From positions 79,550,079 to 79,614,078 of the forward strand of contig NC_035433.2 in assembly GCF_002127325.2 (NCBI RefSeq): DNA of 64,000 nt, written 5' to 3'. Positions 1-64,000 of the stretch are shown piece after piece (within the stretch, counting starts at the first letter, position 1; each line of letters starts with the position of its first letter). Both the position numbers and the translations under genes were made by a program. The DNA comes from Helianthus annuus. Taxonomy: Eukaryota; Streptophyta; Magnoliopsida; Asterales; Asteraceae. Below the pieces are notes generated by a model, which searched no databases, was not told where the DNA came from, and saw only the letters and a list, made by a program, of their open reading frames with translations.

Positions 1-500
1 TTTTTATTTAGATAGTTAGGTCCGACTTTATAACTGTCTTTATAGAGGTCCGAGTTTTAATTGTCTTTATTTAGTTAATTAGTCCGAAATTTTATAGTAG
101 TTAATTAGTTGTCCGAATTTTTATATAGGTTAGGTGTCCGACTTTTATCTTTTATTTTAGTCTGAGTCTTCATTAAGTAGAGTCCGAGTTTCATCTAGCT
201 AGTAGAGTCCGAGTTTCATCTAGCTAATTAGTCCGAATTTTCTTTTCTTTATTAGGAGTCCGAATTTTTTTAATCTACCTAGTCCGACTTTTCTTTTATT
301 TAGGAGTCCGAATTCTAAAAGGTGTAGTTAGTCCGAATTTTTACAGTATTTTTAAGAGTTTAGTGTCCGAATTTTATAGAGTTCATTAGAGTCTGAATTT
401 TATACTCTTAGGGTGTCTGAGTTTAAATTTCTAACAGTGTAGTCCGAGTTTTTCTGTTGTTTGTGTTTTATTTCAGGTTTGTGTGATCCGGGTTTCGCAA
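1..500 (+). repeat. Leader repeat array of family A, GTCCGA-TTTT motif
   Basis: About 18 copies of a degenerate motif GTCYGA(A/C/G)TTTT are spaced some 20-30 bases apart through the leader before gag. They are all in the same orientation and are separated by T-rich filler with TTAGTTA or TAGTTA. The same array is at 45400-46140 in A2. Related GTCC/GTCT...GTTTT words also occur in the A LTR (for example 44500-44720). The region has no coding potential. Confidence 0.85.
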
Positions 501-610
501 CTCTGTTTAAAGCTCAGACATTTCACTCCGTGTTTCTCTCCAGGTTTTGGACTTAGAAAATCTTTTCAGTAACACAGTTCTTACTTGGAAACATACTGTT
601 GTTTTCTGAA

Positions 611-2629
611 ATGGCAAACAACAATCTGACTGCAATGGTGCAAAACCTCAAGCACAATGCTGAGCTAGGAAGTAGCGACAAACCTCCTTTGTTGATAAAC
701 GAGCTTGATTTTCCTGAGTGGCAAGAGCGTTTCGAAAGGTATGTACGAGCGAAAGACATCAAAATCTGGTTGTGTATTGTCAAAGGATGTGGAGCTACTC
801 CAGTACGTACGTTGACGATTGATACATATTTGGCACTCACTGACGACCAAAAGAGATTTTTTCACTGTGAAGAGAAAGTTATGTCAATGATAACGATGGC
901 AATGTCGCAATCTATACTTCATACGTTCCGTAAGAGAAATAGCTCAAAGGAATTGTGGGATAGTATGGTCCAGCGATATGAAGGAAACGAAATGTACAAG
1001 AAGCGACGTCTCGAACGTTTGAAGACTCAATTCGTTGTGTTCAAGGCTTTAAGAAATGAATCATTTGATGACACAGTGAACCGATTTTATCATCTGCTGA
1101 GCGAACTTGACAGAAGTCAAGAGGGTATCTACACTGAATTTGAGAAGGTTGAGAAGTTTCTGAATTGTCTTTCAAGAGAATGGAACATGTACACCGCATT
1201 GATTAGAGAGGGTATTCTCTATGAGGAGCTTTCATTGGAAGAAGCTGTTCAAAAACTAAGGGGTTATGCTTGGAATATGGAAGATCAAGCATCGGATTTC
1301 GAGAAGATCCAAGATCCTCAGTTATATAAGGCTTCGAAACCAATGGAGAAGAGTAGTAACAGTGGAGTCGGTGTTGCTTTGTATTCGGAGAATGAAGGTT
1401 CTACAAGTGAACACGCCTTTATAAGCAACAATTTTAGTCCAAGTGGAACAACCAATTCCAATCAATGGATGTACTCTTCTAGTGGAGCTCAGAAATCTCA
1501 AGGAACAAGTTTGAACATTCCTAAGATAGATGCAAGTTGTTTGAAGTTGATTGAAGAAAATATGAGTCTGTTGGCGTCCTTCATGACTGCCTACGAGAAC
1601 TTCTGTCTTGGAAAGCTCGTTGAACCGTCAAGTCTCGATGAGGACTTTGATCAGATAGATCAAGACGAAATGGAAGAACTTGATCTACAACTCAATATGG
1701 CACTGTTAGTCCGTAGAGCGAAGAAGTTTTTGTTGAAGACAGGTAGGAAGTTCATAGGAGGTCAGACAAAGACTCGAATGGGAGTCAACATGTCAAAGGT
1801 AAAATGTTACAACTGCGGTATCTATGGGCATTTCGCACCGGATTGTCGAAAGCCGAAAATGGAAAGATCTGATAGAGACAACAACTCCCGAGGAAATAAT
1901 TCAAGACCTCACAACAATGCATCAACTGCTACCTCTAACTCAAGTGCTCGTTCAAGTGGGTCTGAAAATCCTACACCTTCGACAAACAATGCTATGGTGG
2001 CTCAACCTCTACAGAGTGTGACTGAGCCTTATGACTGGGGTTGTGCTTTGGAAGACATCTCAGGAGCAATTGTGTCACAAGCATTTATAGCTGAAATTGT
2101 GAACGAAGAAGTGTATGAAGAGGTTGTCGAAGAGACTAGCATTGAGGAGCTTGTGGTTGTAGCTGAAGTTTTTGGGGAAGAGTTGGATTCGGGGAATGTT
2201 GCTGAGAATGAAGACTCCTCGATTGAAGAGACCGTTGAAAAGTCTAACAAGACAGAAGATGGAGAACAGGGAGAACGTTTGGAATTCAACATCTCCACAA
2301 CCGAAATGCAGCAATTTGCGGATGCAGAAGCTAAAAGGTTGGAAGAAAACTCCGTTGAAAACAAGGCTTGTGCATTCATGGCTGGCATTGAGGTAAAATC
2401 ATCTTCTGTAGATAAGCGATGTGCTAGATGTGTTGAGTTTGTTACTAAGATTGATAGATATGCACTTCATAACACAAACTTAATTGCAGATTTAGAAAAA
2501 TCCAGAGAACTCATTGCTGTTTTGTCTAATTCGGATAAAGAACACCGAATTAAGATAAAAGCGCTGAAAATGATATCTCTGAATTCGAGAGACTTGTGGC
2601 TCAGGGAAATCTTAGAAATCAGGAATTAA
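611..2629 (+). CDS. gag: Gag protein, N-terminal part (element A1)
   Basis: Structural Gag of a copia element, which packages retroelement RNA into cytoplasmic virus-like particles. I take the ATG at 611; the open frame extends four codons upstream only through a non-ATG start. Residues about 30-240 look like the UBN2/Gag-polypeptide domain (PEWQERFERYV, KELWDSMVQRYEG, NRFYHLLSELD). A CCHC zinc knuckle follows (CYNCGIYGHFAPDC, near residue 400), then an N/S-rich and a very acidic E-rich stretch. The frame ends at a TAA at 2627-2629 that A2 shares. A donor-like GAG|GTAAAA at 2390-2398 lies in phase 0 upstream of this stop, so the working Gag-Pol product may leave the frame there by splicing. 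The equivalent of the A2 nonsense codon (46662-46664 region) is intact here. Confidence 0.88.
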   Translation: MANNNLTAMVQNLKHNAELGSSDKPPLLINELDFPEWQERFERYVRAKDIKIWLCIVKGCGATPVRTLTIDTYLALTDDQKRFFHCEEKVMSMITMAMSQSILHTFRKRNSSKELWDSMVQRYEGNEMYKKRRLERLKTQFVVFKALRNESFDDTVNRFYHLLSELDRSQEGIYTEFEKVEKFLNCLSREWNMYTALIREGILYEELSLEEAVQKLRGYAWNMEDQASDFEKIQDPQLYKASKPMEKSSNSGVGVALYSENEGSTSEHAFISNNFSPSGTTNSNQWMYSSSGAQKSQGTSLNIPKIDASCLKLIEENMSLLASFMTAYENFCLGKLVEPSSLDEDFDQIDQDEMEELDLQLNMALLVRRAKKFLLKTGRKFIGGQTKTRMGVNMSKVKCYNCGIYGHFAPDCRKPKMERSDRDNNSRGNNSRPHNNASTATSNSSARSSGSENPTPSTNNAMVAQPLQSVTEPYDWGCALEDISGAIVSQAFIAEIVNEEVYEEVVEETSIEELVVVAEVFGEELDSGNVAENEDSSIEETVEKSNKTEDGEQGERLEFNISTTEMQQFADAEAKRLEENSVENKACAFMAGIEVKSSSVDKRCARCVEFVTKIDRYALHNTNLIADLEKSRELIAVLSNSDKEHRIKIKALKMISLNSRDLWLREILEIRN

Positions 2630-4063
2630 AATCTGAACTTGAAATGAATCAAAATTGTGTTTTGGAAAAAGATAATCTGATTTTAGATTTGCAATGAAAG
2701 ATTGAAAAGTTCAGGGATTCATCCGAAGTGATGAATTTCTGTATTAACAGCCAACGTCTCAAAGAATCTGAGGAAGAAATGTTCGGCATTTGTTATACTA
2801 AGGTGCCCCCTCCAGTAAACCATAACTATACATCGATGCCAAGCATTGATCCTGAATTGGCAAATTTTGTGCCAACGACCTCTCTGACGGTTGAACCGCA
2901 AAGTAAGTCAGAATCTCAGCCAGATGAAGTTACTGACTCAGATCAGTCGAAGATGAGTGGAGTTTCAAAGAAAAATGAGGTGAATCTTGAAAACATTGAA
3001 AATTTGACAAGCAATAAGATTTTGGAAATTTTCAATCAAGTTCAAAATGTGAAGTCAAAACCAAAGTTACGTGGGAAAACTAAAAAAGCTTTGAAAAATG
3101 TCCCTAAAACTGAGTTTGTTAAAGGGGAGGATTTTGTCAAAGAAGAAGTAAAAATCGAAACAGGTTCCAACTCTCAGTTTGTGAACCAAATTTTGAAAAA
3201 TTCCACCAACGCCTCATCATCTCGACTGATCATGAGGAACGTCCAAAGAATGGTGCAAAAATTCACAAATTCTATAAGTGTCGTGGGAAAGGACACTTAG
3301 CGGCAGACTGTCCAGATGACAAGGGTAAATCTCTTGTTGATCCTGATCAAAAGAAACCTTTTGTTGAAAAACCACAAAATGAAAAAGTTAATGTTGAAAA
3401 GAAAAATGGTAAAAATCAGAAGGTTGAGAAAAACAAAGTGATTAAACAAGAAGTAAAACCAGTTGTCAAACCAAATGTTAAATCACAACAAAATTAGGAT
3501 CAAGAGGAAAAACCCGTTGTTACTAACCATGGGGACAGATCGGAAAATGTATCTCAAAGACATGATACTCGTGAGAAAACCCCTCACAGACGACAAAATC
3601 ATGTTACCTTTCAAGTAGTTGAGAATGACCAACGCTCTGGAGGTTCGAACAACAACTATGTTAGACCTCATGCACAGAACAGATTCGTGAATGACCGAAA
3701 TGCGTCACCCCCCCGATTTCCAAGTCAAAGACCGCATTCGGATAATCATCCACGATCATTCTCAAGACACGAAGATGCTCCTAGATTTGGTAGGAATTTT
3801 GAGCCACCCAGGAATCAAAATTACAGTTACCAAAACTATGGAAGCCGAGGGTATGGAAACTCTGGTTATACCAACAGATCGTCAACTCCGTATAATCCAC
3901 GATTTGCGGGGACTCATTCCAACAATTTCCGAAATGGAAATGGTGGAAACAGAGGCGATGATGGTTATTTCAAAGAGTTTTCTTATGTTAACGAATCAGG
4001 ACGACCCAAGACCATCATGGCTTGGGTCCCACACTCTAACTAAATTTTTGTTGGGGAGTGTAG
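2393..4063 (+). pseudogene. Gag C-terminal region / candidate intron (element A1)
   Basis: In the relatives B and C this stretch is an uninterrupted continuation of gag: a coiled coil, a second zinc knuckle and a conserved end AWVPxSN before the stop. Here it is broken by stops near 2627, 2695 and 3496, by frame changes, and by a private 1-base deletion near 3222. The second knuckle lacks its first Cys (YKCRGKGHLAADC preceded by F). The end is recognisable at 4000-4043 (MAWVPHSN then TAA). The segment is bounded by GAG|GTAAAA at 2393 and by GTGTAG|G at 4058-4064, both phase 0, so it may be an intron. Loss of coding capacity inside it, with an open exon before it, fits that reading. Plain decay is the alternative. 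Confidence 0.7.
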
Positions 4064-5747
4064 GAGCAGCTGAAGAGGGCTATCTATATTTGGTATATCG
4101 ATAGTGGCTGTTCCAGACACATGACAGGAAATAAAGAGTTATTGAACAATATTAAACAAATTCGTGGTGGTTATGTGAATTTTGCCGGTGAAAGGGTGGT
4201 TACATCACCGGTGAAGGCTCTGTGTCAAATGGAAAAATCACGCTGCATAAAGTGAACTACGTTGAAGAACTGAAGCATAACTTGATGTCGGTTTCTCAAA
4301 TCTGTGATAACAAATACACGATGCTTTTCACTGATAAAGCTTGCTTCGTTTTGCATCCGGGATTTGTTGTTCCTAAAGATTGGATCGTTATGAGGGCTCC
4401 AAGGGTGAATAACACATATGTCATGGACATGCGCCCGTTGGTTAACTCAACTGCTCCAGTGACTTGTCTACTTTCAAAGGCAACTGAAGATCAATCGTAT
4501 CTCTGGCATAGGAGAATGGGCCACGTGCATCTGCGAAAAATGAACCACTTAGTGAAAAACAACTTAGTGTTGGGGTTCCTCTACGTAGTTTCAATATGCA
4601 CAACAAATGTGAATCATGTGAAAAAGGAAAAATCAAACGAAAGCCTCAGAAACCGAAAACAGTTAACTCAATCCAAAAACCACTTGAGTTGCTTCACATG
4701 GATCTTTTCGGCCCGATCCATGTTGCTAGCATTGGTGGGATGTCTTATTTCTTAGTTGTCACTGACGATTTCTCACGTTACTCTTGGGTATTTTTCTTAA
4801 AAACAAAGGATCAAACCGCTGGTATTTTAAGAGACTTATTCAAACAACTTGAGAAAAATTATTCACTTCCTATTAAGAAAATCCGAAGTGACAACGGCAC
4901 TGAGTTTAAAAATCATTATATGGATGAGTTATGTCGGGAAATGGGAATAATTCATCAGTTCAGTGCTCCTTATGTTCCTCAACAGAACGGAGTTGCAGAA
5001 CAGAAGAATCGTACCCTGATTGAGGCGGCCCGCACTATGCTTTCTGAATCAAAATTGCCAATTTTCTTATGGGCCGAGGCGGTAAACACTGTATGTTATG
5101 TGTTAAATCATGTGCTTACTGTCAAAAGAGAAGATAAAACGTGTTATGAATTGCTTGAAAACAGGAAACCGAACTTATCTGGTTTTCAACCTTTTGGGAT
5201 TAAGTGTGTTATCAAACGCACCAAAGATACTCCTAAAATGGGGGAAGTTGGTGAAGTTGGGTTCTTTTTGGGATATGCCAATGGAACTCCAAACAAACGC
5301 GTTTATAACATCAAGAAGCGAACAGTGGAGATCGTGTTTGATATAACTCCTTTGAGTTTCGATCCTCCACCGTCCGAATTTGGTCTCAAAAGTGGTTATG
5401 ATTATGATAAATTATTTGATTCATTTGATCTTTCTGATGTTTCAGAAGAAGATTCGGAGGTTGTATACACACATCTTGTGAACAAAGATGAAGTGGATGC
5501 GAGCTGGAGAGCAAGTATTCCTACTAATGTGTCTTCGAATGTTCCAGTCGCTGATTCTTCGACCTTAAATGATGTTGTTGTTGAGCAGATCCCCAATGCA
5601 GCTGCTCAAACTACAAGTGGAGATCTATACGTTGACTTTTCAGCATATCCAAATGTTGATGCGTCTTCTGGTAAGGGTGAAGCTTCTAGTAGTAATGCAA
5701 ATGCTGAGGGGGAGATTCAATCGAATATGGGAATCAATCTTCAAGCT
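4064..5747 (+). pseudogene. pol: Pol fragment: protease and integrase (element A1)
   Basis: Starts with the aspartic protease active site (W-Y-I-D-S-G at 4091-4108), then the GAG-pre-integrase zinc site (WHRRMGHVH near 4504; CESC near 4608). The integrase core follows, with D (HMDLFGP near 4700), D (RSDNGTEF near 4882) and E (QNGVAEQKN near 4990), then a serine/acid-rich linker. Two single-base losses break the frame: near 4191, where A2 has an extra A, and in the G run 4571-4575. A2 shares the second, so it is ancestral. The frame ends in the linker where B1 is joined. RT and RNase H are absent, so no functional polyprotein can be made. Confidence 0.88.
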
Positions 5748-8209
5748 CCGACATCTACTGGAGGAGTACCCTCTGAAGTACCATGAACTGCTGTTGTTGG
5801 GGCTTCTTGATCTGCATCCACAAATTCATCATCCTCTGAAGATTCGTTCAATTCGTTTGCATCATGAAAATCCTCATTGTTGAGAGTATTGTTGTTCACC
5901 GAAGAAGATGGTTCTTGATTAACAAGAATTGGACGAACCACCGGTGAAACTGTTGCATTGTCACTCTCGAAAAACATCCTAGCCGCAGCATTTTCTTCAA
6001 CGGCTTCAACATTGATCGAATTGAAGAAGTCATCATACTCTTCTTGCAAAGCGTCATGCTTACTTTGCAAGTCACTCAAATTCTCATTCACAGTAGTATG
6101 TTTGTCTTGCAAGTCAAACAAACTAGCTTGTAAAGCATCATGTTTGCCTTGCAACTCAGACATACTTTTCTCCATTTCAGCATATCTAGCATGCAGCCTA
6201 GTACATTCATCACAATTAACAGCAGTGGGTTCATCGACACATACCTGACTTGATGAACCGTCGACATTAGCCATAAAGGCTGAATGGAGAGAAGACGAAG
6301 TATAAGCAGCTTGATCCACCAGAATAGATCTTCTTTGAGTTTCTGCTGCAGCTTCCTCCAAAAGTTCATCAAAGTCAACATCATCCGAAACATTAGATGT
6401 CTCACCCACATGATCATCACCAGAGTTGGATGATTCTTCATCAACACTCCTGCTGTATCCAGAGGAGTCTTCATCTTCAGACGATTCACCACCACTGGCA
6501 GAAGATTCTCCACCACTGGTGTGAACTAGCTTCTTCACAACCTGAGCAAAACATGCTGTTCCATCGGGAGCATCACCACCCAACTGGATTGACCAGTCAC
6601 AACCTTCATCTACCTGAACCGCAAGTGCCCGGTTGGTTTGGTTGTTGACAGGTACCATGGTACGATCATTGTTTCTGTTCTGCCGGTTGCCTTGGTTTCT
6701 GAAGGGGTTTTGATTCCCGTGCTGTGCTGGCTTTGTACATTCCCGTTTAAAGTGACCCCGTTCACCACAGTTGAAGCACTTTACAGCTTGCTTATCGAAC
6801 CCATACTTGGTGTCTCGCTTACTTTCCAAGCTGGTTCTTCCAGTACTTTCCATCCAATCCTTTGCTCTTCTCACAGCACTAGCAAAGGCCCACTTGATGT
6901 CCATCAAGTCCATTTCCTCTTTATCAATCTGCCTGTAATCTTCTTGTGTCAGATTAATGTTGCCAATCTGACCTTCTATCAATCCACAGTATGCGCTCAC
7001 TACAGTGTTAAGCAGCTCCATGTGTTCCTTAGCTACTTCTACACTGATTTTAGAGAAACTTGACGTGTCAAGCTGTACGGTACCTGTCTTCGATTGTTGA
7101 CCAGCAGATGATGTTCCTCCATAACATGCACGCTGTTGTTGAGCAGGAGGCGGAGGAGGAGGTGGTTGTATTGGATTTCCGTACATATCTGTGGTGGGAG
7201 GTGGCTTAACAGGAACTTGTATTGGGTTGCCAAAACAATCTGTGCTTGTGACAAACGCTGTTTGAAGTGGAGCATGTGGACCGGTTCTTGCAGACGAAGA
7301 ATTGGAAGTTCCACAGTACATTTCTGGATTCTGTGGCAATGGAACTCTCTTCGCCTTCAATGTTTCCTCCTGATCCTTGTTTTCCAAAAGTTGAACGAAT
7401 TCGTTGATATTAGTGGTTCTCAACACTCCGTTGTACTTCAGGATTTCCAAGAAACTACTCCATTGAGGAGGCAAAGCATCAGCAAACTTCTTCACAACTT
7501 CAGCTTGAGTTGTCACTACACTATAATTATCCAATTCCGTAAGCAGATGATAAAATCGGCTTGTCATATCTCCCAAGGACTCCTTATCCATACAAGTGAA
7601 ACCTTCAAATTCTTTCTTGAGAAGATCATGACGCATTTGACGTGTTGCTGCATTTCCCACTCCTCTGTTTTTCAATCCGTCCCACAACTTCTTTGTTGTC
7701 TTGAAGCTGACAAACTGATGGTAGATATCCTTGCTCAATGCCTGAGTGAGAATGGCGTATGCCTTCTTTTCCAGATCATAGGTTTTCTTTTTATCTTCTG
7801 GAAGATCAGCAAACGTAGCAGAATCTGAAGCAGCAACCTCTATGGCTTGATCGAAATCTGTGGTGAAACGTATCCACAGTTCGGTATTTTGACCAAGAAC
7901 ATATGTTTTAAATCTCTCAACCCATCCTGGATATTCATTCAAATGCATCAACTTTGGAGGTCGATTCAAACTTCCTGTTTCACTTTCGCTTAGTAGAATA
8001 CTTTGAATGCTCGGAGTTTGATTCGATACCAAAGCCCATTGATTTCCCTGAGAAGAAGTTGATACCGGCGATTCAGCCCATAAAGGAGATGACCTTGTAT
8101 TTGTGTATTTTCCATCGTCTGGAGCCGATGTACCCCACCATGAGGGAGTGACATTTGATCTTGTATATTCACCATTATCTGGAGCAGGATTCCACCAACT
8201 CGGATTCAT
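5741..8209 (-). CDS. gag: Gag fused in frame to the post-integrase linker (element B1)
   Basis: An uninterrupted 822-codon frame starting at the ATG at 8207-8209 (residues MNPSWWNP). Residues about 80-300 match the UBN2-type Gag domain (PGWVERFKTYV, KLWDGLKNRG, SRFYHLLTELD). A proline/glutamine-rich stretch follows, then a CCHC knuckle (CFNCGERGHFKREC, near residue 475), an acidic serine-rich region and a short coiled coil with repeats of LQxKHDALQ. At about residue 725 the coiled coil switches directly into the acidic linker that in B2 and B3 lies between integrase and RT. This is the result of an in-frame deletion of about 3 kb. The last few codons run into A1 sequence. It is a chimera that could still give a Gag-like protein but no enzymes. 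Two stop codons that break B2 gag are absent here. Confidence 0.85.
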   Translation of the reverse strand: MNPSWWNPAPDNGEYTRSNVTPSWWGTSAPDDGKYTNTRSSPLWAESPVSTSSQGNQWALVSNQTPSIQSILLSESETGSLNRPPKLMHLNEYPGWVERFKTYVLGQNTELWIRFTTDFDQAIEVAASDSATFADLPEDKKKTYDLEKKAYAILTQALSKDIYHQFVSFKTTKKLWDGLKNRGVGNAATRQMRHDLLKKEFEGFTCMDKESLGDMTSRFYHLLTELDNYSVVTTQAEVVKKFADALPPQWSSFLEILKYNGVLRTTNINEFVQLLENKDQEETLKAKRVPLPQNPEMYCGTSNSSSARTGPHAPLQTAFVTSTDCFGNPIQVPVKPPPTTDMYGNPIQPPPPPPPAQQQRACYGGTSSAGQQSKTGTVQLDTSSFSKISVEVAKEHMELLNTVVSAYCGLIEGQIGNINLTQEDYRQIDKEEMDLMDIKWAFASAVRRAKDWMESTGRTSLESKRDTKYGFDKQAVKCFNCGERGHFKRECTKPAQHGNQNPFRNQGNRQNRNNDRTMVPVNNQTNRALAVQVDEGCDWSIQLGGDAPDGTACFAQVVKKLVHTSGGESSASGGESSEDEDSSGYSRSVDEESSNSGDDHVGETSNVSDDVDFDELLEEAAAETQRRSILVDQAAYTSSSLHSAFMANVDGSSSQVCVDEPTAVNCDECTRLHARYAEMEKSMSELQGKHDALQASLFDLQDKHTTVNENLSDLQSKHDALQEEYDDFFNSINVEAVEENAAARMFFESDNATVSPVVRPILVNQEPSSSVNNNTLNNEDFHDANELNESSEDDEFVDADQEAPTTAVHGTSEGTPPVDVGA

Positions 8210-8227
8210 GATTGATAAGCAAAATAA

Positions 8228-8770
8228 ATGCTAAGTGAGTAATCCGAAAGATCACACAGCAGAAGGATCCTGGTCGAAAGATCTGAAATCACAGAAATTT
8301 GTTAACAATAAACTGACCACAATCGAAAGATCGACTATTGTTCGAAGGATCAACAGTACTCGAAAGGTCACTGTTGTATCTCGAACAATGGTTTCGAAAG
8401 ATTCACAAGCTCGAAGGATTCACTAATTGAAAGATCCTTATCTTTCGAGTATGTATCCTTATCTTTCGTATGGCTGACTTTCGAAAGATCACACTAGTTC
8501 GAATGATCAACAGTGTTCGAAAGATCACTGTTGACTTTCGAGCACTGGCTTCGAAAGATTCAAAATCTCGAAAGATTCACACTTGAAAGATCCTTATCTT
8601 TCGAGATAAATCCCTATCTTTCGGACACTGTCTGTCGAATAGATTCCTTTATCGAAAGATATGTTTCAGACTTCGAAGGATGGGTCGAAGGATGATGATC
8701 TTTCGAGCCTTCCTTGATCGAAAGATGGTCTTTCGATGTCGAAAGATATCTTTCGAGAGGTTCTGACACA
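8228..8770. repeat. Leader repeat array of family B, TCGAAAGAT motif (B1)
   Basis: Between the Gag start and the rest of the leader the sequence is dominated by TCGAAAGAT, TCGAAGGAT and their reverse complements. There are several dozen copies in both orientations, often close enough to pair. A second cluster of the same words lies inside the LTR (9478-9650). No coding potential is visible. Equivalent arrays are at 25250-25790 (B2) and 32930-33400 (C). Confidence 0.85.
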
Positions 8771-9116
8771 ACTGACGTTGATGTGATAGGTTGGTGAAAA
8801 GGTGATGGGTTGGTAAGTCAACTTTCGGCAAAAGGGTATGGCAGGCTGTACTTTCTCACCAACCAAGATTTTCAAAGATAATTTACCCAAAAAGGAAAAC
8901 CTTATCTTCAAACCAGTCACCGGAATATTGACCGGAATATGGCCGGAAATTACCAACACACTCAAAAACAAGTTTTTAAGTTACCCAACCCACTTACGAA
9001 CACTCCCGGTAAGTTTAAAACACGTTTTCCAGTTTAAAAGTGTAGAAAAACCAACAAAAACGGGTGTTAAACCAAGAACTTGAATAACCCGGTTTTAAAC
9101 AAGGTAAAGAGCCAAA

Positions 9117-9127
9117 CTCTGATACCA
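9117..9127 (-). other. Primer-binding site (B1), initiator tRNA-Met type
   Basis: On the minus strand it reads TGGTATCAGAG, two bases inside the LTR end. It pairs with the 3' end of plant initiator tRNA-Met, which primes minus-strand DNA synthesis in copia elements. The next base differs from B2 and C, which have TGGTATCAGAGC. Confidence 0.85.
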
Positions 9128-9129
9128 CT

Positions 9130-9776
9130 TGTAGGTCCCTTTTTGTCGGAGGATGACGAACCTCAAACCTTGTTATACTAACCCACTAGCGAGTGCGGAA
9201 TCCAAGCTAGCAAGCAAACCGGGATGAGACAAGTAAAAGAACAAACACACACGGGTTCACCGATTAACACAACTTGTATTAATGCAAATGAAGGTTTCGG
9301 TTACAAGCACAATGTTTACAAATCTAACATGTAAACTCTCAAAGTGTGTGTGTGAGTTCCGGACAGAATGCTCTCAAGAAACTCTCTATCTCTCGGTATC
9401 TTTCTGTCTGTGTGTCTCTAACAAGTCTAATGAACTCAACACAATGCATGGGTATTTATACCCATACACAGTAGGTCTTGTCCGAAGGATCCGATAGATG
9501 GTCCGAAGGATCATCTTTCGAATGCAATGCTCTCGAAGGATCAGCAAGGACCTCGAAGGATGATCCTTCGAGGTCTAACAATCGAAGCATATCTTTCGAG
9601 TACCTCGAAGGATCAACAGTATCCTTCGAGGAGCTATCCTTCGAGACAGACAACTACTTTCTAACTGTTTGACCAAGTCAAACCGGAGGATGGTTGACTT
9701 GGTCAACTTACGGACTTAGAACATCGTTTATATACAGACCGAATACAGACAAAGTACAGACACAAGTGCACCAACA
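9130..9776 (-). repeat. 5' LTR of element B1
   Basis: 647 bp, beginning TGTTGGTGCAC and ending CCTACA on the minus strand, the TG...CA ends typical of LTRs. It is homologous to the LTRs at 15386, 26150 and 58748 and to the C LTRs. It contains about a dozen TCGAAGGAT/ATCCTTCGA words. There is no partner LTR in this element. Confidence 0.93.
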
Positions 9777-11160
9777 GAATATACTTCCAGTTGTCCGCGA
9801 GAAGATTGAATTCAGTTGTGGTTTCCGCACAAATTCCATGTAAATAGATGCCATAGAGCATGATAATATGGTTTATAAAATTCTCTGTGTTTTAATATTT
9901 ACAAATAAATAAAGTATATCATCAAAATTTTAGAATAAATTGCTTTTGTACATAACTTTTTAACATACTAAACTAGTAAACTTACTAAAGAGAATGTTGG
10001 TATGCCTCTCGGGACAACTTTGATAAACCAGTTTACAATTTATATAAACAAACCTCACATAGAGTAAGACCAGTTTCTCCATCAATATTAAACGCTGAAA
10101 TGCAATTATCAACCTATAAAAGTCTTACCAGCAGAGACCTGTTTTTGAGCAACTTCAACACTTCCAGATAATCCAAATACTACAATAAGAAAGTAAATCA
10201 TGACGTAAATGGTTAACATTATGAAGACAACTTGGAAGAACTAAAAGTATTCCACAAATATCATCAAAGTACTGTTATTCTAGGCTATGACCCTATTCTT
10301 ATGTCAAACATTATATTAGAATCCTACTAGTTGGTTTCTTTTTTTTCAACATTTGTTAATTTGTAACAAACACAGTGATCTCTGTTGGATTAAAGTCCAT
10401 TAATACTAGCATATGGACATGATTTAGAGGAAGTCTATAAGTTGTTTTTGCTTTACACCTGCAAACCTACCTTTTCATTAATTCTATGTCAAGAAAACTC
10501 ATTTGTCAACAGACAGGGTATCTACTAAAAAACAGAGACAACCCAATCAATCTGCATATCAGCATATATCACACAACCCACTGATTGGCTCATCTCAATT
10601 GACTGAAATTAGAAATTTTGCCTTCTCATATGTCCAGTTCTTGTTCTCACTTTTGGACACATTTAACTGCAATAATAAAAATAGTACCAAGAACACTAAT
10701 ATGTGAAATTAGAAGGGGTTCTTAATTGATGAAATGAAGTCAAATGTTCGAACCACTAACCCATTAGAGCAGTCTTACCAAGCAAAGCTAATGATGACGG
10801 TCCAATTTTCATTTTTGATAATACCTACACCTGCGGAAGACGATAAAGAACTGATTACTAGCACAAATATGTTACTGATCAAATTACCTACTGTAACATC
10901 GACTCTTCACTTTAGAGCCACAACTTAAAATGGGAAGATATACCTCGCCACTTATCAACAATGAGCTTCACCCCTCATCAATTAATACAAAATCAACTTT
11001 ATCAACTATTGCAAACGATTTAGGCCTAATGAACAGATTAATCAGATTACATCTAAAATAAATAACTAAACCCTAACTATACAAACTTAAGTAGGAATAT
11101 GAATACCTTGCTGTTAATGACGAGGTGTTGTTCGACATCTGAAAGTCTTCTATTTCAACA
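9777..11160 (-). other. Exon-like pieces of an unidentified host gene
   Basis: Several short stretches on the minus strand look like exons between AG and GT. One contains MSNNTSSLTAR before a GTATTC donor (about 11110-11150). One reads roughly GVGIIKNENWTVII between CCGCAG and GTAAGA (about 10780-10830). One reads FGLSGSVEVAQKQVSAG between TTGTAG and GTAAGA (about 10131-10183). One reads FNIDGETGLTLCE after TTTCAG (about 10065-10104). I recognise no family, and phases were not all verified. It may be the 5' part of a host gene cut by B1, or coincidence in AT-rich DNA. Confidence 0.3.
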
Positions 11161-12598
11161 ACACTGCATGATACACACATATTTCAGTTTTCATAAACCT
11201 AAACATCTTAATTTCACATAACACACTATAATTTCAACATCTCCACGCTTAAATCCTAACTCACTCAATATCGCGAGAATCCAGATAACAGTAGACGAAA
11301 ACACTCAAGCACTATGTCACACACACGGATTTCAGTTTCCATAAACTATACAACATCTTAATTTCACATAAAACACAATAACTTCAACATTCTAAACCTA
11401 ACTCACTCAACATCATGATAATGCAGATAACACCAAATCAAAACACTAACACATATTATTATCATCAAGTACACAAAATTGCGCTTCAATTCCAACGATC
11501 GAGAAAGAAAACACACCTGAGATTCGAATCACCACTTTTCTCACCGGAAACAGTGACAAAAACTGCCAAAATCAACATAAATACTAAACAGCAGCAGAAA
11601 AGCGCATCGAATCATAGATTCCTTACACATCGTCATTGCCATTGCAAAAACTCCTTTAATTTTCTCTTCATTATGAAAACAGATTCCGAAACAAGCTTTG
11701 ATTCGAACGACAGTTTGAGATAGATCTGGAATGAGAATGACAATTTGGTGCTTGAAAGTGAGAACGACGGTTTGATGGTACGGTTTGGCGATGGCGGTGG
11801 TAGTGATACGGTGGTGGTGGTGGTGGCGGAATTCAGAACGACTGGATGTCTGGATGAGCATGGTTTGGTGTTTGATCGTATGAAACCCTAACATATTACG
11901 CGGTCTAAATAAAAACTTATAAAAAGAAACTTAAAAAATCAAATTTCTACCTATATTGCTACCAAATCATAGAAAAATGTACTTTATTGAAATTAAGTTG
12001 GAAGTAGATTGCTAAATTTGCTACCGTTTTTTTCTTTTCGGTTGTTAATTTTGGTAGCTATTGCTTATTCTAGTAGTAGTGCCACCCGTAGTTGCATATT
12101 GTTGTTATTATTTCTGTTGCATTGCATTAAGTTGCAAAAGTCCCCTTGGATGGCCTTTAATCCATAGAACACATCATATTTAGCACTTGAGCAGCACCAG
12201 AAAGAAAACAAAAAATAAATAAAAGCCAGGTTTACAAAGCCAAGAAAGAATAACGGGATCCTGGTTCATAAATTTCCCAGGAATCTAATGAAATTGGAAT
12301 TTACATTTCATTCTTTAGCATGTTTGATTGGGACATATAATTAGTAACTGTAATTGAAATTACTTGAACTCATGTTCTCTCTCACTTCTGATCTCTCTCA
12401 TCAATCAAAAACCACCTTCCGCTATCAAATTTCCATCACCGATCACACCCTTCTTCATCTCTCTCTCTCTCTTGCAACACCCACCGCAACACTTATGCAA
12501 AATCACAGAAACCAGAAACTGAAGCCCATAACTCAACTCAAGCCATCGATCCATATACGAATGGATGCCCTTCCCACAACTCAAGTCCACCAGTGACA
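11161..12598. other. Intergenic stretch, no supported gene
   Basis: AT-rich DNA with short open frames of low complexity (for example a His/Thr-rich one around 11760-11890) that show no family resemblance. It includes a CT-rich patch at 12400-12480. The left part may be upstream of the exon-like pieces and the right part downstream of the VEL gene. I see no further structure I can defend. Confidence 0.5.
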
Positions 12599-13310
12599 TT
12601 AAGTTCTGGGTCTTTTGTTGTTCACAATATCACCAAATGAGTCAACCAATTGTTCACCTAAGCTTTCAGGGTCATCAGCGAGTATCCGGATGAAAGTGTT
12701 AACCGTTCTACGTTCATGCTCGGTTGAACTCAGACAAAACCACGTGAACAGTTTCCGTCTAAATTCTTTCGTGATGTGCCCTTCACGCTCAAGCTTCCGG
12801 AACACCACACAGTATTCATAGTTCGGATCCAAGTTACCAGGTCCTTCCCTGTGTGCCAAAAAGGGTGTAATACGTACAAATGTACTATCAGAATCATGGG
12901 CCTCCGTACTAGCTGGCCTCTTTCTTGACATCCTAGCCTGGGAGTTAACAGCTGCCACTTCCACATTGGGCCCATGTTGGGCCGAATTTTCTGCTTCATC
13001 CCTAGGGGTTTCATTTGAAGCAACTTCGTCATCTACATCAGGAACTAATGATTTAAAAAAAAGTACAATTTGGACATAAAACGTGCACCCAATTGAACCC
13101 AACCCCACCCAACCCATTTTTTAAACGAAAGAAGCCAGGTTGGAGTAGATACCTTTACCACCCAGGGCACTACAATGTTCGCAGATTTCATCTTCTTCAT
13201 GGTGATACATTCCTATTAACACGCATTCTTGACTTCCCTGCAGCATCAGGAATCAGTCAGTCAGTATAATTATTAACAATATAAACCAAGAATTAAAGAT
13301 AACTAACCAT
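12599..13310 (-). CDS. VEL-domain-only protein (VIN3-like C-terminal domain), three exons
   Basis: Model: exon 1 ends with the ATG itself (13308-13310, donor ATG|GTTAGT), exon 2 is 13153-13237 (acceptor CTGCAG|GGAAG, donor AAAG|GTATCT), exon 3 is 13044-12599 (acceptor CATTAG|TTCCTG). The joined length is 534 nt, in frame, giving 177 residues. The last 75 or so residues match the VEL domain at the C-terminus of VIN3/VRN5/VEL1 proteins (YEYCVVFRKLEREGHI, FTWFCLSS, DDPESLGEQLVDSFGD). That domain mediates polymerisation of these PRC2 accessory proteins in the nucleus. The PHD superdomain and FNIII domain normally upstream are absent. The N-terminus has a short Cys/His-containing stretch (ICEHCSALGG) I cannot place, then an acidic linker and an RKRP basic patch. 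A TATA-like box precedes it. It could be a genuine short gene or a truncated copy that gained a promoter. Confidence 0.7.
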
Positions 13311-13432
13311 TCGTCTGTCTAGGATCGGCAAGTGGAGGCAGAAGATGCGTCTGAAGCGGCAGTGGTGAACTAGGGTTTACAGACAGTGCAGTCAGAAGCG
13401 GCGCTGAATATAAAATGGAGAATTAGCGTTTG

Positions 13433-13439
13433 ATTTATA
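13433..13439 (-). promoter_or_regulatory. TATA-like box of the VEL-only gene
   Basis: TATAAAT on the minus strand, about 125 bases before the ATG. A leader containing AAACCCTAG, a motif common in plant 5' UTRs, lies between. Position suggests transcription starting near 13405. A second AT-rich box (around 13408-13416) is possible. Confidence 0.4.
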
Positions 13440-13706
13440 ATGCTGGTTCATGTGAAATTTTGCATTTTAACCCCTCCTTTTTACACTCTATTTATCTATT
13501 AATTATCCCTCTGGCCCTTTCATTTAGTATGTTTGCTAACACTAAAAAATTTATTTAGTTTTGCTTACGATAGATAAACTTCAAACTACACATGTTTACA
13601 TTAGTTTTCACATTACACAGTCGTGTATCTCTATGTCACATTTCATCGAATTAGGTTTCAAGCATTCATCCACGTACATATACGAATTACATGGGTGGGT
13701 GGGATA

Positions 13707-15385
13707 GCCACTCTCATCACACGATTATGCATGTGCTTCTAAATCACACATCAATATGTGACTTGTTGGGAGTAATATGGCATGTGTGCTAAGTAGAGTT
13801 AGTGGAACTTTATTCTAGCAATTATAACAAATACCTGTGAATTCTTAGATGCTTGGTAAATCTTAGGAATATAACCTTAAATATACTCAAGATTCTTGCG
13901 TTCATCTTACAAAGCCAAGTTTGGCTCTTTCACTTTTGCTTAGATATCGAGGTTCATATTTACAAGAAGGAAATGCAATCATGATGTGTTATACATTGCA
14001 AAAGAAACACATGTGTAAAATCAATTTGTTCTTGAAAATAAACTAATAACCCTTCATTTGAAGTTACTAGTGAAAAATGAGTCTCACTGTATTATACACA
14101 TGAAGTTTTTAAAGGGTTTGAGAAGGAGAAATCAAGTATTTCCATTAAACCTATTCTCATTTTTCATATCACATAGTTGTCTAACTCTATGTCACTTTTA
14201 ACCAACTTCATTAAAACACACATCCACATATATAAGGGAGCCCATTGTTATGACAACTACTTCTTCCACATATGATTTTTTTCCAACTCACGTTGAAATA
14301 TGTATCTTGTTGAGTAATAATATAACACATGCTAAGTGGAGACTGAGGCACTTTACTATAGTCACAACCATGAAATTAAGAAGCACACAAGTGATTTCTT
14401 AGATTCTTCATAGATTTTGTGGTGCATTTTAATAGGAGAGTATTATGTTCATGATGTGCTTTGACGTTGTGAACATATAATCATGGATGTTCTCGCAAAA
14501 ATATGACAACAAACGAGTACATTTTAACAACTTCTTTCCTTTAAAAAATATGTTCTTAATTTACTATAAAAACGTGTACAAAAAGATAAAATGTCCTAAC
14601 TTGAAGATATGATTTATGATCACATATCTTTGACAGTTTTCGAAACGTAGTCTAGTAACAACCCTAAAATAAGCACTCCAGTGATTACTTAGATTCTTTT
14701 TAGATTTTAAGATTTATTTTAGATCCTATCGGGATTCATGCTTTGTCTTGAGAGTGACGGTGGGTAAAGATTACAAAGCCAAGTTTTGGCGCTTTTGGCC
14801 ATTGTTTAGTTTTCAAGGTTCATATTTACAAGAATGAGATACAATCTGTTGTGTTATACCTGGCAGTAGAAATTCACATATGCAAAATCCGATGTTTTAA
14901 AAAACTAAAAATTAATAATATAACATGTGCTAGGTGGAGGAGACCGAAGCACTTCACTATATAGACAACCATGAAATTAAGAAGCACACAAGCAATTTCT
15001 TAGATTCTTAATAGATTTAATGATTGTTTTAGATCCGACTAAGATTCATGCTTTCATTTTTAGAGTGATAACGTGTAAAGATTGCATAGCCACGTTTGGA
15101 ACTTTTTTTGCTTTTGTCTTGATTTGAAGGTACATTTTGCATGAAGGTAATATATATGTTTGTGATATGTTTCAACATTGTGATGGTAGAAAAACATATG
15201 CACACTCAAGATGTTTTCAAGAAATATCTAGTAACACTTAATTCAAAGTCCTTGTGAAAAATGAGTGCCATCTCTTTATGTTGTACACATGAAGTTTTTA
15301 ACGGATTATGAATTCACAATAATCAACACAAATTGTATTGCACTTGCTGGCTATTTGCTTCTTATCTTCAATCTGCTAACTAGCC
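13707..15385. repeat. Repeat block D, copy 1
   Basis: Non-coding AT-rich block present three times in direct orientation: here, 28329-29310 (right part only) and 40641-42319. It is built of three degenerate units of roughly 550-600 bp. The words AATATAACATGTGCTAGGTG-like recur at about 13765, 14310 and 14905. TTACAAAGCCAAG-like recurs at about 13905, 14770 and 15085. ACACATGAAGTTTTTAA recurs at about 14097 and 15285. Copy 1 is interrupted at TAGCC by the B2 LTR. Its origin is unknown; it looks like a decayed satellite or an internal part of another mobile element. Confidence 0.8.
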
Positions 15386-16021
15386 TGTAGGTCCCTATCC
15401 GGTGGATGACGAACCTCAAACCTTGTTATACTAACTCACTAGCGAGTGCGGAATCCAAGCTAGCAAGCAAACCGGGATTAAACAAGTATGAACACAAGCA
15501 CACACGGGTTCACCGATTAACACAACTTGTATTAATGCAAATGAAGGTTTCGGTTACAAGCACAATGTTTACAAACCTAACTTGTAAACTCTCAAAGTGT
15601 GTGTGTGTTTTCTGGACAGAATGCTCTCAACAATATCTCTCGGATGTGTGTGTTCTGTCTGTGTGCATCTCTGTCTAAAACTCAACACTGCATGGGTATA
15701 TATATACCCAGCCTAGCATGTCTGATCGAAGGATCTGATAGATTGTCCGAAGGATCATCTATCGAAGACCAAGTATTCGAAAGATCATCAAGGACCTCGA
15801 AAGATTACCTTTCGAGGTCTATGATTCGAACCATATCTTTCGATGAGGTCGAAGGATCCACATTATCCTTCGACCTCTTATCCTTCGACACAGTACATCT
15901 TTCAACTGTTGACTAAGTCAAACCAGGAGGACGGTTGACTTTGTCAACTTACAGGACTGACAAGGACATCGTTTACATACAGACCGAATACAGACAAAGT
16001 ACAGACACAAGTGCACCAACA
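15386..16021 (-). repeat. 3' LTR of element B2
   Basis: 636 bp, TG...CA ends on the minus strand. A polypurine tract is immediately inside (16022-16033, AAGGGGGAG on the minus strand). The left neighbour is block D, cut at TAGCC. Confidence 0.93.
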
Positions 16022-17926
16022 AACTCCCCCTTGGCTGTAGCTTTGTCTTTATCTTCTATGGTTGTAGACTCGTCTTGAACTTCGACGGTCTTTGGTCTTC
16101 GAGTTCTCAAAACTCTGATGTCCTTTCAAGTCTTCAATGTCGGAGGATCTTCAAAGTCTTCACATCTTGAAAGCAGAGAGTGTATCAACAAACTACCCGT
16201 ATCATGTAGGAAGTGTGTTGACAAACTCCCCCTTAATATAAGCTCCCCCTTGAGTTATGCTCGTGAATGACTTGATCTTTACGAAGTGAGATCCTTGTGG
16301 TGTTGATGATGGCCAGCGGCAACTCGATCATCTTCATCAGTTGAGTGCCTTCACGTCATGTCTTGATTCCAGAGCTTGTCATCGACCATGTTCTCCTAGC
16401 CTTTAGAATCTGCACATGCAAGAAATCTAAACGCGTAATGAGAACAACTGCTTGGAATATAGTTAGCATAAACAAATGACACACGGATGACCATGTCACA
16501 ATCAAACACCGTCCGACAGTCTGAAAGTTTTTCAAATTTATCAATTTCAGATTTTAACTTTCAAAACATGCAAATTTTGACCGTTTATGAAGATTTAGTC
16601 AGTTCGGTTTTCAGTCAGGTTTCAGGTAACGAAGACTTGAGCTCCAACATCGTACGATCAAAAGTAAAGTAGAAAGAAAATCTTTTTGGCTTTTATAAAG
16701 TTTATATTAAAACAAGCCTAAAATCTTTTTGGTATTTTTGAAATTAAAAGACAACAATTTAAAATCCTTTGAGTGTTATCAAACGACATCACCGCTAATG
16801 TCGTGCTGATATGCACCAAACGACGAAACTGTTTAAAAGAAATAATAACAGTTAATAACAGTTAAGCAGTACATAAATATTTACAGACATTCTTTTTGCG
16901 AGTTTCGAGGGTAAGAGAATCATATCAGTGTACGGTCATGCCAAAACACTCTTGTTGTTCAGTTAGTTAACATTAAGATAATCATAACAATTATCGGTAT
17001 TGTTGTCCACTTAAGCTCAACTATCAGATGTAATCATGGCGAAGGGAAGGGGATACGTTAAGGTATGATTTATACTTACCGACCGGTGTTCATCCACATC
17101 ACGACACATTCCCGTATCAAGGTATGCACGAGAGTTCATCTTACCGGTGAGTATACCGATTATCATCTGGTTTGACCGTATAAATTGTGAGATACTCACT
17201 TATTTTGATTTGAAAACAAGTCCTATGTATATAATCACTTATTGATGAGGAACTTGATTTTCGTATGCATGAGGGCACAGGTGCAAGTCCGTGAACAGGT
17301 CAGTACTTCCGTACAGCAGAGAGACGAACTTGACACCCGGATAAATGTGATATTTTATCACTTATTTGATATGGACATGTGATTGTTTATCACTTATTGA
17401 GGTCGAATGCAGTATGTATTATGTACACGTATGTATAGAATCATGGAAGAATCTAGACTTGCGTCCCGTTATTTTTCGGAAAAAGATACAACCATGATAC
17501 CCAGATGATAAGCAGCATAAAGACCGGAATATCTCAGCCTCAGAACCTCGGCAATCTATCAAACGAAATTTCGGTACTAAGACCATATGCCAATGAATGG
17601 TTCCCACCTGGTCTTCAGTCGATTAAGATTTATATCACCCTGCACACTTTAAAATGATTGTGAGCCTACCGATACATCTTATATAGAGCTGCTTATCGTT
17701 TTTCCATTTAAGGTTTAAAGAGGTTTGGATAGACCACTGATGTACTATCATTTTCTCTTTTGCTCGCCAGGAAACTCATTTTTGTTTTTCTATTGTTTTT
17801 GTGTTTTTGAAATTTTTCGATGTTTTTAGATTTTCAGATTTTTGGATTTACTCCCCCTAAAATCAATAAACTAAGACAAATTTAAAACACAAAGGTATTT
17901 ACAAAAATGATTTTCCGATGTTGGTT
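16022..17926 (-). other. 3' non-coding region of B2 with hairpin array
   Basis: About 1.9 kb between the pol stop and the 3' LTR. It holds three polypurine-like tracts (16022-16033, about 16222-16236 and 16241-16253). It also holds small hairpins GTGAG...CTCAC (17187-17199), GTGAT...ATCAC (17347-17361) and another GTGAT...ATCAC (17379-17393). A fourth hairpin, intact in the second copy at about 27989-28001, has lost two bases here (around 17226-17238), which breaks its stem. A small frame conserved in B3 and C has a stop here. There is no envelope-like frame. Confidence 0.75.
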
Positions 17927-20900
17927 TTACTCTTGCTTGACCTTAATGCCGTTTACCAATAATAAGAAATCAAATCTAGATTTGTCAAAAGCTTTGGTAA
18001 ATAAGTCGGACGTTGGTCATCGGTGTGGACCAGCCCTTAACAACATCGATTAGCCTTTTCTCAAAGCAATCACGTATGAAGTGATATTTGATTTCGATGT
18101 GTTTGGTCTTTGAATGCTGCACAGGATTTTTAGTGATATCTAAAGCAGCAGAATTATCAACGTAAATAGGAGTAGTTAGGAATTCAAAACCGTAGTCCCG
18201 CATTTGTTGTTGAATCCAAAGAACTTGGGAGCAACAACTTGAGGCAGCAATGTATTCAGCTTCGCATGTTGATGTAGCTACACACGTCTGCTTCTTGCAC
18301 TGCCATGTGACTAGGCGATTTCCTAAGAACTGACATCCAGCCGTTGTGGATTTACCGTCGATTTTGCATCCGCCAAAATCAGAATCACTGAAAGCTACCA
18401 ATTCAAAGTTATTATCCCTAGGGTACCACAGACCGGTGTCAGGGTACGCCTTCAAATAACGAAAAATCCTTTTAACGCAGTAAGATGTGAGGCCTTCGGG
18501 TTAACTTGATATCTGGCAAGCAGGGGGTACATTATGTCTGGCCTTGATGCTGTGAGGTACATAAGAGATCCGATCATAGCGCGATAGTTTGAGGGACTAA
18601 CAGCTTCTCCCTTCAAATCTGGAGTAATTCCGTGATTAGTTGGCAATGGGGTACCAATGGGCGTTGCATCAGACATCTGGAACCGGCTCAAGATGTCACC
18701 AACATATTTAGTCTGATGGATGAATATCCCAGACTCCGTTTGTTGTACTTGTAGGCCCAAGAAGAAAGTCATTTCCCCCATAGCACTCATCTCGAATTTA
18801 TCCTGCATAATGCGCTCGAATTCCCTACACAAGACATCATTAGTAGAACCAAAAATAATGTCATCAACGTATACCTGTACCAGAAGAAGATCTCCATCTT
18901 GTTCCTTGATGAAAAGAGTACAGTCGATAAGACCTCTACGAAAACCGTTCTCCAGCAGATAAGTGAGATAAGGTTGCATACCAAGCTCGCGGTGCTTGAT
19001 GAAGACCATAAAGAGAGCTAAAGAGCTTTGTTGAGCAACCAAACCCGATCGGGATGGATAGGATCTTCAAAACCTGGAGGCTGTTCGACGTACACCTCTT
19101 CTTCAACCACACCATGTAAAAATGCACTTTTCACGTCCATCTGATAAACCTTGAATCCTTTGAAGGACGCATAGGCTAGAAAGATTCGAATTGCTTCGAG
19201 ACGTGCCACTGGTGCATAGACTTCGTTGTAGTCGATCCCTTCAATCTGACGAAAACCTTGAACGACTAAACGAGCTTTGTTTCGGATAACAACTCCGCGG
19301 TCATCCTTTTTGCATTTGAAAACCCAACGGGTACCAATGTTCTTGTATCCAGCAGGTTTCTCTACGAGTTTCCAGACACCCAGCTTCTGGAATTGTTGCA
19401 GTTCTTCCTGCATTGCTTCAACCCAAGCGTTATCTTTCAAGGCTTCTTTCCACGTTCTTGGTTCTTCCTGTGAGACATAACACGCGAAAGACCAATCGTT
19501 TTTGTTGCCCGGATTCTCGAATAGCTGCATACAAGCCTGCATTGTTGTTGTTTCGCAACATGTTTCTTGTTTGAACGCCACTTTGCACATTTCCAATGAT
19601 GTTTTGTTGAGGATGGGTATTATGAATCCTTGTTTCTGGATTATCTGGAACTGGAACATTTATACCCAGATTGTTGAGGTTAAGATCAACAACCAATTCA
19701 AGGCCCGAAATTGACGAAGAGGATGATGCAGTAGCCTCAGCTGTTCTATGAGCATCCACTGGAGGAGTACCCTCTGAAGTACCATGAACTGCTGCTGTAG
19801 GAGCTTCCTGATCTGCATCTAGAAATTCATCATCCTCTGAAGATTCGTTCAATTCGTTTGCATCATGAAAATCCTCATTGTTGAGAGTATTGTTGTTCAC
19901 CGAAGAAGATGGTTCTTGATTAACAAGAATTGGACGAACCACCGGTGAAACTGTTGCATTGTCACTCTCGAAAAACATCCTAGCCGCAGCATTTTCTTCA
20001 ACGGCTTCAACATTGATCGAATTGAAAAAGTCATCATACTCAAACATCCAAGGTTGACCCGGATTTTTGACTGGCAAGGTGTGCCTTTGTACTCTGACCT
20101 CAGACCATTCCTCGACCCTTTTAGTCTCTAGATTCCAGACTCGTAAGTTAGGGGTGGCATACCCAAGAAAGTATCCATCAATTGCTCTTGCCCCAAACTT
20201 TCCATTAGGATCGATGATTGTGCATGGAGCTCCAAACGGTTCTAGATAAGACAAATCTGGTTTCCGTTTTTGAAGAAGCTCAAAGCAGGTCTTGTTGTGT
20301 CTTTTGACTGTAAGGACTCTGTTCAATGTGTAACATGCAGAGGCCACAGCTTCAGTCCAGAATGGAATGGGTAGCTGCGACTCTACCAACATTGTCCTAG
20401 CAGTCTCGATCAATGTGCGGTTCTTACGTTCAGTGACACCATTCTGTTGAGGAGTATAAGCTGCACTAAACTCATGAAGAATACCCTTTGAAGTGCAGAA
20501 CTCCGCCATGGAATGATTCTTAAATTCAGTACCATTGTCGCTACGTATCCGCCTAACCTTCAACTTATACAAATTCTCAATCTGAATGATCAAGTTTTTG
20601 ATGATGCCAAAGGTTTCACTCTTGTGTGCCATGAACGCAACCCAAGAAAATCTTGAATAATCATCAGTAACCACGAGGCAGTATTGATCACCCCGAATAC
20701 TCTTGTGCTTGACAGGACCGAACAAATCCATGTGCAAACGTTCAAGAGGAACTGCCACTGTGTTGATCTTCTTTGTAGGGTGCTTCTTCTTTGTTTGCTT
20801 TCCTTTCTGGCACGAAACACAGACGTCTTGAAGATGGAAATTTTTGAGGGGAACACCATTCACCAATTCATTTGAAACCAAATGATTCATTTTGCGTAAG

Positions 20901-21376
20901 TGAATGTGACCCATTCGTCTGTGCCAAGAGATAGTGTCTTTTTCTGTGGCTTTGGAAACGAAACAAGTTGCTTGTGCAGACGTAGTAATAGCTTGGCTCA
21001 TGTCAAGGACATACAAATCATTTATCCTTGGAGCCGACAAGAGAATCCATTCTTTTGGAATTTTGAAGCCGGGTTTCAGCACATAACATCCATTAGCATC
21101 AAAGTGTACTGAAAATTTCTTGTCACAAATTTGAGAAACACTAAGAAGATTGTGATCAAGTTGTTGCACAAAATTGATCTTGTCAAAGCTGACAATCCCG
21201 TTAGATATCATTCCTTCATCCGTTATATATCCACCCTTATCTCCAGCAAAAGCAACATAACCTCCTCTAATAGATTTAACGTCGTAGAGAAGCTTTATGT
21301 CGCATGTCATGTGCCTGGATGCCCCACTATCAACAATCCAGTGACTACTGATAGTTCCTCCTGAAGCACCCTGCAC
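17927..21376 (-). pseudogene. pol: Pol polyprotein of B2, frameshifted
   Basis: Order on the minus strand: protease (IVDSGASRHMT near 21330), GAG-pre-integrase zinc site (WHRRMGHIH near 20920; CVSC near 20820), integrase with [15 protein letters not shown] and QNGVTERKN (E), acidic linker, RT with YVDDIIFG (near 18860), and RNase H with SDSDFGG, STCEAEY and VDNSAALD. Protease to linker is open from 21376 to about 19500. An extra T at 19498-19503 then shifts the frame. An insertion of about 10 bp near 19007-19020 and a lost base near 18479 split RT and RNase H further. The B3 copy is open throughout, so these lesions are private to B2. The frame begins at a non-ATG GTG right after the gag stop, so it needs readthrough or splicing. 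Confidence 0.88.
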
Positions 21377-21394
21377 ATGAACTCAAATGAATTA
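21371..21394 (-). promoter_or_regulatory. Gag-pol junction with branch-point/acceptor-like signals (B2)
   Basis: On the minus strand the gag stop TAA (21392-21394) lies in AACTAAT, which fits a plant branch point CTAAY. Fifteen bases later comes GTGCAG|G (21371-21376), a good acceptor. The matching donor-like site is TAG|GTATGT at 23255/23254 (CAG|GTATGT in B1, 6245/6244). Both are phase 0. A second in-frame stop (TGA) lies between TAA and the acceptor, so single-stop readthrough would not reach pol. Confidence 0.6.
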
Positions 21395-24300
21395 GTTGGA
21401 GATGGGGACCCAAGCCATTGTGGTCTTGGGTCTTCCATTTTCATCAATGACAATAACTTCTTGTCTTTGATGGTTGGTGAATTGTGATGGTCCCCCTGAT
21501 TCAGTAACCGATTTAGGTTTCCATGTCTGTTTTGTTTTACCAGTATCTTTCTTTAAAATTTTAACTTCTTGATTGTTTGAAATTGTAGAAGTTTCTGGTT
21601 TTACAGCAACAGATTGTTTTTGAACCACATCAGTTTTAATTGCTTTTTCAATTTTCTTGACCTGTTGCCTTTTCTGTTTCTTTTCCCTTTCTTTTACAAG
21701 TCGGGGATCTTGTTTTGTGGAAACAGTTGGCTTATGGTCAGTTTTGCCACGGGGATCATCAACCTTTCCTTTTTGTTTATGAAGATATGGACAATTACGA
21801 ATAATATGTCCAATGGTTCCACATTCAAAACATGATCTTCGTTCTACAAACCCCGAAGAATCATGTGATCGTCTAGCCGATGATGTTGAACTTTGTGAGC
21901 CCGAGGTACTAGGTTTTGAGCTACTTGGTTCATTTCTTTTCTTGACAATAGCTTTCTTGACAAAATCTAAGTTAGATTGATTTTCAAACTTTTCAATTTT
22001 GTCTGTTCCCGTCGATTTCACAAAGTTAACATTTTTCTTCTTCTTTTGATTCGGCTTCTTGTCAACTTGAGCCGGTGTTTTACCTTTGGGTTTGGTGTGA
22101 TTTTGCTGCTTTGGCACTGTTGGTAATTTCTTGTTACCAAATTGTTTTCGAATTTCAGCCTTTGGAATAGGAGGACACTGTGTAACTGTAACTTTAGGTC
22201 CTGCCTTTCCCAAGAACTTACTAGTCGAATTCTCAAAGACTTTGCAGATTAAGGATTGATTAACATTCTTAATGGGAAAATCTTTGTCTGAGTAAATTTT
22301 ATCATCACCAACTAGAGTGTACAGCAAATTCACACTCTCCGGCTCTTCTGCAGATGAGGACTCAGTTGCAATAGTCTTAGCGGGTTGTACAGGGGGATCA
22401 CATAGAATGTGATTCTCAAGAGGTATGTCCTCATTTTTGACTACCGCATCAGACTTTGCTGGGACAGTATCATCAGATTCATCATCAGACGAATCAGCAT
22501 CCTCAATCACAACTGGAGGATCTTGATTCTGTTCAGCACTCACAAATGTATCTGCTGACACATCTGAATCTGAGGATACTTCCTTTTGGTATCCGAGTCC
22601 TGCAGCAAACTCCTTAACATCTAGAGGCACAGAAGGTTCAAAGAATACCCTGTCCTCTTCATCAGGCATGGCGTCATAATTATGTCTCACTGGTGGTGGA
22701 CACTTCTTGTAGCCTATGCATGTGACATCTCTCTTTTCCTTCTGAACATCAATGATGTGATCTAACACATAGCTAGAGCTCAAATAACTGTCTAGCTTGA
22801 GTTGGATCGCATCACTTTCGGTTTTCACACAAGCCATCTCTTTTTGCATTGTCTCAAGGCGAGATATATACAAATTAATATCAGTTTGTTTTCTTGAAAC
22901 CATTTTAGTCAGTTCAGTTTTATCCTTCTTTAATGTTTCAATTACTGACTTAAATTCTTTTTCATGGTTTTCATAAAACATGTTGGCTTCTGTGCATTTA
23001 GAGAGGTCCACAGTCAATTTCTGATTGTGGAGAAAGGTCACATCATATTTTTCTTGCAAAGCGTCATGCTTACTTTGCAAGTCACTCAAATTCTCATTCA
23101 CAGTAGTATGTTTGTCTTGCAAGTCAAACAAACTAGCTTGTAAAGCATCATGTTTGCCTTGCAACTCAGACATACTTTTCTCCAGATCAGTACATCTAGC
23201 ATGCAACCTAGTACATTCATCACAATTAACAGCAATGGGTTCATCGACACATACCTAACTTGATGAACCGTCGACATTAGCCATAAAGGCTGAATGGAGA
23301 GAAGACGAAGTATAAGCAGCTTGATCCACCAGAATAGATCTTCTATGAGTTTCTGCTGCAGCTTCCTCCAAAAGCTCATCAAAGTCAGCATCATCCGAAA
23401 CATTAGATGTCTCACCCACATGATCATCACCAGAATTTGATGATTCTTCATCAACACTTCTACTGTACCCAGAAGAGTCTTCATCTTCAGACGATTCACC
23501 ACCACTGGCAGAAGATTCTCCACCACTGGTGTGAACTAGCTCCTTCACAATCTGAGCAAAACATGCTGTTCCATCGGGAGCATCACCACCCAACTGGATT
23601 GACCAGTCACAACCTTCATCCACCTGAACCGCAAGTGCCCGGTTGGTTTGGTTGTTGACGGGTACCATGGTACGATCATTGTTCCTGTTCTGCCGGTTGC
23701 CTTGGTTTCTGAAGGGGTTTTGATTCCCGTGCTGGGCTGGCTTTGTGCATTCCCGTTTAAAGTGACCCCGTTCACCACAGTTGAAGCACTTTACAGCTTG
23801 CTTATCGAACCCATACTTGGTGTCTCGCTTACTTTCCAAGCTGGTTCTTCCAGTACTCTCCATCCAATCCTTTGCTCTTCTCACAGCACTCGCAAAGGCC
23901 CACTTGATGTCCATCAAGTCCATCTCCTCTTTATCAATCTGCCTGTAATCTTCTTGTGTCAGATTAATGTTGCCAATCTGACCTTCTATCAACCCACAGT
24001 ACGCGCTCACTACAGTGTTAAGCAGCTCCATGTGTTCCTTAGCTACTTCTACACTGATTTTAGAGAAGCTTGACGTGTCGAGCTGTACTGTACTTGACTT
24101 TGATTGTTGACCAGCAGATGATGTTCCTCCATAACATGCACGTTATTGTTGTTGAGCAGGAGGAGGTGGAGGTGGTTGGATTGGATTTCCATACATGTCT
24201 GTGGTGGGAGGTGGCTTAACAGGAACTTGGATTGGGTTGCCAAAACAATCTGTGCTTGTGACAAACGCTGTTTGAAGTGGAGCATGTGAACCGGTTCTTG

Positions 24301-25219
24301 CAGCCGAAGAATTGGAAGTTCCACAGTACATTTCTGGATTCTGTGGCAATGGAACTCTCTTCGCCTTCAATGTTTCCTCCTGATCCTTGTTTTCCAAAAG
24401 TTGAACGAATTCGTTGATATTAGTGGTTCTCAACACTCCGTTGTACTTCAGGATTTCCAAGAAACTACTCCATTGAGGAGGCAAAGCATCAGCAAACTTC
24501 TTCACAACTTCAGCTTGAGTTGTCACTACACTATAATTATCCAATTCTGTAAGCAGATGATAAAATCGGCTTGTCATATCTCCCAAGGACTCCTTATCCA
24601 TACAAGTGAAACCTTCAAATTCTTTCTTGAGAAGATCATGACGCATTTGACGTGTTGCTGCATTTCCCACTCCTCTGTTTTTCAATCCGTCCCACAACTT
24701 CTTTGTTGTCTTGAAGCTGACGAACTGATGGTAGATATCCTTGCTCAACGCCTGAGTAAGAATGGCATATGCCTTCTTTTCCAGATCATACGTTTTCTTT
24801 TTATCTTCTGGAAGATCAGCAAACGTAGCAGAATCTGAAGCAGCAACCTCTATGGCTTGATCGAAATCTGTGGTGAAACGTATCCACAGTTCGGTATTTT
24901 GACCAAGAACATACGTTTTAAACCTCTCAACCCATCCTGGATATTCATTCAAATGCATCAACTTTGGAGGTCGATTCAAACTTCCTGTTTCACTTTCGCT
25001 TAGTAGAATACTTTGAATGCTTGGAGTTTGATTCGATACCAAAGCCCATTGATTTCCCTGAGAAGGTGTCGATACCGGCGACTCGGCCCATAAAGGAGAT
25101 GACCTTGTATTCGTGTATTTTCCATCGTCTGGAGCCGATGTACCCCACCATGAGGGAGTGACATTTGATCTTGTATATTCACCATTATCTGGAGCAGGAT
25201 TCCACCAACTCGGATTCAT
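21392..25219 (-). pseudogene. gag: Gag of B2, two nonsense codons
   Basis: ATG at 25217-25219. UBN2-like domain, then a proline-rich stretch, where a TAA near 24143 (CAR codon in B1) stops the frame. It reopens with the CCHC knuckle (CFNCGERGHFKREC near 23780) and acidic region, and stops again at TAG 23255-23257 (CAG in B1). The last part (23206 down to 21392) is open: coiled coil with repeated LQxKHDALQ, a second knuckle (CFECGTIGHIIRNCP near 21810), a lysine-rich tail and the conserved end MAWVPISN before TAA. The large size, about 1,275 codons with two knuckles, exceeds the usual 250-450 residues of short copia Gags. The second nonsense codon falls exactly at the donor-like AG|GT. Confidence 0.85.
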
Positions 25220-25249
25220 GATAGATAAGCAAAATAAATGCTAAGTGAG

Positions 25250-25790
25250 TAAACCGAAAGATATCACGGCCGAAAGATCCTGTTCCGAAAGATCTGAAAT
25301 CACAGAAACTTGTTAACAATAAACTGTCCACAATCGAAAGATCAATCACTTGTTCGAAGGATCAACAGTACTCGAAAGATTACTGTTGAATCTCGAACAA
25401 TGATGTCGAAAGATTCAAGAACTCGAAGGATTCTCCTTTGAAAGATCCTTATCTTTCGAGTTAAATATCCTTATCTTTCGTATAGCTGACTTTCGAAAGA
25501 TCACACTTGTTCGAATGATCAACAGTGTTCGAAGGATCACTGTTGACTTTCGAGCACTGGCTTCGAAAGATTCAAAATCTCGAAAGATTCACACTTGAAA
25601 GATCCTTATCTTTCGAGATAAATCCCTATCTTTCGGACACTTATCTTTCGAAAAGATTCCTTTATCGAAAGATATGTTTCAGACTTCGAAGGATGGGTCG
25701 AAGGATGATGATCTTTCGAGCCTTCCTTGATCGAAAGATGGTCTTTCGAAGTCGAAAGATATCTTTCGAGAGATTCTGACACAACTGACG
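25250..25790. repeat. Leader repeat array of family B (B2)
   Basis: Dozens of TCGAAAGAT/TCGAAGGAT words in both orientations, aligned with those of B1 but with small indels. It lies between the Gag ATG and the distal leader. Confidence 0.85.
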
Positions 25791-26135
25791 TTGATGTGAT
25801 AGGTTGGTGAAAAAGGTGATGGGTTGGTGAAGTACTTTCGGCAGAAAGGTATGTTCTGCACACAGATCTTCACCAACTTTTTGACTTTCAAAAAGTTTAC
25901 CCAAATAAGCAAACCTTATCCTCAACCAGTCACCGGAGATATGATCGGAAAAGTGGCCGGAAAATACAAAGTTTCACAAAACAAATTTTATGTTTACCCA
26001 AACCGACCCTGAACACTCCCGAAAGGTTTAGAAGTCGTTTTTATGCAGAAAACTACCAAAAACGGGTGCTAAACCAAGTGTCCAAACACACCAAAGAACT
26101 TGAAAAACCCGGTTTTAAACAAGGTAAAGAGCCAA

Positions 26136-26147
26136 GCTCTGATACCA
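26136..26147 (-). other. Primer-binding site (B2), initiator tRNA-Met type
   Basis: TGGTATCAGAGC on the minus strand, two bases inside the 5' LTR. It is complementary to the 3' end of plant initiator tRNA-Met. Confidence 0.9.
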
Positions 26148-26149
26148 CT

Positions 26150-26787
26150 TGTAGGTCCCTATCCGGTGGATGACGAACCTCAAACCTTGTTATACTAACT
26201 CACTAGCGAGTGCGGAATCCAAGCTAGCAAGCAAACCGGGATTAAACAAGTATGAACACAAGCACACACGGGTTCACCGATTAACACAACTTGTATTAAT
26301 GCAAATGAAGGTTTCGGTTACAAGCACAATGTTTACAAACCTAACTTGTAAACTCTCAAAGTGTGTGTGTGTGTTTTCTGGACAGAATGCTCTCAACAAT
26401 ATCTCTCGGATGTGTGTGTTCTGTCTGTGTGCATCTCTGTCTAAAACTCAACACTGCATGGGTATATATATACCCAGCCTAGCATGTCTGATCGAAGGAT
26501 CTGATAGATTGTCCGAAGGATCATCTATCGAAGACCAAGTATTCGAAAGATCATCAAGGACCTCGAAAGATTACCTTTCGAGGTCTATGATTCGAACCAT
26601 ATCTTTCGATGAGGTCGAAGGATCCACATTATCCTTCGACCTCTTATCCTTCGACACAGTACATCTTTCAACTGTTGACTAAGTCAGACCAGGAGGACGG
26701 TTGACTTTGTCAACTTACAGGACTGACAAGGACATCGTTTACATACAGACCGAATACAGACAAAGTACAGACACAAGTGCACCAACA
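26150..26787 (-). repeat. 5' LTR of element B2
   Basis: 638 bp, TG...CA on the minus strand, nearly identical to 15386-16021. Its right side is not host DNA but B internal sequence starting with the polypurine tract, so it is also the 3' LTR of a second, truncated B unit. Confidence 0.92.
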
Positions 26788-28330
26788 AACTCCCCCTTGG
26801 CTGTAGCTTTGTCTTTATCTTCTATGGTTGTAGACTCGTCTTGAACTTCGACGGTCTTTGGTCTTCGAGTTCTCAAAACTCTGATGTCCTTTCAAGTCTT
26901 CAATGTCGGAGGATCTTCAAAGTCTTCACATCTTGAAAGCAGAGAGTGTATCAACAAACTACCCGTATCATGTAGGAAGTGTGTTGACAAACTCCCCCTT
27001 AATATAAGCTCCCCCTTGAGTTATGCTCGTGAATGACTTGATCTTTACGAAGTGAGATCCTTGTGGTGTTGATGATGGCCAGCGGCAACTCGATCATCTT
27101 CATCAGTTGAGTGCCTTCACGTCATGTCTTGATTCCAGAGCTTGTCATCGACCATGTTCTCCTAGCCTTTAGAATCTGCACATGCAAGAAATCTAAACGC
27201 GTAATGAGAACAACTGCTTGGAATATAGTTAGCATAAACAAATGACACACGGATGACCATGTCACAATCAAACACCGTCCGACAGTCTGAAAGTTTTTCA
27301 AATTTATCAATTTCAGATTTTAACTTTCAAAACATGCAAATTTTGACCGTTTATGAAGATTTAGTCAGTTCGGTTTTCAGTCAGGTTTCAGGTAACGAAG
27401 ACTTGAGCTCCAACATCGTACGATCGAAAGTAAAGTAGAAAGAAAATCTTTTTGGCTTTTATAAAGTTTATATTAAAACAAGCCTAAAATCTTTTTGGTA
27501 TTTTTGAAATTAAAAGACAACAATTTAAAATCCTTTGAGTGTTATCAAACGACATCACCGCTAATGTCGTGTTGATATGCACCAAACGACGAAACTGTTT
27601 AAAAGAAATAATAACAGTTAATAACAGTTAAGCAGTACATAAATATTTACAGACATTCTTTTTGCGAGTTTCGAGGGTAAGAGAATCATATCAGTGTACG
27701 GTCATGCCAAAACACTCTTGTTGTTCAGTTAGTTAACATTAAGATAAGCATCCTATAACAATTATCGGTATTGTTGTCCACTTAAGCTCAACTTATCAGA
27801 TGTAATCATGGCGAGGGGATACGTTAAGGTATGATTTATACTTACCGACCGGTGTTCATCCACATCACGACACATTCCCGTATCAAGGTATGCACGAGAG
27901 TTCATCTTACCGGTGAGTATACCGATTATCATCTGTTTGACCGTATAAATTGTGAGATACTCACTTATTTTGATTTGAAAACAAGTCCTATGTGATATAA
28001 TCACTTATTGATGAGGAACTTGATTTTCGTATGCATGAGGGCACAGGTGCAAGTCCGTGAACAGGTCAGTACTTCCGTACAGCAGAGAGACGAACTTGAC
28101 ACCCGGATAAATGTGATATTTTATCACTTATTTGATATGGACATGTGATTGTTTATCACTTATTGAGGTCGAATGTAGTATGTATTATGTACACGTATGT
28201 ATAGAATCATGGAAGATCTAGACTTGCGTCCCCGTTATTTTTCGGAAAAAGATACAACCATGATACCCAGATGATAAGCAGCATAAAGACCGAATATCTC
28301 AGAACCTCGGCAATCTATCAAACGAAATTT
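26788..28330 (-). mobile_element. Truncated second B internal region (3' non-coding part only)
   Basis: Nearly the same as 16022-17570: polypurine tracts, hairpin array (about 27950-28160) and conserved blocks. It breaks off at 28329-28331 into block D. The shared TTC at the join is a 3-bp microhomology. With the LTR at 26150 it makes an LTR-internal-LTR-partial-internal array. Small differences from the left copy include an 8-bp length change near 27810 and an intact fourth hairpin. Confidence 0.88.
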
Positions 28331-29310
28331 CTTCATAGATTTTGTGGTGCATTTTAATAGGAGAGTATTATGTTCATGATGTGCTTTGACGTTGTGAACA
28401 TATAATCATGGATGTTCTCGCAAAAATATGACAACAAACGAGTACATTTTAACAACTTCTTTCCTTTAAAAAATATGTTCTTAATTTACTATAAAAACGT
28501 GTACAAAAAGATAAAATGTCCTAACTTGAAGATATGATTTATGATCACATATCTTTGACAGTTTTCGAAACGTAGTCTAGTAACAACCCTAAAATAAGCA
28601 CTCCAGTGATTACTTAGATTCTTTTTAGATTTTAAGATTTATTTTAGATCCTATCGGGATTCATGCTTTGTCTTGAGAGTGACGGTGGGTAAAGATTACA
28701 AAGCCAAGTTTTGGCGCTTTTGGCCATTGTTTAGTTTTCAAGGTTCATATTTACAAGAATGAGATACAATCTGTTGTGTTATACCTGGCGGTAGAAATTC
28801 ACATATGCAAAATCAGATGTTTTAAAAAACTAAAAATTAATAATATAACATGTGCTAGGTGGAGGAGACCGAAGCACTTCACTATATAGACAACCATGAA
28901 ATTAAGAAGCACACAAGCAATTTCTTAGATTCTTAATAGATTTAATGATTGTTTTAGATCCGACTAAGATTCATGCTTTCATTTTTAGAGTGATAACGTG
29001 TAAAGATTGCATAGCCACGTTTGGAACTTTTTTTGCTTTTGTCTTGATTTGAAGGTACATTTTGCATGAAGGTAATATATATGTTTGTGATATGTTTCAA
29101 CATTGTGATGGTAGAAAAACATATGCACACTCAAGATGTTTTCAAGAAATATCTAGTAACACTTAATTCAAAGTCCTTGTGAAAAATGAGTGCCATCTCT
29201 TTATGTTGTACACATGAAGTTTTTAACGGATTATGAATTCACAATAATCAACACAAATTGTATTGCACTTGCTGGCTATTTGCTTCTTATCTTCAATCTG
29301 CTAACTAGCC
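28329..29310. repeat. Repeat block D, copy 2 (right part)
   Basis: Matches 14404-15385 of copy 1 with few changes, then continues into 29311 without the B2 insertion. This empty site shows the pre-insertion sequence as TAGCC followed by TCCTTG. Confidence 0.88.
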
Positions 29311-31908
<2,598 letters not shown>

Positions 31909-32561
31909 TGTTGGTGCACCTGTGTCTGTACTTTGTCTGTATTCGGTCACGATGTAAACGATGTCCTTGTAAGTCATGTAAGTTGACCAAGTCAACCGTC
32001 CTCCTGGTTTGACTCAGTCAACAGTAAGTAAACTTGATGAAAGTTGTCTGGCTCGAAGGATGAGTGATCGAAGGATAATGTAGATCCTTCGATCACCTCG
32101 AAAGATATGCTTCGATTGATAGACCTCGAAAGACTATCCTTCGAGGTCCTTGCTGATCCTTCGAAAGCATTGTATCCGAAAGATGATCCTTCGGACCATC
32201 TATCGGATCCTTCGAGCAGACCTGCTGTGTATGGGTATATATACCCATGCAGTGTGTTGTGTTAGTTAGTTCTGAGAGTTCACATAGGTGCACACACCGA
32301 AAGTTAGAGAGACTTCTTGAGAGCTTTCTGTCCGGAACTCACACACACACTTTGAGAGTTTACAAGTTAGGTTTGTAAACATTGTGCTTGTAACCGAAAC
32401 CTTCATACGTATTAATACAGTGGTGTTAATCGGTGAATTCTTGTGTGTTTGTTTCTCTACTTGCTTCATACCGGTTTGCCTACTAGCTTGGATTCCGCAC
32501 TTGCTAGTGGGTTAGTATAACAAGGTTTAGGTTCGTTATCCTCCGCGAAAAGGGACCTACA
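31909..32561 (+). repeat. 5' LTR of element C
   Basis: 653 bp, TGTTGG...CCTACA. Nearly identical to 39122-39774 (one difference noticed near the start). It contains ATCCTTCGA/TCGAAGGAT words like the B LTRs. Confidence 0.95.
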
Positions 32562-32563
32562 AG

Positions 32564-32575
32564 TGGTATCAGAGC
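32564..32575 (+). other. Primer-binding site (C), initiator tRNA-Met type
   Basis: TGGTATCAGAGC two bases after the LTR. It recurs at 39777-39788 after the 3' LTR as part of the second leader. Confidence 0.9.
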
Positions 32576-32929
32576 TTGGCTCTTTACCTTGTTTAAAACC
32601 GGGTTGTTCAAGTTCTTTGGTGTGTTTGGACACTTGGTTTAGCACCCGTTTTTGGTAGTTTTCTGCATAAAAACGCGTTCTAAACCTTCGGGAGTGTTCA
32701 AGGTTGGGTTGGGTAACTTGAAAACTTGTTTTTAAGAGACTTTGATTTTTCCGGCCATTTTCCGATCATATTTCCGGCGACTGGTTGCGGATAAGGTGTT
32801 GTCCATTTTGGGAAAACTTTTCAAAGTTTGGTGAAAAGTTGGGTCTGCACATACCTTCTGCCGAAAGTTGTGCACCAACCCATCACCTTTCTCACCTACC
32901 CGTCAACTTTGTGTCAGTGTGTCAGAAAG

Positions 32930-33400
32930 TTCCGAAAGATATCCTTCGACTTCGAAAGATCATCTTTCGATCAGCGACAGCTCGAAAGATTAGCATCCTT
33001 CGAGTAGTCTTTCGAAGTCTAAGAATTATCCTTCGAGTCAAGGAATCTTTTCGAAAGATCATCCTTCGAGTCACTGTTTATTTCGAAAGATAAGGATCCT
33101 TCGTGTTAGGTGAATCTTTCAAGGTTATCTTTCGAGGTTAGTGTTCGAGCCATCAACAGTGATCCTTCGAACACTGTTGATCTTTCGAACAAGTGTCATC
33201 TTTCGAGATCTGTGTACGAAAGATAAGGATCTTTCATTGTTGAATCTTTCGATAAGGGGAATCTTTCGAAATCATCTTTCGAAAGATAAGGATCCTTCGA
33301 AGTAATTGTTTGAAACTCAACAGTGATCTTACGAACACTGTTGATCCTTCAAACAGGTCGTGATCTTTCGAACAGGTTGCATCCTTCGGTTCTTATCTGT
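32930..33400. repeat. Leader repeat array of element C, TCGAAAGAT motif
   Basis: Dense TCGAAAGAT, ATCTTTCGA and ATCCTTCGA words in both orientations, homologous in position and motif to the B leaders though not base-for-base identical. It is repeated at 40140-40610 in the second leader copy. Confidence 0.85.
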
Positions 33401-33452
33401 TTTGCACTTAACAGTTGTGTTTGTGTAGATTTTCTATTTGCATTTTACAAAA

Positions 33453-36365
33453 ATGAGATGTACAAGTCCTTCGGATTGGAGTTTGAACTCACAACATACT
33501 CAAGAACCAACCTCTATTGCTGATTGGGCAAAGAGTATGATTCCACAGCCATCAATCAGTGCAAGTCAATGGGCTTTGGTGTCAAAGCAAAATCAAGACA
33601 TGCAGAATTTTGTGGCGGAAAGAGGAGAAGGATATGCAGCTACTACTAAGATACGCCAGGATCTGTTGAAGAAGAAATTCGAATCATTTCGTTTCTTAGA
33701 GAATGAAACACTAAATGATATAACGAATCGTTATTATCATTTAATGTGTGAAATGCGTGCTTTTGGTGTTCCTACATCTCAACAGGAAATGGTGGCACGG
33801 TTTGCTGATGCTCTACCACCAAAGTGGGGTTCATTCATTGAGCAGCTGAAGCATACGGGTACTCTGAATACAGTCAACATCTATGAATTCATTGAGAAGC
33901 TGGAACACAAGAATGACCAAGAAATCCGGAAAGCTCAGCGAGCTCTTGTTCCTCAAAACACAGAAATGTATTTGCCTGGTTTTGGTCCTTCAGCTAGTTC
34001 TAGTTCTGTTCAGCAACCGAAGCTTCAAACTGCTTTTGTGTCCAATACGAGTTCCTTTCCATTTCCTCAGTCAACAGCTGTTTCACAACCTCAATTCGAT
34101 CCGAGGTCGTGCATTCCTGTCCCAACACAGCCACAACCACAACCTCAAGTTTCCACAACAAAACCTCAATTTGATTCAAGTGTCGATTGTGGTCCGGACA
34201 TACAGTTAGGAAACGATGATCAAACAAAAACTGCGTTCTATGCTGAAATTGTCAAAAATGTCAATGATGATGAACCTTCGGGAAATGATGACAGTTCAGG
34301 ATATAGTGGCAGCTCGGATGAAGAATCAGGTTTAAATGAAGAATCATATTTAAACGAAAGAACTGATTCTGAAGCTGATAATTTGTCGGATGATGCCAAG
34401 GAGACAAAAGGTCAAAAATCTGACTTGATCAAGAAAGCTGATGCTACATTGAGCGAAATGGAGAAGATTCTCACTGAAGATGGATCTTTCTCTTCTCAGA
34501 CTGACTTTGTGGATAATGTCACAGATTCTACAAGTCAGGTTCAAGCTAAAACTCCTAGCATATGTAGTGATTGTGCCGATATGAAACTTAAATGTGATGA
34601 ATTGAAACGTGAATCTGAAACGGTTCATAGTCACAATCAAAGTTTGGTTATTGAACTGTCCAAGTGCAGAGAGGCAAACATGGTGTTAACTCAAAACGAA
34701 AAAGATTTTAAATCTGTAATTGAAACCCTAAAGAAAAGTGTTTCCGAATTGAACAAAGTTGTTTATCATAAACAAGTTAGTATTAACGATTATATTAATC
34801 TTGTTGAGGAAACCAAAAAGGAGTTAGCCATTGCCAAATGCGAGCATGATGCTATCAAGCAAAAGTTGGAGAGTTATTCTAACTCCCGATTTGTGCTCGA
34901 TCACATCATAGACGTTCAAAAACTGAAAGGTAATGTGAAAGGTGTAGGGTATAAAGCGTGTCCACCCCCCTTGATGAACAACTATACCAAGATGCCCGAT
35001 GAAGAGGAAATGCCGCGGTATGAACCCAGTGTGCCTCTTAACGTTGAGGAATTTGCTACTGGGCTAGGGTTCAAACCGGACAATTCATCGGAGGGTTCAT
35101 CTGATAACAAAGAAAAGTCATCATGTGCTTCAAATCAAAGTCCTCCAACTATTGAGGAATGTGATTCTTCAGATGATGAATCAGATGTGAATGACCAGGA
35201 TGAATCACTTGATGAGGCGAAAGGAGTAGAAATTCCAATTGAGAATCATATTCTTTGTGATCCTCCTACTCCTGTCGTGCAACCCGCTGTCAAGCAAGTG
35301 ATAGATCCTGTCAAAGATGTCAAGAATGACAAAGAAAGTGTGTTTGCTGTTAAAAGCAATGACTTGTTGTATACTTTAATCGGTGATAGTAAAATTTATT
35401 CAGACAAAGATTTTCCAATCAAAAACGTCAATCAATCCTTGATTGACAAAGTGTTTGAAGATACTACAAACCAGTTTTTGGGAAAGAAAATTTCGAGAGT
35501 TACTGTAACTCAATGTAATTCAATTCCAAAAGCTGAAATCAGAAAACAATTTGGAAAACAGAAATCACCGACAAAGCAACAACCAATTGCTTTTAAGGGT
35601 AAACAACAACAACGAGCTCCAAAGCCAAAGGCTAAGGTTGAAACAAAAGGAGCTCGTTATCAAAAGAAGAGCAAAGATGTTAAATTTGTAGCATCAAAGG
35701 GTACGGATAAAATTGAGACTTTTGAAAACAAATCAAACACCGATTTTGTACAAAAAGTCAAGTTTTTGAAGCGTAACAGCGATAACAATTACACCCAACA
35801 CACAAACGGGTGTGATGAACGAGCAAGTACCTCAGGTTCTACAGGTTCAACATCTGCCAGTCGAACAAATTCTCCTAAGTTTGGTGAAAGGAGAACTTGT
35901 TTCAAATGTGGGAAGTCTGGGCACATCATTAAAGATTGCACAAACTTGCCCAAACCAAATTTTGTTGAAAGAACCCCCTCTGAGCAAGGTCACTCACAAC
36001 GTCGTCTTGTTTCTCCAAAACGTGATAAACGCACAATTAAAGAACAAGAAACAAAACAACGACGTAAAAATGTAAAGGTGATCGAAAAGGCTTTAAAACC
36101 GGAAACGGCGGTTAAACGGAAACCGAGTTTGTCACAACCATTAAAACCAGAAATTGTACATAATACACAATCTGGTAAACAAAAACAAAAATCTGGTAAA
36201 CAAAAACAAAAATCTGGTAAACAAAAACAAACTTGGAAACCTAAATCAGGTGAAAGTTCAGGAGGAGGTGTTGTGCTTGAAAATTATCAGGAAATTGAAA
36301 TTACATTTCTTGATTCTCAGGGGCAACCCAAGTCTATGAAGGCTTGGGTCCCCCTCTCCAACTAA
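33453..36365 (+). CDS. gag: Gag protein of element C, internally deleted but open
   Basis: Open frame of 970 codons from the ATG at 33453 (MRCTSPSDW); upstream codons in frame offer only a non-ATG start. Against B Gag it lacks about 140 residues of the UBN2 N-terminal half (the join lies just after WALVSKQNQD) and the segment carrying the first zinc knuckle. It keeps the second half of the domain (NRYYHLMCEMRAF), the acidic region, a long coiled coil, the second knuckle (CFKCGKSGHIIKDC near residue 825), a three-fold SGKQKQK repeat and the conserved end AWVPLSN before TAA. Keeping one long open frame without pol suggests recent function or recent origin. CAG|GTTCAA at 34536-34544 is the donor-like site equivalent to those of A and B. 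Confidence 0.88.
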   Translation: MRCTSPSDWSLNSQHTQEPTSIADWAKSMIPQPSISASQWALVSKQNQDMQNFVAERGEGYAATTKIRQDLLKKKFESFRFLENETLNDITNRYYHLMCEMRAFGVPTSQQEMVARFADALPPKWGSFIEQLKHTGTLNTVNIYEFIEKLEHKNDQEIRKAQRALVPQNTEMYLPGFGPSASSSSVQQPKLQTAFVSNTSSFPFPQSTAVSQPQFDPRSCIPVPTQPQPQPQVSTTKPQFDSSVDCGPDIQLGNDDQTKTAFYAEIVKNVNDDEPSGNDDSSGYSGSSDEESGLNEESYLNERTDSEADNLSDDAKETKGQKSDLIKKADATLSEMEKILTEDGSFSSQTDFVDNVTDSTSQVQAKTPSICSDCADMKLKCDELKRESETVHSHNQSLVIELSKCREANMVLTQNEKDFKSVIETLKKSVSELNKVVYHKQVSINDYINLVEETKKELAIAKCEHDAIKQKLESYSNSRFVLDHIIDVQKLKGNVKGVGYKACPPPLMNNYTKMPDEEEMPRYEPSVPLNVEEFATGLGFKPDNSSEGSSDNKEKSSCASNQSPPTIEECDSSDDESDVNDQDESLDEAKGVEIPIENHILCDPPTPVVQPAVKQVIDPVKDVKNDKESVFAVKSNDLLYTLIGDSKIYSDKDFPIKNVNQSLIDKVFEDTTNQFLGKKISRVTVTQCNSIPKAEIRKQFGKQKSPTKQQPIAFKGKQQQRAPKPKAKVETKGARYQKKSKDVKFVASKGTDKIETFENKSNTDFVQKVKFLKRNSDNNYTQHTNGCDERASTSGSTGSTSASRTNSPKFGERRTCFKCGKSGHIIKDCTNLPKPNFVERTPSEQGHSQRRLVSPKRDKRTIKEQETKQRRKNVKVIEKALKPETAVKRKPSLSQPLKPEIVHNTQSGKQKQKSGKQKQKSGKQKQTWKPKSGESSGGGVVLENYQEIEITFLDSQGQPKSMKAWVPLSN

Positions 36366-36384
36366 TCTCTGAGTGAGTGTGCAG
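36363..36384 (+). promoter_or_regulatory. Gag-pol junction with branch-point/acceptor-like signals (C)
   Basis: Gag stop TAA within AACTAATC, then 13 bases to GTGCAG|G (36379-36385). The protease start follows in another frame (GGTIDSHRIVDSG-like). The acceptor is phase 0 relative to the donor at 34538/34539. Confidence 0.6.
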
Positions 36385-36419
36385 GAAGTTCCAGGAGGAA
36401 CTATCGATAGTCATAGGAT

Positions 36420-36966
36420 TGTTGATAGTGGAATGTCCTTGCACAAGATAGGCGACAGAAGAAATTGTTGCCTTTTGATGGAGAGGGAAGAAGAAAAGAA
36501 CACAAAAAAAAAAATCTGATGAAAGAATGTGTTTGAATGATGGTGCAAAAATTCGACCAAATGGAGAACGTGACAAAATTTTGGTCATTATGGTTTTTGA
36601 TCGGGTCCTTAGGAAAGATTCCAATGAAATGTATGCACCTGAAGAATGTCTGAAGTTTATAATCAACAAAATGGATGTGTAGTGTACATTTCTTCGCGGT
36701 GTGACTGAAGAAAATGTGTTTGTTGAACTAACTACACCGGATGTGCAAATGTCTTGGCATGGATTGAACATCCGCACACCATTTCTGATAGAGAAAGTCA
36801 AAGACCTTCGCTGGTGCAATGTGGAAGACCAGCCGGACCCGGAGGTTTATGATCTTGTTGCTGTCAAGAGATTATTCAGTAGCTACAAAATCGACTTTGA
36901 AGTCCACACCGGGTGGATATCCAGTTTGGGAGAATGCTCAGATTCCTTGCAATGCACGAAATAGTT
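36420..36966 (+). pseudogene. Foreign-looking coding segment in place of pol (element C)
   Basis: After a short protease start (IVDSG near 36419) the sequence departs from pol. One frame runs from about 36510 to 36963 with a single stop (TAG 36680-36682). It reads like protein on both sides: KILVIMVFDRVLRK and MYAPEECLKFIINKMDV before the stop, VFVELTTPDVQMSWHG and PEVYDLVAVKRLFSSYK after it. I do not recognise the family. It has no RT, integrase or RNase H motif. It could be a captured host exon or exons, as in transducing retrotransposons, or a very diverged remnant. A run of 12 A at about 36506-36517 precedes it. From about 37130 faint similarity to the end of pol resumes. Confidence 0.5.
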
Positions 36967-37189
36967 GCAGGATACGGTTTTTAAAATTGCTAATCTCTCC
37001 TATACTTGTTGATTTTTAAGCTGCTTTATGAATTATTATCATCTCATACAGCACTCTTTGGCGTGACACATTGATCTCGTATATCACCTCACACGTGATT
37101 GTTTCATATGAAACTCATCAATGTTGTCATGATCCGCACCGCTTACCGACATGCCAACTCACTTTTCCAAAATTTGTTAAATCTTTTCT

Positions 37190-38885
37190 GATAAAACTTA
37201 ATTTTGGTAAACGGCATTAAGGTCAAGCAAGAGTAAACCAACATCGGAAAATCATTTTTGTAAATATCTTTGTGTGTTTTTTAAATTTCTCTTAGTTTAT
37301 TGATTTTAGGGGGAGTAAATCCAAAAATCTGAAAATCCAAAAACATCGAAAAATTTCAAAAACACAAAAACAATAGAAAAACAAAAATGAGTTTCCTGGC
37401 GAGCAAAAGAGAAAATGATAGTACATCAGTGGTCTATCCAAACCTCTTTAAACCTTAAATGCAAATCGATAAGCAGCTCTATATAAGATGTATCGGTAGG
37501 CTCACAATCATTTTAAAGTGTGCAGGGTGATATAAATCTTAATCGACTGAAGACCAGGTGGGAACCATTCATTGGCATATGGTCTTAGTACCGAAATTTC
37601 GTTTGATAGATTGCCGAGGTTCTGAGATATTCGGTCTTTATGCTGCTTATCATCTGGGTATCATGGTTGTATCTTTTACCGAAAAATAACGGGGACGCAA
37701 GTCTAGATCTTCCATGATACTATACATACGTGTACATATTACATACTGCATTCGACCTCAATAAGTGATAAACAATCACATGTCCAAATCAAATAAGTGA
37801 TAAAATATCACATTTTTCCGGGTGTCAAGTTCGTCTCTCTGCTGTACGGAAGTACTGACCTGTTCACGGACTTGCACCTGTGCCCTCATGCATATGAAAA
37901 TCAAGTTCCTCATCAATAAGTGATTATATCACATAGGACTTGTTTTCAAATCAAAATAAGTGAGTATCTCACAATTTATACGGTCAAACAGATGATAATC
38001 GGTATACTCACCGGTAAGATGAACACTCGTGCATACCTTGATACGGGAATGTGTCGTGATGTGGATGAACACCGGTCGGTAAGTATAAATCATACCTTAA
38101 CGTATCCCCTCGCCATGATTACATCTGATAAGTTGAGTTTAAGTGGACAACAATATCGATAATTGTTATAGGATGCTTATCTTAATGATAACTAACTGAA
38201 CAACAAGAGTGTTTTGGCATGACCGTACACTGATATGATTCTCTTACCCTCGAAAACTCACAAAAAGAATGTTTGTATATATTTATTTATTTACTGCTTA
38301 ACTTTTATTGTTTTTTTTTAAACAGTTTCGTCGTTTGGTGCATATCAGCACGACATTAGCGGTGATGTCGTTTGATAACACTCAAAGGATTTTAAATTGT
38401 TGTCTTTTAATTTCAAAAACACGCCTAAAATCCGTGTTTTAATATAAACTTTATAAAAGCCAAAAAGATTTTCTTTCTACTTTATTTTCGATCGTACGAT
38501 GTTGGAGCTCGAGTCTTCGTTACCTGAAACCTGACTGAAAACCGAAATGACTAAATCTTCATAAACGGTCAAAATTTGCAAAGTTTTGAAAGTTAAACTA
38601 AAATTGACAAATTTATTAAACTTTCAAACTGTCGGACGGTGTTTGATTGTGACATGGTCATACGTGTGTCATTTGTTTATACTATTCCAAGCAGTTGTTC
38701 TCATTATGCGTTTAGATTTCTTGCATGTGCAGATTCTAAAGGCTAGGAGAACATGGTCGATGACAAGCCTTGGAGTGAAGACACGACGAGAAGGCGCTCA
38801 AAAGATGAAGATGATCGAGTTGCCGCTAGCCATCATCAACACCACAAGGATCTCACTTCATAAAGATAAAGTCTTTTCACGAGCA
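37190..38885 (+). other. 3' non-coding region of element C
   Basis: Homologous to the B 3' region (16.2-17.9 kb, reversed) from the last codons of pol (VNGIKVKQE-like, about 37207) onward. It contains a block around 37600-37740 (GATTGCCGAGGTTCTGAGAT, then ACGGGGACGCAAGTCTAGAT) that is also almost unchanged in family A (52990-53130). It also carries the hairpin array and a polypyrimidine/purine-rich end. No long open frame was found. Confidence 0.8.
37765..37972 (+). promoter_or_regulatory. Array of four small hairpins (element C)
   Basis: GTGATAAACAATCAC (37765-37779), GTGATAAAATATCAC (37797-37811), GTGATTATATCAC (37920-37932) and GTGAGTATCTCAC (37960-37972), each preceded by AATAA. Stems are kept while loops vary, and the fourth has a compensated T-A to G-C change. 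Matching sites are 53159-53173, 53293-53305 and 53333-53345 in A2, and 60524-60732 in B3. Function unknown; packaging, dimerisation, export or regulatory-protein binding are possibilities. Confidence 0.65.
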
Positions 38886-38888
38886 TAA

Positions 38889-39121
38889 CTCAAGGGGGAG
38901 CTTATGTTAAGGGGGAGTTTGCCAACACACTTCCTACATGATACGGGTAGTTTGTTGATACACTCTCTGCTTTCAAGACGTGAAGACTTTGAAGATCCTC
39001 CGACATTGAAGACTTGAAAGGACATCAGAGTTTTGGTAACTCGAAGACCAAAGACCGTCGAAGTTCGAGACGAGTCTACAACTATAGAAGATAAAGACAA
39101 AGCTACAGCCAAGGGGGAGTT
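38889..39121 (+). promoter_or_regulatory. Three polypurine tracts before the 3' LTR (element C)
   Basis: AAGGGGGAG occurs at about 38891, 38909 and 39112. The last abuts the 3' LTR and is the expected plus-strand primer. The two upstream copies are also present in B2 (about 16222-16253) and B3, so they are conserved extras. Confidence 0.75.
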
Positions 39122-39774
39122 TGTTGGTGCACTTGTGTCTGTACTTTGTCTGTATTCGGTCACGATGTAAACGATGTCCTTGTAAGTCATGTAAGTTGAC
39201 CAAGTCAACCGTCCTCCTGGTTTGACTCAGTCAACAGTAAGTAAACTTGATGAAAGTTGTCTGGCTCGAAGGATGAGTGATCGAAGGATAATGTAGATCC
39301 TTCGATCACCTCGAAAGATATGCTTCGATTGATAGACCTCGAAAGACTATCCTTCGAGGTCCTTGCTGATCCTTCGAAAGCATTGTATCCGAAAGATGAT
39401 CCTTCGGACCATCTATCGGATCCTTCGAGCAGACCTGCTGTGTATGGGTATATATACCCATGCAGTGTGTTGTGTTAGTTAGTTCTGAGAGTTCACATAG
39501 GTGCACACACCGAAAGTTAGAGAGACTTCTTGAGAGCTTTCTGTCCGGAACTCACACACACACTTTGAGAGTTTACAAGTTAGGTTTGTAAACATTGTGC
39601 TTGTAACCGAAACCTTCATACGTATTAATACAGTGGTGTTAATCGGTGAATTCTTGTGTGTTTGTTTCTCTACTTGCTTCATACCGGTTTGCCTACTAGC
39701 TTGGATTCCGCACTTGCTAGTGGGTTAGTATAACAAGGTTTAGGTTCGTTATCCTCCGCGAAAAGGGACCTACA
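39122..39774 (+). repeat. 3' LTR of element C
   Basis: 653 bp, nearly identical to the 5' LTR. It is followed not by host DNA but by a primer site and leader, so it also serves as the 5' LTR of a second truncated unit. Confidence 0.95.
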
Positions 39775-40641
39775 AGTGGTATCAGAGCTTGGCTCTTTAC
39801 CTTGTTTAAAACCGGGTTGTTCAAGTTCTTTGGTGTGTTTGGACACTTGGTTTAGCACCCGGTTTTGGTAGTTTTCTGCATAAAAACGCGTTCTAAACCT
39901 TCGGGAGTGTTCAAGGTTGGGTTGGGTAACTTGAAAACTTGTTTTTAAGAGACTTTGATTTTTCCGGCCATTTTCCGATCATATTTCCGGCGACTGGTTG
40001 TGGATAAGGTGTTGTCCATTTTGGGAAAACTTTTCAAAGTTTGGTGAAAAGTTGGGTCTGCACATACCTTCTGCCGAAAGTTGTGCACCAACCCATCACC
40101 TTTCTCACCTACCCGTCAACTTTGTGTCAGTGTGTCAGAAAGTTCCGAAAGATATCCTTCGACTTCGAAAGATCATCTTTCGATCAGCGACAGCTCGAAA
40201 GATTAGCATCCTTCGAGTAGTCTTTCGAAGTCTAAGAATTATCCTTCGAGTCAAGGAATCTTTTCGAAAGATCATCCTTCGAGTCACTGTTTATTTCGAA
40301 AGATAAGGATCCTTCGTGTTAGGTGAATCTTTCAAGGTTATCTTTCGAGGTTAGTGTTCGAGCCATCAACAGTGATCCTTCGAACACTGTTGATCTTTCG
40401 AACAAGTGTCATCTTTCGAGATCTGTGTACGAAAGATAAGGATCTTTCATTGTTGAATCTTTCGATAAGGGGAATCTTTCGAAATCATCTTTCGAAAGAT
40501 AAGGATCCTTCGAAGTAATTGTTTGAAACTCAACAGTGATCTTACGAACACTGTTGATCCTTCAAACAGGTCGTGATCTTTCGAACAGGTTGCATCCTTC
40601 GGTTCTTATCTGTTTTGCACTTAACAGTTGTGTTTGTGTAG
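39775..40641 (+). mobile_element. Truncated second C internal region (leader only)
   Basis: Matches 32562-33428, including the primer site and repeat array, and breaks off at TAG (40639-40641) into block D. The TAG is common to both sides, a 3-bp microhomology. Gag is not reached. Confidence 0.9.
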
Positions 40642-42319
40642 CCACTCTCATCACACGATTATGCATGTGCTTCTAAATCACACATCAATATGTGACTTGT
40701 TGGGAGTAATATGGCATGTGTGCTAAGTAGAGTTAGTGGAACTTTATTCTAGCAATTATAACAAATACATGTGAATTCTTAGATGCTTGGTAAATCTTAG
40801 GAATATAACCTTAAATATACTCAAGATTCTTGCGTTCATCTTACAAAGCCAAGTTTGGCTCTTTCACTTTTGCTTAGATATCGAGGTTCATATTTACAAG
40901 AAGGAAATGCAATCATGATGTGTTATACATTGCAAAAGAAACACATGTGTAAAATCAATTTGTTCTTGAAAATAAACTAATAACCCTTCATTTGAAGTTA
41001 CTAGTGAAAAATGAGTCTCACTGTATTATACACATGAAGTTTTTAAAGGGTTTGAGAAGGAGAAATCAAGTATTTCCATTAAACCTATTCTCATTTTTCA
41101 TATCACATAGTTGTCTAACTCTATGTCACTTTTAACCAACTTCATTAAAACACACATCCACATATATAAGGGAGCCCATTGTTATGACAACTACTTCTTC
41201 CACATATGATTTTTTTCCAACTCACGTTGAAATATGTATCTTGTTGAGTAATAATATAACACATGCTAAGTGGAGACTGAGGCACTTTACTATAGTCACA
41301 ACCATGAAATTAAGAAGCACACAAGTGATTTCTTAGATTCTTCATAGATTTTGTGGTGCATTTTAATAGGAGAGTATTATGTTCATGATGTGCTTTGACG
41401 TTGTGAACATATAATCATGGATGTTCTCGCAAAAATATGACAACAAACGAGTACATTTTAACAACTTCTTTCCTTTAAAAAATATGTTCTTAATTTACTA
41501 TAAAAACGTATACAAAAAGATAAAATGTCCTAACTTGAAGATATGATTTATGATCACATATCTTTGACAGTTTTCGAAACGTAGTCTAGTAACAACCCTA
41601 AAATAAGCACTCCAGTGATTACTTAGATTCTTTTTAGATTTTAAGATTTATTTTAGATCCTATCGGGATTCACGCTTTGTCTTGAGAGTGACGGTGGGTA
41701 AAGATTACAAAGCCAAGTTTTGGCGCTTTTGGCCATTGTTTAGTTTTCAAGGTTCATATTTACAAGAATGAGATACAACCTGTTGTGTTATACCTGGCGG
41801 TAGAAATTCACATATGCAAAATCAGATGTTTTAAAAAACTAAAAATTAATAATATAACATGTGCTAGGTGGAGGAGACCGAAGCACTTCACTATATAGAC
41901 AACCATGAAATTAAGAAGCACACAAGCAATTTCTTAGATTCTTAATAGATTTAATGATTGTTTTAGATCCGACTAAGATTCATGCTTTCATTTTTAGAGT
42001 GATAACGTGTAAAGATTGCATAGCCACGTTTGGAACTTTTTTTGCTTTTGTCTTGATTTGAAGGTACATTTTGCATGAAGGTAATATATATGTTTGTGAT
42101 ATGTTTCAACATTGTGATGGTAGAAAAACATATGCACAATCAAGATGTTTTCAAGAAATATCTAGTAACACTTAATTCAAAGTCCTTGTGAAAAATGAGT
42201 GCCATCTCTTTATGTTGTACACATGAAGTTTTTAACGGATTATGAATTCACAATAATCAACACAAATTGTATTGCACTTGCTGGCTATTTGCTTCTTATC
42301 TTCAATCTGCTAACTAGCC
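40641..42319. repeat. Repeat block D, copy 3 (uninterrupted)
   Basis: Full counterpart of 13707-15385, offset 26,934, with few substitutions. Its left edge is the microhomology junction with the C leader; copy 1 instead continues into host DNA toward the VEL gene. Confidence 0.92.
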
Positions 42320-44388
42320 TCCTTGTTCTTGTATTTTATGTATCTTAGACTTAAAGTTCAACTTGTTCAATAACCTATCCACATTTGGACTATTTTCCAT
42401 GAACTCTACAAAAGGGGAGGGGGGATATCTGAATCCTTGTCTAAGGATTTTATATATATTTCAACATATTGTATCTTGGTAATGCTTATACATGTAATGA
42501 GTTCCGCTAGCGAAATAGGAAGGTAAGATGGTTTTTTTTCGACTGTTGGATTCAATATCATATAGTCTACCAAATATTATTGTAACAGGTGTCCACGTTG
42601 TAGCAAAACTGAATAAATGTTTATGTTGATACACTTTTGTGTGGATGTAGCTCGGTTCGGTTCGATTCAACGCCGAAGTCGACGACATTCCTCTGTTGTG
42701 TGAATGGGTGAACGAGATACAAATGACGACATGGTTGCATTGTGGCACGGGTACATCTCACACTTCGAAAGGATGGCTTGAAATTTATGTAAAATACAAT
42801 GCACTCAAAAGAAACTTTACCGAAAAACACAATGCTTTTGAAAATGCTTGCCCTGTAGCCATGGTCGTGTTAAAGGAAATTTAAGTAAAACACAATGCAC
42901 TCAAAAGAAGGAATGAAGTTTTTCATAGTTCATAACTCCTAAAACTCCATGTAGATATAACCAAGTTAGTGAAAAAGTGTAAAAACCTTAGATACGCAAA
43001 AGGCTGGAGGGACAAAAATGGAATTTTTCAATGATTCGTAATGTTGCAAAGTGTTTATATGGTTATAGGAAAAACACGAAGGTTAAAACTTCAGTGTAGT
43101 GTATGAGAGCTTAGGCCAAACACCAATGTAAAAACCCATGAGAACGGAAACTGGCTAAAACCATATGTATAAACGCAAACACAGTTCCTAAAACACCACA
43201 CAAATATAACCATGTGAAAATGCTAATTATAAAAGTTGAAGGGTTAAAGGAGCAAATTATAAAAGTTAAGGAGAGAGAAATTAAAAGTGTTAATTGTGAA
43301 AGTGGAGGGGTGTTGGAGGGAAATCCCACAGGCATTTATGTTTATTGTACTATATTATATTAGATTGTAATGTAATGCATGGTGCTTATTATGTTATGTT
43401 GTAATATTACATATTTTATTCCTTTTGATATAATAAGATATAATATTAAATTATATGATACGATTGGATAGAGACAATATGATATATATGATATATGATA
43501 TGATATCTCTACACATAACATTATATCATGTCATCACTACTTCCTAAATGAGTATTTTTAACCGAAAGAAAGCCATCGACGTCTAGAAATCCAAATCCAA
43601 AAACCAAAAACTATTTTCTTAGTTTTTGTTCCATAACCTACTAGTTGATTCCTATAATAAATAAAAGAGTAAGTTACTTTTTAAGTGTCTGTGTTTTAGT
43701 GGTTTTAACCACGCTATTCCAAAATAAAAAGGTTTAACTGCTCATTTTATAAAGTTTTGAATACAACTTTTTAACACATGTACTTTTGATTTTGTTCTCA
43801 AGTGGTTAAAACTTAATACGTGTACTTTTGATTTTATACTCAACTGGTTAAAACTAATAAAATACTGGACTCAAAACGTTATAAAATGAGCCGTAAGGGA
43901 CTCGGGGCCTTCAACATTTTGATTTTGTACTTAGCTAGTTAAAACCACTAAAACATGGACTCAAAAAGTAGTTTACTCTAGTGTAAATATCATATCATAT
44001 CATTACATATCACATAATATTATATTAAATCATTACACTGCTACAAAAATGAGTATGAACAGCGTACTACTCGAGTAATACTCGACAAAGCTCACGAAAG
44101 ACAATATAATAAAAATAATATTTAATTATTGTTAGATAACAAATTGACGTATCTAATTTATATATAGGATGAAATTCTAGAATGAACTGTAGTGTATTTG
44201 TGAACTGAGTGAATAAATCATGGCCATTAATTTACATCATCAAATCATAAAATACACTAGTGTATTTTCATCATAAAATAAATTCTGATCAAATCCTACT
44301 ATTGGTTAACACTTGTGTATTGATAATCAAGTGCTAGTATTAGTTCAAATAGTTCACTATTAAGGGATTGTTCACAAATGACCCAGAT

Positions 44389-44390
<2 letters not shown>
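42320..44390. repeat. Segmental duplication flank, copy at 42.3-44.4 kb
   Basis: Counterpart of 29311-31380 (offset about 13,009-13,010), including the 62-codon frame at 42696-42884. Differences are scattered single bases. Confidence 0.9.
43667..43980. mobile_element. MITE-like element, duplicate of 30657-30970
   Basis: Same inverted ends and length as the copy at 30.7 kb. Its presence in both flanks shows it was inserted before the duplication. Confidence 0.7.

Positions 44391-44429
<39 letters not shown>
44391..44429. repeat. TA microsatellite left of A2
   Basis: About 39 bp of TA repeats; A2 is inserted in it. The other half of the tract is at 54974-55053. Confidence 0.97.
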
Positions 44430-44433
<4 letters not shown>

Positions 44434-44989
44434 AATGCACTTTAGGTGATAAGTGCATGTCTCCCAAGTTATAGGGTCTTTATTGTACATTCATTGAAAG
44501 TTTGTCCCAACTTTATCCTAGGACAATTTGTCCAAGTTTTGGCCAAGCCTTTTGTCTGAGTTTTGTAGTCCCAAGTTTATCCTTGGACATTTTGTCCATG
44601 TTTTAGGTTAGTCATTTGTCTGAGTTTTGTATAGGACACAAAGGTCAGAGTTTTGTTAGTGTTGTATGTTTTGTCTGGGCTTTCTAGTTTGTCTTGAAAG
44701 TCCGGGTTTTGCCTTGTATATATATCTTTACGTGGAATAGACAAGGTAACGATTCTGTGTGAAATTCTGTGCACCTAACCCTAATCATTGTTTTTTGTCT
44801 GGCGGCTGCTTTGTGTGAGTGACGTCATTCATATTCATCTTCTTCATCAAGAATACTCAGTGTATTCTTGATTTCTCTCTCAAATCCTTGAATACTAGTG
44901 TTTCATCTGCAGTGGTTAATCATCAGGTGGATTCCGCACACCTTTTGGTTGCTTTAGCTGAGTGAGATCTTGGATTAGGAGGCCTAACA
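44430..44989 (+). repeat. 5' LTR of element A2
   Basis: 560 bp, TGTTAATGCAC...CCTAACA. It carries several TTTGTCC(A/G)AGTTTT / TTTGTCTGAGTTTT words echoing the leader repeats. The partner LTR at 54414 has the same length. Confidence 0.95.
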
Positions 44990-44991
44990 AG

Positions 44992-45003
44992 TGTTATCAG
45001 AGC
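44992..45003 (+). other. Primer-binding site (A2), one mismatch
   Basis: TGTTATCAGAGC, two bases after the LTR. It differs by one base from the TGGTATCAGAGC of B and C, so pairing with initiator tRNA-Met would have a mismatch near the 3' end. Confidence 0.8.
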
Positions 45004-45399
45004 AGTGTGCTCATACTACTGTAGGTGTTCTTAGTTTGAAGGTTTTGGTGAGAAAAGTTCATACTTTGATAGGGTTTAGTGAGAGTTTAGTGAGTTTTTT
45101 GTGTTTTATTCATGATTCTTCATTCATATCTAGTGATTTGATGATGGATTTTGAGTAGTTGGTGATTTTTAGTGTTGTTTTTCATCTGGGTTTTACAGGG
45201 GTTTTTGGTTCTTCTTCATATAGAGTTTGAAGGTTGAAAAAAGATTCTGAGTTTGATCTTTGGAAACTTTGTCCGTAGTTTAAATTATGTGTTTGTGTCT
45301 CCAGGTTATTGTTGAACCAGTGTGAAGTCACATTGGGGAGATAGTCTGGGGATTGGTTCTTCTGAGTTTTGAACCTGTTCTGAGTTTCAAAATCTCTGT

Positions 45400-46140
45400 C
45401 CGTATTTTACCCAGGTCCGAATTTTTAGTCTAGCACTTGTACTTGAGTCCAAGTTTATTAATTATCTTGAGTCTTTTATTAGGTTCTCCTTGTCCGACTT
45501 TTAGTCATTTAACATTGTGTGTCCGACTTTTAGTCCTTAACATTGAGTCAGACTTTTAGTCATCAACATAGTCCGAATTTTTAATAGTCCCTCCTTAGTC
45601 TGAATTTTAGTTTAGGTTTGTCCGACTTTTATTTAGTTAGTTAAGTCATATATCCGACTTTTTATTTAGATAGTTAGGTCCGACTTTATAACTGTCTTTA
45701 TAGAGGTCCGAGTTTTAATTGTCTTTATTTAGTTAATTAGTCCGAAATTTTATAGTAGTTAATTAGTTGTCCGAATTTTTATATAGGTTAGGTGTCCGAC
45801 TTTTATCTTTTATTTTAGTCTGAGTCTTCATTAAGTAGAGTCCGAGTTTCATCTAGCTAGTAGAGTCCGAGTTTCATCTAGCTAATTAGTCCGAATTTTC
45901 TTTTCTTTATTAGGAGTCCGAATTTTTTTAATCTACCTAGTCCGACTTTTCTTTTATTTAGGAGTCCGAATTCTAAAAGGTGTAGTTAGTCCGAATTTTT
46001 ACAGTATTTTTAAGAGTTTAGTGTCCGAATTTTATAGAGTTCATTAGAGTCTGAATTTTATACTCTTAGGGTGTCTGAGTTTAAATTTCTAACAGTGTAG
46101 TCCGAGTTTTTCTGTTGTTTGTGTTTTATTTCAGGTTTGT
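45400..46140 (+). repeat. Leader repeat array of family A (A2)
   Basis: Around 25 degenerate GTCCGA(A/C/G)TTTT motifs in one orientation, covering the leader from about 45410 up to the Gag start region. The part from 45659 corresponds to position 1 onward. Confidence 0.85.
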
Positions 46141-46268
46141 GTGATCCGGGTTTCGCAACTCTGTTTAAAGCTCAGACATTTCACTCCGTGTTTCTCTCCA
46201 GGTTTTGGACTTAGAAAATCTTTTCAGTAACACAGTTCTTACTTGGAAACATACTGTTGTTTTCTGAA

Positions 46269-47807
46269 ATGGCAAACAACAATCTGACTGCAATGGTGCA
46301 AAACCTCAAGCACAATGCTGAGCTAGGAAGTAGCGACAAACCTCCTTTGTTGATAAACGAGCTTGATTTTCCTGAGTGGCAAGAGCGTTTCGAAAGGTAT
46401 GTACGAGCGAAAGACATCAAAATCTGGTTGTGTATTGTCAAAGGATGTGGAGCTACTCCAATACGTACGTTGACGATTGATACATATTTGGCACTCACTG
46501 ACGACCAAAAGAGATTTTTTCACTGTGAAGAGAAAGTTATGTCAATGATAACGATGGCAATGTCGCAATCTATACTTCATACGTTCCGTAAGAGAAATAG
46601 CTCAAAGGAATTGTGGGATAGTATGGTCCAGCGATATGAAGGAAACGAAATGTACAAGAAGTGACGTCTCGAACGTTTGAAGACTCAATTCGTTGTGTTC
46701 AAGGCTTTAAGAAATGAATCATTTGATGACACAGTGAACCGATTTTATCATCTGCTGAGCGAACTTGACAGAAGTCAAGAGGGTATCTACACTGAATTTG
46801 AGAAGGTTGAGAAGTTTCTGAATTGTCTTTCAAGAGAATGGAACATGTACACCGCATTGATTAGAGAGGGTATTCTCTATGAGGAGCTTTCATTGGAAGA
46901 AGCTGTTCAAAAACTAAGGGGTTATGCTTGGAATATGGAAGATCAAGCATCGGATTTCGAGAAGATCCAAGATCCTCAGTTATATAAGGCTTCGAAACCA
47001 ATGGAGAAGAGTAGTAACAGTGGAGTCGGTGTTGCTTTGTATTCGGAGAATGAAGGTTCTACAAGTGAACACGCCTTTATAAGCAACAATTTTAGTCCAA
47101 GTGGAACAACCAATTCCAATCAATGGATGTACTCTTCTAGTGGAGCTCAGAAATCTCAAGGAACAAGTTTGAACATTCCTAAGATAGATGCAAGTTGTTT
47201 GAAGTTGATTGAAGAAAATATGAGTCTGTTGGCGTCCTTCATGACTGCCTACGAGAACTTCTGTCTTGGAAAGCTCGTTGAACCGTCAAGTCTCGATGAG
47301 GACTTTGATCAGATAGATCAAGACGAAATGGAAGAACTTGATCTACAACTCAATATGGCACTGTTAGTCCGTAGAGCGAAGAAGTTTTTGTTGAAGACAG
47401 GTAGGAAGTTCATAGGAGGTCAGACAAAGACTCGAATGGGAGTCAACATGTCAAAGGTAAAATGTTACAACTGCGGTATCTATGGGCATTTCGCACCGGA
47501 TTGTCGAAAGCCGAAAATGGAAAGATCTGATAGAGACAACAAGGCTTGTGCATTCATGGCTGGCATTGAGGTAAAATCATCTTCTGTAGATAAGCGATGT
47601 GCTAGATGTGTTGAGTTTGTTACTAAGATTGATAGATATGCACTTCATAACACAAACTTAATTGCAGATTTAGAAAAATCCAGAGAACTCATTGCTGTTT
47701 TGTCTAATTCGGATAAAGAACACCGAATTAAGATAAAAGCGCTGAAAATGATATCTCTGAATTCGAGAGACTTGTGGCTCAGGGAAATCTTAGAAATCAG
47801 GAATTAA
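46269..47807 (+). pseudogene. gag: Gag N-terminal part of A2, nonsense codon and deletion
   Basis: Same protein as 611-2629. Differences: a TGA at about 46662-46664 where A1 has CGA, ending the frame after about 132 residues in the UBN2-like domain. Just after the zinc knuckle a 480-bp in-frame deletion (join near 47536-47541, short repeat ACAA on both sides) removes the N/S-rich and acidic stretch. After the stop the frame is open to TAA at 47805-47807. The donor-like GAG|GTAAAA is at 47568-47576. Confidence 0.88.
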
Positions 47808-49242
47808 AATCTGAACTTGAAATGAATCAAAATTGTGTTTTGGAAAAAGATAATCTGATTTTAGATTTGCAATGAAAGATTGAAAAGTTCAGGGATTCAT
47901 CCGAAGTGATGAATTTCTGTATTAACAGCCAACGTCTCAAAGAATCTGAGGAAGAAATGTTCGGCATTTGTTATACTAAGGTGCCCCCTCCAGTAAACCA
48001 TAACTATACATCGATGCCAAGCATTGATCCTGAATTGGCAAATTTTGTGCCAACGACCTCTCTGACGGTTGAACCGCAAAGTAAGTCAGAATCTCAGCCA
48101 GATGAAGTTACTGACTCAGATCAGTCGAAGATGAGTGGAGTTTCAAAGAAAAATGAGGTGAATCTTGAAAACATTGAAAATTTGATAAGCAATAAGATTT
48201 TGGAAATTTTCAATCAAGTTCAAAATGTGAAGTCAAAACCAAAGTTACGTGGGAAAACTAAAAAAGCTTTGAAAAATGTCCCTAAAACTGAGTTTGTTAA
48301 AGGGGAGGATTTTGTCAAAGAAGAAGTAAAAATCGAAACAGGTTCCAACTCTCAGTTTGTGAACCAAATTTTGAAAAATTCCACCAACGCCTCATCATCT
48401 TCGACTGATCATGAGGAACGTCCAAAGAATGGTGCAAAAATTCACAAATTCTATAAGTGTCGTGGGAAAGGACACTTAGCGGCAGACTGTCCAGATGACA
48501 AGGGTAAATCTCTTGTTGATCCTGATCAAAAGAAACCTTTTGTTGAAAAACCACAAAATGAAAAAGTTAATGTTGAAAAGAAAAATGGTAAAAATCAGAA
48601 GGTTGAGAAAAACAAAGTGATTAAACAAGAAGTAAAACCAGTTGTCAAACCAAATGTTAAATCGCAACAAAATTAGGATCAAGAGGAAAAACCCGTTGTT
48701 ACTAACCATGGGGACAGATCGGAAAATGTATCTCAAAGACATGATACTCGTGAGAAAACCCCTCACAGACGACAAAATCATGTTACCTTTCAAGTAGTTG
48801 AGAATGACCAACGCTCTGGAGGTTCGAACAACAACTATGTTAGACCTCATGCACAGAACAGATTCGTGAATGACCGAAATGCGTCACCCCCCCGATTTCC
48901 AAGTCAAAGACCGCATTCGGATAATCATCCACGATCATTCTCAAGACACGAAGATGCTCCTAGATTTGGTAGGAATTTTGAGCCACCCAGGAATCAAAAT
49001 TACAGTTACCAAAACTATGGAAGCCGAGGGTATGGAAACTCTGGTTATACCAACAGATCGTCAACTCCGTATAATCCACGATTTGCGGGGACTCATTCCA
49101 ACAATTTCCGAAATGGAAATGGTGGAAACAGAGGCGATGATGGTTATTTCAAAGAGTTTTCTTATGTTAACGAATCAGGACGACCCAAGACCATCATGGC
49201 TTGGGTCCCACACTCTAACTAAATTTTTGTTGGGGAGTGTAG
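47571..49242 (+). pseudogene. Gag C-terminal region / candidate intron (element A2)
   Basis: Counterpart of 2393-4063 with the same shared stops, minus the A1 deletion near 3222, so the second knuckle region reads a little further (open 47906-48676). It ends MAWVPHSN then TAA (49220-49222), 14 bases before GTGTAG|G (49237-49243). Its length of 1,672 bases is not a multiple of three, so unspliced Gag and Pol are out of frame, whereas splicing at the two phase-0 sites would align them. Confidence 0.7.
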
Positions 49243-52200
49243 GAGCAGCTGAAGAGGGCTATCTATATTTGGTATATCGATAGTGGCTGTTCCAGACACA
49301 TGACAGGAAATAAAGAGTTATTGAACAATTTTAAACAAATTCGTGGTGGTTATGTGAATTTTGCCGGTGAAAAGGGTGGTTACATCACCGGTGAAGGCTC
49401 TGTGTCAAATGGAAAAATCACGCTGCATAAAGTGAACTACGTTGAAGAACTGAAGCATAACTTGATGTCGGTTTCTCAAATCTGTGATAACAAATACACC
49501 ATGCTTTTCACTGATAAAGCTTGCTTCGTTTTGCATCCGGGATTTGTTGTTCCTAAAGATTGGATCGTTATGAGGGCTCCAAGGGTGAATAACACATATG
49601 TCATGGACATGCGCCCGTTGGTTAACTCAACTGCTCCAGTGACTTGTCTACTTTCAAAGGCAACTGAAGATCAATCGTATCTCTGGCATAGGAGAATGGG
49701 CCACATGCATCTGCGAAAAATGAACCACTTAGTGAAAAACAACTTAGTGTTGGGGTTCCTCTACGTAGTTTCAATATGCACAACAAATGTGAATCATGTG
49801 AAAAAGGAAAAATCAAACGAAAGCCTCAGAAACCGAAAACAGTTAACTCAATCCAAAAACCACTTGAGTTGCTTCACATGGATCTTTTCGGCCCGATCCA
49901 TGTTGCTAGCATTGGTGGGATGTCTTATTTCTTAGTTGTCACTGACGATTTCTCACGTTACTCTTGGGTATTTTTCTTAAAAACAAAGGATCAAACCGCT
50001 GGTATTTTAAGAGACTTATTCAAACAACTTGAGAAAAATTATTCACTTCCTATTAAGAAAATCCGAAGTGACAACGGCACTGAGTTTAAAAATCATTATA
50101 TGGATGAGTTATGTCGGGAAATGGGAATAATTCATCAGTTCAGTGCTCCTTATGTTCCTCAACAGAACGGAGTTGCAGAACAGAAGAATCGTACCCTGAT
50201 TGAGGCGGCCCGCACTATGCTTTCTGAATCAAAATTGCCAATTTTCTTATGGGCCGAGGCGGTAAACACTGTATGTTATGTGTTAAATCATGTGCTTACT
50301 GTCAAAAGAGAAGATAAAACGTGTTATGAATTGCTTGAAAACAGGAAACCGAACTTATCTGGTTTTCAACCTTTTGGGATTAAGTGTGTTATCAAACGCA
50401 CCAAAGATACTCCTAAAATGGGGGAAGTTGGTGAAGTTGGGTTCTTTTTGGGATATGCCAATGGAACTCCAAACAAACGCGTTTATAACATCAAGAAGCG
50501 AACAGTGGAGATCGTGTTTGATATAACTCCTTTGAGTTTCGATCCTCCACCGTCCGAATTCGGTCTCAAAAGTGGTTATGATTATGATAAATTATTTGAT
50601 TCATTTGATCTTTCTGATGTTTCAGAAGAAGATTCGGAGGTTGTATACACACATCTTGTGAACAAAGATGAAGTGGATGCGAGCTGGAGAGCAAGTATTC
50701 CTACTAATGTGTCTTCGAATGTTCCAGTCGCTGATTCTTCGACCTTAAATGATGTTGTTGTTGAGCAGATCCCCAATGCAGCTGCTCAAACTACAAGTGG
50801 AGATCTATACGTTGACTTTTCAGCATATCCAAATGTTGATGCGTCTTCTGGTAAGGGTGAAGCTTCTAGTAGTAATGCAAATGCTGAGGGGGAGATTCAA
50901 TCGAATTTGGGAAACAATCTTCAAGCTCCGGCAATCCCAGTTCCAAGAACAAATATTCATCATCCTGTTGATAATATTATTGGGAATCCAAATGCTGGAG
51001 TGCAAACGCGAAGGAGTATTTCAGAGATGCAATGTTTGTTCTCTGCTATCCAGAAAGAAGAAATCTACAATCTTAGCCTACATGAATGTTTTATCTCTCA
51101 GATAGAGCCGAAGAACTATCAAATGGCTCTGAAGGATAATTCTTGGTGTGAGGCGATGCAAGAAGAGTTAGCTCAGTTCGACAAGTTAAAAGTGTGGTAT
51201 TTGGTCGATCTTCCAAAGGGCCAACATGCAATCAACACGAAATGGGTTTTCAAGTGCAAGAAAGACGATAAGGGTGTCGTTGTCAGAAACAAAGCACGGT
51301 TGGTTGTTCAAGGCTTCAATCAGGAGGAAGGGATTGATTATACCGAAGTTTATGCACCGGTGGCAAGACTAGAAGCTATTCGTTTGTTTCTAGCCTTTGC
51401 TGCACACATGCGTATCAAAGTCTATCAGTTGGATGTGAAAAGCGCCTTCCTTTATGGGAAATTGCATGAAACTGTGTATGTGTCCCAACCACCGGGTTTC
51501 GAAGCTCCAGGGTTAGACAACAAGGTCTATTTGTTGGACAAGGCTCTCTACGGTCTCCATCAGGCCCCTCGAGCATGGTACGAGACGTTGTCAAAGCATC
51601 TATTGGAGCATGGGTTCTCGCGTGGTGCGATTGACTCCACACTGTTCATTTTGAAGAAAGGGGGAGATTTTCTGATCGTGCAAATTTACGTTGATGACAT
51701 AATTTTTGGTTCTTCAAATGAAGAATTGTGTCGTGAGTTTGAAGCGGTGATGAAGTCCAAATTTGAAATGAGCGCGATGGGCGAGTTATCCTTCTTTTTA
51801 GGTCTTCAAGTGAGTCAAGGAAAAATCGGGACGTACGTGCATCAGACAAAGTATGTCCACGAGATTCTCAAAAGATTTGGATTGGAAGATAGCTTACCCT
51901 ATGACACGCCTCTCCCGACAAATCTCAAGCTTTCACCCGATGATGTGAAAGATCCTGAAGTGGATCCGACTCTTTATCGAGCAGTGATAGGTTCATTGAT
52001 GTATCTTACTGCTTCACGACCAGATATTATGTTCTCTGTTTGTTTGTGTGCTAGGTACCAATCAACTCCGAAGGAGTCGCACTTGAAAGCTGTCAAGCGT
52101 ATTTTCAGATATCTGAAAGGGACGCCTAAGCTTGGATTGTGGTATCCAGCTGAAGGTGGTCTGGATTTGATGGCGTATGCTGACGCAGATTTCGGAGGGT

Positions 52201-52592
52201 GCCGGTTGAACAGAAAGTCAACCTCTGGCGGCGCACAACTTCTTGGAAATCGTCTTGTCTCTTGGCAATGCAAAAAGCAAGTTGCCGTTTCTCTATCCAC
52301 GTGCGAGGCCGAGTACATTGCTGCATCAAGCTGTTGTGCTCAGGTTTTGTGGATTCAGCAGCAAATGAGGGACTACGATTTGAATTTTACTCGAACTCCT
52401 ATCCTTGTCGATAACAACTCTGCCATTTCCATAACAAACAATCCAGTTAATCACTCACGCACTAAGCACATAGATGTTGGGCATCATTTTATTCGCGACT
52501 GTGCTGAGAAGGGTTTAATAGAAGTGGTTAGGGTAGACACCTTGGATAATCTTGCCGACCTGTTTACAAAAACATTCGATCGGGCTGAATGA
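49243..52592 (+). pseudogene. pol: Pol polyprotein of A2, single ancestral frameshift
   Basis: Protease (WYIDSGCSRHMT from 49270), GAG-pre-integrase zinc site (WHRRMGHMH near 49684; CESC near 49788), integrase D-D-E (HMDLFGP near 49879, RSDNGTEF near 50062, QNGVAEQKN near 50165), linker, RT with catalytic YVDD (51688-51699) and RNase H (ADADFGG near 52176, STCEAEY near 52297, VDNNSAISI near 52410). It ends at TGA 52590-52592. The only break is in a G run at 49751-49755, where one base appears lost; it falls between the HH and CC halves of the zinc site and is shared with A1. From 49776 to the end, integrase, RT and RNase H form one open frame of 938 codons. Confidence 0.92.
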
Positions 52593-54254
52593 TTGGCATG
52601 ATCAACCCAGAGTAAAATGCTTTCAAAACACGCATAGAAACTTTATTTTATTTTTTCTGTATAGTTCTTACCGCTTTCGAAAAGTTGAAAAACTCCAAAA
52701 ATATTTTACTTAGTTGTAGGATAAATTTTTCAGAAAAATACAAAAACATATAAAAAATAAAATGAAGTCGTGTTGAGATATAAGGGAAATGATAGTACAT
52801 CGGTTAGTCGTATCTAATGCTGGACTATGGTTATATAATCAATTAACCGTTAACTGTGACAGCTTCATTATACGTTGCTTCGGTAGGTTTTACGCGTAAA
52901 TAAGAACCTGTCTTTGGTATATAAACATAATGAACTGCGTAACTCGTGTGGCGCATCTCTCGGATATATGGTCTTGGTACCGTAATTTCGTTTGATAGAT
53001 TGCCGAGGTTCTGAGATATGTGGTCTTTATGCTGTTTATCATCTGGGTATCATGGTTGCTTCTTTTACCGAAAATAACGGGGACGCAAGTCTAGATCTTC
53101 CATGATACCATACATACGTGTAAATATCCTTAATATATGATGCATTCGACCCAAATAAGTGATAAACAATCACATGTCCCACAAATCAATGCGGGAGTCA
53201 AGTTCGTCTCTTTGTCTGTACGATGGTACTAACCTGTTCACGGACTTGCTCCTGTGCCCTTTGCATCTGAAATTCAAGTTCCTCCTCAATAAGTGATTCT
53301 ATCACAAAGGACTTGGTTTCAATTCCAAATAAGTGAGTATCTCACATTAGCTTATACGTCAAAACAGATGATAAATGGTATACTCACCAGTAAGATGATC
53401 TCTCGTGCATACCTTGATACGGGAGTATATTCTGAGGTGGGTAAACATAGTTACTGTCAGCTATTAATACACTTAATTCCATATCTCGAAAACAGTGTTC
53501 GAAAGCGTGCTAAAACTTAAGTGGACCACAATACCGTTGAACGTCTTGAACTGTCAACATCATTCTAAAAGATTAAAGCTAAAATGCTATGGTTCTTGTG
53601 TTGGGTACTGACAGTAAAACCGATATGATTCCTTTGCTCCGACTTCACAAAAAGATAATTAGTGTAAATATGTTCTTAGGTTTAACCTATTTAATTTAGT
53701 TCAAATTGAAAAACCACAAAAAGATTTTGCTTTCTTGTTTCTATGTGCGAGTTATCTTATTAAGAATACTCTAGGGTTGTGAAAATTGTTTAAATAAGTT
53801 ATTAAATGTTGGTTGTTTAATATTTCAATTGTTTATTCTGGGGTATTGGAATTTATTTTTGGGATCCAGGTTTGGGCCGATGTCTCCGGGGTCATGTTTC
53901 TTAATCCGGGGTTAAGTGTTTCAGGTCTGGATTGTTCATCTCAAGATGGAAGATTTGGAGAAGCTGTATGCATCTGGATCGTTCATCTCAAGATGGAAGA
54001 TTTGGAGAAGCTGTATGCGTCTGGATCGTGCATCTCAAGCCTGGGGAAGCAGAGATTTCTGAAAGGAAAGTGACTGTTGAGATTGCTAAAGTGCTGGATC
54101 CGATTTGGCTTGCCAACTTAAGGGAAGCACATCTGAAGAAGCTTTGGCGCCTGCCTCTAAAATACAATGAAGAAGATCGTGTTCTAGCTGACCAGTTCAT
54201 CAAGGTGGTTCAATTCTGTGTGAAGAACAAGGTCTGGGCAGGAAGCAGTTCTCA
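52593..54254 (+). other. 3' non-coding region of A2 with conserved block and hairpins
   Basis: About 1.7 kb. The block 52985-53130 (GATTGCCGAGGTTCTGAGAT, GGTATCATGGTTG, ACGGGGACGCAAGTCTAGAT, CATACATACGTGT) is almost the same in C (37600-37740) and B. Hairpins are at 53159-53173, 53293-53305 and 53333-53345. The C-type second hairpin is replaced by other sequence. A 47-bp tandem repeat (53926-54040, just over two units) follows. One frame from about 54050 to 54327 is open (ends GEFVNAL), but the 47-bp units shift frame, and I see no envelope signature. Confidence 0.75.
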
Positions 54255-54413
54255 AAGAAAGGTTGAAGATCTCAAGATCAATGAAGACCATGCACTGATC
54301 AAGGGGGAGTTTGTTAATGCACTTTAGGTGATAAGTGCATGACTCCCATGTTACCAATGAAAGGATGAAGATCTCAAGTCCAATGAAGACCATGCACTGA
54401 TCAAGGGGGAGTT
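54255..54413 (+). repeat. 102-bp tandem duplication of polypurine tract plus LTR edge (A2)
   Basis: The sequence from GAAGATCTCAAG through AAGGGGGAGT and the first about 40 bases of the LTR (54312 on) is repeated. The true LTR starts at 54414, exactly 102 bases later. The result is two polypurine tracts each followed by TGTTAATGCAC. Confidence 0.88.
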
Positions 54414-54969
54414 TGTTAATGCACTTTAGGTGATAAGTGCATGTCTCCCAAGTTATAGGGTCTTTATTGTACATTCATTGAAAGTTTGTCCCAACTTTAT
54501 CCTAGGACAATTTGTCCAAGTTTTGGCCAAGCCTTTTGTCTGAGTTTTGTAGTCCCAAGTTTATCCTTGGACATTTTGTCCAAGTTTTAGGCTAGTCATT
54601 TGTCTGAGTTTTGTATAGGACACAAAGGTCAGAGTTTTGTTAGTGTTGTATGTTTTGTCCGGGCTTTCTAGTTTGTCTTGAAAGTCCGGGTTTTGCCTTG
54701 TATATATATCTTTATGTGGAATAGACAAGGTAACGATTCTGTGTGAAATTCTGTGCACCTAACCCTAATCATTGTTTTTTGTCTGGCGGCTGCTTTGTGT
54801 GAGTGACGTCATTCATATTCATCTTCTTCATCAAGAATACTCAGTGTATTCTTGATTTCTCTCTCAAATCCTTGAATACTAGTGTTTCATCTGCAGTGGT
54901 TAATCATCAGGTGGATTCCGCACACCTTTTGTTTGCTTTAGCTGAGTGAGATCTTGGATTAGGAGGCCT

Positions 54970-54973
<4 letters not shown>
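54414..54973 (+). repeat. 3' LTR of element A2
   Basis: 560 bp, offset 9,984 from the 5' LTR with a small number of substitutions. It is followed directly by TA repeats. Confidence 0.95.

Positions 54974-55053
<80 letters not shown>
54974..55053. repeat. TA microsatellite right of A2
   Basis: About 80 bp of TA repeats, the right part of the A2 target tract. Confidence 0.97.
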
Positions 55054-55054
<1 letters not shown>

Positions 55055-56339
55055 CCATTTACCAGCGCGATGCAGCGGGAGTGGCGATTTACAATAGGAT
55101 ACTCGTTTAGGGTTAGTTTAGGGTTAGTTTATCTGTTGTCTCACAACATGAAGATCTCGGTCAATTTTTTCCATATCGTCAAGTATGGTTTAATTCAGAT
55201 CGTAAAAGTGAAAGCAACCAAGTCATGATCCCACTCCCGATTCAGATTAACCATTTTGAATGTGTAGTGGCGGTGGCCGTATCAATATCACACAAGGTAG
55301 CATATAACACTGAAAACCTGTTAAGGTGTTGTGTATTATTGATCAACTATTTATAAGACTACAATATCTTCTAATTATTTTATTTCTTAATTTGAAAAAG
55401 TTAATTAAAGTACTTACTTATACGTATTTTCAATCATATCTTATCTCAAAATATCATTTTATATTTCCTAAATCTTTTTTACTACCACCTATTTAATATT
55501 TCCTTTATTCAATAGATAGCAGATGCAATCAGTTGTTTTCATTTTGCCGGTGATTGGGCAAAAATGACATAACTCTATTTACAAAATTTGGAACATGCCG
55601 AACCTCCCTCCGACCCCAAGTTTATCTCTTTCCAACATAACAACATAAATTCCAACTCCTTTACTCCTGATGGAACAAGAGTGTCACAAGGAGTTTCACA
55701 TTCCCAAACTCGAAGATAAACGAGCTTCTTAAACTCAAAGACGAAACCATGATCATGAACGCCATTCGTGTTGACGTTTTGACATGGTTTCTTTCCATGT
55801 GTGTAGTGGAAGCTGCCACCAAAAACTGAAGAAGAAAGTACCAGAAGTAGTCTCTCCAACTTGCATTGATACATTGCACATGAAGGGTTTTTCTTTCATT
55901 CACTTTCACCCATAAATAAAAATATAAAAATTTGCATAAAAATATAAGATACGTGAGGCTTCAATACAAAAGAGCACGAAAACGTTTAAGTTTTACGGTT
56001 ACAAACCTGGGATTCCGGGGATAATGAAATTCGGTTCTTTGAGAACCGCATGAAGGGTTTTTCTTTCATTAACTTTCACCCATTTTGAACGATTGTTTCC
56101 TATAGTGCATCACGACAAAAAAAATAAAGATGGGTTAAAATGGGTCAGTTCACTGTGTTAAATAAGATTAAAAAACAACTATATGTGTAAGTTAGATAAA
56201 CTTATTTAACAGTGTTTTACAAGGTTTAAAAAATTAAAAACACTTTGAGTGACTTTCAAACCGTCAACATTTAGGTTTATGTCATGATAACAGAAAGAAG
56301 TAAAAGATATACATATATACACACACACATACCAACTGA
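55054..56339. other. Host-like DNA, no recognised gene
   Basis: AT-rich. A minus-strand open frame at 55575-55874 (99 codons, with FEFKKLVYLRVWEC) has an amino-acid composition like real protein but no family I can name. AAGGGTTTTTCTTTCATT occurs twice (about 55882 and 56054). Otherwise nothing I can support. Confidence 0.5.
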
Positions 56340-58050
56340 AGAGATCTCTTTAGGTGAAGATTTAGCGGCATCTGTATCATCATCACCGAAAGATTCAATA
56401 GCATCACAAGTGTACGCATAAATCAACAAAGATATTAAAAAAAAGTTATAAGAAAAAATATGCATAAATCAAACTAGAAAATAGACCCCAACTTCTTACC
56501 TCATAGTACAACTCAATAGCATCACAAGTGTACGCATTTTCTTTATCCTATGGCAACGGTTCAGCACTATCCAAAAACATGTTTGATAGCTAAGGATTGT
56601 CAAGTAGTCCACAATAAAAACTAATTAAGTGTTCATTCACATCTATTTTTTTCCTAATTTTAGTGATCATATATATGAGTGAGAAAGAATAACAAGTCGA
56701 GATGAGCTGAAAACATATCGGTCTCGCAGAAATCCTCAATGAAGTCACTCGACATAACCTCTGCATAAAGAAGAAGAACGGGCAGTGAAGCATATGATCG
56801 TTATCTAATATCGGCTTTTTCAATCCGGTTAATTCTTGAAATCTAGCCTTCCCGATTTTTATTCCTCTGTCTGAAATTGCTGACATTACATCCTGCATAA
56901 TCAGAATAGAAAATCGTATTTTAAGAAAAAGGAAACCCAAAACAAGAGGGTTCTCATTACAGCTAAAAATTTCAAACAATAAGCTTTTTACACAGGTTGC
57001 TATTTTTAATCTCAGATACGCCAAATGGGCTGAAGGGGTTACAACTTGAAAGTCGCCCGGATTGTATGTTTAATGCATACAAGATCCTGGAGTCATTTTA
57101 TTCGAAGGTGTAACATATTGTTGTATATTTATTAACTTTTGAGTAAAATGTCATCGTTGTCCCTGAGGTTTGGTCATTTTTGCAACTTTTGTCCAAAGGT
57201 TTGCATTTCCGCATCTGGATCTAAAAGGTTTGAAATCTTGTCATTTTCATCCGGCTCGTTAACTCCATCCATTTTTCTCCAATAAGTCAGGGGTATTTTC
57301 GTCTTTTTTGTTAACTTAAAGCGCAATTCGGTCTTTTGAATACTTGTACATTATGCTAAATGCTTGTATGTAAAATGAAAAAGACCGAATTGCCCTTTAA
57401 GTTAACAAAAAAGACGGAAATACCCCTGACTTAAAGTCGAAAAATGGATGGAGTTAACGAGCCAGGTGAAAATGGCAAGATTTCAAACCTTTTGGATCCA
57501 GATGCGAAAACACAAACCTTTGGACAAAAGTCGCAAAACTGACCAAACCTCTGGGACGAAAATGGTATTTTACTCTTTAACCTTTTTCATAAAGATTGGA
57601 CAAAAATGTTTTCATTTCGACTTTCCAATCCACCCAATCCTACAAACATAAGCAAGATGCATGACCTTAGCGGTTTTCAAAGCTTTAGAAACTTGAGCCT
57701 CGCGTTGTTGAAGTTCCGATATTTGACAATCAATTTGTTTTTTCAGTTTCTTTAGTTCTTCATTATCTGGATCCTGATCGAGTCCTTTTTCACAAAAGGC
57801 CTTCACTTCAACCAACTTATTAACAGAATATGATGCTTTAGCTGCTCTATAATAAGCCTACGAATTCAACAAACACACATGCACATAATCATGTACTAAT
57901 AAGAGTTTGAGAAGAATTTACAAAATATATCACAAAATATCGAGTAAAGAACAAAAATAAAAACCTCAACATTTGTTGGGGACAGTTTTATGGCTTCCTC
58001 TGAATCTGAAAGGGCACACCCGTAGTTTCCAAGTAGTAATTTGAAACACC
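56340..58050 (-). pseudogene. TTC4/CNS1-like TPR cochaperone pseudogene
   Basis: Fragments in order on the minus strand resemble the plant homologues of TTC4 (Hsp90-associated TPR protein). 57965-58049: YLGNYGCALSDSEEAIKLSP, part of a TPR. 57666-57857: AYYRAAKASYSVNKL and LDQDPDNEELKKLKKQID, then a coiled linker. From 56892 down: AISDRGIKIGKA and QELTGLKKPILD. Then comes a frame change of one base where LHWP is expected (LHC-P), after which LLLYAEVMSSDFIEDF continues in the other frame. 56500-56580 has a stop where PW is usual, then DKENAYTCDAIELYYE before a GTAAGA donor. A partial repeat of YTCDAIE follows at about 56390-56430. The N-terminal TPR exons are missing or beyond recognition. A MITE lies in an intron. 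Confidence 0.72.
57141..57575. mobile_element. 435-bp foldback MITE
   Basis: Almost perfectly self-complementary. The left arm starts GAGTAAAATG and the right arm ends ATTTTACTC, with arms of roughly 190 bases meeting near 57355. There is no coding frame. Flanks TTAACTTTT and TTTAACCTTTT are similar and may be an imperfect 9-bp target duplication, as in Mutator-like MITEs. Confidence 0.8.
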
Positions 58051-58500
58051 TTCAATAATTACACAAAATCTACTTCAAAAACTGTATTCGATCTTAAAAG
58101 CTCAACAGAGTTAATGAATCAATTGAACGTATATCTACAAACAAATAAACGCAAAAATGCATAATCAGTTTATCACCTCTAGAAATTGCACAAAATCTGC
58201 TTCGAAAACTTTATTCGATCTTACAAACTCAACAGATTAACCGTATAAAATCAATCAAACGTAAATCCAACAAATTAACGCAGTTACGTTTCTCCTCAAT
58301 TATAATCGAAGCAGATAAATCTGTATAATCAGTTAATTACCTCTAGTAACTGCACAAAATCTCCTTAAAAAACTGTATTCTATGAATCAATCGAACGTAA
58401 ATCTAACAAACTAACGCAATTAGATGCTTCTACGATTATTATCGAAGCTGATAAAACAGTATATGCAGTTAATCACCTCAAATATTGCACAACATCTGCG
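58047..58500. repeat. Degenerate tandem repeat, units of about 130-165 bp
   Basis: Three units and a partial one, each with CACCT...TTGCACAAAATCTGC, CTGTATTCGATCTTA-like and AATCAATCGAACGTAAATC-like words (starts near 58047, 58176, 58340 and 58476). It lies upstream of the TTC4-like fragments. Right of it (58530-58745) I see an open stretch with no family match before the B3 LTR. Confidence 0.65.
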
Positions 58501-58747
58501 TTTTATATATTTACCTGCCACTGGCTCCATATTAACAGCAATCGGAGACAACTTCGCGGGCAAAAGCTGTTCACCTGAGAAATCAACCTATACCATTACA
58601 TTCACTCGACGTACTACAGATTTGGCCAGAAATAATTTGGCCACTTGAATTCAGTTGCTTTTGGGTCGTCCTAGTGGAAACAAAACACCATCTTCAAAAG
58701 ACTCACTCTCAGGCATACATATTCGGTGCAGTAGCCCCAAAACCTTT

Positions 58748-59367
58748 TGTAGGTCCCTTTTCGCGGAGGATTACGAACCTAAACCTTGTTATACAAACCT
58801 ACTAGCGAGTGCGGAATCCAAGCTAGCAAGCAAACCGAGTTAGTAACAAGTAGAGAAAACAAACACACAAGTTCACCGATTAACACAACTTGTATTAATG
58901 CAATGAGGGTTCGGTTACAAGCTCAATGTTTACAGAAATGTTCTATAAACTCTCTAAGTATGTGTGAGTGTTTCGGACAGAATGCTCTCTGTTCTTGTCT
59001 GTGTGCATCTATATAAAACTCAACACATGCATGGGTATATATACCCAAACACAGCAGGTCTGCTCGAAGGATCTGATAGATGGTCCGAAGGATCATCTAT
59101 CGATCACAACATGTTCGAAAGATGAGCAATGACCTCGAAGGATGATCCTTCGAGGTCTAATATTCGAAGCATATCTTTCGAGCACCTCGAAGGATGAACA
59201 ATATCCTTCGAGGCTATCCTTCGATGCAGACAAACATATCAAACATATGTTAACTGTTGGCCAAGTCAATCCGGAGGATGGTTGACTTGGTCAACTTACA
59301 GACTACCAAGGACATCGTTTACGTACAGACCGAATACAGACAAAGTACAGACAAAAGTGCACCAACA
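58748..59367 (-). repeat. 3' LTR of element B3
   Basis: 620 bp, TG...CA on the minus strand, with the TCGAAGGAT word cluster at 59060-59225. The polypurine tract lies just inside (59368-59379). Confidence 0.93.
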
Positions 59368-61258
59368 AACTCCCCCTTGGCTGTAGCTTTGTCTTTATCT
59401 TCTAAAGTTGTAGACTCGTCTTGAACCTTGACGGTCTTTGGTCTTCAAGTCTTCAAGACTTTGATGTCCTTTCAGGTCTTCAATGTCGGAGGATCTTCAA
59501 AGTCTTCACGTCTTGAAAGCAGAGAGTGTATCAACAAACTACCCGTATCATGTAGGAAGTGCGTTGACAAACTCCCCCTTAACATAAGCTCCCCCTTGAG
59601 TTATGCTCGTGAAAAGACTTTATCTTTATGAAGTGAGATCCCTGTGGTGTTGATGATGGCCAACGGCAACTCGATCATTTTCATCACTTGAGCGCCTTCT
59701 CGTTGTGTCTTCATTCCAGAGCTTGTCATCGACTATGTTCTCCCAGCCTTTAGAATCTGCACATGCAAGAAATCTAAACGCATAATGAGAACAACTGCTT
59801 GGAATATAGTTAACATACACACATGACACACGAATGACCATGTCATAATCAAACACCGTCCGACAGTTTGAAAGTTTAAATTTGTCAATTTTAGATTTTA
59901 ACTTTCAAACATGCAAATTTTTGACCGTTTATGAAGATTTAGTCTGTTCGGTTTTCAGCCAGGTTTCAGGTAACGAAGACTTGAGCTCCAACATCGTACG
60001 ATCGAAAATAAAGCAGAAATAAAATCTTTTTGACTTTTATAAAGTTTATATTAAAACACTCCTAAAATCTTTTTGGTATTTTTGAAAGTAAAAGACAACA
60101 ATTTAAAATCCTTTGAGTGTTATCAAACGACATCACCGCTAATGTCGTGCTGATATGCACCAAACGACGAAACTGTTTAAAAGAAATAATAAAAGTTAAG
60201 CAGTAAATAAATAAATATATACAAACATTCTTTTTGCGAGTTTCGAGGGTAAGAGAATCATATCAGTATACGGTCATCCCAAAACACTCTTGTTGTTCAG
60301 TTAGTTAACATTAAGATAAGCATCCTATAACAATTATCGGTATTGTTGTCCACTTAAGCTCAACTTATCAGATGTAATCATGTTTAGAGGATACGTTAAT
60401 GTATGATTTATACTTACCGACCGGTGTTCATCCACATCACGACACATTCCCGTATCAAGGTATGCACGAGAGTTCATCTTACCGGTGAGTATACCGATTA
60501 TCATCTGTTTGACCGTATAAAATGTGAGATACTCACTTATTTTGATTTGAAAACAAGTCCTTTGTGATATAATCACTTATTGATGAGGAACTTGATTTTC
60601 GTATGCATGAGGGCACAGGTGCAAGTCCGTGAACAGGTCAGTACTTCCGTACAGCAGAGAGACGAACTTAACACCCGGATAGATGTGATATTTTTATCAC
60701 TTATTTGTTTTGGACATGTGATTGTTTATCACTTATTGAGGTCGAATGCAGTATGTAATATGTACACGTATGTGTAGTATCATGGAAGATCTAGACTTGC
60801 GTCCCCGTTATTTTTCGGTAAAAGATACAACCATGATACCCAGATGATAAGCAGCATAAAGACCGAATATCTCAGAACCTCGGCAATCTATCAAACGAAA
60901 TTTCGGTACTAAGACCATATGCCAATGAATGGTTCCCACCTGATCTTCAGTCGATTAAGATTTATATCACCCTGCACACTTTAAAATGATTGTGAGCCTA
61001 CCGATACATCTTATATAGAGCTGCTTATCGTTTTTCATTTAAGGTTTGAAGAGGCTTGGATAGACCACTGATGTACTATCATTTTCTCTTTTGCTCGCCA
61101 GGAAACTCATTTTTGATTTTCTATTGTTTTTGTGTTTTTGAAATTTTTTGATGTTTTTGGATTTTCAGATTTTTGGATTTACTCCCCCTAAAATCAATAA
61201 ACTAAGAGAAATTTAAAAACACAAAGGTATTTACAAAAATGATTTTCCGATGTTGGTT
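59368..61258 (-). other. 3' non-coding region of B3 with four intact hairpins
   Basis: Three polypurine-like tracts (59368-59379 and two around 59570-59600). Hairpins GTGAG...CTCAC (60524-60536), GTGAT...ATCAC (60564-60576), GTGATA...TATCAC (60685-60700) and GTGAT...ATCAC (60718-60732). It also holds the block shared with A and C (about 60780-60900). The segment 61028-61073 is copied into the end of pol (61265-61310). Confidence 0.78.
59626..59856 (-). other. Small open frame near the 3' LTR, partly conserved in C
   Basis: 76 codons on the element sense strand. The last about 38 (VDDKLWNEDTTRRRS through HHQHHRDLTS) are matched in C from about 38753 to 38863, which starts at an ATG. B2 has a stop within it. 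Hydrophilic, no known domain. It may be a chance remnant of a lost 3' gene. Confidence 0.35.
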
Positions 61259-64000
61259 TTACTCTCGTTTTTCATTTAAGGTTTGAAGAGGCTTGGATAG
61301 ACCACTGATGCCGTTTACCAATAATAAAAAGTCAAATCTTGATTTGTCAAATGCTTTGGTAAATAAGTCGGCACGTTGGTCATCGGTGTGGACCTTAACA
61401 ACATCGATTAGCCTTTTCTCAAAGCAATCACGTATGAAATGATATTTGATTTCGATGTGTTTGGTCTTTGAATGCTGCACAGGATTTCTAGTGATATCTA
61501 AAGCAGCATAATTATCAACGTAAATAGGAGTAGTTAGGAATTCAAAACCGTAGTCCCGCATCTGTTGTTGAATCCAAAGAACTTGGGAGCAACAACTTGA
61601 GGCAGCAATGTATTCAGCTTCGCATGTTGATGTAGCGACACACGTCTGCTTCTTGCACTGCCATGTAACTAGGCGATTTCCTAAGAACTGACATCCAGCC
61701 GTTGTGGATTTACCGTCGATTTTGCATCCGCCAAAATCAGAATCACTGAAAGCTACCAATTCAAAGTTATTATCCCTAGGGTACCACAGACCGGTGTCAG
61801 GGTACGCCTTCAAATAACGAAAAATCCTTTTAACAGCAGCAAGATGTGAGGCCTTCGGGTTAACTTGATATCTGGCAAGCAGGCACGTTGGGTACATTAT
61901 GTCTGGCCTTGATGCTGTGAGGTACATGAGAGATCCGATCATGGCGCGATAGATAGAAGGGCTAACAGCTTCTCCCTTCAAGTCTGGAGTAATTCCGTGA
62001 TTAGTTGGCAATGGGGTACCAATGGGCGTTGCATCAGACATCTGGAACCGGCTCAAGATGTCACCAACATATTTAGTCTGATGGATGAATATCCCAGACT
62101 CCGTTTGTTGTACTTGTAGGCCCAAGAAGAAAGTCATTTCCCCCATAGCACTCATCTCGAATTTATCCTGCATGATTCGCTCGAATTCCCTACACAAGAC
62201 ATCATTAGTAGAACCAAAAATAATGTCATCAACGTATACCTGTACCAGAAGAAGATCTCCATCTTGTTCTTTGATGAAGAGAGTACAGTCGATAAGACCT
62301 CTACGAAAACCGTTCTCCAGCAGATAGTGTGATAAGGTTGCATACCAAGCTCGTGGTGCTTGATGAAGACCATATAGAGCTTTGTTGAGCAACCAAACCC
62401 GATCGGGATGGATAGGATCTTCAAAACCTGGAGGCTGTTCGACGTACACCTCTTCTTCAACCACACCATGTAACAATGCACTTTTCACGTCCATCTGATA
62501 AACCTTGAATCCTTTGAAGGACGCATAGGCTAGAAAGATTCGAATTGCTTCGAGACGTGCAACAGGTGCATAGACTTCGTTGTAGTCGATCCCTTCAATC
62601 TGACGAAAACCTTGAACGACTAAACGAACTTTGTTTCGGATAACAACTCCGCGGTCATCCTTTTTGCATTTGAAAACCCAACGGGTACCAATCTTCTTGT
62701 ATCCAGCAGGTTTCTCTACTAGTTTCCAGACACCCAGCTTCTGGAATTGTTGCAGTTCTTCCTGCATTGCTTCAACCCAAGCATTATCTTTCAAAGCTTC
62801 TTTCCACGTTCTTGGTTCTTCTTGTGAGACATAACACGCGAAGGACCAATCGTTTTGTTGCCCGGATTCTCGAATGGCTGCATACAAGCCTGCATTGTTG
62901 TTGTTTCGCAACATGTTTCTTGTTTGTACGCCACTTTGCACATTTCCAATGATGTTTTGTTGAGGATGGGTATTATGAATCCTTGTTTCTGGATTATCTG
63001 GAACTGGGACATTTATACCCAGGTTGTTAAGATTAAGATCAACAACCAATTCAAGACCCGGAATTGACGAAGAGGATGATGCAGTAGTCTCAGCTGTTCT
63101 ATGTGTATCCACTGGAGGAGTACCCTCTGAAGTACCATGAACTGCTGTTGTAGGAGCTTCTTGATCTGCATCTAGAAATTCATCATCCTCTGAAGATTCG
63201 TTCAATTCGTTTGCATCATGAAAATCCTCATTGTCGAGAGTATTGTTGTTCACCGAAGAAGATGGTTCTTGATTCACAAGAATCGGACGAACCACCGGTG
63301 AAACTGTTGCATTGTCACTCTCGAAAAACATCCTAGCCGCAGCATTTTCTTCAACGGCTTCAACATTGATCGAATTGAAGAAGTCATCATACTCAAACAT
63401 CCAAGGTTGACCCGGATTTTTGACTGGCAAGGTGTGCCTTTGTACTCTGACCTCAGACCATTCCTCGACCCTTTTAGTCTCTAGATTCCAGACTCGTAAG
63501 TTAGGGGTGGCATACCCAAGAAAGTATCCATCAATTGCTCTTGCCCCAAACTTTCCATTAGGATCAATGATTGTGCATGGAGCTCCAAACGGTTCGAGAT
63601 AAGACAAATCAGGTTTCCGTTTTTGAAGAAGCTCAAAGCAGGTCTTGTTGTGTCTTTTGACTGTAAGGACTCTGTTCAATGTGTAACATGCAGAGGCCAC
63701 AGCTTCAGTCCAGAATGGAATGGGTAGCTGCGACTCTACCAACATTGTCCTAGCAGTCTCGATCAATGTGCGGTTCTTACGTTCAGCGACACCATTCTGT
63801 TGAGGAGTATAAGCTGCACTAAACTCATGAAGAATACCCTTTGAAGTGCAGAACTCCGCCATGGAATGATTCTTAAATTCAGTACCATTGTCGCTACGTA
63901 TCCGCCTAACCTTCAACTTATACAAATTCTCAATCTGAATGATCAAGTTTTTGATAATACCAAAGGTTTCACTCTTGTGTGCCATGAACGCAACCCAAGA
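61259..64000 (-). CDS. pol: Pol polyprotein of B3: integrase C-part, RT, RNase H (partial, open)
   Basis: Open from the window edge to TAA at 61259-61261. The true start lies beyond 64000; SWVAF of the integrase core precedes the first visible ATG at 63985. Motifs: integrase [10 protein letters not shown] and QNGVAERKN (second D and E), acidic linker, RT beginning [21 protein letters not shown] MDVKSALLHG, catalytic YVDDIIFG (about 62225-62236), and RNase H SDSDFGG, STCEAEY and YVDNYAALD. In the last motif B2 has Ser where B3 has Tyr, next to a catalytic Asp. The C-terminus departs from B2 and C (VNGIKVKQE) after VNGI because a 46-bp copy of downstream DNA replaced the end, adding about ten residues. 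This is the best-preserved pol in the window and a possible helper for C and B1. Confidence 0.9.
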   Translation of the reverse strand, partial: SWVAFMAHKSETFGIIKNLIIQIENLYKLKVRRIRSDNGTEFKNHSMAEFCTSKGILHEFSAAYTPQQNGVAERKNRTLIETARTMLVESQLPIPFWTEAVASACYTLNRVLTVKRHNKTCFELLQKRKPDLSYLEPFGAPCTIIDPNGKFGARAIDGYFLGYATPNLRVWNLETKRVEEWSEVRVQRHTLPVKNPGQPWMFEYDDFFNSINVEAVEENAAARMFFESDNATVSPVVRPILVNQEPSSSVNNNTLDNEDFHDANELNESSEDDEFLDADQEAPTTAVHGTSEGTPPVDTHRTAETTASSSSSIPGLELVVDLNLNNLGINVPVPDNPETRIHNTHPQQNIIGNVQSGVQTRNMLRNNNNAGLYAAIRESGQQNDWSFACYVSQEEPRTWKEALKDNAWVEAMQEELQQFQKLGVWKLVEKPAGYKKIGTRWVFKCKKDDRGVVIRNKVRLVVQGFRQIEGIDYNEVYAPVARLEAIRIFLAYASFKGFKVYQMDVKSALLHGVVEEEVYVEQPPGFEDPIHPDRVWLLNKALYGLHQAPRAWYATLSHYLLENGFRRGLIDCTLFIKEQDGDLLLVQVYVDDIIFGSTNDVLCREFERIMQDKFEMSAMGEMTFFLGLQVQQTESGIFIHQTKYVGDILSRFQMSDATPIGTPLPTNHGITPDLKGEAVSPSIYRAMIGSLMYLTASRPDIMYPTCLLARYQVNPKASHLAAVKRIFRYLKAYPDTGLWYPRDNNFELVAFSDSDFGGCKIDGKSTTAGCQFLGNRLVTWQCKKQTCVATSTCEAEYIAASSCCSQVLWIQQQMRDYGFEFLTTPIYVDNYAALDITRNPVQHSKTKHIEIKYHFIRDCFEKRLIDVVKVHTDDQRADLFTKAFDKSRFDFLLLVNGISGLSKPLQTLNEKRE

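Follow-up and report, generated by a model that had tools for sequence, protein, structure and literature searches.

Splicing of two sunflower (Helianthus annuus) Ty1/copia families, A and B, at exactly the sites named by a first-pass annotation of a 64,000-nucleotide stretch of DNA (the window) is well supported, and we consider it very likely that the facultative-intron model as a whole, in which splicing fuses mid-gag to Pol in both families, is correct. The support comes from the sunflower genome, in which junction probes matched intronless copies end to end at 17 of the 40 scored places for A and at 9/40 for B, with the junction exact to the base in all 26 copies. The annotation had extended the same splicing to a third family, C, where it was not confirmed: the donor is weak, pol is broken, and the C junction probe had an intronless match at 0/40 scored places.

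Elements of the window

The A, B and C elements in the window are Ty1/copia elements with a Sirevirus-like anatomy, a label that we applied by anatomy. In A2, the Pfam domains Pol_BBD, gag_pre-integrs, rve, SH3 and RVT_2 follow one another in this order over two open pieces, which is the protease - integrase - reverse transcriptase order of Ty1/copia; with integrase 5' of reverse transcriptase, the domain order of Ogre-type Ty3/gypsy elements was not found. The primer site TGGTATCAGAG[CT], which we take to be the complement of tRNA-Met that marks the SIRE lineage, lies beside the 5' LTR at 26147, 9127, 32564 and 39777 (B and C type), and for A just TATCAGAGC in a variant context was found at 44995. 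Clustered polypurine tracts ahead of the 3' LTR, by which Sireviruses are recognized, are present as three AAGGGGGAG motifs at the ends of B and C type (e.g. 16251, 16234 and 16032; 38892, 38909 and 39111) and as two in the neighbourhood of A2 (54301 and 54403). At the C end, which reads AAGGGGGAG-TT-TGTTGG, no AT separates the terminal polypurine tract from the TG of the LTR; with 95.7% identity given in the available part of PMC2829016, the combined polypurine-tract/LTR motif of Sireviruses is frequent and not universal. The elements also carry a long gag with CCHC, the second CCHC of B2 being just below the Pfam cut-off. As to a downstream coiled coil, Pfam gave just a HAUS1 family, matched weakly and below threshold. 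A single scan each of viral_contigs and genome_contigs returned no relative.

Predicted splice sites of the three families

The donors lie where the first-pass annotation had placed them, namely GAG/GTAAAA in A (2392/2393 and 47570/47571), CAG/GTATGT in B1 (6245/6244), TAG/GTATGT in B2 (23255/23254) and CAG/GTTCAA in C (34538/34539), and so do the acceptors, GTGTAG/G in A (4058-4064 and 49237-49243) and GTGCAG/G in B (21376-21370) and C (36379-36385). The spacing from the gag stop to GTGYAG is likewise 14, 15 and 13 bases in A, B and C, and the acceptors are in phase 0 for pol. We scored the sites with a plant splice-site matrix that was entered by hand and not taken from a tool. By this matrix, the B donor was the top-ranking GT site both in B1 (of 144) and in B2 (of 239), whereas the donor of A came fourth (of 220 and of 193) and that of C 18th (of 190); the acceptors ranked 2/309 (B2), 2/213 (C), 8/280 (A1) and 7/238 (A2), and in B3 the donor ranked first and the acceptor 4/297. 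Matrix rank is insufficient by itself to show that the sites are more than chance; for A and B, the junction searches do so.

Copies of families A and B

In A1 (+ strand), exon 1 (611..2392) contains gag with the capsid domain, the first zinc knuckle and an acidic stretch up to the donor (Pfam Retrotran_gag_2 and zf-CCHC), and its reading frame continues open to 2626. The facultative intron, GTAAAA...GTGTAG (2393..4063, 1671 bases), is the segment whose base-exact absence was found in 17 genomic copies, and the gag stop codon TAA (4041..4043) lies within it. Exon 2 (4064..4252) is the start of pol, a protease region with DSG, and runs for 63 open codons to an A1-specific lesion. Left unspliced, the intron would code for the C-terminal part of Gag, which is broken in A1. 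In A2 (+ strand), an intron of 1672 bases (47571..49242) with the same donor and acceptor is followed by 230 open codons of exon 2 (49243..49932), covering the protease and pre-integrase region in Pfam.

Beyond the window, we sampled family A at 20 hand-picked places fetched out of 40 listed. The acceptor is kept in 22/22 copies and the donor in 20/22; the fetched stretches of L010 and L014 have no donor region. The conservation check suggested by the first-pass annotation thus found the sites kept, yet with little power, as the family is too uniform. Among the 20 donor-bearing copies, intron length modulo 3 is 0 in three, 1 in eight and 2 in nine. Donor and acceptor are thus retained while the frame relation of unspliced gag and pol varies. 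Gag is open to the MAWVPHSN stop in three of them (L011, L012 and L018) and to 38 bases 3' of the acceptor, with pol in +1, in five (L009, L016, L021, L022 and L023); the remaining 12 have a stop earlier in gag.

Family B lies on the - strand. In B1, gag runs to the donor CAG/GTATGT (6245..8209), and an internal deletion, which fuses the post-donor gag segment to the integrase tail, has left this copy without an acceptor. Exon 1 of B2 (23255..25219; sequence, Pfam) contains gag with two stops, one of which is the TAG at the donor. The B2 intron, GTATGT...GTGCAG (21371..23254, 1884 bases), is absent to the base from nine genomic copies and codes for the end of Gag including the second zinc-knuckle sequence. 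Exon 2 (19433..21370) is open from the acceptor and holds protease and integrase by Pfam. From B3, the window contains pol from integrase to reverse transcriptase (61262..64000; Pfam and sequence), with gag, donor and acceptor just beyond the window edge, in L046. Two predicted proteins that read across the B junction, P0006 and P0050, were discounted as splicing models; they may be intronless copies.

Intronless genomic copies

The B junction probe consisted of 150 bases, 75 upstream of the donor and 75 downstream of the acceptor. In every intronless copy (9 B and 17 A), the removal lies between GT and AG. Five of the nine B copies have no stop over ~290 codons on either side of the junction. 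Exact absence of this kind strongly points to reverse transcription of spliced RNA, of which it is the expected pattern. Two of the nine intronless B copies, L050 and L051, were checked for element ends, and both have, at the positions expected of a complete LTR element, a primer-binding site as well as LTR-like sequence with a triple polypurine tract.

The exons of intronless and intron-bearing copies interleave. In the B exon tree, intronless L050 clusters with intron-bearing B3 (support 0.987), and L052 adjoins intron-bearing B1 and B2; the exons of L050-L052 are ~96-98% identical to their closest intron-bearing copies. In family A, a haplotype identical over 150 nt is shared by intronless L061 and L062 and intron-bearing L011, and a second by intronless L064-L066 and intron-bearing L016, L018 and L021. 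This interleaving indicates that the loss is derived and does not go back to one old deletion, and intron loss was probably repeated. Template switching in reverse transcription could inflate the number of independent losses. Intronless copies reveal that splicing occurs, not how frequently.

Families C, D and E

In C (+ strand), the segment from the weak donor CAG/GTTCAA to the acceptor GTGCAG (34539..36384, 1846 bases) is open in the gag frame until a stop at 36363, and its splicing is unconfirmed. The exon 2 stub (36385..36516) comprises the protease start and 44 open codons. The annotation had claimed that joining donor to acceptor restores gag-pol continuity in all three families, which fails for C, where a 44-codon pol stub results, and for B1, which has no acceptor.

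Random sampling of 10-kb stretches gave two further families, D and E. Their acceptors rank 1/238 and 1/253 among AG sites by the hand-entered matrix and are in phase 0. In D, phase-0 donors are present but not top-scoring by the same matrix. The best mid-gag donor of E lies out of frame, and the junction probe built on it matched at 0/40 scored places; E may instead use a phase-0 donor just 90 bases 5' of the acceptor. The negative probes are those of the C and E junctions alone. The description of the switch as conserved in three families therefore overstated the donor, which is weak in C and has no clear mid-gag counterpart in D and E, and understated the acceptor, which precedes the protease in phase 0 in 5/5 families (A, B, C, D and E). 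A comparable gag segment lies between the same landmarks in all five.

A probable facultative intron within gag

In the model that we favour for A and B, the facultative intron would take in the 3' portion of gag together with its stop codon and a short spacer. RNA left unspliced, equivalent to the intron-bearing genomic form, would give a long Gag with the second zinc-knuckle sequence, and joining the phase-0 mid-gag donor to the phase-0 acceptor directly 5' of the protease would fuse the portion of Gag that holds the capsid and the first knuckle in-frame to Pol. Since the cuts fall at codon boundaries on both ends, the outcome would be independent of the frame relation between unspliced gag and pol. 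Spliced A and B RNA is likely translated as Gag-Pol, and it is the probable main source of Pol. A broader proposal, which we put forward tentatively and at slightly less than even chances, is that Sirevirus-like elements in which gag and pol are split would generally switch from Gag to Pol by splicing mid-gag to an acceptor just 5' of the protease. When retained, the intron would then act as a coding module, giving a long Gag in place of a short Gag-Pol, and the donor would decay in pol-less families such as C because they have no need of it.

Alternative explanations

As is known for BARE1 and EVADE, the donor might instead be spliced to several acceptors further 3' and serve mainly for a truncated Gag, with the Gag-Pol join a minor product, which we regard as unlikely. 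A donor-motif pattern caught 101 predicted sunflower proteins, which are annotation models and some of which may be contiguous DNA. Among them, 51 read through the donor, the next gag segment follows in frame in 12 and in another frame in 6, 11 terminate within three residues, 2 join the protease, and 19 were classed as 'other', a group that includes mis-hits of the pattern. Many sunflower gene models thus pair the B donor with other acceptors, so this donor may also yield truncated Gag, and PMC7730604 reports sunflower Ty1/copia transcripts that are spliced and in which GAG is truncated. However, the counts come from annotation models, and a donor devoted to truncated Gag leaves unexplained both the phase-0 pre-protease acceptor of all five families and the recurrence of the same junction in 26 copies.

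Recoding signals between gag and pol were reportedly described by Gao in 2003. Were splicing incidental, Pol would come from unspliced RNA by bypass, internal entry or a +1 shift and the intronless copies would be by-products, to which we assign a distinctly low probability. Many Sireviruses have pol in +1 to gag, and PMC2829016 cites internal entry or bypass together with an inverted repeat that is conserved at the boundary. The A boundary also has a short inverted repeat, which is paired in the predicted fold, and in the five A copies above, which have pol in +1, gag and the start of pol share 38 bases. However, a conserved boundary stem-loop was rejected, because folding was no better than that of shuffled sequence (z -0.42 in A, 1.34 in C and 2.76 in B). 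The splice phase is constant, whereas frame relation and spacing vary between the three families and also within A, whose copies fall into all three frame classes, and the DSG motif precedes the first pol-frame ATG (A2, B2 and C). At the A1, A2, B2 and C boundaries, neither one frameshift nor one readthrough joins gag to pol, and reinitiation at an ATG 5' of DSG fails as well. A pol-frame TAG lies directly 5' of the acceptor in A, two in-frame stops lie at the B boundary, and a pol-frame TGA lies downstream of the gag stop in C. The exclusion of frameshifting and readthrough by the first-pass annotation is thus borne out at these four window boundaries and not in 5/20 A copies, where a +1 shift is formally possible.

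That the intronless form is an ancestral single ORF, into which the 1.7-1.9 kb segment was inserted later, or a product of DNA deletion, would agree with gag and pol sharing one ORF in most plant LTR elements (PMC2829016 and PMC6317226, in the parts available), but its probability is close to negligible given the near-identity and interleaving of L050-L052 with intron-bearing copies, the exact GT-to-AG removal at 26/26 junctions and the presence of such a gag segment in all five families.

Comparison with known systems

Splicing in Ogre elements was reportedly described by Steinbauerova in 2008, and foamy viruses express Pol from a spliced pol RNA, which resembles our proposal for A and B. Ogre, of the Ty3/gypsy Tat lineage, is similar in that an inter-ORF intron is spliced from part of the transcripts, enabling translation of the whole polyprotein, but its intron lies between the GAG-PROT and RT ORFs, with a mean of 274 bp between ORFs (PMC6317226, in the part available). 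A and B, in contrast, are Ty1/copia elements, and their intron is 5' of the protease, measures 1.7-1.9 kb and is itself gag sequence. The Ty1/copia lineage Bianca has two ORFs with a mean gap of 172 bp and a presumed special expression of the polyprotein; it differs in its half tRNA-Ile primer, as against the tRNA-Met-type site of B and C, and the available part of the source reports no splicing (PMC6317226).

Facultative introns are known from BARE1 of barley, with the gag donor CAG/GTAT (PMC3735527), and EVADE of Arabidopsis (PMC12786077), both Ty1/copia, but there splicing of a single gag-pol ORF makes Gag only (PMC3735527, PMC12786077). The proposal for A and B reverses this logic, with Gag from unspliced and Gag-Pol from spliced RNA. 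Sireviruses with pol in another frame share the long gag, the central CCHC and several polypurine tracts, whereas bypass or internal entry is proposed for them and the part of PMC2829016 at hand does not mention gag-pol splicing. Tyran and Varan, expressed Ty1/copia elements of the same species, have RNAs found spliced by nanopore direct RNA sequencing, but their isoforms encode truncated GAG or RT-RH, and the accessible text of PMC7730604 describes no Gag-Pol join.

Implications

A literature search limited to open-licence PMC papers found no description of spliced Gag-Pol in Ty1/copia elements. Until now, internal entry or bypass by the ribosome has had to account for Pol expression in Sirevirus-like elements whose pol is out of frame (PMC2829016). 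For two sunflower families, the copies with exact intron loss provide a sequence-based answer to how Pol is expressed. Splicing of this kind would reverse the known logic of plant Ty1/copia elements, in which splicing leads to Gag only, and would mean that one stretch of a gag gene can also act as an intron. Such splicing may also account for Helianthus protein records that resemble short gag-pol fusions (P0006 and P0050). If the general switch is true, it would explain how Pol is made, with neither frameshift nor readthrough, where gag and pol are split.

The gag-pol boundary in the window

The first-pass annotation had proposed that removal of an intron, running from a donor in mid-gag to an acceptor (GTGYAG|G) before the protease, joins gag to pol, and on re-reading the sequence we found its splice-site coordinates, phases and stop-to-acceptor distances all correct. 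A stop after the gag stop closes the pol frame in families A and C, while in family B gag and pol share a frame but are separated by two stops. The first pol-frame ATG is codon 20 in element copy A2, 21 in B2 and 17 in C, in each case past the DSG motif, which we take to be the protease active site. Therefore, a Pol with active protease requires an N-terminal fusion partner. In copy B1 the acceptor has been removed by an internal deletion; its post-donor gag segment (5741-6244, minus strand) is fused in frame to the integrase tail, which leaves a single open stretch of 829 codons.

By their pol domains, A2, B2 and B3 are Ty1/copia retrotransposons, and the gag of A1, B1 and C is of the same kind; the closest named protein relatives of the B element are Helianthus proteins, which identifies the window as sunflower DNA. 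The B and C types carry two features expected of Sireviruses, the primer site and the repeated polypurine tracts. The LTR end of C has TT before TG, not the AT that is frequent in Sireviruses. The three families appear Sirevirus-like, a label that stops short of Sirevirus proper. The window also holds a 300-bp stretch three times at 100% identity (14404-14703, 28329-28628 and 41338-41637), 13-14 kb apart.

Intronless copies elsewhere in the genome

If the spliced RNA was ever reverse transcribed, copies with exact loss of the intron are expected. We searched the whole genome, family by family, with a probe joining the 75 bases before the donor to the 75 bases after the acceptor. Among the best 40 candidates scored per probe, whose counts are not genome-wide frequencies, the A probe (1147 candidates) matched end to end in 17 (92-99% identity) and on one side only in 23, and the B probe (1972 candidates) in 9 (87-99%) and 31, respectively. 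The junction lay at exactly the predicted bases in all 17 intronless A copies and all nine intronless B copies. The best 40 of 1392 candidates for the C probe included no end-to-end match (acceptor side 39; donor side one, C itself), and neither did the best 40 of 739 for a family E probe built with an out-of-frame donor. The proposed splicing at the named sites is thus supported for A and B and not for C; in A and B we regard the use of both sites as nearly certain.

On these sequences, the intronless copies are best read as neither plain deletions nor an old state. The exons of three intronless B copies (L050-L052) were about 96-98% identical to their nearest intron-bearing copies. In the exon-1 tree of B, L050 paired with intron-bearing B3 (support 0.987), L051 fell outside this pair and L052 adjoined B1 and B2. 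Given no intron regain, this tree needs four losses; because some of its nodes are weaker (0.83-0.92), we claim at least three. The 17 intronless A copies comprised 14 haplotypes, two of which also occur in intron-bearing copies without a difference in 150 bases; template switching in reverse transcription could mix haplotypes, so that these counts are not event counts. In two of the nine intronless B copies (L050 and L051) we checked the ends. Each had LTR-like sequence and then a primer site 2.7-2.9 kb ahead of the junction and, some 5.3 kb past it, three polypurine tracts that lead into LTR-like sequence. Five of the nine had no stop over about 290 codons either side of the junction, and the others carried 14 (L052), 2 (L055), 1 (L056) and 19 (L058) stops there.

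The intron as a coding part of gag

Left unspliced, the RNA is predicted to encode an extended Gag that in B and E includes a second zinc-knuckle sequence. The frame stays open for 1295 codons in B3, starting ahead of gag and ending at the MAWVPISN stop, and for 978 codons in C, up to KAWVPLSN. Read on from the donor, three of 20 family A copies were open to the usual MAWVPHSN stop, five to 38 bases past the acceptor, and 12 stopped earlier. In the five (L009, L016, L021, L022 and L023), gag runs past its normal stop, there read in another frame, and closes 38 bases inside the start of pol. Intron length modulo 3 was 0, 1 and 2 in 3, 8 and 9 of the 20 copies, and the unspliced gag/pol frame relation is therefore not preserved in A. 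Exon 1 before the donor was stop-free in 20/20 copies and exon 2 had a stop within the available stretch in 2/20 (A1 and L011), a contrast with the intron that is biased, as copies were chosen by similarity around the acceptor. Stops in the intron beside near-clean exons would fit a damage-tolerant intron.

One intron-segment lesion is common to A1, A2 and a third A copy, L028. A1 (2626-4040) and A2 (47804-49219) have stops and frameshifts in common in the intron segment. L028 lies 18.7 kb upstream of A1 and matches it at 99.7% identity across the 2.2 kb compared. The three look like local duplicates.

Predicted proteins matched the donor motif pattern in 101 cases, of which 51 read through, two join the protease (P0006, P0050) and the rest behave otherwise (19 'other', including pattern mis-hits), and such models may reflect RNA or contiguous DNA. 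P0059 (LOC110887807, Helianthus annuus) joins the B donor to a site in the integrase, a join that may come from a further splice or a further deletion. Five sunflower gag models (P0133, P0150, P0156, P0157 and P0171) continue past the B donor in another frame of the following gag segment, with an early stop, which would give a truncated Gag.

Other families

We surveyed 17 chromosomes at one 10-kb stretch each, placed at a round coordinate, plus three stretches beside the window. The former gave two protease starts, L040 (family E) and L045 (family D), and a partial match lacking its start (L033); the latter recovered B3 and one A copy. Both D and E carry, past the gag stop, a phase-0 acceptor that a plant splice-site matrix scores above every other AG site. 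The Tanacetum predicted proteins P0086 and P0101 have VQG at the acceptor place, as expected from GTGCAG|G, a hint at the protein level only.

The donor is less general than the acceptor. It is the best site of its gag in B, good in A and poor in C, and D offers modest phase-0 candidates. In E, the best mid-gag donor is out of frame and would yield a short Gag, and a phase-0 donor lies just 90 bases before the acceptor and would take out the stop-codon region only (L049, oriented index 1993 and 3741).

Element C (33429-36516) has a long open gag and a pol frame closed 44 codons past the acceptor, and its altered protease start is common to other genomic places. This protease stub is 99-100% shared among the 39 acceptor-side places of the C probe, C itself included. 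C may represent a pol-less family carrying Gag only; read post hoc, the splice model would accommodate loss of the donor in a family without a Pol to produce.

Relation to known systems

According to PMC6317226, Ogre splices out an intron for its whole polyprotein; it is a Ty3/gypsy element with its intron at another place, whereas the A and B elements are Ty1/copia. The same source describes two separated ORFs in Bianca, a Ty1/copia lineage. Splicing is reported to yield Gag only in BARE1 and EVADE (PMC3735527, PMC12786077), sunflower Ty1/copia RNAs are reported to undergo splicing (PMC7730604), and internal entry or bypass has been proposed where a Sirevirus has pol out of frame with gag (PMC2829016). 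In the open-licence PMC literature searched, we found no description of spliced Gag-Pol in Ty1/copia. That splicing is a general Sirevirus mechanism is a tentative idea, to which we give slightly less than an even chance. The spliced RNA is likely translated as Gag-Pol, and it is probably the main route to Pol.
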